DNA of 64,000 nt from an uncultured Tropicimonas sp. (lineage in GTDB: Bacteria > Pseudomonadota > Alphaproteobacteria > Rhodobacterales > Rhodobacteraceae), in NCBI GenBank assembly GCA_947497945.1, contig CANMIP010000028.1, positions 1-64,000 of the forward strand. The letters are read 5' to 3'. The notes under the pieces are model-generated. The model saw only the letters and a program-made list of their open reading frames with translations, did no database searches and had not been told where the DNA came from. Made by a program: the position numbers and the translations under genes. Positions 1 through 64,000 of the stretch are shown here, piece after piece. Positions within the stretch are counted from its first letter, which is position 1. Each line of letters begins with the position of its first letter.

Positions 1-120
1 TTTGCGCCTGCTCAAGCCGCCGCATCGCTTTCGGGTCTCTGCCGATCAGACCCGCGTGAGAGCAATCTCGAAGCTCTGGCTTCGGGAGTGGTGTTGAAGC
101 CGCTCCCGACCCGCCGAACC

Positions 121-546
121 TCACGTGTTGACCACTTTTCCTTGCACCGTTTCATCACTGACCGAAGCCGAAAGATCATCCAGAATCGGGCAATCCGGCC
201 GGTTGTCACCAGCGCATTCATGCACCAGATGCGTGAGGGTCTTCTTCATCTCCTGCAACTCCTTGATCTTCGCATCCACCTGGACGAGGTGCTCCCTGGC
301 GATTTCCTTAACGTCGGCGCTGGCGCGGGAGTTGTCCTCGTAAAGCTCCAGCAGGTTGCGGCAATCGTCGATCGTGAATCCGAGTGAGCGGGCGCGGCTG
401 AGGAAGGCCAGCTTGTGCAGGTCGCTATCGCGGAACGAGCGATAGCCATTGGTGCTGCGCAGCGGTGTTACGAGGCCGATATCCTCGTAGTAGCGGATGG
501 TCTTTGCGGGCAGGCCCGAAAGGAGGGCAACGTCTCCGATGTTCAT
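121..546 (-). CDS. cueR: Cu(I)-responsive MerR-family regulator (CueR/HmrR type)
   Basis: This 141-residue protein is a cytoplasmic metal-sensing transcription activator. It opens with the MerR winged-helix domain (MNIGDVALLSGL, then TIRYYEDIGL at about residues 17-26) and continues into a long dimerisation helix. Near the C terminus it has HEC-AGDNRPD-CPIL, two cysteines with seven residues between them, the spacing of the Cu(I)/Ag(I) loop in CueR and HmrR. It starts 10 bp after the copA stop on the same strand, so sensor and exporter are probably cotranscribed. The ACCTTCC/GGAAGGT dyads found at six promoters in this window are the expected operator for this subfamily. A role in gold or silver sensing cannot be excluded from sequence. 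Confidence 0.93.
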   Translation of the reverse strand: MNIGDVALLSGLPAKTIRYYEDIGLVTPLRSTNGYRSFRDSDLHKLAFLSRARSLGFTIDDCRNLLELYEDNSRASADVKEIAREHLVQVDAKIKELQEMKKTLTHLVHECAGDNRPDCPILDDLSASVSDETVQGKVVNT

Positions 547-556
547 GACTTATCTC

Positions 557-3058
557 CTATTCGGCTGGAGCGGGGGACAGGGGGAGCTTGGTGGCGTTCC
601 GGGCTTCATCCGCAGCCAGAACAGGCTGCACGCGGCGCAGACGCAGCGCGTTGCTGAGAACAAAGACCGAGCTGAGCGCCATCGCACCAGCCGCCAGCAC
701 CGGCGAGAGCAGGATGCCGAAACCCGGGTAGAGCACGCCGGCGGCAACCGGGATCAGCGCGGTGTTGTAGCCAAAGGCCCAGCCGAGGTTTTGACGGATA
801 TTGCGCATGGTGCGGGCCGAAATTTCGAAGGCGTTGACCACGCCACGCAAGTCTCCCGTCATCAGCACCACGTCGGCGCTTTCTATGGCCACATCGGTGC
901 CGGTGCCGATAGCAATGCCAATATCGGAATGGGCCAGAGCTGGGGCGTCATTGATGCCGTCCCCGACAAAGGCGAGCTTGCGGCCGCCCTCGCGCAGGGC
1001 CTCCAGCGCCGCCACCTTGCCATCCGGCAGCACCTCGGCGACCACGTGGTCGATGCCGAGTTCGCGGGCAATCGCCTCGGCGGTCAGCTTCGCATCCCCG
1101 GTGATCATGGCGATCTGCAGCCCAAGCCCGTGCAGCGCTGCGATCGCCGTGCGCGAGCTTGCCTTGATCGGGTCGGAGACCGCGATCAAGGCGGCAACCT
1201 CGCCGTCGATGGCCGCGAAGAGTGGGGTCTTGCCTGCGGCGGCCAGCGCTTCGCCCTTGGATTCGAGCGTTCCGAGCACAACGCCTTCGCGCTCCATCAA
1301 CCGCCGGGCGCCGACGAGTACCTCGCGCCCCTGGACCATGCCGCGTACGCCGAAACCGGTGATCGAGGTGAAGCCCTCTACCTGCGGGAGAGCCGCCCGC
1401 TCCCCCGCCGCCCGCAGGATCGCCTCGGCCACGGGATGCTCGGAACTGGCCTCCACGGCGGCCACGAGGAGCAGAACAGCGTCGCGGTCTTGCCCTTCGA
1501 CAAGCTCCATGTCGGTCAGCGCAGGCGCGCCCTCGGTGATCGTCCCGGTCTTGTCCAGCGCGACCACCTGCACCTCCTGCAGCCGTTGCAGCGCGTCGCC
1601 CTTGCGGAAGAGCACGCCCAACTCGGCGGCGCGGCCCGTTCCGACCATGATCGAGGTTGGCGTGGCCAGCCCCATTGCGCAGGGGCAGGCAATGATCAGC
1701 ACCGCTACCCCGGCCACCAGCGCATAGGTCAGCGCCGGGTCCGGCCCGAAGACCAGCCACACAAGCACCGTCAGCGCCGCCAGCGTCATCACCGCGGGCA
1801 CGAACCACATGGTGATGCGGTCCACCAACCCCTGGATCGGCAGCTTGGCGCCCTGCGCCTCCTCCACCATCCGGATGATCTGGGCCAGCATCGTGTCGGC
1901 GCCCACGGCTGTCGCACGGAAGGAGATTGCCCCAGTGCCGTTGACCGTGCCGCCGACTACAGTGTCGCCCGCACCCTTGCCGACCGGAATCGGTTCACCG
2001 GTCAACATGCTCTCATCGACATAGGTGCTGCCCGAGATCACCTCGCCATCCACCGCGATCCGCTCGCCGGGGCGCACGCGGATCACGTCGCTGGTGGAGA
2101 TCTGGTCGATGGGAAGCTCGATGGTGTCGCCGTCGCGTTCGACAAGCGCAGACTTCGCTTGCAACCCAACAAGCTTGCGGATGGCCTGTCCGGTGCGGCC
2201 CTTGGCCCGCGCCTCGAGCCAGCGGCCGAGCAGGATCAGCACCACAATCACCGCGGCAGCCTCGAAATAGACCGCACGGGTTTCCGCGGGCAGCAGCTGC
2301 GGAAGGAAAGTCGCGACAACCGAATAGCCATAGGCGGCCGAGGTGCCGATAGCGACGAGGCTGTTCATGTCCGGCGCCCCGCGCAGCAGCGCGGGATAGC
2401 CCTTGAGATAGAAGCGCCGCCCCGGTCCGAAGAGCACGATGCTCGTCAGCACGAACTGGATCAGCCAGCTCGACTGGTGGCCGATGGTCTGGCCGATCAG
2501 CGCATGGAAACCGGGGATCATGTGCCCGCCCATCTCCAGCAGGAAGACAGGCAGGGCCAGCGCACCGGCAAAGAGCGTCAGGCGCCTGAGTTCATCGGCC
2601 TCGGCGGCCTTTCGGACGCCGGCATCCGGCGCGTCGCTCGCGGCCTGCGGCAAGGTGGCCGGATAGCCGGCATCCGTCGCCACGCGCACCAGCGCTTCTG
2701 GTGTTACCTGCCCTTCAAGATAGCGCACGCGCGCGGTTTCACTGGCCAGGTTGACCGAGGCTTCGAGCACGCCCGGCACCTTCTCCAATGCGCGTTCGAC
2801 GCGACCGACACAGGAGGCGCAGGACATTGAGCCGACCTGCAAAGTCACCTCCCCTGTGCGGGCCGGGTAGCCCGCCTTGTCCAGCGCCGCGGTGATTTCC
2901 GCTACATCCGCAGGCGCGAGGAAGTCTACCTTCGCGCTCTCGCTTGCGAGGTTCACTGCCGCATCCTCGACCCCGGGCAGGGCCTTCAGCGTGCGTTCGA
3001 CCCGGCCGACACAAGAGGCGCAGGAGATGCCCTCGACGGAGAGGTTAATCGTGTTCAT
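557..3058 (-). CDS. copA: Cu(I)-exporting P1B-type ATPase CopA
   Basis: This 833-residue inner-membrane pump moves Cu(I) from cytosol to periplasm using ATP. Two N-terminal heavy-metal-associated domains are visible (CASC at residues 13-16 and CxSC at 80-83). The transport motif CPC lies at 458-460 in a membrane helix, the TGE phosphatase motif at 353-355, the phosphorylated aspartate in DKTGT at 502, then the SEHP metal-ATPase motif and GDGINDAP. Length and order are typical of CopA1. An in-frame TTG and GTG lie just upstream, but the ATG at 3058 directly precedes the first HMA domain and is preferred. The promoter is a MerR-type operator with a 19-bp spacer at 3098-3128, and cueR follows in the same transcript. 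Confidence 0.97.
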
Positions 3059-3097
3059 TTCGGTCACCAACGACTCAGTTTCATTCCGTTGACCCGA

Positions 3098-3128
3098 CAG
3101 ATAAGGGTTCCACCTGCTGGAAGGTCAA
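3098..3128 (-). promoter_or_regulatory. CueR/HmrR-type promoter-operator of copA
   Basis: On the minus strand this reads TTGACC, a 19-bp spacer, then TATCTG. The spacer contains the imperfect dyad TTCC-AGCAGGT-GGAA. A 19-bp spacer between -35 and -10 is the hallmark of MerR-activated promoters, where the regulator untwists DNA to align the two boxes. The -35 box overlaps the stop codon of the upstream Crp-like gene. It has the best -10 match of the set together with the site at 34086-34116. Confidence 0.88.
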
Positions 3129-3652
3129 GGGCGGCGTGATGCGAGTTCGCGATAAAGCGCCTCTCGACTGACCCCGAGTTCAGCCGCGAGTTCCTGCCAG
3201 CGTCCCCTTGCCGGGATCGCGCCACCGGTTTCCAGCCAGGCATCCAGCCGCCCGCCGACCGTGCGAATGGTCCGGATCTCGGCCCGACGGCGCGCCGATT
3301 GCAGCCCACGCGCCAGTTTGGCGGCCCAGTCCAGCGCAAGCTCAGGGTACGCTGCGAGTTCGGACAGGAAGGTTTCAACGGGCAGGACAAGCGCGTCACT
3401 GTCTTCCAGCGCTTGTGCGTCACAATGATAAGCTTCGGCGAAGGCCGCGGCTTCGGCCACCACATCTGCTGCGCGGGCGACATGAAGGATCAGGTCCGCA
3501 CCGGATCGCGTAACGCGACGAAGCGCGATTTCGCCGGAGATGCATAGATGGACCATGCGAACCCGATCGCCTGCATGGAACAAGTAGTCACCAGCCGCAT
3601 ATGCGCACTGAATGGCATTGCGCTCGAACACGTCTCGTATCAAATCCGACAT
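3125..3652 (-). CDS. Crp/Fnr-family transcriptional regulator
   Basis: About 175 residues from the ATG at 3652; a second ATG lies at 3664 and upstream in-frame extensions are unlikely. The first two thirds form a cyclic-nucleotide-binding-like beta roll (AAGDYLFHAGDRVRMVH, CISGEIALRR). The C terminus is a helix-turn-helix (WQELAAELGVSREALYRELA). No four-cysteine Fe-S signature of true Fnr is visible, so oxygen sensing by a cluster is unlikely. It lies between copA and a divergent exported protein whose start at 3721 is 68 bp away, so it may regulate that gene. The ligand is unknown. Confidence 0.85.
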   Translation of the reverse strand: MSDLIRDVFERNAIQCAYAAGDYLFHAGDRVRMVHLCISGEIALRRVTRSGADLILHVARAADVVAEAAAFAEAYHCDAQALEDSDALVLPVETFLSELAAYPELALDWAAKLARGLQSARRRAEIRTIRTVGGRLDAWLETGGAIPARGRWQELAAELGVSREALYRELASRRP

Positions 3653-3720
3653 GAATGAAATCATGTGATGGCGACGGGAAGTCTGCAAGCCTGCTCGAAC
3701 AATCCGATATGGAGGCGCGC

Positions 3721-4280
3721 ATGAGATCCCACATTTCAGTCCTTGCAGTGCTGCTTGGCCTTTCGACACCCGCGATGGCGCAGGATCATTCCTCGCACGT
3801 TCACCGGATGGAGCCCAAATCCGGTGTTTTTGAACCGGGTCAATCCGCCTTTGGAGCCATTCAGGAGATCGTCGATGCCCTGCAATCCGATCCCGAGACG
3901 GACTGGAGCCGGGTCGATATCGACGCGCTGCGATCTCATCTCGTCGATATGGACAACGTCATCATGCGGGCGCAGGTCGCAACGCTGACGATCGCCCGCG
4001 GCGCGGAGTTCCTCGTCACATCCAGCGACCCGTCGGTTCGCGCCTCCATTCAGGCAATGGTCACGGCCCACGCCGCGACGATGAATGGCAGCGGCGGCCT
4101 GGAACAGGTAGCGTCGCTGCTTCCGATGGTGCAAGCCTGCGTGTCATCGGCGATCCCTCCGACACGGACCGGATCGTCGGCCTGGGCTTCTTCGGCGTTC
4201 TGAGCCTTGGAGCGCACCATCAGGGGCATCATCTCGCAATGGCCCGCGGCGCGGCACCGCATGCCCATGAGACGAAGTGA
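3721..4280 (+). pseudogene. Exported protein of unknown function, frameshifted near 4115-4125
   Basis: The ATG at 3721 has a good ribosome site (GGAGG, 5-nt spacing) and begins a clear signal peptide (MRSHISVLAVLLGLSTPAMAQ). The frame reads well to about 4120 (VDALQSDPETDWSRVDIDAL and onward) and then degenerates to an unlikely tail ending at 4203. In the frame one base back, sensible coding continues from about 4119 as ASDGASLRVIGDPSD, then GLGFFGVLSLGAHHQGHHLA, with a stop at 4278-4280. The whole protein would be about 186 residues with a His-rich end. A single-base deletion, a -1 ribosomal slip or a sequencing error would all give this pattern. No family was recognised. Its position beside copZ suggests a copper-linked envelope role. 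Confidence 0.7.
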
Positions 4281-4343
4281 CAGCGAAATCGGCTTGACCT
4301 TCCTGCGCTGGAACCGATGAAAGTGACACAAAAGGAGCCCCTC

Positions 4344-4541
4344 ATGACCCGTTTCACCGTCCCCGAAATGAGCTGTGGCCACTGCACGGCCGCCATTGAA
4401 AAGGCGATCAAGGAGATCGACACGGCCGCATCGGTCGCGTGCAACCTCGACGATCGTACCGTAACGATTTCCAGCGATCTTCCCGCGAAGGCGCTTCAAT
4501 CAGCCATCTACGACGCTGGCTACAAGTCCGAAGCCGCCTGA
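4344..4541 (+). CDS. copZ: Copper chaperone, single HMA domain (CopZ-like)
   Basis: A 65-residue single-domain protein starting at the ATG at 4344 (MTRFTVPEMSCGHC). It has the heavy-metal-associated fold pattern with the CGHC metal site in loop 1 and the closing ISSDLPAKALQSAIYDAGY helix. In this family the protein carries Cu(I) in the cytosol and passes it to CopA or to the CueR sensor. An in-frame ATG at 4317 would add nine residues that do not fit the family. A strong hairpin follows, isolating it from the convergent dsbA gene. Confidence 0.92.
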   Translation: MTRFTVPEMSCGHCTAAIEKAIKEIDTAASVACNLDDRTVTISSDLPAKALQSAIYDAGYKSEAA

Positions 4542-4553
4542 CGGCAATAAAAG

Positions 4554-4576
4554 GCCGGAGGCATGACGCCTCCGGC
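4554..4576 (-). terminator. Rho-independent terminator for the minus-strand operon, also a stop for copZ
   Basis: A perfect 9-bp stem (GCCGGAGGC / GCCTCCGGC) with a 5-nt loop. On the minus strand it is followed by CTTTTATT, a usable U tract, so it best terminates the operon ending with dsbA at 4612. On the plus strand the following bases are not T-rich, so it would work only weakly there. Confidence 0.8.
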
Positions 4577-4611
4577 AAGTTGAAAGCCCCCATGTCCGAA
4601 GGCCTTCGGGA

Positions 4612-5340
4612 TTAGTTGGCGGCGCGCGCCTTGTCGACAAGGTCCTCCAGTTGCGGCTTCTCGACATAGCCGGGCACCAGCGCTTCGCCGATGACGAAGG
4701 ACGGTGTTCCGTTGAAGTTGAGCGCCCGGGCGAGGTCCATCGAGGTTGCGATATGCTGCTCGACCTCCGGGCTCTCCATGTCTTCCCAGAGTTGATCCAC
4801 ATCGAGCCCGACATCTTCTGCCGCTTGGAGAACCGAGGCCTCGGTGGCGCGCCCCTTGAGGTCCATCAGTGCCCAGTGGAAGGCTTCGTATTTTCCCTGC
4901 TTGCGGGAGGCGAGTGCGGCGCGGGCCGCGAACACGGAGCCCTCGCCGAGGATCGGCCATTCCCGATAGACAACGCGGATGTTGGCATCCTCGGCCATGA
5001 GTGCCTTCACCTGACCAGCAGCCTGTTTGCAGTAGGGGCAGTTATAGTCGAAGAATTCGACCACCGTGACGTCGCCCTCCGGGTTGCCGATCACCGGCGC
5101 GTTGGGATCGTTTTCAAGCGTCTCGCGATGGACGCCGAGAACCTGGGTCGCGGCGGCGGCCTGTTGCTCGGCTTCCTGCGCCTGCAGAAGTTCGACAGCC
5201 TCCATGACGATGCCGGGATTCTCCCGGATCGCTTCATAGACCAGTTCCTTGATGCGTGCTTCGCTGAGATCGTCGGCCATGGCCGGGAGCGGACCCAGCA
5301 GCGCAATCGCCGCCGCCATCGCGGCAAAAAGAGGTTTCAT
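4612..5340 (-). CDS. Periplasmic DsbA-family thiol oxidoreductase (Com1/ScsC-like)
   Basis: A 242-residue protein with an N-terminal signal peptide (ending PAMA-DD), a helical linker of about 60 residues and a thioredoxin domain with the active site CPYC (FFDYNCPYCKQAAG). Near the end is the cis-proline loop NFNGTPSFVIG. The linker resembles the N-terminal stalk of ScsC/Com1 proteins, some of which oligomerise and act as disulfide isomerases in copper stress. It is the last gene of the multicopper oxidase operon. It is distinct from the second CPYC protein at 11023 and the CEAC protein at 44748. Confidence 0.9.
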   Translation of the reverse strand: MKPLFAAMAAAIALLGPLPAMADDLSEARIKELVYEAIRENPGIVMEAVELLQAQEAEQQAAAATQVLGVHRETLENDPNAPVIGNPEGDVTVVEFFDYNCPYCKQAAGQVKALMAEDANIRVVYREWPILGEGSVFAARAALASRKQGKYEAFHWALMDLKGRATEASVLQAAEDVGLDVDQLWEDMESPEVEQHIATSMDLARALNFNGTPSFVIGEALVPGYVEKPQLEDLVDKARAAN

Positions 5341-5344
5341 ATGT

Positions 5345-5861
5345 TCAGTTTCCCTGTTGTCTGCGTTCTGCTTCGGTCCGGACCGACTGGATCTCGCGGA
5401 TGCGATCCGACCAGGTGGACTTGATGAAGGCGATGATGTTCCAGATATCCTGATCAGTTAGGCTCTCGCCAAAGCCCGGCATGCCGCTGTCGAACTCCAT
5501 CCCCTGCCGGGCCAGCGTTTCCGCCCCGCCGAGTTGCGTGTAAGTAAAGAGCAGCATGTCGCCGTGATGCCAGGTATGGCCGGTCTCGTCATGCGGCGGC
5601 GCGGGCAGCAACCCGTCCTCGCCCGGAGATCGCCAGTCTTCCGATTGCCCTTCGAGGCTGGCGCCGTGGCAGGAGGCACAATGCTCCGCGTAGAGTGACG
5701 CGCCTGCCGCCACGTCGACATCCTCTGGCTGCTGCCGCCACGTCGACATCCTCTGGCTGCCCGAAGGATTGGGCACGGGCACCGGTGAGGAACCATACCG
5801 CACCGCCGGCAATCACTGCACCGGCAGCAAGCGCAGCAATGCCTTTGACGATCCCCTTCAT
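5345..5861 (-). pseudogene. Class I cytochrome c, frameshifted by a 28-bp tandem duplication
   Basis: The ATG at 5861 overlaps the multicopper oxidase stop (ATGA) and encodes an anchor or signal sequence (MKGIVKGIAALAAGAVIAGG) followed by SFGQPEDVDVAA. There the frame breaks. The rest of the cytochrome is read from the next frame: GASLYAEHCASCHGASLEG with one CASCH haem site, then DSGMPGFGESLTDQDIWNIIAFIKS. The break coincides with two perfect 28-bp tandem copies at 5705-5760. Removing one copy (28 = 9x3+1) restores a single open frame of about 162 residues. The fold and spacing match the intact cytochrome at 13910-14395, which is probably a paralogue. The gene is likely inactive unless slippage corrects the frame. 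Confidence 0.87.
5705..5760. repeat. 28-bp perfect tandem duplication, two copies
   Basis: Positions 5705-5732 and 5733-5760 are identical base for base, with a period of 28. The unit lies inside the cytochrome c gene and codes for the PEDVDVAA region. Because 28 is not a multiple of three, the extra copy shifts the frame. It looks like a recent replication-slippage event. Confidence 0.97.
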
Positions 5862-7249
5862 GCCAGGACCTTGATGCGCGTCATCATTCCGGCAGCGGCA
5901 TGGGTCAACATGTGGCAATGGAACACCCAATCGCCGGGGTTGTGCGCGACGAAAGCGATCTCGCGGGCCTCGTCGCCGAACATCAGCAGCGTGTCGCGCA
6001 GCGGGCCAAGGCTTCCGTCGGGCAGGACTTCGCGAAAATGATGCCCGTGAAGGTGCATCCCATGCGGGAACATCGTGTCATTCTGCAGCGTCACGCGCAC
6101 CGTCTGTCCGCGTTCGGCGGTCAGGAGCGGTTCCCCCGGCATGCCGACAACGCCGTTCATGGCCCAGAAGTTCATGTTCTGCGCCGCCTCTCGGAAGCCA
6201 ACCTCGCGCCCGTCCATCCGGGCCGCCTGGAAGCCGCGCATCGCACCACCCTCCATGCGAAGTGTGCTGAGCAGCGCATCGTCAAGCCCGCCTACGACCA
6301 TATCGGAGTTCGGCGGCAGGGGCGCCGGCACGCCGCGACGGCTCTCGGCCGTTTTTCCAGTGACAGAGAACAGGATCTGGCTGACCCCTTCTTCGCGCTC
6401 CAGCCGGATCAGATGCGCCTCGCTTCCCGCTTCGGCGGTCACGTCGACGATGAGATCGGCACGCTGCGCAGGGGCGAGAAGCAGCGTCTCGGGGATCGGC
6501 TGCGGTACCTCCAGCGGCATCCCGTCCAGCGCAACGATCCAGCCTTCGAGCCCTTGGAGCTGAAGCTGGAAGATTTTTGCATTGGCGGTGTTCAACAGGC
6601 GGAGTCGCAGTCGCTCGTTCTGCTTCACGGTGAGCGCCTTGTTGAAGATGCCGTTCGTGACCGCGATATTGCCGATCCGCCCACCATGGCTGAAATCACG
6701 CATGTTGCCGAAACCGGCGATCTGCCCAGTCTCCGGATCGAGCCGGAAATCGTCGAGCACCAGAACCTCGTCCCGGTCCACATCCGGCGCCTCCGCTTCC
6801 TCGACGATCAGCGCGCCCTGCAATCCGCGCGCGACCTGTTCGTAGGACTGGTTGTGCGAGTGATACCAGTAGGTGCCAGCGTCGGGCAGGTCGAACTCAT
6901 AGAGGAACTCGCCGCCTGGTGGCACCGCCTCCTGCGTGACGCCCGGCACGCCGTCCATCGCGTTGTCGATGCGAATCCCGTGCCAGTGAAGCGAGGTCGG
7001 CTCAGGCAGCGAGTTGACGAGCTTGCGCCGCAGCCGGTCTCCCTGCCGGGCCCGGATCTCCGTACCGGGCACCGAGCCTCCATAGCTCCAGATCTCCGTT
7101 TGTGGATAGCCTTCCGGCGCGATCTGTACTGTGGCCAGAGCCGCCTCGAGGGTCTCGGATGCAATGCCGGTCGCGAGGGTTCGGCGTGGCACGAGCGGCA
7201 ATGCAGCCATCGCGCTCGCGCCGGCAAGCAAGGATCTTCGTGAAATCAT
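5858..7249 (-). CDS. Tat-exported multicopper oxidase (CueO/CopA-oxidase type)
   Basis: A 463-residue periplasmic oxidase starting at the ATG at 7249, which begins a twin-arginine signal (ISRRSLLAGASA). All four copper-binding motifs are present in order: HWHG, WYHSH, HPHGMHLHGHHF-like (MFPHGMHLHGHHF) and the last HCHMLTH. This supports a complete T1 site plus trinuclear centre. The family oxidises Cu(I) to the less toxic Cu(II) in the periplasm, or other substrates with oxygen as acceptor. No obvious Met-rich insertion like that of E. coli CueO is visible. It is flanked by cytochrome c genes in one operon, which suggests that electrons may also be exchanged with haem proteins. Confidence 0.94.
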   Translation of the reverse strand: MISRRSLLAGASAMAALPLVPRRTLATGIASETLEAALATVQIAPEGYPQTEIWSYGGSVPGTEIRARQGDRLRRKLVNSLPEPTSLHWHGIRIDNAMDGVPGVTQEAVPPGGEFLYEFDLPDAGTYWYHSHNQSYEQVARGLQGALIVEEAEAPDVDRDEVLVLDDFRLDPETGQIAGFGNMRDFSHGGRIGNIAVTNGIFNKALTVKQNERLRLRLLNTANAKIFQLQLQGLEGWIVALDGMPLEVPQPIPETLLLAPAQRADLIVDVTAEAGSEAHLIRLEREEGVSQILFSVTGKTAESRRGVPAPLPPNSDMVVGGLDDALLSTLRMEGGAMRGFQAARMDGREVGFREAAQNMNFWAMNGVVGMPGEPLLTAERGQTVRVTLQNDTMFPHGMHLHGHHFREVLPDGSLGPLRDTLLMFGDEAREIAFVAHNPGDWVFHCHMLTHAAAGMMTRIKVLA

Positions 7250-7301
7250 CGTTTTGGTCCCATATTTGTCACCGCGGGCCAGTGCTGGCCCGCGAGCTTT
7301 T

Positions 7302-8189
7302 TCAATCTGCATCGAGCACGTAGGTCGCCATCGCGGTTAGGTCCTCGTCTGTCAGGAACGCCGTGCCGCCCTGCACCACTTCGCCCATACTACCACCAAA
7401 GGCGTCGCCATCCGGCATCACCCCGGTGCGCAGGGCGAAAGCGAGGTTCGCGACGGTCCAGCCTCGTTCAGTGAGATGTTCCGGCAGGATGGAAGGCGCC
7501 TTGTCACCACCGGGCAGGGCGTCATTTCCGGCAAACGCCGCGCCCGACATGCGCGCTCCGGCGAAGTTCCGTGCCGTGTGGCAGGCCGCGCAATGGGATG
7601 CCCCCTCCACCAGTTCCCGCCCACGGTTCCAGGCCGCGCTCTTCCCGTCGACAGGTTCGGTCTCCGGAGGTTTCAGAAAGGCGGCCCGCCAGAGCTTCAT
7701 GCCCCAACGCTGGTTGAAAGGGAACGCCACCACATGCGCGGGCGCAGGCTCGGCGACCGGAGGCACCGTCTGGAACGCGGCCCAGAGATCGGCGATCTGC
7801 TGGTCGGTGAAATTCCCGTAGAACGGATAGGTAAAGGTCGGGAAATAGGGTGCACTCTCGGGCGAGATCCCCTGCCGCACCGCCTTCGCGAAGTCCTCGA
7901 TCTCCCAGTTTCCGATGCCATGATCGGGGTCCGTCGTCAGGTTGGGGGGGTAAAAGGCGCCGAAGGGCGTCTCCAAGGGCGCTCCGCCCGCGAGCGGTGC
8001 GCCACCACCGGACATGTCGGTGTGGCAGGCGATGCACCCGCTGGCGCGGGCCAGATAGGCGCCACGGTTCACGTCTCCTGTCAACTCGATCGGAGCAGGT
8101 TCCTCTCCCACCGGCCAGAACATCAGGCCGATCACGAAGACCCCGCCCGCTACGACCCCAAGGGCCGCAAGGCGCAACAGAGCCATCAT
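7302..8189 (-). CDS. Membrane-anchored diheme cytochrome c
   Basis: A 295-residue protein with an N-terminal membrane anchor (MMALLRLAALGVVAGGVFVIGLMFW) and two c-type haem sites, CIACH near residue 52 and CAACH near 196. The two halves resemble the tandem cytochrome domains of alcohol or aldehyde dehydrogenase-type electron carriers (ASGCIACHTDMSGGGAPLAGG, then GASHCAACHTARNFAGAR). It would pass electrons in the periplasm between donors and the respiratory chain. It lies between the multicopper oxidase and a cytochrome c'-like gene on the same strand with short gaps. Confidence 0.9.
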   Translation of the reverse strand: MMALLRLAALGVVAGGVFVIGLMFWPVGEEPAPIELTGDVNRGAYLARASGCIACHTDMSGGGAPLAGGAPLETPFGAFYPPNLTTDPDHGIGNWEIEDFAKAVRQGISPESAPYFPTFTYPFYGNFTDQQIADLWAAFQTVPPVAEPAPAHVVAFPFNQRWGMKLWRAAFLKPPETEPVDGKSAAWNRGRELVEGASHCAACHTARNFAGARMSGAAFAGNDALPGGDKAPSILPEHLTERGWTVANLAFALRTGVMPDGDAFGGSMGEVVQGGTAFLTDEDLTAMATYVLDAD

Positions 8190-8190
8190 G

Positions 8191-8763
8191 TCATTTCTCC
8201 TCGGCGCGGAACCTCGTGTGACAAGCCGTGCAGGCCTGGCTGACCATGGCGAAGGCCATGTCAGCGGGCATCTGTCCGATATGCTCGGCGCTCATCATCG
8301 GCGCGCCACCCATCATCCCTTGACCGCCCATCATTCCGGCACCCATTGCGCCACCGCCCATCATTCCGCCTTGTGCCGGCATTCCACCGACACCGTTATC
8401 AGCAGCGCTTTCCAGCCCCTCAGCAAAGATCTCCAGTTGCTGTGCGAAACCGGTGAAGGATTCCCAGTCCTGCCAGATCTCAGGTTTCGCCTCCGACGGC
8501 ATGCCATCAGATCCTTCCGGGAACTTGGAAGTCATCGCCTCGCCAGCATGGGCAGCGATCTGCCGAGCACCATCTTTGACGGCGGCGGCATCGTATGTCG
8601 CCGTGCCTTGCATCATGGGCGCCAGCGCTTTCATCACCTTGGCCATGGCAGACATCCCGTCCATGCGTTCCTTGACGATCCCGGTCGCCCCACCGTGGGC
8701 AAACGCAGCGATGGCGATGAGCGAAACACCGGCTGCGCCGGCGATGGTAGCTTTGATTTTCAT
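8191..8763 (-). CDS. Cytochrome c'/c556-like protein with Met/Gly-rich insert
   Basis: A 190-residue exported protein from the ATG at 8763 (MKIKATIAGAAGVSLIAIAAFAHGG signal). The four-helix cytochrome c'/c556 pattern is visible (ATGIVKERMDGMSAMAKVMKALAPM, then a C-terminal haem site CTACHTRFR). Between helices 3 and 4 there is an unusual insert of repeated GGMM/GMMGG units at about residues 125-155, which could bind soft metals such as Cu(I). That insert is not part of the usual cytochrome c' fold. The gene stop lies 1 bp before the start of the diheme cytochrome. Confidence 0.88.
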   Translation of the reverse strand: MKIKATIAGAAGVSLIAIAAFAHGGATGIVKERMDGMSAMAKVMKALAPMMQGTATYDAAAVKDGARQIAAHAGEAMTSKFPEGSDGMPSEAKPEIWQDWESFTGFAQQLEIFAEGLESAADNGVGGMPAQGGMMGGGAMGAGMMGGQGMMGGAPMMSAEHIGQMPADMAFAMVSQACTACHTRFRAEEK

Positions 8764-8806
8764 GGTTTCGATCCTGTATTGTCCTGTCTCTGATGGTCTT
8801 TCGAAA

Positions 8807-9166
8807 TCAGGACAGGCCACGCGGAGGCGGCGGATCGAACCCCCGGATCAAGCCCTTGGAGCTCTTGTCAGGTGCCAGGCCCGACAAGGCGCTCGTCTCA
8901 TAAGTCGGTTCGGGAATGGCTTGAAGCGCCACGACCGCCTGGAAAAAACAGTCCAGTCCCGGGTGGCAGTGATCGTCCTTGTCGAGGTCGGGTACGTCAT
9001 GATGATGCCCACCCTCGGCGGTCCGCTCATGCGAATGAGAGGTTTCATGGTCATTCGAAGAGTGGGATGGATCGGGGGCGGACAGTGATGGCTCGGCAAG
9101 CGCAAGGCACAAAAGCGCCGCGCAGACCCGATGCCAGAAACCTGCCGCGCCCCGACGCCCCATCAA
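8807..9166 (-). CDS. Small exported His-rich protein (DUF2946-like)
   Basis: 119 residues with a signal peptide (VCAALLCLALAEPSLSA), a His/Asp-rich stretch (HSSNDHETSHSHERT, GGHHHDVPDLDKDDHCHPG) and an ending RGFDPPPPRG. The His cluster, the CHPGLDC pair and the Arg-Pro-Pro ending resemble DUF2946-type proteins found in copper loci. It overlaps the upstream cytochrome c stop by 4 bp (ATGA). A metal-buffering role is inference. Confidence 0.65.
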   Translation of the reverse strand: MMGRRGAAGFWHRVCAALLCLALAEPSLSAPDPSHSSNDHETSHSHERTAEGGHHHDVPDLDKDDHCHPGLDCFFQAVVALQAIPEPTYETSALSGLAPDKSSKGLIRGFDPPPPRGLS

Positions 9167-9621
9167 TTGATCCCGTTCTCGCGCTGCAGTTCGCGTACGT
9201 AGAGCGTGATATAGGCCACCTCGCCGTCGGTAATGTCATCGACTGGAGGCATGTTGCCAAACTTCCAGTGATGTGCCCGGACACCGCTCTTCGCGGCGAG
9301 CTGGAAAGAGACATCGCCGTGGTGGCTCGGTTCGTAGACCTTGTGCACCAGCGGCGGCGCAACGCCGTTCTGACCGGCGGCGTTCGCTCCATGACATTCC
9401 GCACATTTGGCATCAAAGCCCTTCTTGCCGATCTTCGCATTGGCCGAAAGCTCGGCCGGGACGCGGACTGCCTCGATCGGCGCGCCCTCGGCAATCTTTG
9501 ATGTATCGGGCGGCGTCATCAAATGCCCAGCCGTTTCGGGTGGGTTCACGATCTGCATAACGAATACAGCTGCGCCGCCGAGCAATATCGCCACGATGCC
9601 AATCGGGAGTAACTTGTCCAT
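9163..9621 (-). CDS. Membrane-anchored monoheme cytochrome c with HH motifs
   Basis: 152 residues from the ATG at 9621, with an N-terminal membrane helix (LLPIGIVAILLGGAAVFVMQIV) and one haem site CAECH (FDAKCAECHGANAAGQNG). A conserved downstream block reads PPLVHKVYEPSHHGDVSF, then GVRAHHWKFGNMPPVDDI. The same block recurs in the cytochrome at 30727-31191, so the two are paralogues, each placed in a copper operon. The histidine pairs and the Met of FGNMP are candidate axial or copper ligands. Confidence 0.9.
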   Translation of the reverse strand: MDKLLPIGIVAILLGGAAVFVMQIVNPPETAGHLMTPPDTSKIAEGAPIEAVRVPAELSANAKIGKKGFDAKCAECHGANAAGQNGVAPPLVHKVYEPSHHGDVSFQLAAKSGVRAHHWKFGNMPPVDDITDGEVAYITLYVRELQRENGIN

Positions 9622-9673
9622 GTTTCGTTTGTTCCCTGTCCGCGTGCCCCGCAATGGAGCGCGTTTTTTCTTT

Positions 9674-10279
9674 TCAGATCAGCTTCACCTGCGTGCCGAC
9701 CTCAGCCAGCGCGAAGAGTTCTTCGATCTGTTCGTTATAAAGCCCGATGCATCCATTGGAGGATTTGCGGCCGATCTTGCGCGTGTCGTTGGTCCCGTGG
9801 ATCCGGTAATACTGCCACGAGAGATAGAGCGCGTGTGTTCCAAGCGGGTTGTCCGGCCCTGGCCCGACGAAATCCGGCCAGTCAGGGTTGCGCTGCTTCA
9901 TTGCCGGGGTCGGACGCCAGCTCGGCCCCTCGACCTTGCGGATCACTGACGTGCTGCCGAGCTTGGTGAGGTCATCGGAGAGGGGCACACTGGTTGGATA
10001 GACCTTTCGGATGCTTTCATCCTCAGACCAATATTGCAGCATCTTTGACGTGGTGTCCGACAGGATCACCCCGCCCTTGAGGCTGTCAAAATGGTCGCGC
10101 CAATCATGAATGCGAAACGACGAAACGTTTCTCTGAATGGCCGGGCTGGCAAGCCGGTCATCCGATATCGTCTGTGCTTTGAGAAGAGCCGGCGACGATA
10201 CAGCGAGGGCGCCGAACGCCCCGCCAATAATGAAATTGCGCCTGCCCAATCGGACAGATTGCCTGTTTTGCACTGCCAT
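9674..10279 (-). CDS. L,D-transpeptidase (YkuD domain), Tat-like signal
   Basis: 201 residues with an RRNFIIGGAFGALAVSS export signal and a C-terminal YkuD domain with the catalytic pattern HGTND...SSNGCIGL (cysteine nucleophile). These enzymes make 3-3 cross-links in peptidoglycan or tie lipoproteins to it. It is the first gene of the minus-strand operon that runs through the cytochromes and multicopper oxidase to dsbA, directly after a MerR-type promoter at 10310-10340. This is one of three YkuD proteins in the window. Confidence 0.9.
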   Translation of the reverse strand: MAVQNRQSVRLGRRNFIIGGAFGALAVSSPALLKAQTISDDRLASPAIQRNVSSFRIHDWRDHFDSLKGGVILSDTTSKMLQYWSEDESIRKVYPTSVPLSDDLTKLGSTSVIRKVEGPSWRPTPAMKQRNPDWPDFVGPGPDNPLGTHALYLSWQYYRIHGTNDTRKIGRKSSNGCIGLYNEQIEELFALAEVGTQVKLI

Positions 10280-10309
10280 GCCTCCGGGATTTTCCTGTTT
10301 CGCGCGAGC

Positions 10310-10340
10310 GTTGAACCACCTTCCAGCGCTGGAGGGTCAA
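10310..10340 (-). promoter_or_regulatory. CueR/HmrR-type operator for the ykuD-cytochrome-oxidase operon
   Basis: On the minus strand: TTGACC, a 19-bp spacer with the dyad CTCC-AGCGCT-GGAAGG, then TTCAAC as a weak -10. Geometry and dyad match the copA promoter. Confidence 0.78.
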
Positions 10341-10376
10341 CAGGGCGTCGATAACGAAACGGTGAACGGGCCGGTA

Positions 10377-10407
10377 TTGACCTTCCCGCGCCGGAAGGTG
10401 GCACGAA
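10377..10407 (+). promoter_or_regulatory. CueR/HmrR-type operator for the DUF2933-lipoprotein-dsbA-scsB operon
   Basis: On the plus strand: TTGACC, then ACCTTCC-CGCGCC-GGAAGGT, the most perfect dyad of the set, filling a 19-bp spacer. The expected -10 (CACGAA) is poor, so strict activator dependence is likely. It is back to back with the operator at 10310-10340. Confidence 0.78.
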
Positions 10408-10442
10408 CGCTGTTGTAAGCAAGCCGCGAAAGGGACAATACC

Positions 10443-10751
10443 TTGAAAGACAACGTGAAAGCCGGGAGCGGAAGCAAACTCGCACAGTATGGGATGTGGG
10501 CCTGCTGCATCGTCATGTTGGTTCCGGTCGGCGCCTACCTGCTGGCAGGCGGCGCAAGTGGCGGTACTTTGCAGACGATCACGGCATTCGCGCCGCTTTC
10601 CCTGTGCCTCGGCATGCACCTCGTGATGCACAAGATGATGGGGCGATCCTGCCACGGCCATTCCGACAAGACAGCTGAGGAGATCCCTGAAAAACCGGCA
10701 CTCCTCGAGCACAGACCGGACGTGAAGGGCAGATCAATCGCAGCGGAATGA
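10443..10751 (+). CDS. Small membrane protein, DUF2933-like
   Basis: 102 residues starting at a TTG at 10443 behind an AAAGGGA ribosome site. Two hydrophobic segments are visible; the second ends in PLSLCLGMHLVMHKMMGRSCHG, similar to the LLCVGMHFFMHGGHGGHG ending of the DUF2933 protein at 31409. His, Met and Cys in this motif could bind copper. The tail is longer than in DUF2933 proteins. It overlaps the next gene by ATGA, so translation is coupled. Confidence 0.7.
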   Translation: MKDNVKAGSGSKLAQYGMWACCIVMLVPVGAYLLAGGASGGTLQTITAFAPLSLCLGMHLVMHKMMGRSCHGHSDKTAEEIPEKPALLEHRPDVKGRSIAAE

Positions 10752-10999
10752 AAGCAATGATCTTCAGCAGCGCCCGTCGGCTGGCGCTGCTTCTGGGGCC
10801 GGTGGTGCTTGCCGGTTGCGCCACCAACGGTGTCTGCACCGGAGAGTTGCCGAAAACGCCGTTTGCCCGACAGAACCTCATGACGATTCCGGATGGATGC
10901 ACGGTGACGTCCTACGGCGTCGGTGGCGTAGCCCAACTCGACTGCGGGGGCGGAAGGATTGGATATGCCATCGCCGACACGTCGGGCGATAGCAACTAA
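10748..10999 (+). CDS. Small lipoprotein of unknown function
   Basis: 83 residues with a clear lipobox (VVLAGCATN, Cys about residue 24) and four further cysteines (VCTG, GCTV, LDCGGG). The protein would be acylated and sit in a periplasm-facing membrane leaflet. No family was recognised. It is coupled to the upstream DUF2933-like gene and lies just ahead of the DsbA/ScsB pair, so its cysteines may be clients of that pair. Confidence 0.75.
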   Translation: MKAMIFSSARRLALLLGPVVLAGCATNGVCTGELPKTPFARQNLMTIPDGCTVTSYGVGGVAQLDCGGGRIGYAIADTSGDSN

Positions 11000-11022
11000 T
11001 CGAACTGACAGGGGAATGCTTC

Positions 11023-11796
11023 ATGGGAGTTGATCGTCGGATGGTTCTGTCCGGCATTGTACTGGCGGCCGGAGGCTTCGCGGCCTGGAAATACGCGCCT
11101 GCCTTGTTCGAAGGACCGCTGGAGTTTGAGCCCATCGATGATCCGGCCGGGTTCCGCAAGATCGAGGGGGGCGACCGAAGCGCCGCGTTCGATCCGTTTG
11201 TCGGCCTGTCTTCGCAGGAGACGGATCCCAATGAAGCGATCGCAAAGGCGCGTGTCCGCGCCGATATCTGCTCTGCGCTCTATGGGGGCGAAGCCGGTGC
11301 GGCCGATGTCGTCCCGGTAGCCTCCTTTTCCGACTACTACTGTCCCTATTGCCGCGTTCAGACGCAGAAACTGGTAGAGATCGAAGAGCGATCCAGCGGC
11401 GGAGTAAAGGTCGTCTGGCATGAACTGCCGCTTCTCGGTGAGACCTCCGATCTGGCCGCAAAGGCTGCCCTGGCGGCGAAACGTCAGGGCGCGTATGTCG
11501 CCTTTCACAAACGGCTCATGAAATCGGCTTTCCGCGCCTCTCCGGAGTATTTGCGCATCCTTGCCAAGGATATCGGCATCGACCATGACCGCATGATTGC
11601 CGACATGGCCAGTCAAAGCGTTCAGGACGAACTACATGACAGCGCGGCGCTCGCGGGGATATTTGCCTTTGTCGGAACACCGGCGCTGGTCATCGGAAAG
11701 ACCGTCATCCAGGGTCAGATAAGCGACCGCAGGATCGAGCAGCTGATCGAACTGGAACGCAGCGAGGGGATCTCGGGAATATGTTCAACCGCCTGA
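11023..11796 (+). CDS. DsbA-family thiol oxidoreductase, ScsC-like
   Basis: 257 residues with an N-terminal anchor or signal (MVLSGIVLAAGGFAAW), a stalk, and a thioredoxin domain with CPYC (FSDYYCPYCRVQTQK) and the cis-proline loop FVGTPALVIG. Its stop overlaps the scsB start by 16 nt. In Scs loci of Salmonella and Caulobacter the membrane reductase ScsB keeps a periplasmic ScsC-type partner reduced, and the close coupling here suggests the same pairing. Confidence 0.88.
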   Translation: MGVDRRMVLSGIVLAAGGFAAWKYAPALFEGPLEFEPIDDPAGFRKIEGGDRSAAFDPFVGLSSQETDPNEAIAKARVRADICSALYGGEAGAADVVPVASFSDYYCPYCRVQTQKLVEIEERSSGGVKVVWHELPLLGETSDLAAKAALAAKRQGAYVAFHKRLMKSAFRASPEYLRILAKDIGIDHDRMIADMASQSVQDELHDSAALAGIFAFVGTPALVIGKTVIQGQISDRRIEQLIELERSEGISGICSTA

Positions 11797-13889
11797 TCGC
11801 AATCCTCGGCCTGGCTGGCTTGGCCGTGGGCCTTCTTCTTGATGCGCCGGGTGCCCGTGCTGCGACTTCCGCTCCGCACAGCTCTCCGGCCGTCGAGGCA
11901 AGGTTGATTGCGGCAGAAGACGGAGTAACGATCGGCACGCAATCCATTTCGGCCGCGCTGGATATCAAGTTGGGCGAGGGCTGGAAGACCTATTGGCGCT
12001 CGCCGGGCGAAGTAGGCATTCCTCCGGAGATCACCTGGTCGGGGTCCCAAAACCTTGCGGAGGCCGAGATCCTCTGGCCGGCGCCGAAACGGTTTCGCGC
12101 CTTCGGCATCGAGAACTTCGGCTATGAGAAGGAAGTTGCGCTGCCGCTTCGGATCACGTTGGAGCGCAGCGGTGAGCCGGTATCGCTCCGTGCCGCCGTG
12201 AACCTGCTTGTCTGCTCCGACATCTGTGTTCCCGAGATCTTCGAACTGTCGCTGGAACTTCCCAGGGGCGATGGGATCGACGATCAATCTGCGGCGCAGA
12301 TCGCAAAGTTCGCCGCCAAGGTTCCCGACGACGGAACCGGCAGCGAAATCGACGTCACCGCCGCCTACATTTCCGAGGACAGCACTGCGCTCGTCCTCGC
12401 GGCCCGCAGCGAAAGCGGGTTTGCCGCGCCGGATGTCTTCCCTGAACTGGGGCCGGAAGTGGCTTTCGGCGCTCCCGACATCCGACTTGGCGATGGTGGC
12501 CGGACGCTCTGGGGCAATGTGCCAATCCTCTATGCCGGCTCGACCCTGCCGGAACTTCGTGTAACCATCACCGACGGGGCACGAGCTGCGACGCAATCGC
12601 CAGCGCTCGCTGACGCCGCGCCAAAGCCGCCATTCACATTGCGTGCCGCCGTTCCGGGGCTGGGGGACGTTCTGGCGATCACAATCGTCGCCTTCCTTGG
12701 CGGGTTGATCCTGAACGTCATGCCCTGTGTACTGCCGGTTTTGTCTATCAAGCTCAGCTCGGCTCTCAAGTCCGGCGGCCAGTCGCGGGCGCGGATCCGC
12801 TCAGGGTTTCTGGCTTCTGCCCTGGGTGTGCTCACCTTCATGTGGGCGCTGGCCGCTGTCACATTGCTGCTGCGCAGCCTTGGACTGTCGGTCGGATGGG
12901 GGCTGCAATTCCAGAACCCGAGCTTTCTCACGGTCATGTTCCTGATCCTGGCCCTTTTTGCGGCCAACCTTTTCGGAGCTTTCGAAATCAACCTCCCGTC
13001 GTCCCTTCAGACGCGACTGGCGCGCGCGGACGGGGCACCCGGCCATATGGGCGACTTCGCTACCGGGGCCTTTGCGGCTGTTCTCGCAACGCCCTGCTCG
13101 GCACCGTTCCTTGGCACGGCGGTCGCCTTTGCACTCGCAGGGAGGGACATCGACATTCTGGTGATCTTCACCGCACTCGGTCTTGGCCTCGCAACACCCT
13201 ATCTGCTGGTGGCCACCCGCCCAGGGCTGGTTTCGCGAATGCCCAAACCCGGCCCGTGGATGGTCAGGGTGAAGGCAATTCTGGGCGCGATGCTGGCTCT
13301 CACGGCGATTTGGTTGCTATGGGTGTTGATTGGCGTTGCCGGACCGCGGACCACCATCCTTGTGACCTTGGGCACGCTCGTGCTGGTCACAGGCTTTTCG
13401 TTCGGCCGGTTTCATGGGCGCACCGGAGCGATAGTCGCGGCCCTCGTGGCTGTGACGGTGATGATTGGGCCCGGCTTCCTGTCGGCACCGGCTCCGGCCG
13501 CCGCCCCGGCCGGCACGACCAACTGGGTGGCCTTCGATCGTGCCGAGATTGCCCGGCTTGTGTCTACCGGCAAGACAGTGTTCGTCGATGTGACTGCCGA
13601 CTGGTGCCTGACCTGCAAGGCCAACAAGGCGCTGGTTCTGGATCGTGACCCTGTCGCCACCGCGTTGGACACACCGGCGGTGGTCCCCATGCAAGCCGAC
13701 TGGACCCGGCCCGACGAGCGGATCTCCCGCTATCTCGAAAGCTTCGGCCGGTTCGGCATCCCCTTCAATGCTGTCTACGGGCCTGCCGCGCCGGAAGGGA
13801 TCGTTCTCTCCGAACTGCTGAGCAGTCAGGAGGTGCTTGAGGCGCTCGCACGCGCGTCCAGCGGTAGTGAACTTACCCGCGCCGAGTGA
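11781..13889 (+). CDS. scsB: ScsB/DsbD-like membrane thiol reductase
   Basis: 702 residues in three parts. The exported N-terminal part has a cysteine pair in NLLVCSDICVPE (about residue 145). The central membrane part has helices with NVMPCVLPVLSIK and ATPCSAPFLG, the two redox cysteines of the DsbD core. The C-terminal thioredoxin domain has DWCLTCK. Electrons would pass from cytosolic thioredoxin through the membrane to periplasmic partners such as the adjacent DsbA-like protein. The large N-terminal domain fits ScsB (suppressor of copper sensitivity) better than short CcdA. A strong hairpin spans the stop codon. Confidence 0.92.
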   Translation: MFNRLIAILGLAGLAVGLLLDAPGARAATSAPHSSPAVEARLIAAEDGVTIGTQSISAALDIKLGEGWKTYWRSPGEVGIPPEITWSGSQNLAEAEILWPAPKRFRAFGIENFGYEKEVALPLRITLERSGEPVSLRAAVNLLVCSDICVPEIFELSLELPRGDGIDDQSAAQIAKFAAKVPDDGTGSEIDVTAAYISEDSTALVLAARSESGFAAPDVFPELGPEVAFGAPDIRLGDGGRTLWGNVPILYAGSTLPELRVTITDGARAATQSPALADAAPKPPFTLRAAVPGLGDVLAITIVAFLGGLILNVMPCVLPVLSIKLSSALKSGGQSRARIRSGFLASALGVLTFMWALAAVTLLLRSLGLSVGWGLQFQNPSFLTVMFLILALFAANLFGAFEINLPSSLQTRLARADGAPGHMGDFATGAFAAVLATPCSAPFLGTAVAFALAGRDIDILVIFTALGLGLATPYLLVATRPGLVSRMPKPGPWMVRVKAILGAMLALTAIWLLWVLIGVAGPRTTILVTLGTLVLVTGFSFGRFHGRTGAIVAALVAVTVMIGPGFLSAPAPAAAPAGTTNWVAFDRAEIARLVSTGKTVFVDVTADWCLTCKANKALVLDRDPVATALDTPAVVPMQADWTRPDERISRYLESFGRFGIPFNAVYGPAAPEGIVLSELLSSQEVLEALARASSGSELTRAE

Positions 13890-13902
13890 TCCCGGCGCGG
13901 GT
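13875..13902 (+). terminator. Hairpin at the end of scsB
   Basis: A perfect 10-bp stem (ACCCGCGCCG / CGGCGCGGGT) with an 8-nt loop that includes the scsB stop codon. Only three T residues follow, so it is a weak intrinsic terminator or a shared barrier between scsB and the convergent cytochrome gene. Confidence 0.6.
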
Positions 13903-13909
13903 TTCAACA

Positions 13910-14395
13910 TCACCGAAAAGCCGCCATTCCCGGCAATCCAGCTTGAATCGCGCCTTTGTCCTCAGGCCAGTGCTTCTTCACGAAGCCGAGGATCGCCACA
14001 ATATCCGAGTCCGTCAGCACCCCGTCAAAGGCAGGCATGTCGCTCTCGTAGCCCGGCACGACGGCATCGATACCCAGCTTTGTCATCGCGAATAGATCCG
14101 GATCGGAATGAGTGAAACTGTGGCCGGTGCCGTCCTGCGGCGGAGCCGGCATGCGCCCGCTCTCCAGTCGGCGGCGCCAGTTGGGCGCGCCTTCGCGGTT
14201 CACGCCATGGCAATCTGCGCAATACTCGCCATAGAGTGCCTCTCCTTGCAGGATCGCAGCATCCGGAACGGGTTCGCCAAGGAAGGTCACCTCTTCGGCA
14301 AGGGATGGACCTGACACCGCCCCCGAACAGATCGCGGCCAACAGAACGCCCCCGGTCGCCTTGCGGCAACCGGGAAAGACGCCGAGGCTATTCAT
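13910..14395 (-). CDS. Exported monoheme cytochrome c
   Basis: 161 residues with a signal sequence (GVLLAAICSGAVSGPSLA) and one haem site CADCH (GEYCADCHGVNREG), followed by a DMPAFDGVLTDSDIVAILGFVKKHWP tail whose Met is the likely axial ligand. It is the intact counterpart of the frameshifted cytochrome at 5345-5861. Its start overlaps the DUF411 stop by about 8 bp, so the two are in one operon. Confidence 0.9.
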   Translation of the reverse strand: MNSLGVFPGCRKATGGVLLAAICSGAVSGPSLAEEVTFLGEPVPDAAILQGEALYGEYCADCHGVNREGAPNWRRRLESGRMPAPPQDGTGHSFTHSDPDLFAMTKLGIDAVVPGYESDMPAFDGVLTDSDIVAILGFVKKHWPEDKGAIQAGLPGMAAFR

Positions 14396-14807
14396 TCGAA
14401 TAGACCTTTATCCCGTCTGATCCGTAGGAATAGACCTTGAGCGTTCCGTACTTCTCGCGCGCCATGCCCGGCGAGTTCTGGGGCATGCCCGGCAAGATCA
14501 GTCCCGTGATGTTCGGCCTCTCCTTCAGAAGCCGGGCGATGATCTCCTCGGGGATATGGCCGTGCACTTCGTAACCACCTATCTCGGAATGATGGCAGGA
14601 AAGGCCCTTTTGCGGCACACCGGCCGCCATCGCCCGTTCGGTAACATTGGGGTCGTTGACGATCTTCACGTCATAGCCACGGTCTTCCATGTATTCAGCC
14701 CAAAGGCCGCAGCAGCCGCAACTGGGGTCGCGATAGACAGTGACCGGTTCGGAGGCGAGAGCAGGGGTTGCGATCAGGGCAAGAGCGGCGAGGGTGATTT
14801 TCTTCAT
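14388..14807 (-). CDS. DUF411 periplasmic metal-binding protein
   Basis: 139 residues. Two ATG codons are in frame at 14813 and 14807; the second is better spaced from AGGAG (8 nt). A signal peptide (MKKITLAALALIATPALA) is followed by the DUF411 signature YRDPSCGCCGLWAEYM, then GLSCHHSEIGGYEVHGHIP and LPGMPQNSPGM. DUF411 proteins are common in copper-resistance loci and the Cys, His and Met residues are likely Cu ligands. A paralogue lies at 42912-43367. Confidence 0.9.
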   Translation of the reverse strand: MKKITLAALALIATPALASEPVTVYRDPSCGCCGLWAEYMEDRGYDVKIVNDPNVTERAMAAGVPQKGLSCHHSEIGGYEVHGHIPEEIIARLLKERPNITGLILPGMPQNSPGMAREKYGTLKVYSYGSDGIKVYSNE

Positions 14808-14820
14808 TTTCATTACTCCT

Positions 14821-15750
14821 TCAGAGGATCGCGGAGGCGACCCAGGACTGGCCGCCATCTCGGCTGTGGAAAAGGTCGGCCGGCGTAGCAGCGACGAGTG
14901 TGTCGGCGTCAGAGGGATCAACGGCCAGGGCGGTTGCCACGAAGGGAGCGGCTTTGGACCAGATCACGCCGCCATCCGCCGACGCCCAGACGCCCGAAGG
15001 CAGGGCTGCATAGAGCCGTTCCGGCGACGCTGCACAGGAAACCAGAGCATCGACGGACTCGCCTTCCGGCAGCGGCATGACGGTCGGGGCCTTCTCGCCC
15101 TCGACAAGCGCGTCCAGCGCACCTTGCGGCTGCACATCCTGCCAGCGGCAGAAGCAATCCGGCACGCGCTGTAGCCCCGCAGTTGTCCCGGCATAGAGCC
15201 ATATGCCGCCCATGCCGCTGGCAAGATCGACCGAAGCCAGTGTTCGCACGTCCTGCTCGCTCCCCGAGAGAAACGGGCGATCCATCACGAATTCCCAGGA
15301 TTCGCCGGCGTCTTCGCTGCGCCAGAGGCCATCTCCGGAAATAGCGGCATAGAGCGTGCTCGGTTGCAGAGCCGAAACGGCGAGCGTATTGAGCGTCCGA
15401 TCAGGTAGTCCCTTTCCATGCCGTCGCCAGCTCTGGCCGTAATCCTCCGACAATTCGACCCTGCCGCCCTCGACCGAAACGAACAGGCGTCTGGGTGTTG
15501 CGGGATGGCTGGTTACGGCCACCGCCTGCCCGCCCGGGTCCGGTATGGTCGTCCAGGTCGCCCCCTGGTTCGAACTGCGCAAGGATCGGTCGCCGAAGGC
15601 AAAGACATCTCCCCCGGAGAACGTGAGTCCCGTGACAGTTCTTCCCGCTGGCTGGGCCCATAACCCCGGAGTTTGTGTGGCAGCCCAGAGCCCTACGGCG
15701 GACCCGATGAAGGTACGCCGGGACATCCGGGCGGAATGATGGTCTGACAT
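14821..15750 (-). CDS. Tat-exported BNR/YCF48-like beta-propeller protein
   Basis: 309 residues with a twin-arginine signal (MSRRTFIGSAVGLW; the alternative start at 15726 is nearer the signal). Repeated asp-box motifs are visible: SSNQGATWTT, SEDYGQSWRR, SEDAGESWEF, SADGGVIWSK and SRDGGQSWVA. This is a sialidase-like or YCF48-like propeller without visible catalytic residues of a sialidase. Related propellers occur next to metal-resistance genes, but no function can be assigned. It sits ahead of DUF411 and a cytochrome c. Confidence 0.8.
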   Translation of the reverse strand: MSDHHSARMSRRTFIGSAVGLWAATQTPGLWAQPAGRTVTGLTFSGGDVFAFGDRSLRSSNQGATWTTIPDPGGQAVAVTSHPATPRRLFVSVEGGRVELSEDYGQSWRRHGKGLPDRTLNTLAVSALQPSTLYAAISGDGLWRSEDAGESWEFVMDRPFLSGSEQDVRTLASVDLASGMGGIWLYAGTTAGLQRVPDCFCRWQDVQPQGALDALVEGEKAPTVMPLPEGESVDALVSCAASPERLYAALPSGVWASADGGVIWSKAAPFVATALAVDPSDADTLVAATPADLFHSRDGGQSWVASAIL

Positions 15751-15841
15751 TTCAAGATTGTCCGATGTGAATGGCCGGGACCACGCTATGGCGTTACCCG
15801 AAGCCGATCGCTTTACATGCGCCGGAACTCGGCGCGGCGGA

Positions 15842-16183
15842 TTACATCAGAATGCGTGAACGCGGCGGCGTGAAGGCCGGTGGGTCTGCCCTACTCTCGT
15901 TCCTTGCCGTGGAATGGGCCCGAGGCAGCGCGCGAGGCTCTGCCGATCCGTCCCACATGGCCGGTAGCGCCGCCAATGTCAGTGAGGCACATCCGTCCGA
16001 GCAACCTGCCCCGGCGTGACCGTCCGAACCCGGACAATCGTCGCAAATCGCATCGGCCATGGCACTATGCTCATCCACCAAAATTTGCGACGCCATCGCA
16101 CCCACAGACCCGGCCTGCGCGACCGTGCCGACGGCGAAAGCCAGCAACAGGGTGATGCACAGGGTTCTGAGCAGACGGGACAT
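15842..16183 (-). CDS. Small exported Cys-rich protein (DUF2946-like)
   Basis: About 113 residues from the ATG at 16183 (16189 is also possible). The signal peptide (LCITLLLAFAVGTVAQA) is followed by a Cys/His segment ICDDCPGSDGHAGAGCSDGCASL and an ending with DPPAFTPPRS. This layout resembles DUF2946-type proteins in copper loci and the protein at 8807. The long N-terminal extension available upstream is unlikely to be translated. Confidence 0.6.
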   Translation of the reverse strand: MSRLLRTLCITLLLAFAVGTVAQAGSVGAMASQILVDEHSAMADAICDDCPGSDGHAGAGCSDGCASLTLAALPAMWDGSAEPRALPRAHSTARNESRADPPAFTPPRSRILM

Positions 16184-16400
16184 GGGCATTTTTATGCGGT
16201 TTCGTGACTGGAATGTCGATAGGACAACTTGGTCGGAGACCTGTGTGGCGGCGCCACAATCCCCCCGGCCTGGGTTCTCAGTCCTGGACCAAAACGCACG
16301 AACCTTTGATCCGAAAGCCTTAGGTCCGGGATTGCTTGCTTTGGGCAGGTTGAGCACCATGGAGGCTCCGGTTTGGTCCCTTTTCAACAAGGATTTAGGC

Positions 16401-17066
16401 ATGCTGACACGACGCCATTTCATCGTTTCCTCCGCGGCGATGTTTTCGACACCGATTGTTCCCGCCGTGACAAGCACCGCGTCGGCCGCCCCGTCAGACT
16501 GGTCCGCGTGGGATGCCCAGGTGACGCCGGCAAATTACGATCCCGCCGTTTCAAATCCCTGGGGATTGCATCCACGTCTCCTGCCACGCCTTGTCGAGAC
16601 CAACAGAAGCCTTGTTGCAGGCGATATTCACGTGGATGCCGTGGCACGATACCTCTACCACATTCAGCCCGACGGCACCGCGATGCGCTACGGCGTCGCC
16701 ATCGGTCGTGGTGACCTGTATGAACCGGGCACGTATACCATCCGGCGCAAAGCCAAGTGGCCGTCCTGGACACCTACCGCGAACATGATCCAACGCGAGC
16801 CCGAGATTTACGCCAAGTTCGCAGATGGGCAGCCACCCGGTCCCGACAATGCGCTCGGTTCACGGGCGCTCTATCTCTATGTGGGCTCGCGCGATACATA
16901 CCTGCGCATTCACGGAACACCACTTCCGCGCTCCATCGGATCACGCGCATCTTCAGGATGCGTGCGCATGGTGATGCCGCATATCAACGGATTGTATGAC
17001 TTCGTGGATGTTGGTGCGACAGCCATTCTTTATCCCGGAGAGGAATCGCTCACCGCGCGCAGTTGA
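16401..17066 (+). CDS. L,D-transpeptidase (YkuD/ErfK-like), Tat-like signal
   Basis: 221 residues from the ATG at 16401 (MLTRRHFIVSSAAMFSTPIV export signal). The YkuD domain ends with the catalytic pattern IHGTPLPRSIGSRASSGCVRM. It follows the ErfK/YbiS family layout (RYLYHIQPDGTAMRYGVAIGR substrate-side strands). These enzymes form 3-3 cross-links or attach lipoproteins to peptidoglycan in the periplasm. The gene stands alone on the plus strand, divergent from the operon starting at 16183. Confidence 0.92.
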   Translation: MLTRRHFIVSSAAMFSTPIVPAVTSTASAAPSDWSAWDAQVTPANYDPAVSNPWGLHPRLLPRLVETNRSLVAGDIHVDAVARYLYHIQPDGTAMRYGVAIGRGDLYEPGTYTIRRKAKWPSWTPTANMIQREPEIYAKFADGQPPGPDNALGSRALYLYVGSRDTYLRIHGTPLPRSIGSRASSGCVRMVMPHINGLYDFVDVGATAILYPGEESLTARS

Positions 17067-17146
17067 TCCGGATCGAACCAAGACCTTCAGTCTGCCAATC
17101 GAAAGCGAAGCCCGTGCTGGTTTGCGGGCGCACTACGGGTCCAGCA

Positions 17147-17419
17147 CTATCTTGTACAGATGGGCCGCCCATCTGCCGTCCGTACCGGAAGGTAGGTTGT
17201 TTCCACGGGACCGATCCACTGGTACCAGTAACAGCCATCCTCCGGCTGAACTCGAACCGATGTGAGATCCTGATGCGGCGCGGCTATTGCCAGCACCTCT
17301 TCGGGCAATTCCTCGACATCGTCCGGGGCGCCCCCTGAGATTTCGGCATCGGGCACGGTGGCACAAGCAGACAGAACCAGCATCGCCGAAGCCGCCGGCC
17401 AGAATTTCATCAATCTCAT
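17147..17419 (-). CDS. Small lipoprotein of unknown function
   Basis: 90 residues with a lipobox (AMLVLSACATV). The rest has two further cysteines near the end (EDGCYWYQWIGP and RPICTR). No family was recognised. It lies downstream of the ccm genes on the same strand but behind a hairpin, and is convergent with the L,D-transpeptidase. Confidence 0.75.
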   Translation of the reverse strand: MRLMKFWPAASAMLVLSACATVPDAEISGGAPDDVEELPEEVLAIAAPHQDLTSVRVQPEDGCYWYQWIGPVETTYLPVRTADGRPICTR

Positions 17420-17451
17420 GAGAGCGTCTCCGTCATTTCCTCATTCGTCAC

Positions 17452-17474
17452 CCCGAAGGCGCACCACCTTCGGG
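17452..17474. terminator. Hairpin after the ccm operon
   Basis: An 8-bp perfect stem (CCCGAAGG / CCTTCGGG) with a 7-nt loop in the gap between ccmI (ends 17600) and the lipoprotein gene start at 17419. There is no clear U tract on either side, so termination is uncertain. Confidence 0.4.
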
Positions 17475-17599
17475 ATGGTTGATCCAGCAAGGGACCACCT
17501 GCAACCCCTGTAATTTCCCTGACAGTGAAATTAGGACGTACCATCGCCAAATCGTCACGAAATCCGACCGGATGCCACGGTTCCAAGCGAATTGGGTGA

Positions 17600-18778
17600 T
17601 CATTTACCCTCAGCAGCAACACGATCCAGACCGCTTTTCGCCTGAGCGCGCCTCGGATCGGATTCGGGAAGCTCTTGTGCGAGAGTGAGGGCCCGTTCGT
17701 AGGCGCTGGCCGCCTTTGTCCACTCGGCAAGGACCGTATAGGCGTTGGCGAGGCGCAACCAGCCGTCGATATCGCCTGGCTCCTCCTCGAGCCGACTCGC
17801 CAGCCGGTCGACCATGGAGCGGATAAAGGCGGAGCGGTCTTCCTCGCTCATCTCTCCTGCCGCCGCCACATCTTCCGCGCTTGGTCCCGGGGCCCCGCTC
17901 GCCATCGGTGCGAAGGACGCTACGTCCACTGGTGGCCGGCCACTGCGCTCGGCCAGCCTGTTTGCCTGGTCGATAAAGGAGGGCATCCACGGCGCAAAAC
18001 CGTCGGCCGACTGCAGCGCAGCCAGCAGAAGGTCGTATCCCTCTCCGCCTCGCCCCGCTTGGTCGAGTGCGACCGAGTTGTAGAACACCGCCGCAGGGTT
18101 TTTCGGATCCAGCTCCATCGCCTGCTCGATCGCCTTTTGTGCAGCCGGCGTGACGATTCCACTGTCCATCCGGATAAGCGCCTCTGCGAGGCGCGAGAAG
18201 ATCGCCGAGTTGGCGTCCGGCTGTTCGGAGCCTCGCTCGAAGGCCCAAACGGCATCTTCCACACGGCCCATGCGCATATAGGTTTGCCCCAAAAGGCCCC
18301 AGCCCTCGGCCGGACCACCGGAGTCGTCGCCCTCCAGCCGGATCCGCAGCTTCTCGGCCAGTCCCGCGATCTCGGTGGCCTGCGCCTGCTCATCGGCGCG
18401 ATCCGCGAAGGCAAGGCTGGGCGTTTCCGGTGAGCCAAGCAGGCCGTAGAAGCCGCCCGCAGCGACAGGAACAAGAACCGCCGCAAGGATCAGCGGGCCG
18501 CGTCCTGCGCGCGAGGGAGCGCCGCGTGTCTTGCCTGATCGGCGGGCGATGGCAAGCATCCGACGCTTGACCTCTCCCGTGGCAGCGGCGGCCTCAGCCT
18601 CAGAAATCACCCCGCGCCCGAGGTCCGCTTCGATCTCGGCAAGCTGATCGAGATGGATCGAGAGCGCACCATCGTCCCGGCTGCTTGCCGCCAGTGCGGT
18701 TCGGGACGTCAAGATCGGGGCGATCAGGAAAGCAACGGCAAGGGCCGCAAGTATGGCAAAGGATAGCCAGAGGATCAT
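17600..18778 (-). CDS. ccmI: Cytochrome c biogenesis protein CcmI
   Basis: 392 residues. The N terminus has two membrane helices with a basic cytosolic loop, as in CcmI-1, and the C-terminal periplasmic part carries tetratricopeptide-like repeats (GWGLLGQTYMRMGRVEDAVWAF, then PAAVFYNSVALDQAGR, then GWLRLANAYTVLAEWTKAASAYERAL). CcmI chaperones apocytochrome c and delivers it to the haem ligation complex CcmFH. The start lies 1 bp after the ccmH stop region. Confidence 0.93.
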   Translation of the reverse strand: MILWLSFAILAALAVAFLIAPILTSRTALAASSRDDGALSIHLDQLAEIEADLGRGVISEAEAAAATGEVKRRMLAIARRSGKTRGAPSRAGRGPLILAAVLVPVAAGGFYGLLGSPETPSLAFADRADEQAQATEIAGLAEKLRIRLEGDDSGGPAEGWGLLGQTYMRMGRVEDAVWAFERGSEQPDANSAIFSRLAEALIRMDSGIVTPAAQKAIEQAMELDPKNPAAVFYNSVALDQAGRGGEGYDLLLAALQSADGFAPWMPSFIDQANRLAERSGRPPVDVASFAPMASGAPGPSAEDVAAAGEMSEEDRSAFIRSMVDRLASRLEEEPGDIDGWLRLANAYTVLAEWTKAASAYERALTLAQELPESDPRRAQAKSGLDRVAAEGK

Positions 18779-18779
18779 C

Positions 18780-19253
18780 TCACCGCTCCTGTTCCAGGTG
18801 TCTCTTCAGGTCGGCGAATTCCGCTTCTTCCTGCGCGCTCAATCCCAAGGGCGTAGACCTCGACCTTGCACGCATCAGCACCGCGCCAACCGCTACGCCC
18901 CCGATTGCGAGGACGAGAAAAGGCGCGATCCAGAGAGCGTAGGTTGTGGGCTTCCATGGTGGACGGAAAAGCACGTAATCACCGTAGCGTGCGACGACGA
19001 AATCCAGAACCTGTTCATCCGTATCGCCGGAGACGAGCCTTTCGCGCACGAGAATTCTCAGGTCGCGCGCGACGCCCGCGTTGGAGCTGTCGATATCCTG
19101 GTTCTGGCAGACCACGCAGCGCAACTGCTTCGACAGGTCACGCGCACGGGCTTCCAGAACCGGATCGTCGAGGATTTCGTCCGGCTCGACTGCGTGCGCG
19201 GGAAAGGCCAGAAGAAGAACGAAGAGATATGCCGCCAGAGAGCGCATTGTCAT
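18780..19253 (-). CDS. ccmH: Cytochrome c maturation thiol reductase CcmH (CcmL)
   Basis: 157 residues with a signal peptide (MRSLAAYLFVLLLAFPAHA), the signature LRCVVCQNQDIDSSNA (redox LRCxxC pair) and a C-terminal membrane helix. It keeps the CxxCH cysteines of apocytochrome c reduced for haem attachment. Its ATG overlaps the ccmG stop. Confidence 0.96.
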   Translation of the reverse strand: MTMRSLAAYLFVLLLAFPAHAVEPDEILDDPVLEARARDLSKQLRCVVCQNQDIDSSNAGVARDLRILVRERLVSGDTDEQVLDFVVARYGDYVLFRPPWKPTTYALWIAPFLVLAIGGVAVGAVLMRARSRSTPLGLSAQEEAEFADLKRHLEQER

Positions 19254-19813
19254 GAACCGGCCCCCGCGTTTGCGCGCGCCTGAGCCAACGCCGTGGAGAA
19301 TTGCCTAACGGCGTCATCTCCAACCACGGGGCCGACATAGCGGTAGAGCACCGTTCCAGAACCATCCACGATGAAGGTTTCCGGCACCCCGGAAATCCCC
19401 CATTCGATCCCGGCGCGTCCGTCCAGATCCGTCCCGACCCGCTCATAGGGGTTGCCGAGGTTATTGAGCCAGCGGAGCGCATCCTTCGGCTTGTCCTTGT
19501 AGTTGATGCCCATGAGCCGCACGCCATCCTCCCGGACCATGCGCGTCAGTTCGGCATGTTCCGCGCGGCAAGGCACGCACCAGGACGCAAAAACGTTGAT
19601 CACCACCGGCTCACCGGTCTCCATCAGGTCCGACCGTGCAAGGCCCGGAACATCGATGCCCTCGAGTGGAGGAAGATCGAACTCCGGGGCCGGTTGCGAA
19701 ATCAGGACAGAGGGGATTTCATTCGGGTCGCGTTCGGGGTTGAGACCCCATAGAAGGAAGCCGCCGATCACCAGGACGATCAGCAGCGGAAGGGCGACAA
19801 GCAGTCTTTTCAT
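19250..19813 (-). CDS. ccmG: Thiol:disulfide interchange protein CcmG/DsbE
   Basis: 187 residues with an N-terminal membrane anchor and a thioredoxin fold carrying the active site ASWCVPCRAEH and the family glutamate region (GINYKDKPKDALRWL). It relays reductant to CcmH or apocytochrome c, probably from CcdA or, here, from ScsB. It lies 3 bp after ccmF. Confidence 0.96.
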   Translation of the reverse strand: MKRLLVALPLLIVLVIGGFLLWGLNPERDPNEIPSVLISQPAPEFDLPPLEGIDVPGLARSDLMETGEPVVINVFASWCVPCRAEHAELTRMVREDGVRLMGINYKDKPKDALRWLNNLGNPYERVGTDLDGRAGIEWGISGVPETFIVDGSGTVLYRYVGPVVGDDAVRQFSTALAQARANAGAGS

Positions 19814-19816
19814 GGC

Positions 19817-21814
19817 CTACTCCGCAGGCGTTGCAATTGTCGGCGCGGCGGCCGACCGGCGCGGCGCCCCGATTCTGAGGCGCCGGTCGGAGAGTGACAG
19901 GCTGCCGCCCAAAACCAGCATCGCCGATCCAAGCCAGATGAAGTTGACAAGCGGCTCATAGAGGATGCGCAGTGTCCAGGCTCCCGGCTTGGCATCGTCG
20001 GCCGCCGGTTCGGCCAGCGAGGCATAAAGATCGCCCGCGAGCGTCGACCGGATGGCCGATTCCGTCGTGTTGCTCTCGGCAACGGGGTAGAACCTGCGTT
20101 CCGGGAAGAGCGTCGTGACGGGGTCACCATTGCGCGTCACTACCAAAGTTCCGACATCGGCAAGGTAGTTCGGCCCCTGTTGTCGTTCGACCCCAATGAA
20201 TCGAACGTCGAAGCCGGCGATGGCGATGCTGCTGCCGGGAGAGACGAAAACGACCTGTTCCGATTTCCAGGCGCTGGAGCCGATGAAGCCGAACATGGCG
20301 ACGGCCAGCCCAAGATGGGCAATCGTCATCCCGTAAGATGCGCGGGGCAATCCCCGCGCTCGCCGGACGCTTTCGTCGAACGGTGCTTCGAACAGGCGAA
20401 TGCGACCAGCCCATTCCCGCAACGTCGCAAGGAAAAGCCAGAAAGCCATGGCAAGTGAGAGGACAGCGAGCAAGGGGCCGCCGGTTGTCAGGTACCAGAC
20501 TATTGCGGCCGCAGCGAAGGAGAGGAGTAACAGTCCCCAAAGTCGCTGCAGGACACCACGGAGATCCGCCCGCTTCCAAGAAAGGAACGGCCCGAACCCC
20601 ATCACGAAGACCAGCGGAAGCATGATCGGCACGAAGCTGGCATTGAAGAACGGTGGGCCGACTGAGATCTTGTCGCCGGTAATGGCCTCCAGAAACAGCG
20701 GATAGAGCGTTCCGAAGAGCACGGTCGCCGTGGCGACCCCGAGCAGGAGATTGTTGATCAGCAGCCCCGCTTCCCGGCTGACAGGGGCGAAGACGCCGCC
20801 GCTTTCCATCTCGGGCGCGCGCCATGCATAAAGGGTAAGCGAGCCACCGATGGACAGGCCGAGCAGAGCGAGGATGTAGACGCCGCGCTCGGGATCGACA
20901 GCAAAGGCATGGACCGACGTCAGCAGGCCGGAGCGGACGATGAAGGTCCCAAGCAGCGAGAGCGAGAAGGTCAGAATCGCGAGCAGGATGGTCCAGCTCT
21001 TGAAGGCGCCCCGCTTCTCCGTGACGATTGCCGAATGCAGCAGCGCTGTGCCCAGCAACCACGGCATGAAGGACACGTTCTCGACCGGGTCCCAGAACCA
21101 CCAGCCGCCCCAGCCAAGCTCGTAATAGGCCCACCAGGAGCCAAGCGCGATCCCGGCAGTCAGACTGATCCAGGCTGCCAGCGTCCAGGGCCGCACCCAC
21201 CTTGCCCAGGCTGCGTCGACACGCCCTTCGATCAATGCGGCGATCGCGAAGGAAAACACGATTGAGAAGCCGACATAGCCAACGTAGAGCAGCGGCGGAT
21301 GCATCGCGAGGCCCACATCCTGCAAAAGCGGATTGAGGTCGTTGCCGTCGATCGGTGGCGGATACAGGCGCTCGAACGGGTTGGACGTGAGCAGCAGGAA
21401 TGACAGGAAGCCGACACTGATCCAGGCCTGCGCGGCCAACGTGCGCGCCTTCAGGGCGTCAGGGATATTGCGTCCGAACACCGCAACGCCCGCGCCGAAC
21501 GCCGCGAGGATGAGAACCCACAGAAGCAGTGATCCCTCATGGCTTCCCCAGGTCCCGGCGATCTTGAACAGCATCGGTTTCAGGGAGTGCGAGTTTTCCG
21601 CGACGTTGCGAACGGTGAAGTCGCTGACGACGAAGGAACGCATCAGGGCGGCAAAAGAGAGACCAATGAAGACGGTCTGCCCAATTGCGGTCGCCTTGGC
21701 CGAACCCATCCACAAGGCGTTGTTCCGCGCCGCCCCGATCATCGGCAAAATGCTTTGGACGAGCGCAAGTCCCAAAGCCAATGCAAGTGCGAACACGCCA
21801 ATTTCCGGTGTCAT
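19817..21814 (-). CDS. ccmF: Haem lyase subunit CcmF
   Basis: 665 residues with many membrane helices and the conserved tryptophan-rich WWD motif (GWGGWWFWDPVENVSFMPWL), which binds haem. It forms the haem ligation core with CcmH and CcmI. It leads the ccmF-G-H-I operon and is preceded by a CueR/HmrR-type operator. The other Ccm genes (ccmABCDE) are absent from the window, so haem delivery must rely on a chromosomal set. Confidence 0.96.
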   Translation of the reverse strand: MTPEIGVFALALALGLALVQSILPMIGAARNNALWMGSAKATAIGQTVFIGLSFAALMRSFVVSDFTVRNVAENSHSLKPMLFKIAGTWGSHEGSLLLWVLILAAFGAGVAVFGRNIPDALKARTLAAQAWISVGFLSFLLLTSNPFERLYPPPIDGNDLNPLLQDVGLAMHPPLLYVGYVGFSIVFSFAIAALIEGRVDAAWARWVRPWTLAAWISLTAGIALGSWWAYYELGWGGWWFWDPVENVSFMPWLLGTALLHSAIVTEKRGAFKSWTILLAILTFSLSLLGTFIVRSGLLTSVHAFAVDPERGVYILALLGLSIGGSLTLYAWRAPEMESGGVFAPVSREAGLLINNLLLGVATATVLFGTLYPLFLEAITGDKISVGPPFFNASFVPIMLPLVFVMGFGPFLSWKRADLRGVLQRLWGLLLLSFAAAAIVWYLTTGGPLLAVLSLAMAFWLFLATLREWAGRIRLFEAPFDESVRRARGLPRASYGMTIAHLGLAVAMFGFIGSSAWKSEQVVFVSPGSSIAIAGFDVRFIGVERQQGPNYLADVGTLVVTRNGDPVTTLFPERRFYPVAESNTTESAIRSTLAGDLYASLAEPAADDAKPGAWTLRILYEPLVNFIWLGSAMLVLGGSLSLSDRRLRIGAPRRSAAAPTIATPAE

Positions 21815-21835
21815 CTGGTCCCTCCGCTTTGATCC

Positions 21836-21866
21836 CGCGTGCCGCCTTCCCGCACTGGAAGGTCAA
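21836..21866 (-). promoter_or_regulatory. CueR/HmrR-type operator for ccmFGHI
   Basis: On the minus strand: TTGACC, then a 19-bp spacer with TTCC-AGTGCG-GGAAGG. The -10 position (CACGCG) is poor. The dyad is as good as that of copA. It is back to back with the operator at 21914-21944. Confidence 0.75.
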
Positions 21867-21913
21867 GCCCCTCGCCAAAAACAGCGGTCACGTTGATGTG
21901 AAATCCATGTGAT

Positions 21914-21944
21914 TTGACCTTCCCCCACGGGAAGCTCGGACAAG
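21914..21944 (+). promoter_or_regulatory. CueR/HmrR-type operator for the yncE-like gene
   Basis: On the plus strand: TTGACC, then TTCC-CCCACG-GGAAGC within a 19-bp spacer, then GACAAG as a weak -10. The second half-site deviates slightly. Confidence 0.72.
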
Positions 21945-21969
21945 TGCTGCAAAACGATCCGGAGGCATC

Positions 21970-22986
21970 ATGAAAACCCTGACACTCACACTCGCAGCTG
22001 CCATCGCCACGCCATTTGCAGGACTTGCGGATGTCTACGTTCCCGAAGGAGGTGCCGGCACCGCCCTGCATCTCGACGAGGCATTCGAGCCGATTGGGCG
22101 CATCGAGTCGCTGACCGACGTCCACGGCCTCGCCTCCGCCCCGAAGCGAGGTTTGTTGATTGCAGGCAGCCTGTCGGAAGTAGACTCCGGCGAGGTGGCC
22201 AAGCCTGCGGGCGTTTCAGCCGAGGATCATGCCGCCCATCACGGTGGGGCAAAATCCATGCCCGACAGCGTGAGCATCGTTTCAATCGTCAATGCCGCCT
22301 CGCACGAGGTCGTCAAAAGGATAGAGGTCCCGGGCGGCGTTCATCATGTCGAGGTGAGCTCGGACGAGCGTTGGGCCATTGTGACCCATCCCGGACTCGA
22401 AGCCGTCTCGATCATCGACCTCGATAGCGGTGAAGTAACGGCAACCGTGCCCACAGGCCCCGTTCCAGAATATGCAGTCGCAGATCCGGCGACGGGTCGG
22501 GTTTTTATCTCCAATGCAGGCAACGGAACGATCAGCGATCTTGATCCGACGAAAGGCTATGTGACACGAAACTTCAAGGTCGAAGGTGGTCCGAAGCACA
22601 TGCGCCTTCTGGCCGGCGCGCGGCGCCTGATCTCCGCCGAGGCCGATGAGGGGATTGTCACGATCCTTGATGCCGATAGCGGTGAAACGCTGGACCGGAT
22701 CGAGATCGGCGGTGAATTGCATGGGATCGACGCCGGGCTCGGTGCGATCTTTGTCAGCGCGCGCGAACGCGAGCGTGTCGTCCGCATTGACGTTGAAACC
22801 GGTGAAATGACGGAGGCCGATGTCGGCCCACAGCCCTACCACATGACGCTCGTCGGCGACGACCTGCTGGTCAGCAGTTCCGAACTGCCGATGATCTGGG
22901 TTCTCCACCCTCGTACACTGGATCTGAAGAAAGTCATTCCGACGGCCGGAACGGCACATCAGATGGTGCCATCCTTTCCTTCGTGA
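21970..22986 (+). CDS. Exported YVTN/YncE-like beta-propeller protein
   Basis: 338 residues with a signal peptide (MKTLTLTLAAAIATPFAGLA). The body has repeats of the YncE/nitrous-oxide reductase-like propeller type (VEVSSDERWAIVTHPGLEAVSIIDLDSGEVTATVPTG, GRVFISNAGNGTISDLD). A His-rich insert (EDHAAHHGGAKSMPD) sits near residue 80. The function is unknown, although a metal-binding or surface-stress role would suit its copper-type promoter. A 13-bp hairpin follows. Confidence 0.82.
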   Translation: MKTLTLTLAAAIATPFAGLADVYVPEGGAGTALHLDEAFEPIGRIESLTDVHGLASAPKRGLLIAGSLSEVDSGEVAKPAGVSAEDHAAHHGGAKSMPDSVSIVSIVNAASHEVVKRIEVPGGVHHVEVSSDERWAIVTHPGLEAVSIIDLDSGEVTATVPTGPVPEYAVADPATGRVFISNAGNGTISDLDPTKGYVTRNFKVEGGPKHMRLLAGARRLISAEADEGIVTILDADSGETLDRIEIGGELHGIDAGLGAIFVSARERERVVRIDVETGEMTEADVGPQPYHMTLVGDDLLVSSSELPMIWVLHPRTLDLKKVIPTAGTAHQMVPSFPS

Positions 22987-23017
22987 GTTCGGCCGGTCCC
23001 TTCCGGGCTCTCGAATT

Positions 23018-23047
23018 GCCACCCCGAAGTCCCAACTTCGGGGTGGC
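23018..23047 (+). terminator. Strong hairpin after the yncE-like gene
   Basis: A perfect 13-bp stem (GCCACCCCGAAGT / ACTTCGGGGTGGC) with a 4-nt loop (CCCA). No long T run follows, so it may be a partial terminator or a transcript-stabilising stem ahead of the rhodanese gene. Confidence 0.6.
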
Positions 23048-23114
23048 GCCGAAGTTTCATCCGATATGCAAGGGGCACGCACGACATTCCTGAACGCCGG
23101 GACGGAGCCATGCC

Positions 23115-23666
23115 ATGAAACAAGACCTTCTGACGACAACCTTCGTTCTGGTTCTCGCTGGCTTGGGCATGGCAACAGCCTCCGACCTGCCGCCATCAAA
23201 GCAAAGCAGCCTCGGACTCTACCTGTCGTCCCGTGAGGCAGCGGGCTTTCTCTCAGCTGAACCGTCCGCGCTCATGATCGACGTGCGAACCCCCGAAGAG
23301 ATCGATGAGACCGGCATTGCCGAGGATGTCGATGCTTTGATCCCGCTGGCTTTGCTGAACGAGTCCAAGGGACTCGCGTTCAACCCGGACTTCTACTCTG
23401 GCTTTCTGAGGCTCGTATCCGAACGAAACATCGCGATCGACACTCCGATCGTGCTGATCTGCCGGTCGGGCAATCGCAGCGCACAGGCCGTCAATGCGCT
23501 GGCCAGCCTTGGGTTCACGCGTGTCTACACTGTCACGGACGGCTTCGAGGGAGATCGGGGCAAGGACAGACGAAGGAGCGTGAATGGCTGGAAGAACGCG
23601 GGCCTGCCCTGGCGCAAGCAACGCGCAAGCGATTGCGCGCCTGCGATCGAGGGCGGTGCCTGCTGA
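23115..23666 (+). CDS. Exported rhodanese-domain protein
   Basis: 183 residues with a signal peptide (TTTFVLVLAGLGMATA) and one rhodanese domain: LMIDVRTPEEIDETG and the active-site loop ICRSGNRSAQAV with its catalytic cysteine. It would carry sulfane sulfur in the periplasm, or act on thiols or metals. The tail is Cys-containing (SDCAPAIEGGAC). It is convergent with the histidine kinase gene. Confidence 0.9.
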   Translation: MKQDLLTTTFVLVLAGLGMATASDLPPSKQSSLGLYLSSREAAGFLSAEPSALMIDVRTPEEIDETGIAEDVDALIPLALLNESKGLAFNPDFYSGFLRLVSERNIAIDTPIVLICRSGNRSAQAVNALASLGFTRVYTVTDGFEGDRGKDRRRSVNGWKNAGLPWRKQRASDCAPAIEGGAC

Positions 23667-23689
23667 GGACGCTGGCCAAACTGGCGGGT

Positions 23690-25078
23690 TCAGGCCACGG
23701 GCAACGAGATGATCGCCCGGAGGCCGCCTTCGGGGCCGTTACCCAACACGATATCTCCGCCATGGGATTGCAGGATCGTTCGGGCGATGGAGAGGCCAAG
23801 CCCGGTCCCGCCGGTGTCGCGCGAACGGGACCCTTCCAGTCGCACGAAGGGATCAAACACCCTCTCGAGGTCCGTATCCGGGATTCCGGGGCCCTGATCA
23901 TCGATCGTGATGACCGCCAGGCGCCCGTGTTGTCCGATGCTGACTTCGGCCCTGTCACCGTATCGGACGGCATTCTCAATGATGTTCCGCAAGGCCCGGC
24001 GTATGGAGGTCGGGCGCACTCGAACTGTCATGTCCGGAGCGACGGACTCCAGAGTGATGGACGGCGCCGTTGTCTCGCTCTCGGCCACCAGATCCGACAG
24101 GAAGTCCTCGAGATCCACCGTCTCGAACGCCTCCATATCGGACACACCTCGGGCGAAGGCGAGCGTGCTCTCCACCATGCTCTGCATCTCCTCGGTCGAG
24201 CCGATGACCCGTTCGCGTGTCTCGTCATCGTCGATCATCTCTGCCCGCACCCGGAGAGCGGTGAGCGGTGAGCGCAGGTCATGGCTCAGGGCAGCGAGCA
24301 GGCGCGTCCGGTCATCCACGAACCGCCGGATGCGTGTCTGCATGTCATTGAATGCGCCTGTCAGGCTGCGAAGCTCATGGGGGCCGGACGGCGCGATCTC
24401 TTCGACTTCCTCCCCACGCCCGAAACGTTCCGTCGCGCGTGCAAGCCTGGCAAGCGGTCCTGTCAACTGACCGAGCGCGAACCACAGGGTCGCGGCGATC
24501 AGGGTTGCCGATATGGCGAAGGTTGCAAAGGCTATCCAGCCGATCTGGTAGGGTGGATGGTGAAAGCGGGTGACGACATTCAGCCACTCGTCCTCCGCCA
24601 ACGCGACCGAGATTGTCATTTCCACGGAAGAGATTTGAACATCGCGCATTGCCATGTGCATCCGGGCCATTTCCGCAGGCATGCCCGCCATGGGCGGCAT
24701 GGCATCCGAGATCCGGTGAAGCTCGACCCGGACTTCCGGCGCTGGATCCTGCCGGATCTGAGAGGCGATCTGCGCGGCGGCCCGACCGCCGCCGTCATGG
24801 TCCAGATGATCGACCGTCGGAGCGCGGTCGAGCGTGAAGCGCACCAGGGGAGAATTGGCGGCCTGAATGATCGCCGGCCTGAGTTCCTCGGGCGCTTCGA
24901 CAATCAGGCTTGCCACATTTGCCGCCCGGCTTGCCGCTTCCTGCCCGAGCGCCGCCTGCACCGCCAGTTCGCGTTCGTCGGCAAAAAGCCAGACGGACAA
25001 CCCTTGCGCCACGGCCAGCGTCAGCAACATAAGCAGCAGCAACTGCCCGCGCAGCGATCCGGGAAGAAACTGTCTCAT
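23690..25078 (-). CDS. Sensor histidine kinase with Met-rich periplasmic domain
   Basis: 462 residues: membrane helix (about 10-30), periplasmic sensor (about 35-170), second helix, HAMP, and a kinase core. H-box SHDLRSPLTALR, N-box RNIIENAVRYG, G1 DDQGPGIPD and G2 GGTGLGLSIA are all present. In the periplasmic part, methionines 127, 130, 133, 137, 140, 142 and 144 form MPPMAGMPAEMARMHMAM, which strongly suggests binding of Cu(I) or Ag(I). The start overlaps the response regulator stop (ATGA). Confidence 0.92.
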   Translation of the reverse strand: MRQFLPGSLRGQLLLLMLLTLAVAQGLSVWLFADERELAVQAALGQEAASRAANVASLIVEAPEELRPAIIQAANSPLVRFTLDRAPTVDHLDHDGGGRAAAQIASQIRQDPAPEVRVELHRISDAMPPMAGMPAEMARMHMAMRDVQISSVEMTISVALAEDEWLNVVTRFHHPPYQIGWIAFATFAISATLIAATLWFALGQLTGPLARLARATERFGRGEEVEEIAPSGPHELRSLTGAFNDMQTRIRRFVDDRTRLLAALSHDLRSPLTALRVRAEMIDDDETRERVIGSTEEMQSMVESTLAFARGVSDMEAFETVDLEDFLSDLVAESETTAPSITLESVAPDMTVRVRPTSIRRALRNIIENAVRYGDRAEVSIGQHGRLAVITIDDQGPGIPDTDLERVFDPFVRLEGSRSRDTGGTGLGLSIARTILQSHGGDIVLGNGPEGGLRAIISLPVA

Positions 25079-25797
25079 TTCTCGACCCTCACATCGGTAG
25101 CGAGGCTGTAGCCGCCGCCACGCACGGTTGTGATGATCTCGGGGCGCGACAGGTCAATCTCGATCTTCTTGCGCAACCGGCTCACCTGGTTGTCGATCGT
25201 CCGGTCGAAAACCTGCGCCGTGCGCCCTGAGGTGAGGTCCAAGAGCTGATCCCGGCTAAGTACGAAACGGGGCCGTTCGAGGAACACGGTCAGGAGCTTG
25301 AACTCGGCAGTGGTCAGATGCGCCGCGCGGCCGTCCTCGTGGAGCAACTCCTGCCTGTCGGTATCGAGCGTCCAGCCGGCGAACAGGACCCGGTGGCTCG
25401 TGAGCGTGCCCGCCGTCGGCACTGCCCGCCCGGCCCGGCGCAGGATCGCCTTGATGCGCGCCAGCAGCTCGCGCGGGTTGAAGGGCTTGGGCAGGTAGTC
25501 GTCGGCACCCACTTCCAGCCCGATGATACGGTCCGTCTCCTCGCCCATCGCCGTCAGCATCAGGATCGGGACGGTTCCCTGCGCGGATAGGCGGCGGCAG
25601 ACCGAGATCCCGTCCTCGCCCGGCATCATCACATCGAGCACGATCAGGTCGAACCGACCTGTCCGCAGTTTCTCATCCATCTCCACGGCATCGCGCGCCA
25701 CACTCGTGCGCATCCCGTTTCGCTCCAGATAGCGGCTTACGGCGTCGCGGATGTCACGGTGATCGTCGACAATCAGGATGTTCGGTTCATCTGTCAT
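25075..25797 (-). CDS. OmpR/PhoB-type response regulator
   Basis: 240 residues from the ATG at 25797. The receiver domain has ILIVDDHRDIRD, the phosphoacceptor in LIVLDVMMPGEDG and the conserved PKPF lysine. The C-terminal winged helix carries EFKLLTVFLERPRFVLSRDQLL and VSRLRKKIE. It is cotranscribed with the Met-rich sensor kinase and divergent from the EF-hand gene, whose promoter it may control. Its targets were not identified. Confidence 0.93.
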   Translation of the reverse strand: MTDEPNILIVDDHRDIRDAVSRYLERNGMRTSVARDAVEMDEKLRTGRFDLIVLDVMMPGEDGISVCRRLSAQGTVPILMLTAMGEETDRIIGLEVGADDYLPKPFNPRELLARIKAILRRAGRAVPTAGTLTSHRVLFAGWTLDTDRQELLHEDGRAAHLTTAEFKLLTVFLERPRFVLSRDQLLDLTSGRTAQVFDRTIDNQVSRLRKKIEIDLSRPEIITTVRGGGYSLATDVRVEK

Positions 25798-25970
25798 TGG
25801 TCTTGAGTATCGTATTTTCGCCAAGACCCGCGAGGGATTTGGTCACGTTCCGTATGAAACGCCCATTCTGCGACAAACGGATACAAAAATGCCGAAATCC
25901 GGGATCGTCCTGCGACAGTCGCCGCCCAGATTGGTCTCATCCGAAGAATGACAACCAATGAGGATAGGTC

Positions 25971-26621
25971 ATGAAACGCACTACGAAACTCTCCCTCGCC
26001 CTGCTCGCCGTAACCGCAATCGGCGCGGCAATCGCTGCACCGGTTCTGGCGCATGGTCTGCAGGGCAATGGCTGGATGCAGGGCGGTCAACATGCGCCCG
26101 GTGCGATGATGGGTGGTAAGGGCGGCCCCGGTACGATGGGTCAGGCTGGCCCCGGCATGATGGGGAAAGGCGGCCCCGGCGGCATGATGGGTGACCCTGC
26201 GATGATGCAGCAGATGATGCAGATGCATCAGCAGATGGGCGGCATGATGGGCCAGATGGGTGGTCCGGGCATGATGGGCAGCACGGGAATGATGGGTGGC
26301 CTGTTCGGTGAGTTCGACACCGATGGCGACGGCACCGTGTCGGCCGAGGAAGCGCATGCGGGCTTGCAGGCCCGGCTTGAGAGTTTCGACGCAGATGGCG
26401 ACGGAACGCTGTCGCTCGAAGAGTTCGAAAGCCTGCATTCGGATGTGATCCGCGGCAGCGTTGTGGACCGGTTCCAGGCGCTCGACGAGGACGGCGACGG
26501 CAAAGTAACGGCGGATGAAATCACCGCGCCGGCCGATCACTTTGCCCTGATGCAGTCGATGCACCAGGCGGGCGGCGTGGCTGGCGACGACGCGCCGGAA
26601 GGAACAGAAGAAGCCAACTGA
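25971..26621 (+). CDS. Exported Met/Gly-rich EF-hand protein
   Basis: 216 residues. A signal peptide (LSLALLAVTAIGAAIAAPVLA) is followed by a low-complexity Met/Gly/His segment with many GMMG, GPGMMG and MMQQMMQMHQQM repeats at about residues 40-115. Then come three EF-hand loops, DTDGDGTVSAEE, DADGDGTLSLEE and DEDGDGKVTADE. The protein could bind soft metals through the Met-rich half and Ca(II) through the other. Its position divergent from the two-component system suggests it is a target. It is periplasmic by signal peptide. Confidence 0.85.
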   Translation: MKRTTKLSLALLAVTAIGAAIAAPVLAHGLQGNGWMQGGQHAPGAMMGGKGGPGTMGQAGPGMMGKGGPGGMMGDPAMMQQMMQMHQQMGGMMGQMGGPGMMGSTGMMGGLFGEFDTDGDGTVSAEEAHAGLQARLESFDADGDGTLSLEEFESLHSDVIRGSVVDRFQALDEDGDGKVTADEITAPADHFALMQSMHQAGGVAGDDAPEGTEEAN

Positions 26622-26627
26622 TCCAAC

Positions 26628-26658
26628 GGGTGGGCGGCTTGAAGGACGCCGCCCACCC
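26628..26658 (+). terminator. Hairpin between the EF-hand and Gly/Pro-rich genes
   Basis: A perfect 11-bp stem (GGGTGGGCGGC / GCCGCCCACCC) with a 9-nt loop, 6 bp after the EF-hand stop. The following bases are A-rich rather than T-rich on the plus strand, so it may stabilise or attenuate the transcript rather than end it. Confidence 0.5.
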
Positions 26659-26691
26659 AAACCGAAATTCCGTGCAACAAGGAGACGAAAC

Positions 26692-27009
26692 ATGACGACC
26701 ATCGGAAAACGCGTCCTCGTCGCGATGGCCGCATTCGCGATCCCGTCCCTCGCCCTGGCGCATGGCCCCGGACCGGGCAACGGGCCGGAAGGACAGTTCC
26801 AGAACGGAACCCCGCCCTGCGCAGGCACCACCAACGGCCAGACGCCCTGCGGGGGCGTTCCCGGGGCTGGTCCGAACGGTGCCGGAATGCCGGGACCCGG
26901 CTACGGGCATGGGCCGCAGATGATGCAAGGCTATGGCATGACGCCAGGACAGGGCCAAGGCTCGCAGAACGGCCGGCAAGTTGGTCCCGGACGGAACTGG
27001 CGAAACTGA
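26692..27009 (+). CDS. Exported Gly/Pro-rich low-complexity protein
   Basis: 105 residues with a signal peptide (VLVAMAAFAIPSLALA). The mature part is repeats of Gly, Pro, Gln and Asn (GPGPGNGPEGQ, GAGMPGPGYGHGPQMMQGYG) with two cysteines (PPCAGTT and TPCGG). It starts behind AAGGAGACG. The function is unknown, and the protein is probably disordered. It may be a metal-buffering companion of the EF-hand protein. Confidence 0.75.
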   Translation: MTTIGKRVLVAMAAFAIPSLALAHGPGPGNGPEGQFQNGTPPCAGTTNGQTPCGGVPGAGPNGAGMPGPGYGHGPQMMQGYGMTPGQGQGSQNGRQVGPGRNWRN

Positions 27010-27049
27010 ACCGAGAATACCGCTCGCATCAATGTGAAAGGAATGAGCC

Positions 27050-27166
27050 ATGATGGGTGGATATGGATATGGTGTTGGCATGGGCTTCGGCGCGATCTGG
27101 ATGGTGCTGGTCATCATCGTGACGCTGCTCGCCATACTCGCGCTGGCCAAATACCTGGCGAAATAG
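27050..27166 (+). CDS. 38-residue single-helix membrane microprotein
   Basis: A short frame starting ATGATG at 27050 behind GAAAGGAATGAGCC. It encodes a Gly/Tyr head (MMGGYGYGVGMGFG) and one hydrophobic helix (AIWMVLVIIVTLLAILALA) ending in KYLAK. The good ribosome site, tight packing between neighbours and coherent membrane helix support translation. Similar small proteins occur beside DUF302 and copper genes, but no family is named here. Confidence 0.7.
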   Translation: MMGGYGYGVGMGFGAIWMVLVIIVTLLAILALAKYLAK

Positions 27167-27199
27167 CGCCAGAGCCAAACTGAAAAAAGGAATGATCCG

Positions 27200-27586
27200 A
27201 TGAGCTACACCGTCGACAGATTTTTCGCCGGGGCCGATTTCGAAGAAATCGACGCCCGTCTGCGCAGCGCGCTGGCCGACAAGGGCTTCGGCGTACTGAC
27301 CGAAATCGACGTCAAGGCGACGATGAAGAAGAAAATCGACGCCGATATGGAGCCCTATCGCATCCTCGGTGCCTGCAATCCGAACATGGCGTGGCAGGCA
27401 ATCGGCATGGAACCGCGCGTGGGCGCGATGTTGCCCTGCAACGTGATCCTGCGGGCTGTCGAGGGCGGCGTGGAGGTCAGCGCTATCGATCCGGAAGCCT
27501 CCATGCAGGCGATCGACAATGAAGACCTCAAACAGGTCGCCGGCCAGGTGCGTGAACTTCTGCGGAGCGCGCTGGAGGCGATATGA
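27200..27586 (+). CDS. DUF302-domain protein
   Basis: 128 residues matching the DUF302 pattern: FEEIDARLRSALADKGFGVLTEIDVKATMKKKI, then YRILGACNPNMAWQAI and GAMLPCNVILR. There is no signal peptide. The fold is a small alpha-beta domain found in many metal-resistance clusters with unknown biochemistry. The conserved cysteine in GACNP and the one in LPCNV are possible ligands. It overlaps the next cytochrome gene by ATGA. Confidence 0.88.
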   Translation: MSYTVDRFFAGADFEEIDARLRSALADKGFGVLTEIDVKATMKKKIDADMEPYRILGACNPNMAWQAIGMEPRVGAMLPCNVILRAVEGGVEVSAIDPEASMQAIDNEDLKQVAGQVRELLRSALEAI

Positions 27587-28110
27587 CACCGGAAGACGAA
27601 AGGCGGAGCACCCGCTGGGAGGTCTATGCCCTTGGGGCCCTCGCCATCTTTATTGTGATCTTCGGTCTGTCAGATCTTGCCGGATGGACTGGATCCGGGC
27701 GGTCACAATGGCCGGCCGAGTTCGAGAGCAACGGGGAAAGGATCTATTTCACCGGCACCTCCGAGAGCGGGCAGGCAATCCGGTCTTTCGGTGGCAACCA
27801 GCACAACCTGATGATGCGCGGCAATGCCTGCGTGGCCTGTCATGGCGCGGACCGGGAAGGCGACCGTCTCTTCATGAGCTTCTGGCAATCCGCCCCCGCG
27901 ATCACCCCGGAGGCGCTTGCGGGCGATCATGGCGATGACGGCCATGCCCACGACGCCTATGACCAAGCATCCCTTTCCCGCGCTCTCGCAGATGGTGTTC
28001 GTCCGGACGGCTCGACGATCGGGGCAGACATGCCGCGCTGGCAGCTTTCCGGTGCGGACATGCAGGACCTGGTAACCTATCTGTTGCCGGATTCGACGGA
28101 CGAGCACTGA
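27583..28110 (+). CDS. Membrane-anchored monoheme cytochrome c
   Basis: 175 residues with an N-terminal helix (VYALGALAIFIVIFGLSDLAG) and one haem site CVACH (RGNACVACHGADREGDR). A His/Asp-rich segment (GDHGDDGHAHDAYD) lies in the middle and MPRWQLSGADMQDLVTYLL provides a probable axial Met. It is coupled to DUF302 upstream and abuts the VTT protein start downstream. Confidence 0.9.
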   Translation: MTPEDERRSTRWEVYALGALAIFIVIFGLSDLAGWTGSGRSQWPAEFESNGERIYFTGTSESGQAIRSFGGNQHNLMMRGNACVACHGADREGDRLFMSFWQSAPAITPEALAGDHGDDGHAHDAYDQASLSRALADGVRPDGSTIGADMPRWQLSGADMQDLVTYLLPDSTDEH

Positions 28111-28914
28111 ATGCCGCCGCCCAAAGGAATACTCAACGCCGAAATCCGCAAATCGCGGCGGTGGAAGGTCGCACTTGGGCTCGGCGTTGCCGCGCTTCTC
28201 GCGATCGTTGCCTTGTCTGTCTTCGAGAAACTGCCACTCCTTGAAACTGTCCAGAGCCTCGACGCCGAGTCCTTGCATGAAATGATCGCCCGTGCGGGCC
28301 TCTGGGGGCCATTGCTGATTGTCGTCCTCATGGTCGTGGCCGTCGTCGCAAGTCCGCTCCCGAGCGCACCGATCGCGCTTGCGGCCGGAGCGACCTACGG
28401 GCACCTGATGGGCAGTCTCTATGTCCTGACAGGTGCGGAACTTGGTGCTCTGATCGCCTTTCTGATCGCCCGCCGTGTCGGTCGGGGGGCGCTGCAACGC
28501 TGGTTCGGTGACAGGCTCGACATAGGGTTACTCGGCTCGCAGACCGCCCTGACCTATACCGTCTTCGTCACCCGTCTGATGCCCTTCATCTCCTTCGATC
28601 TGGTCAGCTATGCCGCTGGCCTGTCGTCGATCTCTTTCTGGCGTTTCGGCCTGGCAACGCTTGCCGGGATCGCACCTGCCAGCTTCCTGCTGGCGCATTT
28701 CGGGGACGTGGCGACGCAACAGGAAAACATCCCCACGGTCTGGATCGCGCTCGCGCTCGGGCTGGCGACCGGCATACCTCTCTTGGTCTGGGCGCTGCGC
28801 CGGGTTGCAAAGCGGCTTGCAGGCACGTCGGCACCTGACGTAAACTCGAACGATCCGGTTCTCCCGCAAGGCACAAAGTGCCGGGAGATGAAAAGGGAAT
28901 TCGGAGGGATGTAA
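28111..28914 (+). CDS. TVP38/TMEM64-family (VTT domain) membrane protein
   Basis: 267 residues with about five membrane helices and the VTT pattern: ASPLPSAPIALAAGATYGHLMGSLYVLTGAELGALIAFLIARRVG, then TRLMPFISFDLVSYAAGLSSISFWRFGLATLAGIAPASFLLAHFGD. Family members act in envelope homeostasis, and some are linked to lipid scrambling, metal or selenium traits. The last 22 codons overlap the 5' part of the cobalamin riboswitch, so the C terminus is low-complexity and probably not functional. Confidence 0.88.
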   Translation: MPPPKGILNAEIRKSRRWKVALGLGVAALLAIVALSVFEKLPLLETVQSLDAESLHEMIARAGLWGPLLIVVLMVVAVVASPLPSAPIALAAGATYGHLMGSLYVLTGAELGALIAFLIARRVGRGALQRWFGDRLDIGLLGSQTALTYTVFVTRLMPFISFDLVSYAAGLSSISFWRFGLATLAGIAPASFLLAHFGDVATQQENIPTVWIALALGLATGIPLLVWALRRVAKRLAGTSAPDVNSNDPVLPQGTKCREMKREFGGM

Positions 28915-29050
28915 CCCAATGCGGGGCACCCGACCGAAGCCGCCCCCGCGACTGTCCGCGGCGAGTACGGGCCGAACATGCCACTTGCACCACGCAGGGA
29001 AGGCCGGACCGCACGATGACCCGCCAGCCAGGAGACCTGCCGGTATATCG
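28851..29050 (+). ncRNA. Cobalamin (B12) riboswitch
   Basis: The conserved elements appear in order: the 5' part with GATGAAAAGGGAA, the CCGCCCCCGCGACTGT segment, GCCACTTG, a GGAAGGCC arm, and the B12 box GCCAGCCAGGAGACCTGCC at 29023-29041. In this class, adenosylcobalamin binding shuts off the downstream genes. Here these are cbtB and cbtA, a cobalt-import pair. Ends are approximate. The 5' 64 nt lie inside the VTT gene. Confidence 0.93.
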
Positions 29051-29092
29051 CAACTCGAATGCCGTCGGGTGTGACGGCACATGGAGACCAAC

Positions 29093-29269
29093 ATGATCGT
29101 ATCGCGTCAAACCATCCTTGCCGGCGGCATTTCCAGCCGTTCGGTCGCCGTTTTCCTCTGCGGCGTCCTCGGGCTTGGAATCCTCACCCTTGCAGGAAAC
29201 GTTCAGGCCGCCTCGTTGCACAATGCGGCGCATGATGTGCGCCACGCCAACGGCTTCGCCTGCCACTGA
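29093..29269 (+). CDS. cbtB: Cobalt transporter subunit CbtB
   Basis: 58 residues from the ATG at 29093 (GGAGA 6-7 nt upstream; an ATG at 29081 is less well placed). One hydrophobic helix is followed by the CbtB histidine motif HNAAHDVRHANGFACH at the C terminus. With CbtA it is a predicted cobalt importer controlled by B12, as the riboswitch directly ahead confirms. Confidence 0.93.
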   Translation: MIVSRQTILAGGISSRSVAVFLCGVLGLGILTLAGNVQAASLHNAAHDVRHANGFACH

Positions 29270-29273
29270 TCCC

Positions 29274-29957
29274 ATGATCCTGAAAACAGTGACCGGCGGC
29301 ATAGTCGCTGGCGCTGCGGCGGGCCTGTTCGCAGGCCTGCTGCAGCTCGCCTTCGTGCAGCCCGTTCTGCTGCACGCCGAACTCTACGAATCCGGCCAAC
29401 TGGTGCATTTCGGTGCCGAAACACCGGCCGCACTGGCGACGTGGCCGGGGATCGACCCTGCGCGGGACGGGCTGAGCCTGCTTTTCTCCATGCTGGTCTA
29501 TACTGGCTACGGGCTGCTTCTTACCGCTGCGATTATGCTGTCGAGGGACGAAGGTAGCTGGATTTCCTGGCGCGAAGGGTTGGTCTGGGGTGTGTGTGGT
29601 TTCATCGCCGCGCATCTCGCCCCCGCCTATTCGCTTCCTCCCGAAGTGCCCGGCGTGGCCTATGTCGACGTTGGCCCGCGGCAGGCCTGGTGGGCGGCCA
29701 CCATCGCGGCGACGGCGGCTGCGCTCTGGCTGCTGGCCTTCGCGCGTCGTCCATGGGCACCCCTTCTGGCGGTGGCGCTGCTTGCGGCCCCGCATGTGAT
29801 CGGCGCCCCGCAGCCCGACAGTTTCGAAGGCCCGGTGCCGCCCGAACTGGCTGCGCTCTTCGCTGCCCGCGCACTTGGCACGGGACTTGCCGCCTGGGCC
29901 GCCCTCGGCGTGGCGGTCGCGCTCCTCGGGAGGGGTCAATCGACCGACAATCGGTGA
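29274..29957 (+). CDS. cbtA: Cobalt transporter subunit CbtA
   Basis: 227 residues with about five membrane helices. The start (MILKTVTGGIVAGAAAGLFAGLLQLAFVQPVLLHAELYE), the PAYSLPPEVPGV motif and the GAPQPDSFEG motif are typical of CbtA. It begins 4 bp after the cbtB stop, so translation is coupled. Function as a cobalt permease is predicted from comparative genomics of B12 regulons rather than direct assay. Confidence 0.92.
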   Translation: MILKTVTGGIVAGAAAGLFAGLLQLAFVQPVLLHAELYESGQLVHFGAETPAALATWPGIDPARDGLSLLFSMLVYTGYGLLLTAAIMLSRDEGSWISWREGLVWGVCGFIAAHLAPAYSLPPEVPGVAYVDVGPRQAWWAATIAATAAALWLLAFARRPWAPLLAVALLAAPHVIGAPQPDSFEGPVPPELAALFAARALGTGLAAWAALGVAVALLGRGQSTDNR

Positions 29958-30011
29958 ACGCCATCGGCAGTGGCTCGACCATGACCGCCGCCGATGGCAC
30001 CATAGAGCGCG

Positions 30012-30674
30012 ATGAACCGGTATTTCGCCACCGACATGCCCTCAGGGCGCTTCCTGCGCAACACGCTGGCCTTCAGCTTGTTAAGCCTGCTGCCGTTACT
30101 GTTGCTCTACATCAGCCTGACATCGGGCTTCGCGGCGCATTTGCTGCAGGGAGGCCCGGCGCTCGGGCGCTTCCTGCGACAGGTCATCACCAACGGGCTG
30201 CCCGTCGTTTTCCTGGTCAATTACCTGTCGTTCTTCCTTCTCGCGAGGGGCAGAGATCACGAGAAAGCGCAAGCAAAACCCTTTCGCCTGATCCTCATCG
30301 ACCTGTTGGCGCGGCTCGCAACCTTCATCCTGCTTCACGCCGTGATCTATGTAGCATCGGCGGGATGGTTCGGCTCGTTCGGCGGCGACCGGATGACCGC
30401 CCTGAGCGTGGTCGGCCCGACCCTCGCCCGGGCGGCCCATTTCGAGAACCTGTCAGGGGTCTATCTCTACGCGACACTCATCAGCGCGCTGCCCCTGTAC
30501 ACCGTCGCGATTGCGGAAGCAGCCGAAGCAGATCCGACCGGGTTTCCCGGAAAAATTATGCACAACCTGCCAAAGCGCGCCGCCGCGATACTGATCGCGG
30601 CGGCGCTATGCGGTGTTTTCCTATTGACGTTGACCGTGTTTGCGACCGGTCTCTCCGACCTGCTTGAGCGATAG
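30012..30674 (+). CDS. Integral membrane protein of unknown function
   Basis: 220 residues with about four to five helices (FSLLSLLPLLLLYISL, VFLVNYLSFFLLA, LLARLATFILLHAVIYVAS, LIAAALCGVFLLTLTVFATGL). No family was recognised. It begins 54 bp after cbtA on the same strand, so it may belong to the B12-controlled transcript. The cytosolic loops are basic (RGRDHEKAQAKPFR). Confidence 0.75.
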   Translation: MNRYFATDMPSGRFLRNTLAFSLLSLLPLLLLYISLTSGFAAHLLQGGPALGRFLRQVITNGLPVVFLVNYLSFFLLARGRDHEKAQAKPFRLILIDLLARLATFILLHAVIYVASAGWFGSFGGDRMTALSVVGPTLARAAHFENLSGVYLYATLISALPLYTVAIAEAAEADPTGFPGKIMHNLPKRAAAILIAAALCGVFLLTLTVFATGLSDLLER

Positions 30675-30726
30675 GCCTTGTGATGTCCAGGAAAGGTGCA
30701 GGTGTTCTGCCACCCGTCCACGGCCT

Positions 30727-31191
30727 TCACTCGATCCCGTTCACGACCTGAATTTCGCGAATGTAGCTGGCGATGCGGAGGGCGTCCTGTTCGGTGACGC
30801 CGTCAATGGCTGGCATGTCGCCGAACTCCCAGTGATGCGATCGAACACCGGACAGAGCTGCACTAACGAAAGATCCATCCGGGTGATGGCCTGGTTCGTA
30901 GATCGGGTGCACGAGGGGCGGACCTGCTTCCGTTCCGCCAGCGCCCTTCGCGCCATGGCAACTGGCACAGTTCTCGTCGAAGCTGAGCTGCCCGAAATAG
31001 GCTGAAGCGCTCATCTGTTCGGGAAGGCGGATACGATCGGGGTCAGGGGCCGGAGCGGCAGCCGCAGGGCCGTGCATGCCCGGGTTGACGCGTGGCCGGG
31101 CACGATCACTATCGTCTGTCTGTGTCCATGCAACGGCGGCAACGCCGCCTGCAAGCATCGTTGCCGTAAGCGCGAGATGAAGAGGCTTCAT
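30727..31191 (-). CDS. Exported monoheme cytochrome c with HH motifs
   Basis: 154 residues with a signal peptide (LHLALTATMLAGGVAAVAW), a haem site CASCH (FDENCASCHGAKGAGG) and the block PPLVHPIYEPGHHPDGSF followed by GVRSHHWEFGDMPAIDGV. It is a paralogue of the cytochrome at 9163-9621, closely matching through the HH and FGDMP motifs. It is the last gene of the second copper ATPase operon and overlaps its upstream neighbour by ATGA. Confidence 0.9.
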   Translation of the reverse strand: MKPLHLALTATMLAGGVAAVAWTQTDDSDRARPRVNPGMHGPAAAAPAPDPDRIRLPEQMSASAYFGQLSFDENCASCHGAKGAGGTEAGPPLVHPIYEPGHHPDGSFVSAALSGVRSHHWEFGDMPAIDGVTEQDALRIASYIREIQVVNGIE

Positions 31192-31412
31192 CCTTGGGTG
31201 TTTCCTTTTCTATCGTTGTTTTGTGGGAGACCCGTCTGGTCGGGCCGGGTTGAAGGGGGAACGAAGCGGCGCCTGCAGTTGCATCCTTGAGTGCCGGCAA
31301 GGCGTTGTTTCGTGCGTGCCTCGCTCAACGATTTCCAAGCGAAGAGTGAGAAGATTGCAGCATAGGCCGGCATCAGGGGCCACAACTCGAACAAGGGGGC
31401 CGGTTCGGTCAT
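31188..31412 (-). CDS. Small membrane protein of unknown function
   Basis: 74 residues from the ATG at 31412, which overlaps the DUF2933 stop (ATGA). One hydrophobic segment (PLMPAYAAIFSLFAW) is followed by a polar tail with a GCNCRRR motif. It overlaps the cytochrome c start at its other end by ATGA, so the four genes of the operon are translationally coupled. No family was recognised. Confidence 0.6.
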   Translation of the reverse strand: MTEPAPLFELWPLMPAYAAIFSLFAWKSLSEARTKQRLAGTQGCNCRRRFVPPSTRPDQTGLPQNNDRKGNTQG

Positions 31413-31663
31413 GATTTGTCCCCTCCGGATCCATGCCCGCCATGTCCACCATGCATGAAGAAATGCATCCCCACGCAAAGCAGAAGCGGCAACCAGGCAA
31501 AGAGATTGCTGTTCAGGATCACGTCGCGGTACTCGATCCCGAGGATCAGGCCACCGCCTGCGAGTGCGGCCAGCATGAAGCGGCCATTGCGTGATTTCCA
31601 GAACGGGCGCTGTTTTGCGTCAACGTGGTGATCGGTGTGCTGGGTCGATTGATGGGCCATCAT
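31409..31663 (-). CDS. DUF2933 small membrane protein
   Basis: 84 residues. A His-containing head (HQSTQHTDHHVDAKQRPFWKSRNGR) precedes two hydrophobic segments, the second being LFAWLPLLLCVGMHFFMHGGHGGHGSGG, the DUF2933 signature. The His and Met residues around the second helix are plausible copper ligands. It starts 13 bp after the ATPase gene. Confidence 0.88.
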   Translation of the reverse strand: MMAHQSTQHTDHHVDAKQRPFWKSRNGRFMLAALAGGGLILGIEYRDVILNSNLFAWLPLLLCVGMHFFMHGGHGGHGSGGDKS

Positions 31664-31676
31664 AGGGCTCCCTTCT

Positions 31677-34055
31677 TCAGATTTTGGTGCTGCGCAGGCG
31701 AAGCGAGTTGAGCACGACCGAGATCGAGGAGGCGCTCATGGCGAAGGCGGCGAACATCGGGCTGATAAGGATCCCGAAGAGCGGGAAGAGGATGCCCGCC
31801 GCGACCGGCACGCCAGCCGCGTTGTAGATGAGGGCAAAGAACAGGTTCTGGCGGATGTTGCGCATAGTCGCGCTCGCCAGCCGCCTTGCCCGGACGATGC
31901 CGTCGAGATTGCCCTTCACCAGGGTGATGCCGGCGCTCTCGATGGCGACATCCGCCCCGGTGCCCATGGCAATACCGACATCGGCCTGTGCCAGGGCGGG
32001 CGCGTCGTTCACGCCATCGCCAGCCATGGCGACCTTGCGACCCTCCTCCTGCAATTCGCGAATGATGCGGGCCTTGTCCTCGGGGAGAACGTCGGCGCGG
32101 ATCTCGTCGATACCGAGCTGTACCGCCACCGCCGCCGCGGTGCGCTCGTTGTCGCCGGTTGCCATGATGATGCGGAAGCCCAGAGCGTGCAGGGACTTGA
32201 GCGCGGCGGGAGTGGTTTCCTTGACCGGATCGGCCACGCAGACCAGCCCGGCCACCGCGCCGTCGAGCACCACGAACATCACCGTTTCGCCAGAGTCACG
32301 CCGCGTATTGGCGCGCTGTGTCAGCTCTTCGGCATCCAGCCCAAGGTCCGAGACCAGTTTCAGGTTGCCGAGCGCCACCGACCGTCCGTCGACGCGGCCG
32401 GTCACGCCCTTGCCGGTGACCGCCTCGAACTCGTCTGCCGATCCAAGGCGCACGCCGCGTCCCTCGGCGCCTGAAACGATCGCTTCGGCCAGGGGATGTT
32501 CGGAGCCCTTCTCCAGCGAGGCCGCGAGCCGCAGCACCTCGTCCTCGTCATGGCCCGGTTCAGGCAGCACGGCCACGAGTTGCGGCTTGCCCATTGTGAG
32601 CGTGCCGGTCTTGTCGACGATCAGCGTGTCGACCTTCTCGAAGCGTTCCAGCGCCTCGGCATTCTTGATCAGCACACCCGCCTGCGCGCCGCGGCCGGAG
32701 GCCGTCATGATCGACATCGGCGTCGCCAGTCCGAGTGCACAGGGACAGGCAATGATCAGCACCGCCACGGCCGCGACGAGCGCGTAGGAGAGCGCCGGCT
32801 GCGGCCCCCAGATCGCCCAGCCGATGAAGGCAAGCACCGCAATCGCGATCACCGCTGGAACGAAGATACCGGCAACTCTGTCGGCATATTTCTGGATCGG
32901 CGCGCGAGATCGCTGCGCGTTGGAGACCATCTCGACGATCTGCGCGAGCATGGTCTCGGAACCGACGCGAGTCGCCTCCATCACGAAGCTGCCGGTGCCG
33001 TTGATGGTCGCGCCGGTGACGCTGTCGCCGTCGACCTTTTCGACAGGTACCGGCTCGCCGGTGATCATGCTCTCGTCAACCGAGGAGCGGCCTTCGACCA
33101 CGACTCCATCCACCGGCACCTTGTCACCTGGGCGCACCCGAAGCCTGTCGCCTGGATGTACGTCGTCCAGAGGGATTTCTTCCTCGGTTCCATCAGGCCG
33201 CAGGATCCGCGCCGATTTAGCCGCCATGTCGAGCAAGGCGCGAATGGCTTTTCCGGTCCCCTCACGGGCGCGCAACTCCATAACCTGGCCGAGCAGGACG
33301 AGTGTCACGATCACGGCCGCAGCCTCGAAGTATACGCCGACATGGCCTTCGGGATCGCGGAAACCGTCAGGGAAGATGCCGGGCGCCAGCACGGCTGCAC
33401 TACTGAACAGCCAGGCCGCCATCACGCCCATCGCGATCAGCGAGAACATGTTGAGGTTGCGCGTGCGGAACGAGTTCCAACCACGCACGAGGAAGGGCCA
33501 GCCGCACCACATGACCACCGGTGTCCCGAGGATCAGTTCGATCCACAGCGTTGCGCGCTCACCGAAGATCTCCCGAACTCCGGGGAAACCAAGATAAGGA
33601 CCCATGGTCAGGATCAGTAGCGGGACGGTCAGTGCCGCACCGACCCAGAACCTGCGCTGGAAGTCCACCAACTCCGGGTTCGGCCCATCCGCCTGCATAG
33701 CCGCTGATTCCAGCTCCAATCCCATGCCGCAGAGCGGGCAAGATCCCGGCTCCACCTGGCGAACCTCCGAGTGCATCGGGCAGGTATAGACGGTGCCTTC
33801 CCAGCCAGACGGAACCGTATCGAATTGTGTGCTAACGGTCCCAGAATGCCGGGAATGATGGTTTCCATCACAGGCCTGATGCGCATGGTGGCCAGAATGC
33901 GTGTGATCGCCGCCGGTCAGGTCAGCTTCGGTGACAAGGTGCATACTGCATTTTGGGCAATCTCCCGGCTCATCCTGACGGATCTCGGGATGCATCGGAC
34001 AAACATAGATGGGCGGGACTTCAGGTGAAGATGAATGCTGCTTTTGATCGTGCAT
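31677..34055 (-). CDS. Cu/Ag P1B-type ATPase with two N-terminal CPMH domains
   Basis: 792 residues. The N-terminal part has two copies of the heavy-metal-binding motif CPMHxExRQxEPGxCPxCxM (residues 19-38 and 92-111) separated by a His-rich run (51-70). The core has TGE, CPC in [22 protein letters not shown] and GDGVNDAP. This layout is that of SilP/CopB-like Cu(I)/Ag(I) exporters, unlike the HMA-domain CopA at 557. It would pump from cytosol to periplasm. The promoter at 34086-34116 has a CueR/HmrR-type dyad, so both ATPases are probably coregulated. Confidence 0.95.
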
Positions 34056-34085
34056 CGTGGCGTCCTCTCGAAGCGAGTCGCTGCC

Positions 34086-34116
34086 AATATGAGGCTTCCG
34101 GTAACTGGAAGGTCAA
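34086..34116 (-). promoter_or_regulatory. CueR/HmrR-type promoter-operator of the second Cu/Ag ATPase operon
   Basis: On the minus strand: TTGACC, a 19-bp spacer with TTCC-AGTTAC-CGGAAG, then CATATT, a good -10. The match to the copA promoter is close. Confidence 0.87.
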
Positions 34117-34269
34117 ATGCCGGAGAGAGGTTTTGGCTCACTTGTCCGTGATCGCGTGAATACCATCTGCAGACGCGCCGTCTGCGCCGGACGAGAGCGC
34201 CGGGATCCACATTTTCGCTTGTCCATGGATGTGGCGGTTGGATATCGGACCCGGGCTGCGACCAGACAC

Positions 34270-34788
34270 CTATTCCGCTGGTTGCAATGTTGGTGTTCCC
34301 ATCACGGCCCTCGGATCTTCGACGTAGTCCCCCAGTCGTGCTTTTCCTCGAAGCCGAGCATCGTACGGATCTTCAGTTTTGGAATAGAGCGCCTCATCCT
34401 CGTGCAGGTCCCGTTTCACCGGCACCCACGGATAGAAACGTTTGATGATCTCGCCGTTGGGAATGTTCACCGAGTTGGTGTCGTGTCCAGCATTGAAGAC
34501 CTGGATGCCCAGCCCATCCGTTGTTTGGCAAAGATCGGCGATCTGGCCCAAGTCGCGAGCGTTGATATTGCAGAAGATATTGCGCCATCGCACCGACGGA
34601 TCTGAGAAGAAATCGGGGAAGCGCCCGTAGTCCTGCGGTTCCATCACATTGCCGATGCGCAACCCGTCGCAAGATCGAATTTGCCCTGAGATGCAGATAT
34701 GAACCTGCGTGAAGGGAGTGCCGACGGGAAAACTGCGGGGCCCGCAACCAGCAACCGAGTGGAACCGGAACTGATGGTGCACAAACAA
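34270..34788 (-). pseudogene. C-terminal remnant of an NAD-dependent epimerase/dehydratase
   Basis: The 172-codon frame has no good start (TTG at 34788). It contains a block familiar from the C-terminal half of SDR-type epimerase/dehydratase proteins: CDGLRIGNVMEPQDYGRFPDFF, NIFCNINARDLGQIADLC, TDGLGIQVFNAGHDTNSV and a final EALYSKTE. The N-terminal Rossmann glycine motif and YxxxK are missing. So this is a truncated relic, not an active enzyme. The ATG at 34644 could still start a 124-residue fragment. It lies between two metal ATPases and may mark a recombination joint. Confidence 0.65.
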
Positions 34789-34880
34789 TCATGTCGGGCC
34801 AGTCAGATCCGAATTCTCAGTAGCCCTGACGTTTTTGTCGATGCTCCAAAAAATAGAACCATCGCGTTCGACATTGGCGC

Positions 34881-34911
34881 TTGAAGCTACAGTTGCTGTA
34901 GATCCTATCTT
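34881..34911 (+). promoter_or_regulatory. MerR-type promoter-operator of the Zn/Cd ATPase
   Basis: TTGAAG, then a 19-bp spacer containing the dyad CTACAG-TTG-CTGTAG, then TATCTT. The dyad core differs from the copper set and matches the operators at 46462-46492 and 47129-47159. The ATPase starts 35 bp downstream. Confidence 0.87.
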
Positions 34912-34946
34912 CAGGCCTGACTGCAGAATCGCTCAAGGAGGCTCCT

Positions 34947-37316
34947 ATGTCCGCGGACGAGCACACACACAGCAGCAACAGTGCCGACAAGGCCCGCCAC
35001 CCACAGGTGCAGGAAACGCATGGCAGTGATTTGGCATGTGGCAGCTGTTGCGGTGATGTGGCCCCGAAGGGCGACATTACCGCTGCGGGCCGTCAGTTCC
35101 GTGTGAACGGTCTCGATTGTGCGGAAGAGATCGCGATCCTGAGTCGGGCCCTTGGACCAGCGGTAGGCGGAGATGCGAACCTTGCATTCGACGTCATCAA
35201 CGGAAAGATGGTTGTTCTCAACTCTGCCGAGGCAATCAGTGTTGCGCAGATCGAGAAGATCGTCGCCTCCACGGGTATGACCGCCAAGCCTTGGAGCGAC
35301 GATACCGCCGAACAAGATCAAGTAGCGCACCACAGGCGATTGAAACAGTTTACCGGAATAAGCGGTGGCTTCTGGTTTGCTGGATTCTTGTACCACTTCA
35401 TCGAAACTGGAGTGACCGGAGCCGTAGATCTTTTTTCTGGGCACGGCGAGGCGCCGATGCCGCTGCCCGAAATCATCCTCTTTGTGGTCGCGGTCGTGTT
35501 CGGCGTCTGGTTAGTGGCCCCCAAGGCCCTATCAGCCGCGCGGCGGTTCGCCCCAGACATGAACTTGCTGATGGTGGTAGCGGTCGCTGGCGCCATTGGG
35601 CTTGGGGAATTTTTCGAAGCGGCAACAGTCGCATTCTTCTTTTCTCTTTCTTTAACGCTCGAAAGCTGGAGCATCGGCCGTGCCCGCAATGCGGTTTCGG
35701 CTCTGCTGGACCTTGCCCCACCGACGGCACGCTTGCGCTATGACGACGGTTCGGAGGCGGACGTTCCCGCGTCATTGGTGACGGTCGGAGCAGCCTTTGT
35801 CGTGCGCGGCGGCGACCGCATCGCACTTGATGGTGAGGTCGTTGAAGGACGCGGTGATGTGGACCAGGCCCCAATCACTGGCGAAAGCGCGCTTGTCGCC
35901 AAGGAACCGGGTGACGAGGTCTATGCCGGAACAATCAACGGCGACGGCACACTGCTGGTTAGATCCACAAAGCCCGCCAATGAGACAGTCCTGTCCAGGA
36001 TCATCCGCATGGTCGGAGACGCCCATTCCAAGCGTGCAGAGGTAGAACAATGGGTGACGAAATTCGCCCGCATCTACACGCCGGTCGTGATGATCATGGC
36101 GGTTCTCATTGCTCTGTTGCCACCCCTGCTTGCAGGCGGCGCCTGGGATTACTGGTTCTACAATGCTCTGGTTCTGTTGGTTATCGCCTGCCCCTGCGCA
36201 TTGGTCATCTCCACCCCTGTCTCCATTGTCGCGGCACTGGCATCATCCGCGCGCAACGGCGTCCTGATCAAAGGCGGCGCCTACGTGGAAGCTCCTGGCC
36301 GGACAACAGCACTGGCGATGGACAAAACCGGGACGTTGACCATGGGTGAGCCGGAAGTAGCGGCAGTTCATCCGCTCGGTGGCGTATCCGAGCGTGATCT
36401 GCTGACTGTGGCGGCGAGCCTCGAGGCACGGTCCTCGCACCCCTTGGCGCGCGCCATTCTCGCGCGGGCCGAAATCGACGGGATATCTGTGTCAGCCGCC
36501 GACGATACCCGCACGGTACCCGGCCGCGGGCTGGAAGGCCGCGCTCACGACCGGTCAGTCTGGCTTGGCTCAGACCGGTTTGCAGAGGAGAAAGGAATCG
36601 ACGCGGAGATCCCGAAGGCATTGCGCGACAAGATCGAAAATGCAGGAAGCACGCTGGTCGTGGTGGGTGACGAGGCGGGTATTATCGGATTGCTCGAACT
36701 GCGTGATCGCATCCGGCCAGACGCCAAGGGAATCGTGGCGCGGCTTCACGCACAAGGCGTGAAAACTATCGTCATGCTGACGGGCGACAATGAGCGTACT
36801 GCACGGGCGGTCGCCTCCGAGGTCGGAATCGACGAGGTGCGCGCAGAACTTCTGCCCGAGGACAAGGTGACAGCCATCGAGGAACTGGTCGCAGCCGGTG
36901 GAGTCGTTGCGATGATTGGCGACGGAGTGAACGATGCCCCGGCCATGGCGCGGGCACATTTCGCGATCGCAATGGGAGCAGTCGGCTCGGACGCTGCGAT
37001 CGAGACCGCGGATATTGCGCTGATGACCGACGATATCGGCAGAGTGCCCTGGCTCATCGCGCATTCTCGCCGAACCATGGCGATCATTCGTCAAAACATC
37101 GGGGTCTCGTTGGCGACCAAGGCGGCTTTTGTCATAGCGACCGCTCTTGGCATGGCCAGCATGTGGGGCGCCATCGCTGCGGATGTGGGGGTGTCTTTGC
37201 TGGTGGTCGCCAACGCACTTCGGCTGCTGAACGGACGGGACCATGAAGTAACGCAGTCCGACAGCGAGCACATTGACCAGGGCATGGTGCAAGGCGCTCT
37301 GGCGCATCGGCATTGA
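34947..37316 (+). CDS. Zn/Cd/Pb-type P1B ATPase (ZntA/CadA-like)
   Basis: 789 residues. The N-terminal part has a His-containing head (HTHSSNS), CGSCCG at residues 31-36 and a degenerate HMA-like domain with GLDCAEE (Cys 58). The core has TGE, DKTGT, SHPLA and GDGVNDAP, with the transport motif CPCALVIS. The CPCALVIS form is typical of divalent-metal (Zn, Cd, Pb, Co) exporters rather than copper. Its promoter has the CTACAG dyad assigned to the second MerR regulator at 46591. Confidence 0.93.
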   Translation: MSADEHTHSSNSADKARHPQVQETHGSDLACGSCCGDVAPKGDITAAGRQFRVNGLDCAEEIAILSRALGPAVGGDANLAFDVINGKMVVLNSAEAISVAQIEKIVASTGMTAKPWSDDTAEQDQVAHHRRLKQFTGISGGFWFAGFLYHFIETGVTGAVDLFSGHGEAPMPLPEIILFVVAVVFGVWLVAPKALSAARRFAPDMNLLMVVAVAGAIGLGEFFEAATVAFFFSLSLTLESWSIGRARNAVSALLDLAPPTARLRYDDGSEADVPASLVTVGAAFVVRGGDRIALDGEVVEGRGDVDQAPITGESALVAKEPGDEVYAGTINGDGTLLVRSTKPANETVLSRIIRMVGDAHSKRAEVEQWVTKFARIYTPVVMIMAVLIALLPPLLAGGAWDYWFYNALVLLVIACPCALVISTPVSIVAALASSARNGVLIKGGAYVEAPGRTTALAMDKTGTLTMGEPEVAAVHPLGGVSERDLLTVAASLEARSSHPLARAILARAEIDGISVSAADDTRTVPGRGLEGRAHDRSVWLGSDRFAEEKGIDAEIPKALRDKIENAGSTLVVVGDEAGIIGLLELRDRIRPDAKGIVARLHAQGVKTIVMLTGDNERTARAVASEVGIDEVRAELLPEDKVTAIEELVAAGGVVAMIGDGVNDAPAMARAHFAIAMGAVGSDAAIETADIALMTDDIGRVPWLIAHSRRTMAIIRQNIGVSLATKAAFVIATALGMASMWGAIAADVGVSLLVVANALRLLNGRDHEVTQSDSEHIDQGMVQGALAHRH

Positions 37317-37379
37317 TCCAGAGTAGGCTGGTCGCAGAGGCAACTCAAAAAAACAGACCTTTCAAAAGGGCCTTGAGCA

Positions 37380-37892
37380 GTGACAACCTACCGACTTTCC
37401 CGGCGCTTTGCGTTGTTTGGCGGCATCTCCACGGTTCTGACCGGCTGCGCAAGCAAGTTTCAGTCCTATAGCGGGCCCGAAGTGACACGGCTGCGGATAT
37501 ACAAAGCTCAGCGACTGCTTGTCCTCGATAGCGAGGACCGCGTGTTGCGGACTTACCCGATCGGACTCGGCTTCGCGCCCGCAGGACACAAGCAATTCGA
37601 AGGGGATGGACGAACGCCCGAAGGGTCCTACGTCATCGATCGACGGAACCCGGATAGCACATATCATCTCTCCATCGGAATCTCATATCCGAATGCGGCG
37701 GACGTCGCTTTCGCAGAGGCGCAAGGGAAGTCTCCCGGTGGCGACATCTTCATTCACGGTGGTCCACGGCGCGGCATAGAGCCGATGAATGTCCGCGACT
37801 GGACGGCCGGCTGTATCTCGGTCACGGACCGGAACATCGAAGATGTATATGCCATGGTTCGAGACGGCACGCCGGTCGACATCTTTTCCTGA
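37380..37892 (+). CDS. Lipoprotein L,D-transpeptidase (YkuD domain)
   Basis: 170 residues starting at a GTG at 37380. A lipobox (STVLTGCAS) is followed by the YkuD domain (LRIYKAQRLLVLDSEDRVLRTYPIGLG) and the catalytic pattern FIHGGPRRG...DWTAGCISV. It lacks the usual twin-arginine signal of the other two. It follows the Zn/Cd ATPase by 63 bp and may be cotranscribed. It is the third L,D-transpeptidase in the window. Confidence 0.9.
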   Translation: MTTYRLSRRFALFGGISTVLTGCASKFQSYSGPEVTRLRIYKAQRLLVLDSEDRVLRTYPIGLGFAPAGHKQFEGDGRTPEGSYVIDRRNPDSTYHLSIGISYPNAADVAFAEAQGKSPGGDIFIHGGPRRGIEPMNVRDWTAGCISVTDRNIEDVYAMVRDGTPVDIFS

Positions 37893-37973
37893 TGGTATTT
37901 GGGGCGCTCCTGGTTAGGATTCCTACGGCAGGAACTGGTGGTTGCGCTTCATTTTTCCGCTCCCGGCCTTGGA

Positions 37974-38732
37974 TCAGGCAAAGCGACGGCGCAAAGCGAC
38001 GTTGAACGCCTCGATTGCGATGACCATTACGATCACGGCGAGGGTGACGCTCGCGGCCTTGTCGTATTGAAATGAGCGCACGTACGTCTGGATATAGAAA
38101 CCGATACCGCCGGCGCCGACAATCCCGAGAATGAGCGACTCACGCAGGTTCAGTTCGAACCGAAAGATCGTGTCACGGGCCACGACAGGCGCCATCTGGG
38201 GCCAGATCGCGAAGCGGAGCCGCGCCAGCGGCCCGGCCCCAACGCTCTCCAACGCCTCGATGGGTGCCCGGGAAACACCGTCGATCGCCTCGGCGTAGAA
38301 CTTGGCCAACATTCCCGTGGCATGGATTGCGACGGCGATCATTCCAGGCAATGGACCGAGCCCAACTGCGCCAACCATCAGCATTGCCACCAAGATCAAC
38401 GGGACCGCCCGGATGAATGCGAGCATCAAACGGGCCGGCCGATGCACTGCGGGAGGTACCATGGTTTCGGATGCGAGGATCCCAAGGGGTATGGACAGCA
38501 AAATGGCACCAAGGGTGCCGAGGATCGCTATCCTAAGGGTTTCGGCACTGCCTTTAGCAATTTCACCCATCACAGTAGGGTCAGGCGGGATCATCCGTCC
38601 GATGAACCCGGCCATCCGAGGGCCAGCCGACATCAGACGAGACAACTCGACATCGACAGTGGCAAAGGACCAGAGGACAGCGCACGCAACCAGCGCCCCT
38701 GCAAAAAATCCACTCAGCCCGCGGGATCGCAT
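37974..38732 (-). CDS. PhnE-like ABC transporter permease
   Basis: 252 residues with about six membrane helices and the permease signature loop (GVSRAPIEALESVGAGPLARLRFAIWPQMAPVVARDTIFRFELNLRESLILGIVGAGGIG). It is the membrane part of an importer with the ATPase at 38732 and the binding protein at 39511, with which it overlaps. The family takes up phosphonate or phosphite, but the regulator context points to a different substrate. Confidence 0.9.
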   Translation of the reverse strand: MRSRGLSGFFAGALVACAVLWSFATVDVELSRLMSAGPRMAGFIGRMIPPDPTVMGEIAKGSAETLRIAILGTLGAILLSIPLGILASETMVPPAVHRPARLMLAFIRAVPLILVAMLMVGAVGLGPLPGMIAVAIHATGMLAKFYAEAIDGVSRAPIEALESVGAGPLARLRFAIWPQMAPVVARDTIFRFELNLRESLILGIVGAGGIGFYIQTYVRSFQYDKAASVTLAVIVMVIAIEAFNVALRRRFA

Positions 38733-39514
38733 CAGTTCACCGCCCGCAGGCTGACGCCGGACACCGACACTTCCTGTCGATAGAGTGCCGTCGTCCGATC
38801 TTCGCTGAGCTGCGCGGCCGGTATCGAGAAGAGGATACTCCCACTACGCAAACCCACAATCCGGTCAGCGAAACGACCGGCGAGATCGGGCTGGTGCGAC
38901 GAAAAGAGGATAGCCGCGCCGCGCGCACGCGCCACTTTGGTCAATAGCGTCAAAATGTCGACTGCGCGCACAGGATCCAGGTTGCTGACGGGCTCGTCGG
39001 CAAGAATCAGTTTTGGCTCCTGCGCCAGGCACCGTGCGATGGCTACGCGCTGCCGCTGCCCGCCGCTGAGACTGTCTACACGCCGATCAGCGAGATCTGC
39101 GATCCCGCAATCGGCGAGAGCCGTGCGGGCGATCTCGCAATCGCGCGTTGAAGGAGATCCGAAAGCAGCGCGTAGGCAGGGCATTCTGCCCAGTCGACCG
39201 TTCAGCACATTTCGGAACACCGTCGAACGTTCGACCAGCGCGAACTCCTGAAAGATGAACCCCGTGTCCGCGCACTGTTCTCGCGGCGGTCTCTGGTCGG
39301 GATCAAGCTGAGTACCAAGAACGGATACCCGGCCGAGCCAACCGCGGAGGCGTCCGTCGAGCAACGCAAGTAGTGTTGTCTTGCCAGCCCCGGACGGGCC
39401 GAGGATCGCGACAGCCTCGCCAGCCGCAATCTGAATTGACACCCGTTCCAGCGACGGGAGATCCGCGCCCGGATGCGCGTAGCTCACGTCGTCAATTGCG
39501 GCGGCCAGGATCAT
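38732..39514 (-). CDS. PhnC-like ABC transporter ATPase
   Basis: 260 residues with Walker A LGPSGAGKTTLL, the signature LSGGQRQRVAIARCL and Walker B KLILADEPVSNLD. It pairs with the PhnE-like permease (shared base at 38732) and the binding protein gene (4-bp overlap at 39511-39514). The gene order D-C-E on the minus strand is that of PhnDCE-type importers. Confidence 0.93.
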   Translation of the reverse strand: MILAAAIDDVSYAHPGADLPSLERVSIQIAAGEAVAILGPSGAGKTTLLALLDGRLRGWLGRVSVLGTQLDPDQRPPREQCADTGFIFQEFALVERSTVFRNVLNGRLGRMPCLRAAFGSPSTRDCEIARTALADCGIADLADRRVDSLSGGQRQRVAIARCLAQEPKLILADEPVSNLDPVRAVDILTLLTKVARARGAAILFSSHQPDLAGRFADRIVGLRSGSILFSIPAAQLSEDRTTALYRQEVSVSGVSLRAVN

Positions 39515-40386
39515 TTCAGGAACCTGTATTGCCGAGCCATGTCGCGCACGCCCTCGAATGCGGAGGGATCGGCCACAACATACCCATCCGGCCCGTAGAG
39601 GTAGCGGAGTTTGTCGCGATGTTCCTGTTCGTTGAGCTTGAGCATCGCCTGAACGAACCGTGCCTGCAGGTCTTCGTCGAGCCCGGGGCGCGCGATCACC
39701 ACATGGCTCGGGATCGCCTCGCTTTCGGCGATCCAGGTCACTTCGGCCTGTTGAGCCGGGGTGAGGAGCAAGTCGGCATATTGGCTCGCGCCTGCAGCGT
39801 CGACCAGGCCCTCAGCCATCGCTTGCATTGCTTGCTGGTACCCGCCCGCGAAAAAGACGCGACCAAAGAACTCGTCTGCCGCTCCGGGGTCCTGGATCAG
39901 CCCGGCCCTTTCGAACTCCGACAGTGGATATAGATAACCTGATTCCGATATTGGGTCGGCAAAGGCAATGTCTCGACCTTCAAGATCAGCGAGTGCCTGG
40001 ATCTCGCTGTCGCGTCGCACGAAGATTCGACCGGTGTAGTTTGGCACACCGCGATAAACCTCAGAAAGGAGTGGCACCGCGCCGATCTCGGCTTCGGCCA
40101 GCACAAAGGGCAGTGCTCCCATGAATGAAATGTCGGCGTCGCCATTCCGGAGCGCCTCAACTGCCGCAGCATGGTCGAAGGTGACAAAGCCTTCGACAGG
40201 CGCGCCGACTTCCTTCCCAAGCCACCCGGTGATTGCCTCGATATCGCCCAAGAGCTTTTCGGGATTCTCTTGTGGGATGAATGCGATGCGCAAAGCCTCT
40301 TCCTGCGCGAGAAGCGGCATGCCAAGGACCATTCCGGTCGTGCAGACAAATGCCATGAGCGCGCGACGGGTGATCCGGAGTATCAT
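39511..40386 (-). CDS. PhnD-like periplasmic substrate-binding protein
   Basis: 291 residues with a signal peptide (FVCTTGMVLGMPLLA) and the PhnD/phosphonate-binding layout: LRIAFIPQENPEKLL, the DADISFMGALPFVLA ligand region and ALADLEGRDIAFADPISESGYLYP. The last motif is the PhnD serine loop. The start overlaps the diheme peroxidase stop. The ligand of this copy is not established. Its neighbours are a DtxR/MntR regulator and a peroxidase, so a metal complex is possible. Confidence 0.88.
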   Translation of the reverse strand: MILRITRRALMAFVCTTGMVLGMPLLAQEEALRIAFIPQENPEKLLGDIEAITGWLGKEVGAPVEGFVTFDHAAAVEALRNGDADISFMGALPFVLAEAEIGAVPLLSEVYRGVPNYTGRIFVRRDSEIQALADLEGRDIAFADPISESGYLYPLSEFERAGLIQDPGAADEFFGRVFFAGGYQQAMQAMAEGLVDAAGASQYADLLLTPAQQAEVTWIAESEAIPSHVVIARPGLDEDLQARFVQAMLKLNEQEHRDKLRYLYGPDGYVVADPSAFEGVRDMARQYRFLK

Positions 40387-42263
40387 CAGAAGGTCCTCTT
40401 CTCCATCGAACCGGCCTCAGCCTTGAACGCCGCCCAACTTTTTTCCGCCGCCGCCCAGTCTTCTGCGCGTACGGCCGAGGCGACCTCGGTCAAGCGTTCG
40501 GCAAGCGCGTACACTTCAGGCCGGGCGGCAAGGTTGATCATCGTACTGGCGTCGGCGGCGAGATCCGCTGCCACCGTATCCGTCAACAGCAGGATGTGCA
40601 TCGCGTCCCGTTGGGGCAGCAGCGAATCCAGTGTCGAAGCGAAAGTTGTCAATTCGGAGAAAGCCAGTTTGAATGACGTGTTTTCGGCGTCGAAGGCTTC
40701 GTAGGGCTCGTCGGCCGCTCCGATCGCCTCGAGATAGGCGGTAAGGTCATCTCGTTCACCGGCGGCCAGGCCGAGTGCCTTGGTGTCATCAAACCAGTCA
40801 ACCACCGCCGCGAGCGTCGGCATTGAACCATCATGGAAATAGGGCGCTGTGTAAACGCTCCCGAGCAATGTCGGCGTATCGAACGCACCCGCCCGCGCAC
40901 CGTCGTAGGCCGGCGTAGTCGAGCCGATATCATGCGCCTTCCGGTCGAGAAAGTTCGCGTCAGGTATGTGGCAATCGGCGCAGGAGCGGTCGCTGAGCCC
41001 GACAAAGGATCGGTTGAAAATCACTTCACCACGGCGGGCCGCCTCGGAGCTCAACTCGGACAACCGCCCGTCGGCGGTTAACATTGAATTGGGCAGGAAA
41101 TCGAATTCCAGCATGTAGGCGAGCAGCGCGTCGAGCATGAAGGGCGTCGGCTCGTCACCACCAAATTCACCTACGATCACGTTGCGGGTGAACTCGCGAA
41201 GCGACGCGAAGCGGCCATCGCGGCCGTATGGTCCCGTAAAGCGCAGGCCGCGCAGGCTCGGAATGTCGATCGGGTCGTCGCGCCGGTCATTGAAGATCGG
41301 GTTGAAAAAGGCACCGTCCACGTCAATGGCTCCAGGTTGATGGCTGGCGCCAGGAATGAACAAGCGCTGGTTTATGTCCGATCGATTGTGACAGGTCGAG
41401 CAGGCAATTCCCAGATCTCGGGCCGGACTGCCGAAAATCTGCGCACTGTCAAACAGCATGTCGCCATAGGCAACGAGTGGCAGGGACGCTTCGTCAATCC
41501 CTTGTTCCTCGAAATTCAGGACGAGGCGAGGCAGCGGGTCCTGATCGAAAATGTCGGAACCCGGCGGCAGACTCGGCGGCACCTCTATTTCGCGACCGCT
41601 AAGTGCAGCCGTTTCTGGCATTGCGTTGAGCGTCTTGCGCGGAGCGAAAACATCAACAAGGTAATTCGCGGCAAGGTAATCGGAGACGGCCTTGCGTGCG
41701 GCGCTCATGGTCTCTGCGTCAGCTGACATTGCGCCAATCCCGAGAACGCCGGTTGACCCCGAACTGCTGGTCATTTCCAGCCAGGCGAGTCCTATTCGCC
41801 GTGCGGCTTCCGGATCGGCGACAGCAATGGCTGCCCCGAACGCCCGATAGAGTTCGCGCGCTGTCCGAACTGCTTGTTGAGCGGTCGCGGACGCTTCGGC
41901 CGCGAGTGCCGCGTCGAGTTCTTCTTCGATCCGCAATGCTATCAGTCGAGTGGCTTCGGCAAAAACGTCCTGTCGGTTTTCCCGAAAGATGGCATCAAGA
42001 AGCGGCGCGGCATCGACTTCGCTTCCGGCCTCTATCCACGAAATTGCGCCTGAAGAAAATTCCGAATTCCGATAAGGCTCCAACCAAGCTGCCTCGATTT
42101 CATCCCAGGGCAATGGCTCGAGATTGCCCAGAAAAAGCGTCAACCGATAGGCGGCGGCTTCTGGAATCCAGGGCGCTTCCTTTGCCGGTGTCGCGTAGGT
42201 CGGATTATTCACAAGAAGCGAACTGGCCATCGCAGCGACCGTCAACCCGAGCCATTTCCGCAT
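40386..42263 (-). CDS. Diheme cytochrome c peroxidase (MauG-like) with extra helical domains
   Basis: 625 residues from the ATG at 42263, exported by a signal peptide. The core has two haem sites, CSTCH at 288-292 and CADCH at 428-432, as in bacterial cytochrome c peroxidases and MauG. It is about 300 residues longer than usual: an N-terminal region (30-230) and a C-terminal region (520-625) both look like helical bundles. It leads the operon with PhnDCE, with an overlap at 40386. It would reduce peroxide or oxidise a periplasmic substrate for the importer. The extensions were not matched to a family. Confidence 0.88.
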   Translation of the reverse strand: MRKWLGLTVAAMASSLLVNNPTYATPAKEAPWIPEAAAYRLTLFLGNLEPLPWDEIEAAWLEPYRNSEFSSGAISWIEAGSEVDAAPLLDAIFRENRQDVFAEATRLIALRIEEELDAALAAEASATAQQAVRTARELYRAFGAAIAVADPEAARRIGLAWLEMTSSSGSTGVLGIGAMSADAETMSAARKAVSDYLAANYLVDVFAPRKTLNAMPETAALSGREIEVPPSLPPGSDIFDQDPLPRLVLNFEEQGIDEASLPLVAYGDMLFDSAQIFGSPARDLGIACSTCHNRSDINQRLFIPGASHQPGAIDVDGAFFNPIFNDRRDDPIDIPSLRGLRFTGPYGRDGRFASLREFTRNVIVGEFGGDEPTPFMLDALLAYMLEFDFLPNSMLTADGRLSELSSEAARRGEVIFNRSFVGLSDRSCADCHIPDANFLDRKAHDIGSTTPAYDGARAGAFDTPTLLGSVYTAPYFHDGSMPTLAAVVDWFDDTKALGLAAGERDDLTAYLEAIGAADEPYEAFDAENTSFKLAFSELTTFASTLDSLLPQRDAMHILLLTDTVAADLAADASTMINLAARPEVYALAERLTEVASAVRAEDWAAAEKSWAAFKAEAGSMEKRTF

Positions 42264-42277
42264 TAGCACAGTCTCCA

Positions 42278-42300
42278 AAAGTTAGATAGGGCTAAATCTT
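42278..42300. promoter_or_regulatory. Candidate DtxR/MntR-type operator in the divergent promoter region
   Basis: AAAGTTAG-ATAGGG-CTAAATCTT: half-sites TTAG and CTAA separated by 6 bp, the same geometry as the known MntR box of E. coli (TAG-N6-CTA). It is 15 bp upstream of the peroxidase start and 55 bp upstream of the regulator start, so it could control both. Confidence 0.55.
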
Positions 42301-42354
42301 CTACCAAAAGCAAACAAGTTGTCAATCACTCCGTGTCGCTGCACAATCTCGGGC

Positions 42355-42816
42355 ATGACCAAGCTCCGATCACATGGGCCCAAGGCCCACGAAGCCGCTG
42401 ACAGGCCTCCAGAAGCTCAGGCGGAAGCTTTTGCCAATGTGCGTCAAGCCCACGAGAGTGAGATGGCGGAAGATTACGTGGAACTGATTGACGAGTTGAT
42501 CGAGACTCGAGGCGAGGCTCGTCCAATCGATATTGCCGAGCGCCTGGGAGTCAAACCTCCCACCGTCACTAAAAACATCTCGCGCCTGGAAAAGGCGGAT
42601 CTGGTTCGCCGTCAACGATACCGCGCAATCTTCCTGACGGAGCAAGGTCAGGCACTTGCACGCGCATGCCGGCGACGGCACAGAATCGTTGTTGCATTTC
42701 TTCGAAGCCTCGGCATCGACAAGGAAATCGCGGAACGCGATGCCGAAGGGATTGAACATCACGTGAGTGACGAGACATTGGCCGCATTCAAGAAACACGT
42801 CGGTGGCGTGCTATAG
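42355..42816 (+). CDS. DtxR/MntR-family metal-dependent regulator
   Basis: 153 residues from the ATG at 42355. The N-terminal winged helix reads ETRGEARPIDIAERLGVKPPTVTKNISRLEKADLV, followed by a dimerisation domain with ARACRRRHRIVVAFLRSLGI and DAEGIEHHVSDETLAAF. His, Glu and Cys residues there match the metal ligands of MntR-type proteins. It binds DNA when loaded with Mn(II) or Fe(II) and is likely to repress the divergent PhnDCE/peroxidase operon. Confidence 0.88.
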   Translation: MTKLRSHGPKAHEAADRPPEAQAEAFANVRQAHESEMAEDYVELIDELIETRGEARPIDIAERLGVKPPTVTKNISRLEKADLVRRQRYRAIFLTEQGQALARACRRRHRIVVAFLRSLGIDKEIAERDAEGIEHHVSDETLAAFKKHVGGVL

Positions 42817-42911
42817 CTTTCGCGTGATCGGAGCCCACTCGAAGAAGGCCCGCACTCAGTCTTGGGCAAGGCTTGCCACAAAGCCATCACGCAAGCTGGC
42901 GGCACAGCGGT

Positions 42912-43367
42912 TCAATTGCCTGGATAAGAGTTGAAGACTACTGTCGAACCGTCTTCCTTGATCAGAAAAACATCATAGGCATCACGGCGTTTTCCTTGAT
43001 CCATTCCCGGCGAACCGAGCGGCATATCCGGTACGGCAAGCCCGATTGCGTCAGGCCGTTCATCCAGCAACCTGCGAATTTCAGAGGCAGGTACATGGCC
43101 TTCGACAACATACCCGTCGACGATAGCCGTGTGACAGGAAACCATGCGCTGTGGAACGCCTTTGTCGAGTTTGAAGCGTACCAACAGCCCGGCAAACATA
43201 TCCTGCCCGGTTGGTGAGAACCCGTTTTCCCTGAGGTGCTCTATCCAGGCCAGACAACACCCGCAGCCATTGGTCTTGCGAACTTCGATCGGTGTGGCCT
43301 GCGCCAGCGCTTGCACGGCCGGCAGTAGTGACACAGCAAGTACCATCAGGAGAGCATTTGTCTTCAT
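42912..43367 (-). CDS. DUF411 periplasmic metal-binding protein
   Basis: 151 residues with a signal peptide (LLMVLAVSLLPAVQALA) and the DUF411 signature VRKTNGCGCCLAWIEHL, then RMVSCHTAIVDGYVVEGHVP and VPDMPLGSPGMD. It is a paralogue of the protein at 14388. It ends the operon of SCO, Dsb and PCuAC genes, which supports a copper role. Confidence 0.9.
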   Translation of the reverse strand: MKTNALLMVLAVSLLPAVQALAQATPIEVRKTNGCGCCLAWIEHLRENGFSPTGQDMFAGLLVRFKLDKGVPQRMVSCHTAIVDGYVVEGHVPASEIRRLLDERPDAIGLAVPDMPLGSPGMDQGKRRDAYDVFLIKEDGSTVVFNSYPGN

Positions 43368-43370
43368 CGA

Positions 43371-43622
43371 TCAGAGCCTTTGGGTAGTTGGATGGGCAAG
43401 TTCGCCGTAGAGCCGCTCCATGAGACGGGCACGCGCTTTAGCCAGAAGTACTTGCGTTGAGAAATCCTGCTCCTTGCGCTCGGACAAGCCACCCAGACGT
43501 TGGGCTTCTGCTGTCAAGCCCGGTGACGACGGCTCTTTGGTGAAGGTCCCGGCCAAGCTAATGGCAGCAACCGCAATGGAGCCGGCAATTGCGCCCCCAG
43601 CTTCAAGAAACCTGCGGCTCAT
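43371..43622 (-). CDS. Small anchored protein of unknown function
   Basis: 83 residues with an N-terminal twin-arginine-like hydrophobic segment (MSRRFLEAGGAIAGSIAVAAISLAG) and a basic, charged helix (LSERKEQDFSTQVLLAKARARLMERLYG). It overlaps the SCO gene stop by 4 bp and is followed 3 bp later by DUF411. No family was recognised. The small size and tight packing suggest an assembly factor of the same pathway. Confidence 0.65.
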   Translation of the reverse strand: MSRRFLEAGGAIAGSIAVAAISLAGTFTKEPSSPGLTAEAQRLGGLSERKEQDFSTQVLLAKARARLMERLYGELAHPTTQRL

Positions 43623-44248
43623 TTTGTCCCTTCCTTCTTGTCCTGCAATGCGCGTCGAATCTTGGGAACCGCAAATTCTGGTGGCTCGTGGTAGTCAATG
43701 GCGCTGACGAAACGGCCCGCAGAGTTGAACAGGAAGACGCTCGCCGTGTGGTTCATGGTGTAGTCACCTCCCTCGGTCGGAATCTTTTCCCAACGCACGC
43801 GAAACTCCTCGGCGGCGCGAGAAATCTGCTCTACCGATCCCGTCCAGCCGCGAATTGCGGGGTGAAAGTATCCAACGTACTCCGCCATCGCTTCGACAGT
43901 GTCTCGTTCCGGGTCGATCGTGATGAACACCACGTTCAGCGCCTGCGCTTCCGGCCCCAAGGCGTCAAGCCAACCGGATATGTCCGACAGAGTCGTCGGA
44001 CAGACATCCGGACAGAATGTAAACCCGAAGAACACCATGCTCGGGTGCCCGATCAGCGTTTCAGGGTCCACGTCATAACCCTCGTGGTCCGTCAGACGAA
44101 AACTCATCGAGTGGAGCGGTATGGGACGCAACCCATCCATCTGATCTGCGCCTGGCCCGTCAACCTGCCACCAACCAACAAAGAGAGACAAGGCCACAAG
44201 GCCGGCCGCAACAACGCCAGCGCCAAAGAGCCTGCGCCGCAAAATCAA
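43619..44248 (-). CDS. SCO1/SenC-family copper chaperone
   Basis: 209 residues with an N-terminal anchor and the SCO thioredoxin fold: FFGFTFCPDVCPTTLSDI with the CxxxC copper site and the later histidine in HTASVFLFNSAGRF. SCO proteins deliver copper to the CuA site of cytochrome oxidase or act as thiol reductases. It overlaps PCuAC by ATGA. A second SCO is at 45825. Confidence 0.93.
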   Translation of the reverse strand: MILRRRLFGAGVVAAGLVALSLFVGWWQVDGPGADQMDGLRPIPLHSMSFRLTDHEGYDVDPETLIGHPSMVFFGFTFCPDVCPTTLSDISGWLDALGPEAQALNVVFITIDPERDTVEAMAEYVGYFHPAIRGWTGSVEQISRAAEEFRVRWEKIPTEGGDYTMNHTASVFLFNSAGRFVSAIDYHEPPEFAVPKIRRALQDKKEGTK

Positions 44249-44715
44249 CCGTTCGGACCACGCGCCGCAATGCCCAATATGGGCACCATCACTGTCACCT
44301 CGCTTCCGTCGGAAAACAGAAGCTGCAATGCAAAACTGTCACCCTCCCTCAAAGGCGCTTGCAGCCGCATCAACATCGCATGCAATCCTCCGGGTTCCAG
44401 TGCGACGACCTCGCCCGGCCCGATCATAACATCGCCGGCGGGAGCCATCGAACTGACCCCTGAACCATCCGTACTCGTTCGGTGAATCTCGGGCATCCCG
44501 GAAACGTCTGTCCGAAGACCCACAAGGCTGACAGGGTCATCACCGGCGTTTCGAATGTCCATATAGGCAACGCCGGGGCGCGCCGTTCCGATCGACGCGC
44601 GAGACCAGGCGTTTTCGACGTCGATATCGGACGTTCCGGCGTTTGCGCCAATCGGTGTCATGGCGAAAAAGGCCAGCAAGGCCGCGGCTTTAGCCATTAT
44701 TGGTGTTTTTCTCAT
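44245..44715 (-). CDS. PCuAC-type periplasmic copper chaperone
   Basis: 156 residues from the ATG at 44715 with a signal peptide (KAAALLAFFAMTPIGANA). The copper-binding pattern is clear: MPEIHRTSTDGSGVSSMAPAG, then EPGGLHAMLM, that is H-X-M ligands of the H(M)X10MX21HXM type. PCuAC passes Cu(I) to SCO or directly to cytochrome oxidase. Its neighbour SCO is the expected partner. Confidence 0.94.
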   Translation of the reverse strand: MRKTPIMAKAAALLAFFAMTPIGANAGTSDIDVENAWSRASIGTARPGVAYMDIRNAGDDPVSLVGLRTDVSGMPEIHRTSTDGSGVSSMAPAGDVMIGPGEVVALEPGGLHAMLMRLQAPLREGDSFALQLLFSDGSEVTVMVPILGIAARGPNG

Positions 44716-44747
44716 TCGCTCTCTCTCCTGGGTCGAGCACCGGACCA

Positions 44748-45407
44748 TTATTTCCCCGACTGAGCCACTTCAGCGTCTACCAACGCGCGCAGCTCGGCTT
44801 CTCCAAACGGATCGAGGAGTTTGCCATTCACAAAGAAGGTCGGCGTCTGCCGAATGCCAACCGCTTCCACATCCGCCTTGTCCTGATTGAAAATGGCGAC
44901 GATGTCCGGCATTTTCATCTGCTTCGCAGCCGCTTCAACATCGAGGCCGGCCACCTTGGCGACGGCGCCTATCTTCTCGACCGATGGTGCGCCATGTGCC
45001 GCCCAGACATTCTGTTTGGCAAAGAGCGCCTCAAGAACCGGCTCGAATACTCCTTGCAGGCGAGCGGTTTCGAGGATCTTGATCGCTACTTCCGAGGGAT
45101 AGCCGTGAAACGGAGTGTAACGCAGAACCAGCCGCACATCGTCAGGATACTTCTTAAGGATATCCTTGACGATCGGGTGAAATGCCCTGCACGCCTCACA
45201 GGCCGGGTCGAGGAATTCGACGATGGTTACTGGCGCATCCGTGGCGCCGAAACTCGGCGAATACCCGCGTTCCAAGCGTTCCAGCAACTCGGGATCTAAT
45301 GCAGCACCGCTATCTTTCTGGCTCGGACGCGCTGCCCACCATGCTGCACCGCCAAAGCCTGCAACGAGAGCGCCACCACTCAAAAGCATCAAGGTTCTTC
45401 TGTTCAT
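44748..45407 (-). CDS. DsbA-family thiol oxidoreductase (CEAC active site)
   Basis: 219 residues with an anchor or signal (LMLLSGGALVAGFGGAAWWA) and a thioredoxin fold with FLDPACEACRAFHP and a cis-proline loop RQTPTFFVNG. The CxxC is CEAC rather than CPYC, which changes its redox potential. DsbB is encoded 1 bp upstream, so the two form an oxidising pair. The SCO and PCuAC neighbours contain cysteines or methionines that may depend on it. Confidence 0.9.
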   Translation of the reverse strand: MNRRTLMLLSGGALVAGFGGAAWWAARPSQKDSGAALDPELLERLERGYSPSFGATDAPVTIVEFLDPACEACRAFHPIVKDILKKYPDDVRLVLRYTPFHGYPSEVAIKILETARLQGVFEPVLEALFAKQNVWAAHGAPSVEKIGAVAKVAGLDVEAAAKQMKMPDIVAIFNQDKADVEAVGIRQTPTFFVNGKLLDPFGEAELRALVDAEVAQSGK

Positions 45408-45408
45408 G

Positions 45409-45828
45409 TCATGTCTCCGGTCTGGCCGCGGTCAACAGCCCAGTGATGGTTGCAAATGCAGCAAGCGAAAGCAGCGGGATAGGCAGACCGAGGAAAAGCT
45501 GGTTCTCGTCCGTACAAGAAGGACCACTCGCCGTGCAGGGCTGTATCGCTTCCGAGATCAGCCCGGCATAAAGACCCAGATGCCACATTGCGATCAGGCC
45601 ACCGATTACTCCGAGCGTTATCGCATATGGTCGGATGCCAAAATCGGACCTCCACGCCGCGATGCCCAGCACGACGGCCAACGGGAACATGAAAGCACGC
45701 TGGTACCAGCACAGAACGCAAGGCGCCTGTTGAAGAACCTCGCCAATGAACAAGACAAGAAGCGAGGCGAATAAGGCGAGCATCCAGGCCAGATATAACG
45801 CCGTGTCACCGGTCAAACGGAACTTCAT
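45409..45828 (-). CDS. dsbB: DsbB-family quinone-linked thiol oxidase
   Basis: 139 residues with four membrane helices, the first periplasmic pair in CVLCWYQR and a second pair in PCTASGPSCTD. DsbB passes electrons from DsbA to quinone. It overlaps the SCO stop by 4 bp and precedes the CEAC DsbA. Confidence 0.92.
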   Translation of the reverse strand: MKFRLTGDTALYLAWMLALFASLLVLFIGEVLQQAPCVLCWYQRAFMFPLAVVLGIAAWRSDFGIRPYAITLGVIGGLIAMWHLGLYAGLISEAIQPCTASGPSCTDENQLFLGLPIPLLSLAAFATITGLLTAARPET

Positions 45829-46433
45829 TGCTCGAGGTATCCTCCAAGTTCGGCCAGAATGTCCTCGGCTGGCGTGCCATACTGCCAGGATGTCACAAAT
45901 ACTGCCTGAGGATCGAACAGGAACAGCTGGGAAGAGTGACTCATGGCATAGTCGGTTGCGTCCTCCGAGGTATTCGCTTGTTCATAGAAAACGTGGAAGC
46001 TGTCCGCAGTTCTTGAGATCTGATCAGGGGTTCCGGATAGACCGATGATCCCCGCATCGAAAACCTCGACAAACTCGGCGAGCACCATCGGTGTATCCCG
46101 TCCGGGGTCAATCGATATGAAGAGTGGCTGCACTGAGGGTGCCGCATCCCCAAGCCCCGCCATCGCTGCAGAAACTTCGGAAAGAGTCATCGGGCACACA
46201 TCTGGACAGTTGGCGTATCCGAAAAACACCAGCATCCAGCGTCCTGAATAATCCTTCTCGCTGCGTAGCACGCCCATGTGGTCGGTGAGTTCAAATCTGG
46301 CACGGAACCCTTGTCCGGCGGACGCCTCCTGATCCTCGTCTCGGCGAGCTTCCCCCAACAAGAGAAGCCCGGACGCTATCGCCGAAATCACGACGAGTCC
46401 CCAGAGGACTTTCTGCAATCTGGATAGGTTCAT
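45825..46433 (-). CDS. SCO1/SenC-family copper chaperone, first in operon
   Basis: 202 residues with an N-terminal anchor (VLWGLVVISAIASGLLLLG) and the SCO site GYANCPDVCPMTLSEV, plus the later histidine in HSSQLFLFDPQAVF. It leads the seven-gene operon (SCO, DsbB, DsbA, PCuAC, SCO, small protein, DUF411). Its promoter has the CTACAG dyad at 46462-46492. Confidence 0.93.
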   Translation of the reverse strand: MNLSRLQKVLWGLVVISAIASGLLLLGEARRDEDQEASAGQGFRARFELTDHMGVLRSEKDYSGRWMLVFFGYANCPDVCPMTLSEVSAAMAGLGDAAPSVQPLFISIDPGRDTPMVLAEFVEVFDAGIIGLSGTPDQISRTADSFHVFYEQANTSEDATDYAMSHSSQLFLFDPQAVFVTSWQYGTPAEDILAELGGYLEQ

Positions 46434-46461
46434 TCTTGCTTCGCCCCTCGATCTGGGAGTC

Positions 46462-46492
46462 GACTTACAACCTGCAGCAGCTGTAGGTTCAA
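46462..46492 (-). promoter_or_regulatory. MerR-type promoter-operator of the SCO/Dsb/PCuAC operon
   Basis: On the minus strand: TTGAAC, a 19-bp spacer with CTACAG-CTG-CTGCAG, then TAAGTC. The site lies between the SCO operon and the MerR gene at 46591 that is read the other way, so autoregulation is possible. Confidence 0.85.
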
Positions 46493-46590
46493 GCCCTCCA
46501 GTGCCGACTACTCAGAATTCACGAGGATGTGAAAGCATTGCGCGCCGCAAGCGGAAAACCTACAAAAGCCATACGTTTTCGGAGGTAGAA

Positions 46591-47019
46591 ATGCTCTCTA
46601 TTGGAACTATGTCACGGAGAACTGGCACTAACGTCCAGACAATCCGCTACTACGAGGAAATTGGCCTCATGCCTGAGCCTGGAAGGTCAACCGGTGGCCA
46701 ACGGCGATATGATGAATCCGACTTGAATCGGTTGTCATTCATCCGCCATTCACGCCAACTTGGCTTCCCGCTCGACGCGATACGCGAACTGCTCGCCCTT
46801 TCCGACGGCCCCGACCAATCCTGCGAGGAGGTTGACGCCATTGCAACGCGGCAACTGAAACAGGTCGAGCAACGCATAGAACGGCTGGTCGCGCTCCGCA
46901 CCGAACTCGAACGCATGACCCGAGAGTGCAGTGGAGGCAATATCACCGAATGCAGGATTCTCGGAGTACTTCGCAACCATTCAGAATGCCTGACCAACCA
47001 TGACGAGATCGGGGCATAA
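46591..47019 (+). CDS. MerR-family regulator, second regulon
   Basis: 142 residues from the ATG at 46591 behind GGAGG. The MerR head reads LSIGTMSRRTGTNVQTIRYYEEIGLM, and the C terminus has cysteines in RECSGGNITECRILGVLRNHSEC. This cysteine arrangement differs from the CueR C-X7-C loop and resembles divalent-metal sensors of the ZntR/CadR/PbrR type. The three CTACAG operators in this window lie near genes it could control, including its own divergent promoter. Confidence 0.88.
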   Translation: MLSIGTMSRRTGTNVQTIRYYEEIGLMPEPGRSTGGQRRYDESDLNRLSFIRHSRQLGFPLDAIRELLALSDGPDQSCEEVDAIATRQLKQVEQRIERLVALRTELERMTRECSGGNITECRILGVLRNHSECLTNHDEIGA

Positions 47020-47128
47020 GGCCACCTCAAACCTCCCCCACCCAAAATCCAGCAAAATGCCTCGGCGCATGACAGCGTGACATCATTGACTGTGAAATCC
47101 GCTACCTCAAGTTTTTCACTCGGCCCCC

Positions 47129-47159
47129 TTGTAGCTACAGCTACTGTAGGAATTATCCC
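47129..47159 (+). promoter_or_regulatory. MerR-type promoter-operator of the transglutaminase-like gene
   Basis: TTGTAG, then a 19-bp spacer containing CTACAG-CTA-CTGTAG, then TATCCC. This is the cleanest CTACAG dyad of the three. The coding start is 27 bp downstream. Confidence 0.84.
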
Positions 47160-47185
47160 CGAGTCCAAGAGAATCGAGGAAGCTA

Positions 47186-47947
47186 ATGATGAAGACAGAT
47201 TCACTCTTGGATTCGACCCCAGTCCTGGATTTCAGAACGCCCGAAATCGCTGGCCTTGTTGACAGGAACGGCTGGCTTGAAATGCATCAATTTGACAAGA
47301 TCGGTGCAGTCTACGATTTTGTTCGGACCGAAATTCACTTCGGCTACAACCGCGCCGACGACATTCCAGCCAGCGAGGTACTGGCCGATGGCTTCGGACA
47401 GTGCAATACCAAGGCGACACTTCTGATGGCGCTTCTGCGCGCGGTTGGAATCCGGTGTCGCATCCATGGTTTCACGATCCACAAAGCCTTGCAGCGCGGC
47501 GTCGTCCCCGAGTTGATCTTTCCGATTGCACCAGCTGAAATCCTTCATTCCTGGGTCGAGGTCGATCTCGACGGAAAGTGGATCAAGCTCGAAGGGTTCA
47601 TCCTCGACCCGCGGTACCTATCCAGCCTCCAGCGCTCATTTTTCGGCGATGAGCAGCTTTGCGGCTATGGCGCAGGCACGGATTGCCTCGGCGCGCCCCC
47701 AGTAGAGTGGAACGGGACAGACACCTATATTCAAAAGACTGGGATCGTACAGGATCTTGGCGTCTTCGACACGCCCGACGCGTTCTACTCGGTGCACCGA
47801 CAGAACCTCGGATCGGTCCGCGACCTATTGTACCGCAGGGTCGTTCGCCACTGGATGAACGTCAGGGTCGAATCGATCCGAAATGGCGGATTGCCCGCGC
47901 CGGCAACCTCATCCCACTCGCACAACAGAGCCTCCGATTCCGCATGA
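47186..47947 (+). CDS. Transglutaminase-like (cysteine protease fold) protein
   Basis: 253 residues without a signal peptide. The transglutaminase core is visible: DGFGQCNTKATLLMALLRAVGIRCRIHGF with the nucleophilic cysteine, then AEILHSWVEVDLDGKWIKLEGFILD with the histidine and acidic residue. Such domains act as proteases, amidases or peptide ligases. Its metal-type promoter is unusual for the family, and the substrate is unknown. Confidence 0.82.
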   Translation: MMKTDSLLDSTPVLDFRTPEIAGLVDRNGWLEMHQFDKIGAVYDFVRTEIHFGYNRADDIPASEVLADGFGQCNTKATLLMALLRAVGIRCRIHGFTIHKALQRGVVPELIFPIAPAEILHSWVEVDLDGKWIKLEGFILDPRYLSSLQRSFFGDEQLCGYGAGTDCLGAPPVEWNGTDTYIQKTGIVQDLGVFDTPDAFYSVHRQNLGSVRDLLYRRVVRHWMNVRVESIRNGGLPAPATSSHSHNRASDSA

Positions 47948-48079
47948 TCACAACGGCCTCAACCACGCACATCTCGATCCCCAGAGCGGTGAACCTCGGG
48001 TCGAACGGGCATCGTCAGGTTGCTTGTTCCGAAGCGGCGGAGTAGTTCGAGATCCTGCTGAACATCCAAGATTTGTCCC

Positions 48080-48330
48080 GGATCAAAGGTTTCCGCCAAG
48101 ATCCGCCGGGACCGTCCCGCGCCGGCAGACAAGTGGCATCTCGATTAAGTCGTGATCCGCATCAAGGGTCGAACGCATTGGCTTTGGCGAGCAGTCGACG
48201 CCAACGGGGGTGTTCTTGATATCCTGGTTCAATCGCGCCGCAACAAGGCCGCGGCCGTGCGTTTCCTGCGCAAACTCTTGAAACGTTTGGGCAGGCCCCG
48301 TGTCCTCGTGACAGACGAATTGCGATCCCG
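48080..48330 (+). mobile_element. IS6-family (IS26-like) transposase remnant
   Basis: Across 48080-48330 the reading IRRDRPAPADKWHLD, then a TAA at the next codon where this family usually has Glu, then VVIRIKGRTHWLWRAVDANGGVLDILVQSRRNKAAAVRFLRKLLKRLGRPRVLVTDELRS. This matches the DDE core of IS6 transposases. The 5' and 3' ends are missing. The 3' break falls inside istB at about 48329. So it is a dead fragment. Confidence 0.85.
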
Positions 48331-48569
48331 GCGAAGTCAAAGCTGTCCAGGCTCTTTCTTGCCGGGAAGCGCGCCGCTTTGATCCGACGCTCGATCATCC
48401 GTCGTTCCCGGTCGATGAGTTCCAGCTCGATCAGGCGTGCCAGGAACTGGACGTGATCACGCCGCTCGGCAGCGCAGAGCCGGGCCTGCATGTCGTATTC
48501 TCGCAGGATGGTCGGCAGCTTCAGCTTCTTCAGCTGGTGGTTCAGCAGGATCTGCGGGGCTTCCGTCAT
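48329..48569 (-). pseudogene. IS21-family istB (ATPase helper), truncated
   Basis: The frame starting at 48569 (ATG, overlapping the istA stop) reads MTEAPQILLNHQLKKLKLPTILREYD, then LIELELIDRERRMIERRIKAARFPARKSLDSFDF, typical of the IstB N terminus. It is cut after about 80 residues at the junction with the IS6 remnant. The ATPase Walker motifs are missing. Confidence 0.82.
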
Positions 48570-48920
48570 GTCGGGACACCGGCTGTCAGGCACATGTAGC
48601 TGGCCGGAGATGTCGTCTCCACCGTGGCCCGTGGCAGGAACGGATAGACATCCAGATCGAGCCTCGGTGGCCGCCGTTCGACCCGGCACAGCACCAGATG
48701 CTTCACTGCATCGAAGCTGATCGCACCCATTTGGAGAGCCATCTTCACCGCAGCATGGACCTCCTCCATTTCGAAGCTTTCGAGCAACCGGAGAACTTGA
48801 ACGTATTCTCGTCGGCCTGCCTTCAACAGGCGTCCTTTGCAAAGTGGTGAATGCCTTGGGAAGTTCCCATCCGGCCAGCGGTGCCGCCTGCTCGAAGGCG
48901 CTCGCCATTGTCTCTCGGAC
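48566..48920 (-). pseudogene. IS21-family istA, 3' fragment with a frameshift
   Basis: C-terminal IstA sequence: SAFEQAAPLAGWELPKAFTTLQR in one frame, then, one base shifted, LLKAGRREYVQVLRLLESFEM and LCRVERRPPRLDLDVYPFLPRATV. The shift fits one extra A near 48836. The 5' part of istA lies beyond the IS110-type insertion. Confidence 0.8.
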
Positions 48921-49181
48921 CATTTATGGATGGCTCCCGCATGGCAAGGTTATTCGTGGTTTCTGGCGTCTGGTCGGTTGCGGCCATTTATTCGGCGTCT
49001 GATCTGCAGCACGATGTCTGCGCGCCCTGATGAAAGTCCGCTGGTCGCCTTGGGTCCCGATCAATGGCACGCGCTCGAAGGCGCTCCGGTCCGAACAGGG
49101 TGTCCCTGCGATATGTCCGTCAGATGGCCATCATCCCACCTTGCACCTCACCGTTTCTTCGGGGCCACGGCCCCATTCAGT

Positions 49182-50195
49182 TCAGGCCGCGCGAGCACCC
49201 CGGTATTCCGTACCATTCCTCAGGAGCGCCCAGACGATCCTTGCCATGCGGTTCGCCAGGGCAATCGCAGCTTGCTTCGCTGTCTTTCTCTGCAGGAGGC
49301 GCCACAACCAGTCTTCTCCGGGTTGGCCGCGTCGCCGCGAGGTGATGACCCCCATCGCCCCGAGATACAGGAGGCGGCGCAAGTACCGATTGCCCATTTT
49401 CGAGATCCGGCCGAGCTTCTCCCTGCCACCGCTCGAATGTGGTTTCGGCGTCAGCCCGAGCCAGGCCGAGAGATCGCGCGAACTCCGGAACCCGGTCACG
49501 TCCGGAAGAGTCGCCGCCAGCGCCGTCGCGGTGATCGGGCCGATGCCCGGAATGGTCTGCAGCCGTTTGGCTGTGTCGCTGGAGGCCGCCTCGAGGCGAA
49601 TGATCTTCGTGAGCTGGTCGATCCTGTCTCTGGTTTCAAAGAACTGGTCGGCAAGAAGCCGAAGCGGCGCGCGGGCACAGGCGGGCAATTTGGCCCGCTC
49701 ACCCGCTTCCAGCAATCGGCTGACATTGTGGATCCCCTTCGGCGCGACGATGCCGAACTCGCCCAGATGCGCACGGATCGCGTTGGTGACCTGGGTCAAC
49801 TGGCGCACCAAGAATTCACGCGCCTTGTGGGTCATGAGCAGCGCCTGGATCTCCTCGCTCTTCACCGGAACAAAGCGCATCGAAGGCCGGGTCACCGCTT
49901 CGCAGATCGCTTCCGCATCGGCGTGGTCGGTCTTTCCGCGCCGGACATATGGTTTGACATAGGAAGGCGGCATCAGCCGGACGTTGTGCCCGAGCCTACC
50001 GAGCTCGCGCCCCCAGTGATGCGCACCGGCACAGGCTTCCATGCCGATCAGGCAGGGCGCAAGCCGCTGGAAGAATTCGAGCATCTGGTTCCGTCGGAAC
50101 TGCCGCCGAAGGACGACCGCGCCCTCACCGTCGACTGCATGGACCTGGAAGACGGACTTGGCGAGATCGACGCCTACCGTGGTAATCTCTGTCAT
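49182..50195 (-). CDS. IS110-family transposase, apparently complete
   Basis: 337 residues from the ATG at 50195. The DEDD-type N-terminal domain starts VGVDLAKSVFQVHAVD with MEACAGAHHWG and KTDHADAEAI. The C-terminal domain has PGIGPITATALAATL and SAWLGLTPKPHSSGGREKLG with its serine. No internal stop is present, so it could be active. It inserted into istA of the IS21-like element. IS110 elements lack long inverted repeats, so ends are not given. Confidence 0.9.
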   Translation of the reverse strand: MTEITTVGVDLAKSVFQVHAVDGEGAVVLRRQFRRNQMLEFFQRLAPCLIGMEACAGAHHWGRELGRLGHNVRLMPPSYVKPYVRRGKTDHADAEAICEAVTRPSMRFVPVKSEEIQALLMTHKAREFLVRQLTQVTNAIRAHLGEFGIVAPKGIHNVSRLLEAGERAKLPACARAPLRLLADQFFETRDRIDQLTKIIRLEAASSDTAKRLQTIPGIGPITATALAATLPDVTGFRSSRDLSAWLGLTPKPHSSGGREKLGRISKMGNRYLRRLLYLGAMGVITSRRRGQPGEDWLWRLLQRKTAKQAAIALANRMARIVWALLRNGTEYRGARAA

Positions 50196-50276
50196 GGATG
50201 GCTCCCTTCGTGGGGTTCTGTTGATGACACCCAATGTGGCACATTGCGATGCCGGGAGCGGGAGCCATCCACTCCA

Positions 50277-51165
50277 TCAATGGCGTTCCAATGGCTCGCT
50301 CTTCTTCTCCAGCAACGGCAGATAATGGATTGGATCAAAGATCATGTCCTCACGGTCGTAGCTGCGGGCATGCCGCGCGATGACCTCGCCGCCACAACCG
50401 ATCATCAGCCGGTCGACATAGGCGCGGATCCAGACGTCGCGGTGCCCGTGGGCGACCGGCACGGAGTCGTCGTTTGTCTTGTAGCGCACCAGAGACAGGG
50501 AGCTGACCCGTCCGGACGCCTGGTCACAGGCTTCGAAGGAAGTGACTGGCAGAGGCGCCATTGCCTCCAGATCGCGCTGGAGACGTTCGCCAATCGTCTC
50601 GCTGTGCCCGCGCAGCTTGTCCGCCTGGCGTTTCTGGCACTGTTCTTCGAGCCAATCGTTGAAGGCATCCCAAGTGGGGAAGTTCGGGATCGGCACCATG
50701 AAGTTGCGCCGGGAATAGCCGACCAAGCCCTCAACCGATCCTTTGTCGTTGCCCTTGCCGGGCCGTCCATAGCGGTCCCGGATTACGTAGTGGGACAACA
50801 TCTCGCTGAAGAGCTTCGCTCGCCTGCGTGTTCCGTCCGGTTCGATCTTCGCCACCAGGCAACGATCATTGTCATAAAGGATCGACAGCGGCACGGCACC
50901 GAAGAACGCGAAGGCATGAACATGCCCGTCCATCCACGCCTCCGCCGTTGCCGCCGGATAGGCGCGGATGTAGCAGGAATCGCTATGCGGCAGATCCAGC
51001 GCGAAGAAGTGGGCTTTTTGCTCAACGCCACCGATCACCACAACTGCTTCGCCGAAGTCGGCCTGGGCATGGCCGGGCGCGTGATCGAGCGGCACGAACA
51101 TCTCCCGATGCCGCCGACCGTGCTCCCGAACATAGTCCTTGATGATGGTGTATCCGCCCGAAAAC
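50277..51165 (-). pseudogene. IS21-family istA, 5'-truncated fragment
   Basis: The reading frame runs GFSGGYTIIKDYVREHGRRHREMFVPLDHAPGHAQADFGEA, then FFALDLPHSDSCYIRAYP and SVEGLVGYSRRNFMVP, the IstA catalytic region, and ends near DMIFDPIHYLPLLEKK at the IS110 insertion. The N-terminal helix-turn-helix is missing because the element is joined to DUF1403 at about 51165-51180. Confidence 0.85.
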
Positions 51166-51648
51166 CCGTGCTCGTCTCAACGCGGCCTCCAGGATCGCGG
51201 CCCCCTGCCCCACAGGAGCGCCGGCCTGGTCCGAAACCGATAGAATCAGCTCCTCGGCCTCGACGAGGAGCTCTGCCAGGCGCGCCTTCCAGATCCCCTT
51301 CAGAGACAACCGAGCAACCTGCCGCCAAGTCTGGTACATCTCCCCCGCCGGACCGAGGGTCTCCCCCGGTCGCTGCAGGTGAACCTCGTCGCGCATATCC
51401 GCCGCCCGCTCGGACCGTCCAGCCCGAACCAGCGCCGCTTCCGCCGCAAGGAGCGCGAGACGGTTCCGCAACAGATCCTGGGGAACGTTTTCCCGATGCA
51501 CGCCCACATGGCCGTGCAGCACCGCAAGGGCCGCACCAGACCGAAAGGCAACGGTTTCAATGCCTTCGGTGGAGCCGGAGGTGACCCAGCCCGGCATCGG
51601 AGATAGGTTTGAAGTGGTAGAAGATGGCGGTGTCTGCTCGATTTTCAT
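51165..51648 (-). pseudogene. DUF1403-family protein, 3' end lost to IS21 sequence
   Basis: From the ATG at 51648: PMPGWVTSGSTEGIETVAFRSGAALAVLHGHVG, then RNRLALLAAEAALVRAGRSERAADMRDEVHL and GPAGEMYQTWRQVARLSL, which fits DUF1403. The usual C-terminal part is replaced at about 51170 by istA sequence. DUF1403 genes often sit next to an integrase, as here. Confidence 0.78.
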
Positions 51649-51727
51649 TGCTGGCACCCTACCCAGTCGCAGCGCTTTTCTCAAACATTTCTGTCGCCAA
51701 CCGCCCCACCTTGCGTGATCTTGTTAT

Positions 51728-51752
51728 GTCCAATAATGTTGCATTATCGGAC
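51728..51752. repeat. Inverted repeat between DUF1403 and the integrase gene
   Basis: GTCCAATAATG-TTG-CATTATCGGAC: 11-bp arms with one mismatch and a 3-bp centre, 24 bp before the integrase ATG. It may be an operator of the divergent pair or a recombinase core site. Confidence 0.6.
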
Positions 51753-51775
51753 GTGACGAAGACAGGCCCCGGAAC

Positions 51776-52876
51776 ATGCCCAGAGGCACAGGAAACCAGC
51801 CCTCAGACGGCGAGAGATCGCGCTCAGCGCCCCATGACACGCTCAACGGAGACGAGCGCGACCAGAGAGATCATGGGGAGATCGATGCCATCGCCCTGCC
51901 CTCTCACGTCGCAGGCTCCGGCACTCTCGACCGCCTCATCGAGACCGCCCGCGACTACGCCGAAGCTTCGATCGCCGAGAACACCAACAAGGCCTATTCC
52001 GTCGACTGGAAGCATTTCTCCCGCTGGTGCCGGATGCGCGGCACGGACCCCCTGCCCCCCTCCTCGGAACTGGTCGGCCTCTACATCGCCGATCTCGCCG
52101 AAACCCTCTCCGTCTCCACCATCGAGCGCCGCCTCTCCGGCCTCTGCTGGGGCTACCGCCAGCGTGGTGCGCCACTCAACCGTGCCGACCGCCATATCGC
52201 GACCGTGCTCGCCGGCATCCGCCGCACACATGCCCGTCCGCCGCAGCAGAAGGAGGCCGTTCTCCCGGAGGACATCCTGGCGATGGTGGCCACCCTGCCC
52301 CACGATCTGCGCGGGCTGCGCGACCGGGCCATCCTCCTTCTCGGCTTCGCGGGCGGACTGCGGCGCTCCGAGATCGTCAGCCTCGATATCGACAAGGACG
52401 ACACACTCGACAGCGGTGGCTGGATCGACATTCAGGACGGCGGCACGGTTTTGACCCTGCGCGGCAAGACCGGCTGGCGCGAAGTCGAGATCGGCCGCGG
52501 CTCTTCGGACCGCTCGTGCCCGGTCCACGCGCTGGAGCAATGGCTGCATTACGGGCAGATCACCTTCGGCCCGGTCTTTGTTCGAACCTCGCGGGACGGC
52601 AGGCAGGCGCTGGAGACACGGCTGTCGGACAAGCATGTTGCCCGGCTGATCAAGACCACCGTGCTGAAGAGCGGCATCCGGTCCGAACTGCCCGAAAAAG
52701 AGCGGCACGCTCTCTTCTCCGGCCATTCCCTCCGCGCCGGCCTCGCCTCCTCGGCGGAGGTCGACGAGCGCTACGTTCAGAAGCAACTCGGCCACGCCAG
52801 CGCGGAGATGACCCGCCGCTACCAGCGGCGCAGGGATCGCTTCAGGGTGAACCTGACGAAGGCGGCAGGTCTGTGA
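51776..52876 (+). CDS. Tyrosine recombinase (integrase)
   Basis: 366 residues. A SAM-like core-binding domain (ENTNKAYSVDWKHFSRWCRM) is followed by the catalytic domain with GLRRSEIVSLD (Arg I), HSLRAGLASSA (HxxR) and LGHASAEMTRRYQ (His plus Tyr nucleophile). It is complete. It may move a resident element or resolve plasmid multimers. The following gene (parE) is convergent. Confidence 0.92.
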   Translation: MPRGTGNQPSDGERSRSAPHDTLNGDERDQRDHGEIDAIALPSHVAGSGTLDRLIETARDYAEASIAENTNKAYSVDWKHFSRWCRMRGTDPLPPSSELVGLYIADLAETLSVSTIERRLSGLCWGYRQRGAPLNRADRHIATVLAGIRRTHARPPQQKEAVLPEDILAMVATLPHDLRGLRDRAILLLGFAGGLRRSEIVSLDIDKDDTLDSGGWIDIQDGGTVLTLRGKTGWREVEIGRGSSDRSCPVHALEQWLHYGQITFGPVFVRTSRDGRQALETRLSDKHVARLIKTTVLKSGIRSELPEKERHALFSGHSLRAGLASSAEVDERYVQKQLGHASAEMTRRYQRRRDRFRVNLTKAAGL

Positions 52877-52880
52877 CCGG

Positions 52881-53189
52881 TCAGCCCTCGAGGAGATAAG
52901 CCGTCAGGTTCTGATGGGCATGCAGGATGCGGATGATCTCTACGCCCTGCCCCTCCTGCCGATAGATCACCAGATGCGCGCCGCTGGGATGAATCCGTAC
53001 GGGGGGCGTGAACTCGTCCCGTTCCCGGGCCACTTCAGGGAAGCTGGCAAGCAAATCGAACAAAGCAAACAGACCATCCGCGTAGCGGTTCGCCTGCTCA
53101 ACACCCCACGTGTCGGCACCGTATTGCCAGATCCGCGAAAGATCTTCCTCGGCAACGGGCCGAATGGACCAACCGTCATTTGCTGGCAT
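52881..53189 (-). CDS. parE: ParE-family toxin (RelE/ParE superfamily)
   Basis: 102 residues from the ATG at 53189, which overlaps the antitoxin gene. The ParE pattern is visible: RPVAEEDLSRIWQYGADTWGVEQANRYADGLFALFDLLASFP and a basic closing PSGAHLVIYRQEGQGVEIIRILHAHQN. ParE toxins poison DNA gyrase. The pair stabilises the plasmid. Confidence 0.92.
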   Translation of the reverse strand: MPANDGWSIRPVAEEDLSRIWQYGADTWGVEQANRYADGLFALFDLLASFPEVARERDEFTPPVRIHPSGAHLVIYRQEGQGVEIIRILHAHQNLTAYLLEG

Positions 53190-53412
53190 GTTGGTCGAGC
53201 ATTCGGGCCTTGAACGCGTCGCGATCCAGCGCCTCGGCCGGGCCACTGGCGAGGCCGACATCGATAGCGCCCTGGATCTCGGCGATTGCCTCGGACCGCA
53301 AGCGGTCACGACGGATCAGGTCGCGCACATAGTCGCTTGAATTTGCGTACCGGCCCGACCTGGATTGCTCTTCGACCCAGGATTTCATGGCGTCCGGCAA
53401 AGATATATTCAT
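53176..53412 (-). CDS. parD: ParD-family antitoxin
   Basis: 78 residues from the ATG at 53412 (MNISLPDAMKSWVEEQSRSGRYANSSDYVRDLIRRDRLR), a ribbon-helix-helix DNA-binding protein with a C-terminal tail that wraps ParE. Overlap with parE by 14 nt indicates translational coupling. It probably represses its own promoter at 53449-53463. Confidence 0.93.
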   Translation of the reverse strand: MNISLPDAMKSWVEEQSRSGRYANSSDYVRDLIRRDRLRSEAIAEIQGAIDVGLASGPAEALDRDAFKARMLDQHASK

Positions 53413-53448
53413 GGTGCCCATGGTCGCCTCCTTGACGCGCTACATTTA

Positions 53449-53463
53449 TGGCAAACTTTGCCA
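53449..53463 (-). promoter_or_regulatory. parDE operator palindrome
   Basis: TGGCAAA-C-TTTGCCA, a perfect 7-bp dyad. On the minus strand it sits in the 17-bp gap between TTGTCG and TAAATG, so ParD binding would block RNA polymerase. Confidence 0.7.
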
Positions 53464-53695
53464 TACGACAAGTGTTTCATTCGAAACCACGTTTTTATCC
53501 GGTCGTTTTACTATGACTTCCTTAATTGACACACACCATCGTCGCCCGAAGCGTTCCGCACCCGCCCCGTCCAATCTTACCGGAACCGAGAAGAGGAGCC
53601 TTATCTCCGATCCCGGCCACTTCTGACTCGTCAGCTGAAGCGGATGGAGGCAAGGGGCGTCAGCCTGCTCCTCATTTCCTATTTCAGACAACACT

Positions 53696-54943
53696 CTACA
53701 GCTGCCGCGCTATCTCCGCCTCTTCGTGCTCGAAAGCCGACGCAAGCGCCCGGCAATCCGCGCCCCCTACCCCACAGTTCCGCATGAATGGCTTCCAGCG
53801 ATCTGCGATCCGTTCGGCCATGTCCCGAGCCATCTTCCGCGCCGCGCGCTCCGGCAGGTCGAAGAATTCCGCCGCTTCCATGGCCAGTTCGATACGAGCC
53901 TCGAATGGTGCTCCTTCCATGATCGCAGTTTTCAGATACCGGTGACGCTCCGCCTGCGGGTTCACGTCAAACATCTGCGACAACCGCCACAGCCCGTCGC
54001 CTGCATAGACGAACCCGTGGTTCTTCAGATGGTCATCGGTGTTCGTAATCAGAACCGAAAAAACGATCCGTGCCCAGAGTTCGTGAAGGTCCGCCCGGGG
54101 TGCCCGACTGATCACCCGTATCACTTCGGCAATCTCGGTGTATGAGCCTTGTTCCGTGCCGGATCGCTCAAGCGCGGTCCGCGCGGAAAAATACGGAATC
54201 CGCACTTGGGAACGACGGTCGAACCGCCGGATCATGGCCACCGGATGCGCGGTTCCTTCGAGCATCAACCGTGCCTCTGGCACGCGGAGCCCGCATTCCC
54301 GCGCGAGGAGCAGCGTTGCGACTTCGATGCGCTCGACGGGGGTCATGTCCCCGATCGAGGAGAACTTGGCGATCCAGAGCCCATCGTCGTCCGCCACATT
54401 CGCCTTCGGACGCGCACCGCCGATTGAGCCCCCTGCCCCCGCGAGTTGCCGGAGATCCTCATTCGACAGATCTCGACGCTGCTCGATCCGACCAGCGGCC
54501 TCCCGGAGCGCTTCGAGTTGCAATACGTTCGGCACGGGATCGCAAAGCGTCCTGATGACTTCCCCTTCCATATCACAGAACCGTAGTGCGCCTTGCCGGG
54601 TGGTATCATCGGACAGGGTCAGCATGTCGAACTCGCTCAGACCCGCGCCATGCACCCGCTCCATCAGCAACCGTCCCCAGGCATCAGGCGCCGCATCCTG
54701 AAACACGGCCGGAAGGCTGTCACGCGGATCGTCGGTGGAGGCCATCGAAGCATAGTACGGCGTCAGGCTTACAGGCAGGTTCGGCGCAATCGCAAAGGCC
54801 CGCCTGTCCTCGGTCCAACTCTCGGCGTATTGAAACTCGGAATGCTGGCGACGGGCTTGCCGCGAAAACCGGAGCTTGCCGACCGGCAGAAGCGCATTCC
54901 CGAGGCAGACATGCGCGACACGCTGCTGGTTCCGGGAAGGCAT
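53696..54943 (-). CDS. hipA: HipA-family serine/threonine kinase toxin
   Basis: 415 residues. The N-subdomain 1 (YYASMASTDDPRDSLPAVFQDAAPDAWGRLLMERV), the phosphate loop GAGGSIGGARPKA, the catalytic ITNTDDHLKNHGFVYAG and the DVNP metal site are all present. HipA phosphorylates a tRNA synthetase in E. coli; the substrate here is unknown. Its start overlaps the HipB-like antitoxin stop by one base. Confidence 0.9.
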   Translation of the reverse strand: MPSRNQQRVAHVCLGNALLPVGKLRFSRQARRQHSEFQYAESWTEDRRAFAIAPNLPVSLTPYYASMASTDDPRDSLPAVFQDAAPDAWGRLLMERVHGAGLSEFDMLTLSDDTTRQGALRFCDMEGEVIRTLCDPVPNVLQLEALREAAGRIEQRRDLSNEDLRQLAGAGGSIGGARPKANVADDDGLWIAKFSSIGDMTPVERIEVATLLLARECGLRVPEARLMLEGTAHPVAMIRRFDRRSQVRIPYFSARTALERSGTEQGSYTEIAEVIRVISRAPRADLHELWARIVFSVLITNTDDHLKNHGFVYAGDGLWRLSQMFDVNPQAERHRYLKTAIMEGAPFEARIELAMEAAEFFDLPERAARKMARDMAERIADRWKPFMRNCGVGGADCRALASAFEHEEAEIARQL

Positions 54944-55317
54944 CAGAATCCGACCCCATCATCATCGTCCGCATTCTCGCCGGTCCGCGCGTCGCCGACC
55001 TTTGACGGCCCGCGATGTCGCTTCCCGCGTTTCGGGATGCTTTCCAGTGTTCGGGATAAGCCCACGGTATCATCTTCAATTCGCAGAATGCGCGCCAATG
55101 AATCCGGCTCCCCCAATGCGGTTAGGACCGCCGCCAGGTTGCCGATACCAACCCCCGCATCCCCGCGTTCAAGGCGCTGTACGGTTTTCACCGATACATT
55201 TGCCCGCTCTGCCAGATCTGCAAGCGCCAGGCGCCGCGTAAGCCGCGCTTGTTTTATGTTGTGCCCAAGTTCCGCAATGGATCGTTGCCCACGTAGGCTT
55301 GTCATTATAGGCCTCAT
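54943..55317 (-). CDS. hipB: HipB-like XRE antitoxin
   Basis: About 124 residues, with ATG at 55317 or 55305. A helix-turn-helix of the XRE class is clear: ELGHNIKQARLTRRLALADLAERANVSVKTVQRLERGDAGVGIGNLAAVL. The C terminus is acidic. It is paired with HipA and likely represses the operon through the palindrome upstream. Confidence 0.88.
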   Translation of the reverse strand: MRPIMTSLRGQRSIAELGHNIKQARLTRRLALADLAERANVSVKTVQRLERGDAGVGIGNLAAVLTALGEPDSLARILRIEDDTVGLSRTLESIPKRGKRHRGPSKVGDARTGENADDDDGVGF

Positions 55318-55340
55318 ATGTCCAACAGATATACTTAGAA

Positions 55341-55354
55341 GGCCATATATGGCC
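55341..55354. promoter_or_regulatory. Palindrome upstream of hipBA
   Basis: GGCCATATATGGCC is a perfect 14-bp palindrome, 24 bp upstream of the hipB start, and a candidate HipB operator. Confidence 0.6.
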
Positions 55355-55402
55355 ACCAATCGCACAGTCAAGCGTCTCCCAGAAGAGTTCGGCTCAGCGA
55401 TA

Positions 55403-55420
55403 AGTTCACAGCTGTGAACT
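55403..55420. other. parS partition site 1
   Basis: AGTTCACAGCTGTGAACT, an 18-bp perfect palindrome. Its core matches the repABC partition-site consensus GTTNNCNGCNGNNAAC at every fixed position. It is bound by RepB. Confidence 0.9.
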
Positions 55421-55435
55421 TTCGAGCGGATCGCA

Positions 55436-55455
55436 GTGTTCACAGCTGTGAACAC
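55436..55455. other. parS partition site 2
   Basis: GTGTTCACAGCTGTGAACAC, a 20-bp perfect palindrome directly abutting the repC stop at 55456. It has the same 16-bp core as site 1. A position downstream of repC is one of the known arrangements in repABC plasmids. Confidence 0.92.
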
Positions 55456-56667
55456 CTATGCCGCCTCTTTTCGAAGAAGAGCCATGACCATCGGCCCACA
55501 GGAAAACTCACCGAGCTCCGCCTTTGCCGTCAGATGCCTCAGATACCCGCCAGGCGATTTGATCTCTCCGAAACGTTCCAACATTGCGACAAGGACAGTC
55601 GCAGCGTCTTCTGGTCCCATTACCTCACGCGCTTCGTCCCAGGCAGAGGGAGAAATCCCCATCATCGGCCGCACAATATCCGCAGCCCGAACAAGTTCAT
55701 GCCAATGTCGGAAATGCCCATCCACATAGGTTCGAATTTCTGAACAGGCCTTCAAAACCAGTCCCAGCGGGAGCTTTGGAGTTCTCCGCTCTCCCAAATC
55801 CAACCCAACGCCTTCACCATCCGGCCCGCCTTCTGATCCCGCGCCGCCCTCACCATTTGCTTCTTCTAAGCAAGGTTCATATTCATGAAGGTCTTTCTTT
55901 GAATTCTGATAGTGCTGCTCATTATGAACGTCACTGGCGCTCAAATTCTTTGTTTCCCCAAGCTCAAGCAGGTCCCTTGCGACGTCCAATGCCATCAAAA
56001 GACGCGCCTTGATCTGACTGAGATCCTCGATGCTCAGCTTGCGACGAAGTTCTCGAGCTGTGTAGGCAGCAAGTTCCAAGAATACACCCCACTGCGACGT
56101 CTCTGGCTGAGCAGTAGAGCCGTAGTCGGACAACCCAACAAGGTCACGCCGCATCAGACTCACGGTCTCACGAAGGCGACGGAACCTGTCTGCTTCACGC
56201 CGAAAGTCCTCGGCGGCGGCACAGATCTCCGCAAACCGATAGGCGAGGGGGGAGAGGTCAAACCCGTAGGCGACGCGTTCGTCTCCATGACGACGGACAT
56301 AGCGTTTGCCATTGGGGCTGTCGCGACGGAGGATCACGCCGGCCTGTACGAGGTGGGACAGGTGGCGACGCATCGTCGATTCCGGCATCCCGTTGAGTCG
56401 CTCGCAGATCGCTCGGTTGGACGGATGCACGACAAGGTCGCGCTCGTTGCCGCCCAGGAGCGTCGTTGGATGGAAGCTAACCAGCGCCTGGAGAACTCCG
56501 AGATCCCGGTCTGTCAGACGGAAGGTTTGCCTTGCTGCTGACAACTCGCGCAGCGCCTCCCACTTGTTTACGCCTTGCGGTGGCAAGGGTTGATTGGCTC
56601 CGGCCTGATGTTCCACCAGGACAGCATCCATCGTTCGCCGAAACGGCGTTACAGGTGTGTACCCCAT
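55456..56667 (-). CDS. repC: Replication initiator RepC
   Basis: 403 residues from the ATG at 56667 (a GTG at 56679 is also possible). The start MGYTPVTPFRRTM and the winged-helix region LRELSAARQTFRLTDRDLGVLQALVSFHP, NRAICERLNGMPESTMRRHLSHLVQAGVI are typical of RepC. The C-terminal KACSEIRTYVDGHFRHWHELVRAADIVRPMMGIS is also conserved. RepC binds its own coding region to start replication. A variable linker contains Gly/Glu repeats. Confidence 0.96.
   Translation of the reverse strand: MGYTPVTPFRRTMDAVLVEHQAGANQPLPPQGVNKWEALRELSAARQTFRLTDRDLGVLQALVSFHPTTLLGGNERDLVVHPSNRAICERLNGMPESTMRRHLSHLVQAGVILRRDSPNGKRYVRRHGDERVAYGFDLSPLAYRFAEICAAAEDFRREADRFRRLRETVSLMRRDLVGLSDYGSTAQPETSQWGVFLELAAYTARELRRKLSIEDLSQIKARLLMALDVARDLLELGETKNLSASDVHNEQHYQNSKKDLHEYEPCLEEANGEGGAGSEGGPDGEGVGLDLGERRTPKLPLGLVLKACSEIRTYVDGHFRHWHELVRAADIVRPMMGISPSAWDEAREVMGPEDAATVLVAMLERFGEIKSPGGYLRHLTAKAELGEFSCGPMVMALLRKEAA
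55856..55960. other. Probable oriV, AT-rich segment within repC
   Basis: This stretch of repC is clearly richer in A and T than its surroundings (it encodes the linker around HNEQHYQNSKKDLHEYEP). In repABC plasmids the origin lies inside repC at such an AT-rich region. The limits are estimated. Confidence 0.45.
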
Positions 56668-56751
56668 ATGTTCTGCCACGAAGACAAAGAAATCCGGTCC
56701 GCGAATCAGTTATGACTTGCGGCAATTAGCTCCGGCCACTACCTTGAAAGT

Positions 56752-56806
56752 GCGAAAAACAAGTGAGGGTCTCGTGGAGCGTCGTCTTTGCGGGACCTTT
56801 TCTTTT
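56752..56806 (+). ncRNA. Probable antisense ctRNA (inc RNA) in the repB-repC gap
   Basis: The repB-repC intergenic region has a plus-strand promoter TTGCGG (56717-56722), 17 bp, TACCTT (56740-56745). A hairpin at 56766-56799 (AGGGTCTCG against CGGGACCTT with wobble pairs) is followed by TTTTCTTTT. This gives a transcript of about 55 nt, antisense to the repC leader, matching the counter-transcribed RNA known to limit RepC in this plasmid family. Confidence 0.65.
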
Positions 56807-56846
56807 GCCTGCTCGTGCCTCCTTTCTTCTCTTTTTCTGCTCTTCC

Positions 56847-57860
56847 TCAGTCTTCCGAACGCTGTGACCAGCGCGCGTGAAGGTCTTTGATCAGTTCTTC
56901 AGCTTCTGCTTCGATCCAGTCGGCGAAAGCCTTTTCCTCGATGTCGATGCTCACACCCCTGGCAGAGCGCCGAAGCGATCCGACGCGCAATCCGGAGGCC
57001 GTCAGCGGCCGGGCAGGGGCTTTCTTCTTCCGCGGTTTTGGAGCTTCAGGCGGGAGCGACGTTGGCTTGCCCACGGCCTCCACGACGGCTTCGAAGGCAA
57101 GGACCGAAACGTCGACGTCGGGCAAGGGCCGATCACCGTCTTCGATCAAGGCCACATCCGCATTTACATGCACATCTTCAGCAATTCGGACGAGCGCATC
57201 ACGATCCATCGTGCTGTGCTCCAGCGCCTTGGCCAGAGCCTCCCACCGAGGACGGCCGACGCCATGCGCGGGGCCGATAGCGATTGCCAGATCAGAGCCG
57301 ACGGTTTCGATCACGCCGATGGCCATCGAGACCGAGGATTTAGAAACGGTCAGCACTTCTGACACTTCTTTCTGGGTACCGAAACCACTCTCCACGAGCC
57401 GTTGCGCAAACAACGCTTTCTCGATGTAGGAGAGATCCCGCCGGGCCATGTTCTCGGAGATCTGCGAGCGCAGCGCCGTATCGTCATCGAGGCTGGCCAC
57501 CAGCGCGCGAACTTTGGTGACCGTCTGCGATTGCCGGATCGCTTCCAGCCGCCGGCGGCCGTAGACGAGCAGGTAGCGGCTGGAGTCCTTGGGATGGCGT
57601 CGCACGAGGATTGGCACTGTCTGGCCGTTGGCCTCGATCGCGTCCCGCAGGTCGAGCACGTCCTCGGGGTCCAGCCGGTCGGCCAGCCGGTCGTCGACGA
57701 TGCTTTCCGGGTCGAGTTCCCAGACATGGTGGCCGTCAACGGCATCGCGCGCGGAGCGCAGGGCCCGGTTGGAGGCCATCATCGAGGCCGGCGGGGCAGG
57801 GGAGCCAGCCGCGGCCAGTTGGTCGAGCATGGACATCCGGCGCTTCCTGCTATCCGTCAT
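56847..57860 (-). CDS. repB: Partition protein RepB (ParB family)
   Basis: 337 residues from the ATG at 57860, overlapping the repA stop. ParB core motifs: YLLVYGRRRLEAIR, ISENMARRDLSYIEKALFAQRLVESGFG and the helix-turn-helix KEVSEVLTVSKSSVSMAIGV. It binds the two parS palindromes downstream of repC. The C terminus ends in an acidic helix for dimerisation. Confidence 0.96.
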   Translation of the reverse strand: MTDSRKRRMSMLDQLAAAGSPAPPASMMASNRALRSARDAVDGHHVWELDPESIVDDRLADRLDPEDVLDLRDAIEANGQTVPILVRRHPKDSSRYLLVYGRRRLEAIRQSQTVTKVRALVASLDDDTALRSQISENMARRDLSYIEKALFAQRLVESGFGTQKEVSEVLTVSKSSVSMAIGVIETVGSDLAIAIGPAHGVGRPRWEALAKALEHSTMDRDALVRIAEDVHVNADVALIEDGDRPLPDVDVSVLAFEAVVEAVGKPTSLPPEAPKPRKKKAPARPLTASGLRVGSLRRSARGVSIDIEEKAFADWIEAEAEELIKDLHARWSQRSED

Positions 57861-59044
57861 GACCGCCCCCACGTTTTCTGGATCAAGGCCGCAATCTCGT
57901 CATTGACCGCGTTCAGGCTCTCGATGGCCCTGTCATAGGTTGACCGAGTGAACGCGGACCGTTCGACTTCATAGAGTGTTTGCTTAGTCAGCCCGGCATC
58001 GGAGATCGCCGTGGATTTGACCATCGGTGCGTTCAGTACCATCTCGCCATACATCGTGCGAAGGAACGCAACGATACGGTTTTGCGGCGCGTCGGTCGGC
58101 TCGTAGCGAGTGAGCAGGTAGCGCATCCAGTCGTGCTGCATGTCGGCGCCGCTCTCCGCGATGACATCCATCAGATCAGCAGTCATACGGAGAAACTGAC
58201 TCATCGACATGACATCGAGCATCTCCGGGTGAATCGTCACCAGCACCCCGGTGGCGGCCGAGAGTGCTGACATGGTAAGGAATCCCAGTTGCGGTGGGCA
58301 GTCGAGTACGACCACGTCATATCGTTCATCGACCTGCGCCAGCGCTTCTTTGACTCGGAAAAAAAACAACCCGGCGTGACCCTGTGCCAACGCACGCGGG
58401 GTCTCGTGCTCGAACTCCATGAGTTCGAGATTGCCCGCGATCAAGTCGAGATTCGGAATATAGGTCGGGCGGATGATCTCGGCGATGGGGCAGGGGTCTT
58501 CGTAGCGGAGCGCATCGTATATCGTGCCGCCATCGGTCAGGTCGAACTCCGGTTGCACCCCATGCAGGGCGGTCAGCGAGGCCTGCGGATCGAGATCGAT
58601 AGCCAGCACTCGGTAGCCGCGCAAGGCGAGGTGCTGGGCAAGATGGGCGGAGGAGGTTGTCTTTCCCGAACCACCCTTAAAATTCATCACACCGATGACC
58701 TGTAGGTGGTCGCCCTCACGCCGACCTGGCAGGTAATCACCCGGACGCCTTGCCGTCTTTTCAAGGAGATAGCGGAGTTCCTGGATGTCACGGGCCGAGT
58801 AGAGCCGGCGGTTGCCTCGGGTCAGTTCCGGCGAGGGGCCTTTGCCGTCGAGATGCAGTTTCCGCAGGTAAGAATCATTGACCCCAAGCAGCGCTGCAGC
58901 TTCACCAGAGGTGAATTTCCGCATCGCCTTCTCGGCGTCCGGCGGGAAAAGGCTTTCCCGCTGGGCGTGAAGTTGCGATGCCAACACCTCGGAGTGTTGA
59001 CGGATGACCGCATTGATATTTTCATGCGCGGCGGGGTTATTCAT
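57857..59044 (-). CDS. repA: Partition ATPase RepA (ParA family)
   Basis: 395 residues. An N-terminal MerR-like helix-turn-helix (FTSGEAAALLGVNDSYLRKLHLDGKGPSPELT) is followed by the ParA core: deviant Walker A MNFKGGSGKTTSS, LDLDPQASL and VVLDCPPQLGFLT. RepA with RepB partitions the plasmid and represses the operon. It leads repABC. Confidence 0.96.
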   Translation of the reverse strand: MNNPAAHENINAVIRQHSEVLASQLHAQRESLFPPDAEKAMRKFTSGEAAALLGVNDSYLRKLHLDGKGPSPELTRGNRRLYSARDIQELRYLLEKTARRPGDYLPGRREGDHLQVIGVMNFKGGSGKTTSSAHLAQHLALRGYRVLAIDLDPQASLTALHGVQPEFDLTDGGTIYDALRYEDPCPIAEIIRPTYIPNLDLIAGNLELMEFEHETPRALAQGHAGLFFFRVKEALAQVDERYDVVVLDCPPQLGFLTMSALSAATGVLVTIHPEMLDVMSMSQFLRMTADLMDVIAESGADMQHDWMRYLLTRYEPTDAPQNRIVAFLRTMYGEMVLNAPMVKSTAISDAGLTKQTLYEVERSAFTRSTYDRAIESLNAVNDEIAALIQKTWGRS

Positions 59045-59065
59045 TTCTCTGCCCTCGTGCCGTGT

Positions 59066-59101
59066 TCACGGATTTTCCCGTTTTGACACTCTTTTCCGTG
59101 A
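59066..59101. promoter_or_regulatory. Inverted repeat upstream of repA
   Basis: Arms TCACGGA (59066-59072) and TCCGTGA (59095-59101) with 22 bp between them, 22 bp before the repA ATG. It is a candidate RepA autorepression operator. Confidence 0.55.
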
Positions 59102-59104
59102 CTA

Positions 59105-59308
59105 TTGCCGAACGGTGTGGATTCGCGCAAGAGGAATCTACATTTGGTAGTTCCGGCACCTGTGGCGACAACTCTGTCGCCTGAAGAACTGCTCCGTGCA
59201 TCATCTCATCTCGACTCCATAGTCACTCGCGCCCGACAGAGCGCCGCTATCTGCGAAGGGATCGTGCTTCGTCGATCAACTGGGGCACGGTCTATGCCTC
59301 AAATCTGA
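59105..59308 (+). CDS. Small hypothetical protein (uncertain)
   Basis: A 67-codon frame with a TTG start at 59105 (GTG at 59117 is an alternative). It reads NLHLVVPAPVATTLSPEELLRASSHLDSIVTRARQSAAICEGIVLRRS, which has protein-like composition. It starts 3 bp after the repA operator arm on the opposite strand. No ribosome site or family supports it further. Confidence 0.35.
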   Translation: MPNGVDSRKRNLHLVVPAPVATTLSPEELLRASSHLDSIVTRARQSAAICEGIVLRRSTGARSMPQI

Positions 59309-59346
59309 CAAGAAACTTTCCAACCACTCAAGCAACCATGAGCGGA

Positions 59347-59745
59347 TCACGTTTCCTCGGGGCCACTACGAGACCGTTTCAAGATCGTAGCCAGTTTCCG
59401 AGTGGGTTGTATCAGATCAGATGCCGAAGACGCGGAGGCGGCCAGGTCGAACGCTCGTGCGAGGCGTTTGACATGATCCACGTTGGCATCAAACAGCTCT
59501 GCGCAATGACGCGCCGAAATTGCTGCCTGATGTTCGGCATGCGGCGAACTGGCGGAGGGTGCAGGCGCTTCGCTGACAGCAGCGGTGCGTTCGGATGCCG
59601 TGAAACGCCCCATCCGATCAAACTCGCCGGGCGGATTGCTGAGACCGTTTTGCCGTCGGCAGAACTCCACGCCAGCAAGGATCTCATCCCTGGTGTAGCC
59701 AAGTGGTTCCGCCACCAGTCGAATGATGAATGCAAATTCGCTCAA
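59347..59745 (-). CDS. Hypothetical protein near repABC
   Basis: 132 residues if started at the TTG at 59745, which has GGAGG at 7 nt. An in-frame frame extends to 59862 but with poor sequence. It reads SEFAFIIRLVAEPLGYTRDEILAGVEFCRRQNGLSNPPGEFDRMGRF, an alpha-rich domain, and a polar Ala/Ser-rich tail. No family was recognised. Confidence 0.55.
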   Translation of the reverse strand: MSEFAFIIRLVAEPLGYTRDEILAGVEFCRRQNGLSNPPGEFDRMGRFTASERTAAVSEAPAPSASSPHAEHQAAISARHCAELFDANVDHVKRLARAFDLAASASSASDLIQPTRKLATILKRSRSGPEET

Positions 59746-59930
59746 CGTGAGTCCTCCGTGTGTTTTTTCGAGACGACTCCCTTGTCGTCCTACGGAGAAA
59801 CTGGGTTCGGTTATCGAGACAAAAAGCAAAAACGAGTCTGTGCACCAATTTTCCTGGCCCATCTGCCCGCTCCCTCCGTACGCGGGCGGGAGCAGGCAGA
59901 TGGAAACCCCATGCCTATGTTTCGATGGAG

Positions 59931-60197
59931 CTATATTGTCTGATTTTCTGGTGTGGCCTGTTCCACGGCGTTCAACAGAACGCTTGGGTCAATCTGCATG
60001 GCACGCGCCAGAACAACGAGTTCGACGACATCCAGTCGGCGGTTGCCCAGTTCGATTTTTGCAATGAGCGATTGTCGATAACCGAGCGCTTCGGCGAACT
60101 CCGCCTGCGACATTCCTCGTTGGGTTCGAATGGTTGCGATGGCTGCTCCTAACGCGAGCAAACCAGGGCTCCTGATCGATTTTGGCATGCGATTCAT
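59931..60197 (-). CDS. XRE-family transcriptional regulator
   Basis: 88 residues, a single helix-turn-helix domain: LGAAIATIRTQRGMSQAEFAEALGYRQSLIAKIELGNRRLDVVELVVLARAMQI. It is divergent from the gene at 60273 and a dyad lies in the shared gap. It could be an antitoxin or repressor. Confidence 0.85.
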   Translation of the reverse strand: MNRMPKSIRSPGLLALGAAIATIRTQRGMSQAEFAEALGYRQSLIAKIELGNRRLDVVELVVLARAMQIDPSVLLNAVEQATPENQTI

Positions 60198-60234
60198 CCA
60201 CTGTGACTTGACAGCGGCGTAGCGCAGGAGTGAT

Positions 60235-60255
60235 TTAAGCCTAAATTGGGCTTAA
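60235..60255. promoter_or_regulatory. Operator dyad between the XRE gene and the divergent gene
   Basis: TTAAGCC-TAAATTG-GGCTTAA, perfect 7-bp arms with 7 bp between, 18 bp before the start at 60273. It is a good candidate for binding by the XRE protein at 59931. Confidence 0.65.
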
Positions 60256-60272
60256 CAGTTAGAGGTGTGGCC

Positions 60273-60896
60273 ATGACCAACCAACCAAACGACATGCTTA
60301 TCGAGGCGGACCGCCGAGCCCATGAAGTTCGACTCGCGGTCTATGCTGAGCATGTCGATGACCCCGTTGGCAGACAGATGCTCTCGCGCTTGGGCAATGA
60401 TCTGGTGTTCCGTTCGCTGCTGGAATTGGAACTGAATGGATGTACTTCCTATCGCGGTACGCAGGTACTTCTGGCTGGCGAACTTGTTTCGGCGACGACA
60501 TTCAAACTACGGGCAGGGCGGTTCAGAGGGCGTGAGTGCCGCAGCCTGCAGATCACCAGCATAGGAATGGCGATGATGTTTAGCGAACAGGAGGGCCTCG
60601 AGGGAAATCGATGGTTTGAGTACCTCCGCGGCTCTGTTCTGGGCTATGCATGTATCGACGACGGCAAAGGCATCTGCACAACCCGCGAGTTTCTCGAAAC
60701 ATCGCTTGAGATCAACGACATCGAGATACTCAAACGTTGCGTACACCCATTCGGCGGCTCGTTTCTGTTTCCAGAAACCTGGGGAATAGCTGGAAAAATA
60801 ACCGAAAAAACAAGGGCTTCAGCATCGAAGTGGTGGTCGCCAGATGTTTATCCCAAACGGTCCGGTGCGATCATTTCGTTGGAGGAGTCTGTTTAG
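60273..60896 (+). CDS. Hypothetical protein, divergent from XRE regulator
   Basis: 207 residues from the ATG at 60273 (an upstream start at 60246 overlaps the operator dyad). It reads HEVRLAVYAEHVDDPVGRQMLSRLGNDLVFRSLLELELNGCTSYRG and later CRSLQITSIGMAMMFSEQEGLEGNRWFEYLRGSVLGYA. No signal peptide, membrane helix or known motif was seen. Its place opposite an XRE regulator suggests a small regulatory or toxin-like module, but this is unsupported. Confidence 0.6.
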   Translation: MTNQPNDMLIEADRRAHEVRLAVYAEHVDDPVGRQMLSRLGNDLVFRSLLELELNGCTSYRGTQVLLAGELVSATTFKLRAGRFRGRECRSLQITSIGMAMMFSEQEGLEGNRWFEYLRGSVLGYACIDDGKGICTTREFLETSLEINDIEILKRCVHPFGGSFLFPETWGIAGKITEKTRASASKWWSPDVYPKRSGAIISLEESV

Positions 60897-60996
60897 AAGA
60901 ACAGACGTTGCGTGCCGGAACCAAACGGCAGGCACGCTGGACCGAATAGGCAGAGCGAGCAAGTGTTGAGCATGCCAGGAAAGAAAGCCTGAATCC

Positions 60997-62385
60997 GTGG
61001 ATGACGATAGCGAACTGAGAGTACATGAAGACCGTCTGCATAGCGATCTCACCGCGGTAGCGGCATTTATGGCAAGAGATCTTGACGTGGATGAACTGCA
61101 GCTCGAGGCCGATCTGCCTTACCCGAATGCCTTTGCCGAAAGTACCCTTCGTGCGGTCATAGTCCGCGTTCCCGGTCAGCGTGGGCTGTCAAGGACAGCG
61201 GCAACCTTCCTTGAAACGTTGGGGTGGCAGTTCTGGCCGGGCGATATCTTGCGTTCTGTCACGGTCAATCTGAGGGACCTCTCAGCACATCAACGGATCG
61301 AGGCCGAGGCCCGGATGGGGTCAGCGTTAGGACGCCCGATCATCTTACAATGGCCTTGGGCAGCGCCTGTGGTGGATCATCTCCGGCAGGAACCGGCGGT
61401 TCTGCTGGTCGCAGTTCCGGAACGCCAGGCGGTAGTGGTTTATCGCAGGCAGTTCGATGGTTCCTACGACACCACAGTCGATGACGCGCCGGACGTCATC
61501 AGCACAGAGGAACTGCTCAAGAGGTATTCAGTGCCGGATGACGGGCTTTCTACCGCGCTGGATGGCCCCTCAGCCAAGGTTCCCATCGAGTCCGACTTCG
61601 AAACCACCCTGAATGCGGCCGATGTTGTCGAAGAGCAAAACGCTGCGCTTTCGGTCGCACTCGGAAAACCGAGTTCCCAGGAGGAGCAGTTCTACGAGAA
61701 CCGACAAAAACTCGGCCTCGGAGTTGGGCTGGATGCAAAGGGAAACATTGTACGCGCGTCACCAGAACACGGTTTGGAGGCAGACGGAAAGACCTGGATT
61801 GCGGAGGCCAAGCGAGGGGTCGCCGACGAGGCCGCCAATCTCGAGGAGATTGGACCGACCCTGGAACGCTATCGGCGACTCGACCAGTTCGACGGCGCGG
61901 TACGTCGAAGTCCGGATCTGTCGGAGTCGTTGAGCGATGACAACCTCCACGGCAGTGGCACGGGTGTTGGACCCGGCTGCCGAGGCGCCAAATCCCACGA
62001 AACATCAAACGGTACCGGTATGAAACGCGAGACAAAGAGTTGGATGGCGGAGAACAGAACTGCGTTCGCGGCGCAGGCGGCCTGGCACGGAAGTCACGTT
62101 CATCCGCTCGCCAGCATAATCTTGCTGGACCAAGTCCTCGCTCGTCGATCGCATAGCGCCCCAGCAGATAGTGGAAACATGAACCCTCTTTCTGACGCGG
62201 ACATCGCCGCATTCCTTGAAGCTTTGGCTCACCTGACCGAACAGCATGGGATTCTCATCACTTCTGGCAGCAACGGCGCAACGTTAGAACCAAAACCCAG
62301 CGATTTCTCGGGTTACCATGTCATTTCGTCCGTCGGCGATGACGTCCTGGCAATGGCTGCTGATTCAGATCGGACTCAGCGATGA
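60997..62385 (+). CDS. Long hypothetical ORF, perhaps several fused pieces
   Basis: 462 codons from a GTG at 60997. The first third looks like one domain (DLPYPNAFAESTLRAVIVRVPGQRGLSRTAATFLETLGWQFWPGD). The middle is polar. A segment near 62020-62110 reads MKRETKSWMAENRTAFAAQAAWHGSH, which resembles the C terminus of CcdA-type antitoxins, without its usual ribbon-helix-helix. The last 68 codons start at a good internal ATG at 62179 (MNPLSDADIAAFLEALAHLTEQHGI) and may be an independent gene. It overlaps the next gene by ATGA. Confidence 0.5.
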   Translation: MDDDSELRVHEDRLHSDLTAVAAFMARDLDVDELQLEADLPYPNAFAESTLRAVIVRVPGQRGLSRTAATFLETLGWQFWPGDILRSVTVNLRDLSAHQRIEAEARMGSALGRPIILQWPWAAPVVDHLRQEPAVLLVAVPERQAVVVYRRQFDGSYDTTVDDAPDVISTEELLKRYSVPDDGLSTALDGPSAKVPIESDFETTLNAADVVEEQNAALSVALGKPSSQEEQFYENRQKLGLGVGLDAKGNIVRASPEHGLEADGKTWIAEAKRGVADEAANLEEIGPTLERYRRLDQFDGAVRRSPDLSESLSDDNLHGSGTGVGPGCRGAKSHETSNGTGMKRETKSWMAENRTAFAAQAAWHGSHVHPLASIILLDQVLARRSHSAPADSGNMNPLSDADIAAFLEALAHLTEQHGILITSGSNGATLEPKPSDFSGYHVISSVGDDVLAMAADSDRTQR

Positions 62386-62600
62386 TTCAGTCCTTTCCGA
62401 TACCCCGCCTCACGTACCTCCACCCCCGGGAAGACGGTGAAACCGTGATACACGGCACTCAGCTCACGTGCGGTTCCATCCTTGACCGGATCGATGCAGG
62501 CGACAGCATCGACGGGTTGGTTGCAGAGTACGGTGCAGCTATTCCCCGGGCGGCTTTCGTAGAGGCGATTTCTCACGCCCGATCGCAGTTGGAGAAATAG
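62382..62600 (+). CDS. DUF433-like small protein (VapB-type antitoxin family)
   Basis: 72 residues: YLHPREDGETVIHGTQLTCGSILDRIDAGDSIDGLVAEYGAAIPRAAFVEAISHARSQL. The pattern follows DUF433 (a short winged helix, often an antitoxin paired with a PIN-like toxin). No PIN partner is visible next to it. It is coupled to the upstream frame by ATGA. Confidence 0.65.
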   Translation: MIQSFPIPRLTYLHPREDGETVIHGTQLTCGSILDRIDAGDSIDGLVAEYGAAIPRAAFVEAISHARSQLEK

Positions 62601-62690
62601 AGCGCAGCCGTTCGGCAGATGTAAACGCAGGCCGGACAGGTGATCGGGCGAGTGCAGGGTCTGACGGTTTTGGGCCACGAGCCTGGATCT

Positions 62691-63890
62691 TCAACGCTCA
62701 GGTGTGCAGCTCTCCGCCTCCCACCGCGGCAAACGTCTCGGGACATCGACGGTGGCATTCGCGCGCAGCACGCTGTTCACGTAGTCGATATATGCCGGAA
62801 TCGAACGTCCAGAGAGGCCGCGGAGCTTTCCAAGCTCGGTCATGCCCGCAGCAACCCGTGGCCAGGTTTTGGGCGTGAGCAGCTGGTCCGGGTCCTCGGG
62901 CAGATCGAGCCCTGCGATGACATCCAGAAACAGGCGATATTGTGCCCTGTTCCTGTCTGACAGCCTTGTACGCGGTGCCGGCGTCTTGCGCCTGTCGGTG
63001 TCGGCATGTTGAAGCCGCCTGGAATACTGACTCGGGTCTGGGACCCGCCGCAGGAAGGCGGTGCGTAGTCGTTTGATATAGGTGGTCCAGGTACTTTGCT
63101 TGACCGATGTGAGTGGCTTGATGGTGTGGTACAGTAGGTGTCCGGCTTCCAACAGACCGAGGATGTCTTCGATGCTGCCGCGCGGTGCCAGATCGGCCCG
63201 GATGATGACGCGCCAGACCAATTCGGCCGAAGACCGGAAATACCCTGGCTCGTCCTCCGCGATCTTTTCCAACCAGTCCGGGAATTCCACGGCCGCTGCG
63301 GCCTGGAGGCGAGTGGGCGGCATGACAAGATCTGACCGCAGCAGATCGAGGCGGCGGGCCAGCGGGTTGGTCGTCAGATCGACGAATCGGGCAAAATACC
63401 ATCGCTCCTGTGTTTCCTTGTCCTCCGCGACGTCGCGGAGCTGATCTGCGATCCAGGCCTTGGTAATGTCATATGGGGTGCCCAGGCCGCATTCCGCCGC
63501 CAGGGACCGGATCCGGCGGATCGCGTGGCTGGCATTCTCGGCCCGGGCGTGATGTCCGCAATCGAGTTCCGCCAAGACCGCCAGTGTCGCCCAGGGATCG
63601 AGCTCCGGGCGGTGATAGGCGATTGCCCGAACGATCTGTGCCCGCAGCCGCATGTGGTTGCGGCGCGGGTTTCCCGGGATCCGTGTCCTTGTTTCGTCAG
63701 GCACCGCATCCCAGCTGTCGGGCAAGAGCGTGTCAAAGTGATCGATCGGATGCTCCAACCCTCCGGCGATCCTGGACAGGATCCGGAAGTCAACCGCGCG
63801 GCAGGGCCAGTCGGTAGGGCAGGGGGTGCCGGCCGCGGCCTCGGCTTCCAATGTATTTGCCAGGTCCTGTAGACTCTGAAAGCATTTCAT
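62691..63890 (-). CDS. Hypothetical protein, 399 residues
   Basis: Started at the ATG at 63890 (GAGGA at 5 nt), a TTG at 63902 being unlikely. The protein is all helical, basic and Arg-rich, with GLEHPIDHFDTLLPDSWDAVPDETRTRIPGN, PGYFRSSAELVWRVIIRADL, and a repeated-looking part STWTTYIKRLRTAFLRRVPD. Its composition recalls DNA-binding integrase-like N-terminal domains, but no catalytic tyrosine set was seen. It follows a partial gene on the same strand by 8 bp. Confidence 0.65.
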   Translation of the reverse strand: MKCFQSLQDLANTLEAEAAAGTPCPTDWPCRAVDFRILSRIAGGLEHPIDHFDTLLPDSWDAVPDETRTRIPGNPRRNHMRLRAQIVRAIAYHRPELDPWATLAVLAELDCGHHARAENASHAIRRIRSLAAECGLGTPYDITKAWIADQLRDVAEDKETQERWYFARFVDLTTNPLARRLDLLRSDLVMPPTRLQAAAAVEFPDWLEKIAEDEPGYFRSSAELVWRVIIRADLAPRGSIEDILGLLEAGHLLYHTIKPLTSVKQSTWTTYIKRLRTAFLRRVPDPSQYSRRLQHADTDRRKTPAPRTRLSDRNRAQYRLFLDVIAGLDLPEDPDQLLTPKTWPRVAAGMTELGKLRGLSGRSIPAYIDYVNSVLRANATVDVPRRLPRWEAESCTPER

Positions 63891-63898
63891 CACTGTCC

Positions 63899-64000
63899 TC
63901 AAATCAGGTTGGAGATATCATCGAACGGGGCGGCGCAGGCATCTGCCGCTGCCGCCGCGCATGAGGCAGCGCGCCGGCGCGCATTGTCATCCCGGTAGCT
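63899..64000 (-). CDS. C-terminal end of a gene running off the window
   Basis: The frame is open from the right edge (33 codons, rich in Ala, Arg and Asp, ending FDDISNLI) to a TGA at 63899-63901. The stop is 8 bp before the next start with a ribosome site in between, which supports an operon. No function can be given. Confidence 0.5.
   Translation of the reverse strand, partial: SYRDDNARRRAASCAAAAADACAAPFDDISNLI

Follow-up and report, generated by a model that had tools for sequence, protein, structure and literature searches.

A five-gene locus in the genome of an uncultured Tropicimonas sp. probably encodes a high-affinity transition-metal importer, most likely for Mn, which is repressed by MntR and works with a redox- or peroxide-acting diheme partner. 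The locus lies in the window, the 64,000-nucleotide stretch of contig CANMIP010000028.1 analyzed here, and comprises a four-gene operon and a divergent regulator gene (Table 1). Import of a transition metal by the operon is likely, because the dyad in the divergent gap is a predicted MntR box, the operon occupies the slot of known Mn importers, and the phosphite/phosphonate pocket of the binding protein appears to be lost. We favor Mn over Fe or another metal with less assurance, and we regard a redox step carried out on the cargo by the diheme protein as possible but doubtful.

Table 1 Features of the PhnCDE-type/diheme locus in the window.
Feature	Position	Strand	Basis or remark
mntR, divergent regulator	42319-42816	+	ORF from TTG 42319; likely start ATG 42355
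MntR-box-like dyad TTAG-N6-CTAA	42282-42295	.	Unique in genome; comparative conservation
Promoter-like hexamers of operon	42298-42325	-	Sequence and phylogenetic footprint
Diheme MauG/CCP-like protein gene, apparently exported product	40386-42278	-	Start ATG 42263, 625 aa
PhnD-family substrate-binding protein, altered pocket	39511-40386	-	PF12974, TIGR01098 matches
PhnC-type ABC ATPase	38732-39514	-	ABC_tran, TIGR02315 scores
PhnE-type permease	37974-38732	-	BPD_transp_1, TIGR01097 matches

Operon layout and conserved linkage

The first-pass annotation had described overlapping minus-strand genes for a diheme peroxidase, PhnD, PhnC, and PhnE, a divergent DtxR/MntR-type regulator, and a TTAG-N6-CTAA dyad in the gap between them, all of which were recovered. 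The four open reading frames (37974-42278) overlap by 1, 4, and 1 nt, and the regulator is identified as MntR (194 bits to NF008273, cut-off 153; E 1e-36 to E. coli MntR, 2h09). The binding protein matches PF12974, the PhnD-type family (189 bits, cut-off 27), and passes the phosphate/phosphite/phosphonate subfamily TIGR01098 (148 bits, cut-off 112), while falling short of the PhnD equivalog TIGR03431 (150 bits, cut-off 261). PhnC scores 109 bits to ABC_tran and 219 bits to TIGR02315, below the cut-off of 266; PhnE scores 72 bits to BPD_transp_1 and passes the phosphonate equivalog TIGR01097 (245 bits, cut-off 216.7). Membership in these families suggests that transport is inward. No riboswitch matched Rfam at the gathering score between positions 34000 and 47000 of the window.

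Linkage of the four genes was surveyed, as the first-pass annotation had proposed, in 85 linked loci, of which 74 are distinct in promoter and diheme gene and 11 repeat another (L024 and L104 being one and the same contig). Of 123 genome loci, the best 80 were taken; most come from the Roseobacter group, and part of them lie on related plasmids. Given this and the 11 duplicates, the 85 loci stand for far fewer than 85 independent events. Each of the 49 distinct loci of at least 19 kb has all five genes (58/58 without duplicate removal). The transport genes keep the same order in all 65 distinct loci that hold the four of them (76/76 without duplicate removal), with mntR found in 64 of these (75/76). 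On plasmids, 42 listed records of the PhnD variant share at least 69% identity, and the next listed relative stands at 32%. The importer unit is spread among many marine bacteria, often on plasmids.

The diheme protein

The diheme protein has in common with MbnH, MauG, and bacterial cytochrome c peroxidases (CCP) two CxxCH sites (residues 288-292 and 428-432) and a CCP_MauG match (38 bits, C-terminal half only), but it scores far below the cut-offs for MauG (36 bits against 444) and MbnH (47 against 363) and adds helical extensions. Its N-terminal sequence and family suggest that it is exported to the periplasm. The long helices noted in the first-pass annotation are predicted by AF2 at residues ~34-222 (mostly confident) and 530-624 (confident from ~580), in a model that is poor overall (mean pLDDT 62.8) and whose heme domain is not trustworthy; the modeled extensions measure ~200 residues at the N-terminus and 95 at the C-terminus. 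Neither has a significant Pfam or PDB match. A Foldseek search with the N-terminal extension gave no hit with E ≤0.001; PsbQ-type and other helical proteins ranked first (E ≥0.35), followed lower down by cytochrome c' and, at rank 28, imelysin (E 2.8), all of them non-significant. An EfeO/imelysin origin of this extension was rejected, since Pfam showed no M75 domain in it even at E values up to 5.

The protein could instead be induced in Mn shortage solely to scavenge periplasmic peroxide, without any part in transport. We consider this conceivable, though not the better reading: it would agree with membership in the CCP/MauG family, and the four genes may merely be co-regulated, but the diheme gene overlaps the binding-protein gene in an order that is fixed across the distinct loci. 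Furthermore, the extended form looks dedicated, because a profile of its N-terminal region was found in only two of 398 phylum genomes (the Tropicimonas genome included; at most seven candidates scored per genome in the results shown), both of which carry the operon. In one other genome (G017), an mntR gene with the box described below stands beside another pairing of an oxidase with a transporter, which also speaks against a role unrelated to transport. Three diheme relatives lacking the N-terminal extension were left out of the family; PhnD, PhnC, PhnE, and MntR were not matched in the 12-18 kb that surround them (L009-L011, regions L021-L023).

MntR, its predicted box, and the identity of the metal

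MntR residues D52, E55, H121, E143, E146, and H147 (165-aa numbering) align with the Mn ligands of MntR, and they are kept in all 84 aligned sequences (that of the window and 83 others, of which 64 are distinct at the DNA level). The regulator is an MntR with kept Mn ligands in 83 of the 85 operon loci. No recognized regulator accompanies the operon in L118 within the 1.5 kb of contig upstream.

The TTAG-N6-CTAA pattern occurs at a single site in the 5.79-Mb genome, against 42 sites for a reversed control pattern. A perfect dyad is present in 63/66 distinct upstream regions, compared with 0.2% of base-shuffled ones, and in 72/75 distinct loci. In 70 of the 72, a TTGACA hexamer lies upstream of the dyad at a distance of at most 50 nt. 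In the window, promoter-like hexamers on the minus strand stand immediately upstream of the dyad, a candidate -35 element (TTGACA, 42320-42325) and a candidate -10 element (TAGAAG, 42298-42303; TAGATA in most relatives). Among 60 genomes surveyed, that of the window included, 16 carry mntR, at 18 loci in all (E ≤1e-20), and in nine of the 18 loci a perfect box lies no more than 260 bp upstream. Boxed loci include mntR with sitA/sitB (L153, L155), with mntH (L157), and with a PF11449 10-TM gene (L159), and in G012 and G022 this box lies between mntR and a divergent Sit-type operon. Only one of the nine mntH-adjoining loci has a perfect box, and a recognizable box is absent from four of the 18 loci, all of them beside mntH. 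Because in relatives without the operon this box separates mntR from sitAB, mntH, or the 10-TM gene, the dyad is predicted to be an MntR box. It lies in the operon promoter, inside the 91-bp gap, and is common to other mntR-linked Mn transporter loci, placing the operon in the putative MntR regulon.

The 18 mntR genes adjoin NRAMP mntH (nine), Sit-type ABC genes (three), a 10-TM gene (one), the PhnCDE-type/diheme operon (three, one of them partial), a multicopper oxidase with a ZIP-like gene (one), and an unassigned neighbor (one). The PhnCDE-type/diheme operon therefore stands where known Mn importers are found elsewhere. A regulator swap in two relatives of the operon also favors a metal importer: L107 and L108 have a Fur-family gene in place of MntR, in L107 next to mntH. 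The PF11449 gene in L145 and L159 is presumably linked to MntX. This 10-TM neighbor is not a secure importer, because Mn induces a Vibrio MntX homologue, according to one report (PMC13274385). The Tropicimonas genome already encodes three ZnuA-family binding proteins besides the operon, one of them Sit-like (L110; 71% to SitA beside a boxed mntR), and so the PhnCDE-type operon would be an additional importer.

Iron is the first of the other metals to be weighed. MntR proteins and NRAMP handle iron too, and Fe(III)/Fe(II) might occupy the His/Glu/Tyr pocket described below as in ferric-binding proteins, with the diheme protein acting as ferroxidase or reductase. Diferric lactoferrin is among the structural matches of the same broad fold as the binding protein. 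Fur-family genes stand divergent from the operon in place of MntR in L108 and directly upstream of the diheme gene in L107, where MntH is divergent (639 bits against 430), and some upstream sequences resemble Fur boxes by eye. However, an Fe importer remains unlikely given the near-constant MntR with kept Mn ligands and a box common to sit, mntH, and 10-TM loci. The two Fur-family regulators could also be Mur, a Mn sensor common in alphaproteobacteria. Validation of mur in R. pomeroyi has been reported (PMC4334477).

A cargo of copper, of another metal such as Ni, Zn, or Co, or of a metal chelate is still less probable. Copper/cytochrome-assembly genes and metal P-type ATPases do occur near most loci, but none is universal, with SCO in 46, DUF411 in 45, P-type ATPases in 52, and CtaG in 25 of 58 loci. 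L020 encodes a heavy-metal P-type ATPase, yet SCO, PCu(A)C, and DUF411 genes were not found in its 17.8 kb, whereas mntR and its box are near constant.

The binding-protein pocket, proposed mechanism, and related systems

The binding protein is predicted to have a PtxB-like fold. In PtxB, an STS-H motif and Tyr around phosphite hold the P-oxygens, as stated in the structural account (PMC5700983). In all 58 aligned orthologues, PtxB Tyr49, Thr125, His155, and Tyr203 correspond to His72, Glu148, Tyr183, and His228, so that the motif reads S-E-S, Tyr takes the place of the His, and His stands at the Tyr49 and cap positions. We compared these with 14 controls, namely four of nine paralogue loci (L002, L124, L125, L126; without L003-L006 and L127) and 10 plasmid records chosen by hand from the 18 listed below the identity gap. 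Glu148 and His228 are absent from all of these other PhnD-type proteins, and 13/14 retain both Tyr72 and His183. By sequence, the phosphite/phosphonate pocket is lost. The first-pass annotation had suspected a cargo other than plain phosphonate, which agrees with a pocket that is not of phosphonate type. Its proposal of an importer for a metal complex or a metal-phosphonate holds in part: a metal-regulated importer is supported by MntR, box, and pocket, whereas a metal-phosphonate or phosphonate cargo is unsupported because STS-H is broken in all the orthologues.

A phosphonate/phosphite importer that came under MntR incidentally is accordingly very improbable, and we set it aside on pocket and regulator. 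The family names, the TIGR01098 and TIGR01097 matches, the PhnD-family sequence and fold of the binding protein, and the kept pocket residues Ser147, Ser149, and Tyr117 would fit such a role, but PhnD and PhnC fall below their equivalog cut-offs, and genes for C-P lyase and phosphite dehydrogenase were not found in four annotated neighborhoods. Least probable of all is an MbnH/MauG-like maturation in which the diheme protein, weakly similar to the MbnH and MauG models, modifies a binding-protein residue and so enables metal binding; MbnH-type chemistry converts Trp to kynurenine, and Trp modification was rejected since the window protein has only two Trp and both vary (Tyr replaces W55 in L108, and Val replaces W218 in L020 and L027), though Tyr could still be modified.

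For the MntR-repressed metal importer that we prefer, sequence and comparison suggest the following course. At high cytosolic Mn, Mn-loaded MntR would bind TTAG-N6-CTAA directly behind the -10 region and block transcription; under Mn scarcity, all four operon proteins would be produced. The binding protein, its oxyanion pocket rebuilt as a His/Glu/His/Tyr metal-type pocket, would feed the PhnC/PhnE ABC importer. For the periplasmic diheme protein, the likeliest task is one of two: a redox step that readies the metal for the binding protein, such as reduction of Mn(III) in ligand complexes, which would free Mn as Mn(II), or the reverse reaction; or the shielding of metal and carrier from peroxide. 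We put forward only tentatively the most specific version, a new type of redox-assisted Mn ABC importer on marine alphaproteobacterial plasmids, in which a phosphite-binding fold is rebuilt to a two-His/Glu/Tyr metal site and a dedicated diheme enzyme interconverts Mn(II) and Mn(III) under MntR repression.

SitABCD/MntABCD, encoded next to mntR or mur, resembles the operon in being an ABC importer under Mn control, down to the divergent layout and box in G012 and G022, but uses a ZnuA/TroA-type binding protein (PF01297) and an ABC-3 permease where the operon has PF12974, BPD_transp_1, and the diheme protein. PtxABC, HtxBCD, and PhnCDE share transport-protein family and fold with the operon and differ from it in its broken pocket motif, its metal regulator, and the phosphorus-metabolism genes not found in the four annotated neighborhoods. 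The mntR-mntH and MntX-type loci have the regulator and, in part, the box and divergent layout in common with it; their transporter type is unrelated. EfeUOB may be similar in combining a periplasmic heme enzyme, a carrier, and a membrane importer under metal regulation. This analogy, drawn in the first-pass annotation, extends to layout and not to parts, because FTR1, M75/EfeO, and DyP had no Pfam match in the four operon proteins or the diheme extensions, and the operon has an ABC transporter instead.

No description of an MntR-linked PhnCDE/diheme importer was found in the open-access literature searched, and the system is apparently undescribed, as had been supposed. The PhnCDE-type operon is probably an undescribed uptake route for Mn or a similar metal. 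If so, what is annotated as phosphonate transport in many genomes and plasmids of the Roseobacter group would in reality be metal transport, and counts of phosphorus and trace-metal genes in marine genomics would change. A PhnD/PtxB-type binding protein would have switched from oxyanion to metal, and a diheme enzyme would be paired with a metal importer, offering a testable claim on how marine bacteria take up scarce or oxidized Mn.

Gene content and linkage of the unit

The unit consists of genes for a diheme protein, a PhnD-family binding protein, PhnC and PhnE, with mntR divergent from them. The overlapping minus-strand genes described in the first-pass annotation were recovered as a four-gene operon, and the regulator it called DtxR/MntR-like scores as MntR. 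The six positions that align with the B. subtilis MntR metal ligands are unchanged in all 84 MntR sequences of these loci (the window and 83 fetched sequences, 64 of the latter distinct in DNA). PhnE exceeds its equivalog cut-off (245 vs 216.7), and PhnC (219 vs 266) and the binding protein (150 vs 261) fall short of theirs; the binding protein scores above the cut-off of TIGR01098, a broad phosphate/phosphite/phosphonate binding protein subfamily (148 vs 112). The diheme protein is apparently exported. Its CCP_MauG match amounts to 38 bits only, confined to the C-terminal half, and it scores far below both the MauG and MbnH cut-offs.

Features of the unit and its surroundings in the window
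Feature	Position	Strand	Remarks
Four-gene operon	42278 to 37974	minus	successive ends overlap by 1, 4 and 1 nt
Diheme protein	first gene of operon, ATG at 42263	minus	625 residues, two CxxCH motifs
PhnD-family binding protein, PhnC-type ATPase, PhnE-type permease	genes 2-4 of operon	minus	family matches
MntR	divergent to operon	plus	194 bits vs cut-off 153
TTAG-N6-CTAA box	42282-42295		sole such site in the 5.79-Mb genome; reversed pattern gives 42
Two P-type ATPase genes, YkuD, DUF411, SCO	31677-37316 and 42912-46433		flank the unit; one ATPase scanned

A diheme-protein profile scan of one genome per species supplied the best 80 of 123 relatives; five more, four from annotated plasmid regions and one from a genome of the same genus, bring the total to 85 loci. 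Eleven are duplicates, and L024 and L104 represent one contig, leaving 74 distinct in promoter and diheme gene. The regulator gene is present in 83 of the 85 (72 of the 74), PhnD in 82 (71), PhnC in 80 (69) and PhnE in 77 (66). Nine loci are without some transport gene, eight of which end at a contig edge inside the operon; the ninth, L080 from Pontibrevibacter, has a deletion-like junction running from the diheme gene into phnE. The first-pass annotation had marked the four-gene linkage for a survey. Wherever the four transport genes are complete, in 65 distinct loci, their order is constant, and mntR accompanies 64 of these; the five genes occur together in 49/49 distinct loci with a length of 19 kb or more. 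Further neighbours are common, not universal (SCO 46, DUF411 45, P-type ATPase 52 and YkuD 48 among 58 long loci including duplicates). PCu(A)C-like and DsbA/DsbB genes also flank the unit, judged by sequence or relatives' annotation, and this type of island is seen again on Roseobacter-group plasmids.

The diheme protein has matches in 100 plasmid records, 43 of which cover at least 80% of its length. PhnD relatives of 60-80% identity are carried by 43 plasmid records; among the 60 of 894 PhnD records listed, 42 at 69% or more lead and the next stands at 32%. In profile scans the diheme N-terminus had matches in 2 of 398 phylum genomes and PhnD (E 1e-40 or better) in 2 of 289 class genomes; both counts include the own genome and rest on no more than 7 or 8 scored candidates per genome among the matches listed. 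All four transport genes surround both new matches.

Several loci are reduced or odd. L026 (D. shibae pDSHI03, 7460-10639), L025 (genome G007) and plasmid matches H93-H98 retain mntR with a diheme gene of about 92 codons, in L026 followed immediately by a P-type ATPase gene; this arrangement represents the unit after a deletion. Among the plasmid records listed, six match the first 89 residues of the diheme protein alone. At L080 the diheme gene is joined to the last 70 codons of phnE around 11716-11925, and a plasmid of the same species, NZ_CP049815.1, has a full-length diheme protein match. CP070278.1 (H23, labelled Dysgonomonadaceae) has nearly the same size and match as the Martelella plasmid NZ_CP066788.1 (H22) and is probably a mislabelled or contaminating replicon.

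In the open-access literature, no paper was found that brings together MntR, PhnD and PhnE, or MntR, cytochrome c peroxidase and a phosphonate ABC transporter. A broader open-access search by title or abstract start, which may miss subscription papers, returned no description of the unit.

The MntR-box-like dyad and the neighbours of mntR

The dyad noticed at first pass between mntR and the operon proved to be a single site in the genome and is perfect in 72/75 distinct loci. Counted by distinct upstream regions it is perfect in 63/66 (83/86 loci with the window), compared with 0.2% of base-shuffled sequences, and TTGACA lies no more than 50 nt upstream of it in 70/72 distinct loci. The three misses are L096, with one mismatch, and L107 and L108, both without mntR.

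A longer form, TTAG-N6-CTAA-N-TTT, occurs in 15 of 60 genomes, own included. Among nine same-genus genomes it is found only in G000, G002 and G007, exactly those where mntR adjoins the diheme gene or what is left of it. It also adjoins mntR in G012, G022, G042 and G057, four relatives for which no linked operon turned up in the diheme search. No mntR lies within 1.5 kb either side of 12 sites in the other eight genomes or of a second site in G057, in a survey that left out seven sites in G037, G043, G055 and G057. The pattern alone is therefore unspecific, and the evidence is its coincidence with mntR.

Across the same 60 genomes, a survey of what adjoins the regulator took in every mntR locus at E 1e-20 or better, 18 in total from 16 genomes. 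The neighbour is an NRAMP mntH in nine, every one divergent; a Sit-type ABC operon in three (divergent at L153 and L155, co-directional and downstream at L156); the diheme/PhnD operon in three (L150 truncated); and, once each, a PF11449 10-TM protein, an unassigned neighbour (L154, an EamA fragment) and a multicopper oxidase with a ZIP-like protein (L152/L167), whose ZIP match of 31.6 bits is slightly under the cut-off of 35.1. Two- or three-mismatch boxes are at chance level in 260 bp, so perfect boxes alone count as evidence. These lie within 260 bp upstream of mntR at nine loci: the three diheme/PhnD operons, L152, L154, two of three Sit loci, one of nine mntH loci and the 10-TM locus. Two more mntH loci have a one-mismatch box, L156, L158 and L165 carry ATAG-N6-CTAT variants, and four mntH loci have no recognisable box in that interval.

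The regulators of L145, L148 and L149 pass the MntR cut-off, and at L149 the box separates mntR from divergent genes for a binding protein (PF01297), an ATPase and two membrane proteins, the first PF00950. At L145 (327-1472) a PF11449 protein is divergent to a boxed mntR. NCBIfam names this 10-TM protein an arsenic efflux protein, and libraries also call it a heavy-metal exporter; it is probably the MntX Mn transporter of Green et al., which the layout would fit, and the library names may mislead. PMC13274385 reports induction of a Vibrio MntX homologue by Mn, and the 10-TM locus is therefore the weakest of the three box comparisons. At L167 (8117-10467, G017:C9) the oxidase and ZIP-like genes are divergent to a boxed mntR, in the operon's slot and within an island resembling the unit's surroundings (SCO/DUF411/Lnt/YkuD). 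This oxidase-plus-transporter pair is probably under MntR and parallels the pairing of diheme protein and importer.

The binding pocket

Phosphite and phosphonate binding proteins hold the P-oxygens with an STS-H motif and a Tyr, with Tyr or Asp as cap (PMC5700983). In a profile alignment, P. stutzeri PtxB D16/Y49/Y94/S124/T125/S126/H155/Y203 correspond to Q39/H72/Y117/S147/E148/S149/Y183/H228, with three of the eight retained (Tyr94, Ser124 and Ser126). All eight residues are invariant in 58/58 distinct orthologues (the window and 57 others), and L118 shares them. The comparison set comprised 14 other PhnD-type proteins, ten hand-picked among 18 listed plasmid rows just under the identity gap and four from genomes, one being the window genome. 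In this set position 148 carries T, A or N and never E, position 228 is never H, and 13/14 have Y at 72 and 13/14 H at 183.

Because a Glu stands in the oxyanion loop together with two new His, the protein appears unlikely to bind phosphonate and likely to bind metal; the metal-phosphonate cargo, one of the options at first pass, is not supported. The structural model, of fair quality (mean pLDDT 84.7, weaker at about 141-150), matches PtxB, ArrX, AioX, HtxB and PhnD best.

Proposed metal cargo and possible roles of the diheme protein

Taken as a whole, the unit is probably an MntR-repressed ABC importer of a transition metal, manganese being the likeliest cargo and iron the main rival. Two cousin operons have another regulator. 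At L108 (4664-9665) the divergent regulator is a Fur-family protein, not MntR, and at L107 (7977-11863) a Fur-family gene stands immediately upstream of the diheme gene, with a divergent MntH (NF001923, 639 bits vs 430). Upstream sequences at both, in L108 within the gap, look Fur-box-like by eye. Neither regulator reaches an NCBIfam cut-off. Among solved structures, the L107 protein comes closest to 4ray, a Fur-family regulator (Magnetospirillum Fur), and to two entries whose deposited name is ferric uptake regulation protein. Fur and Mur are thus indistinguishable here. At L118 the 1.5 kb of upstream contig contains no recognised regulator.

Three options present themselves for the diheme protein: it could carry out a redox reaction on the metal, protect against peroxide, or modify the binding protein. 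Within the last, Trp modification is disfavoured, as neither Trp of the window's binding protein is invariant. The analogy to EfeOB drawn at first pass extends to layout and nothing beyond, EfeUOB resembling the unit in that respect only; PMC9174327 ascribes a peroxidase role to EfeB, next to other proposed roles, and no clear role to EfeO/M.

The window genome encodes three ZnuA-family binding proteins, one of them Sit-like (L110, 71% identical to SitA of L138), and no NRAMP was found in it. Given these binding proteins, the unit would add a further importer, which may serve conditions or Mn species not covered by Sit.
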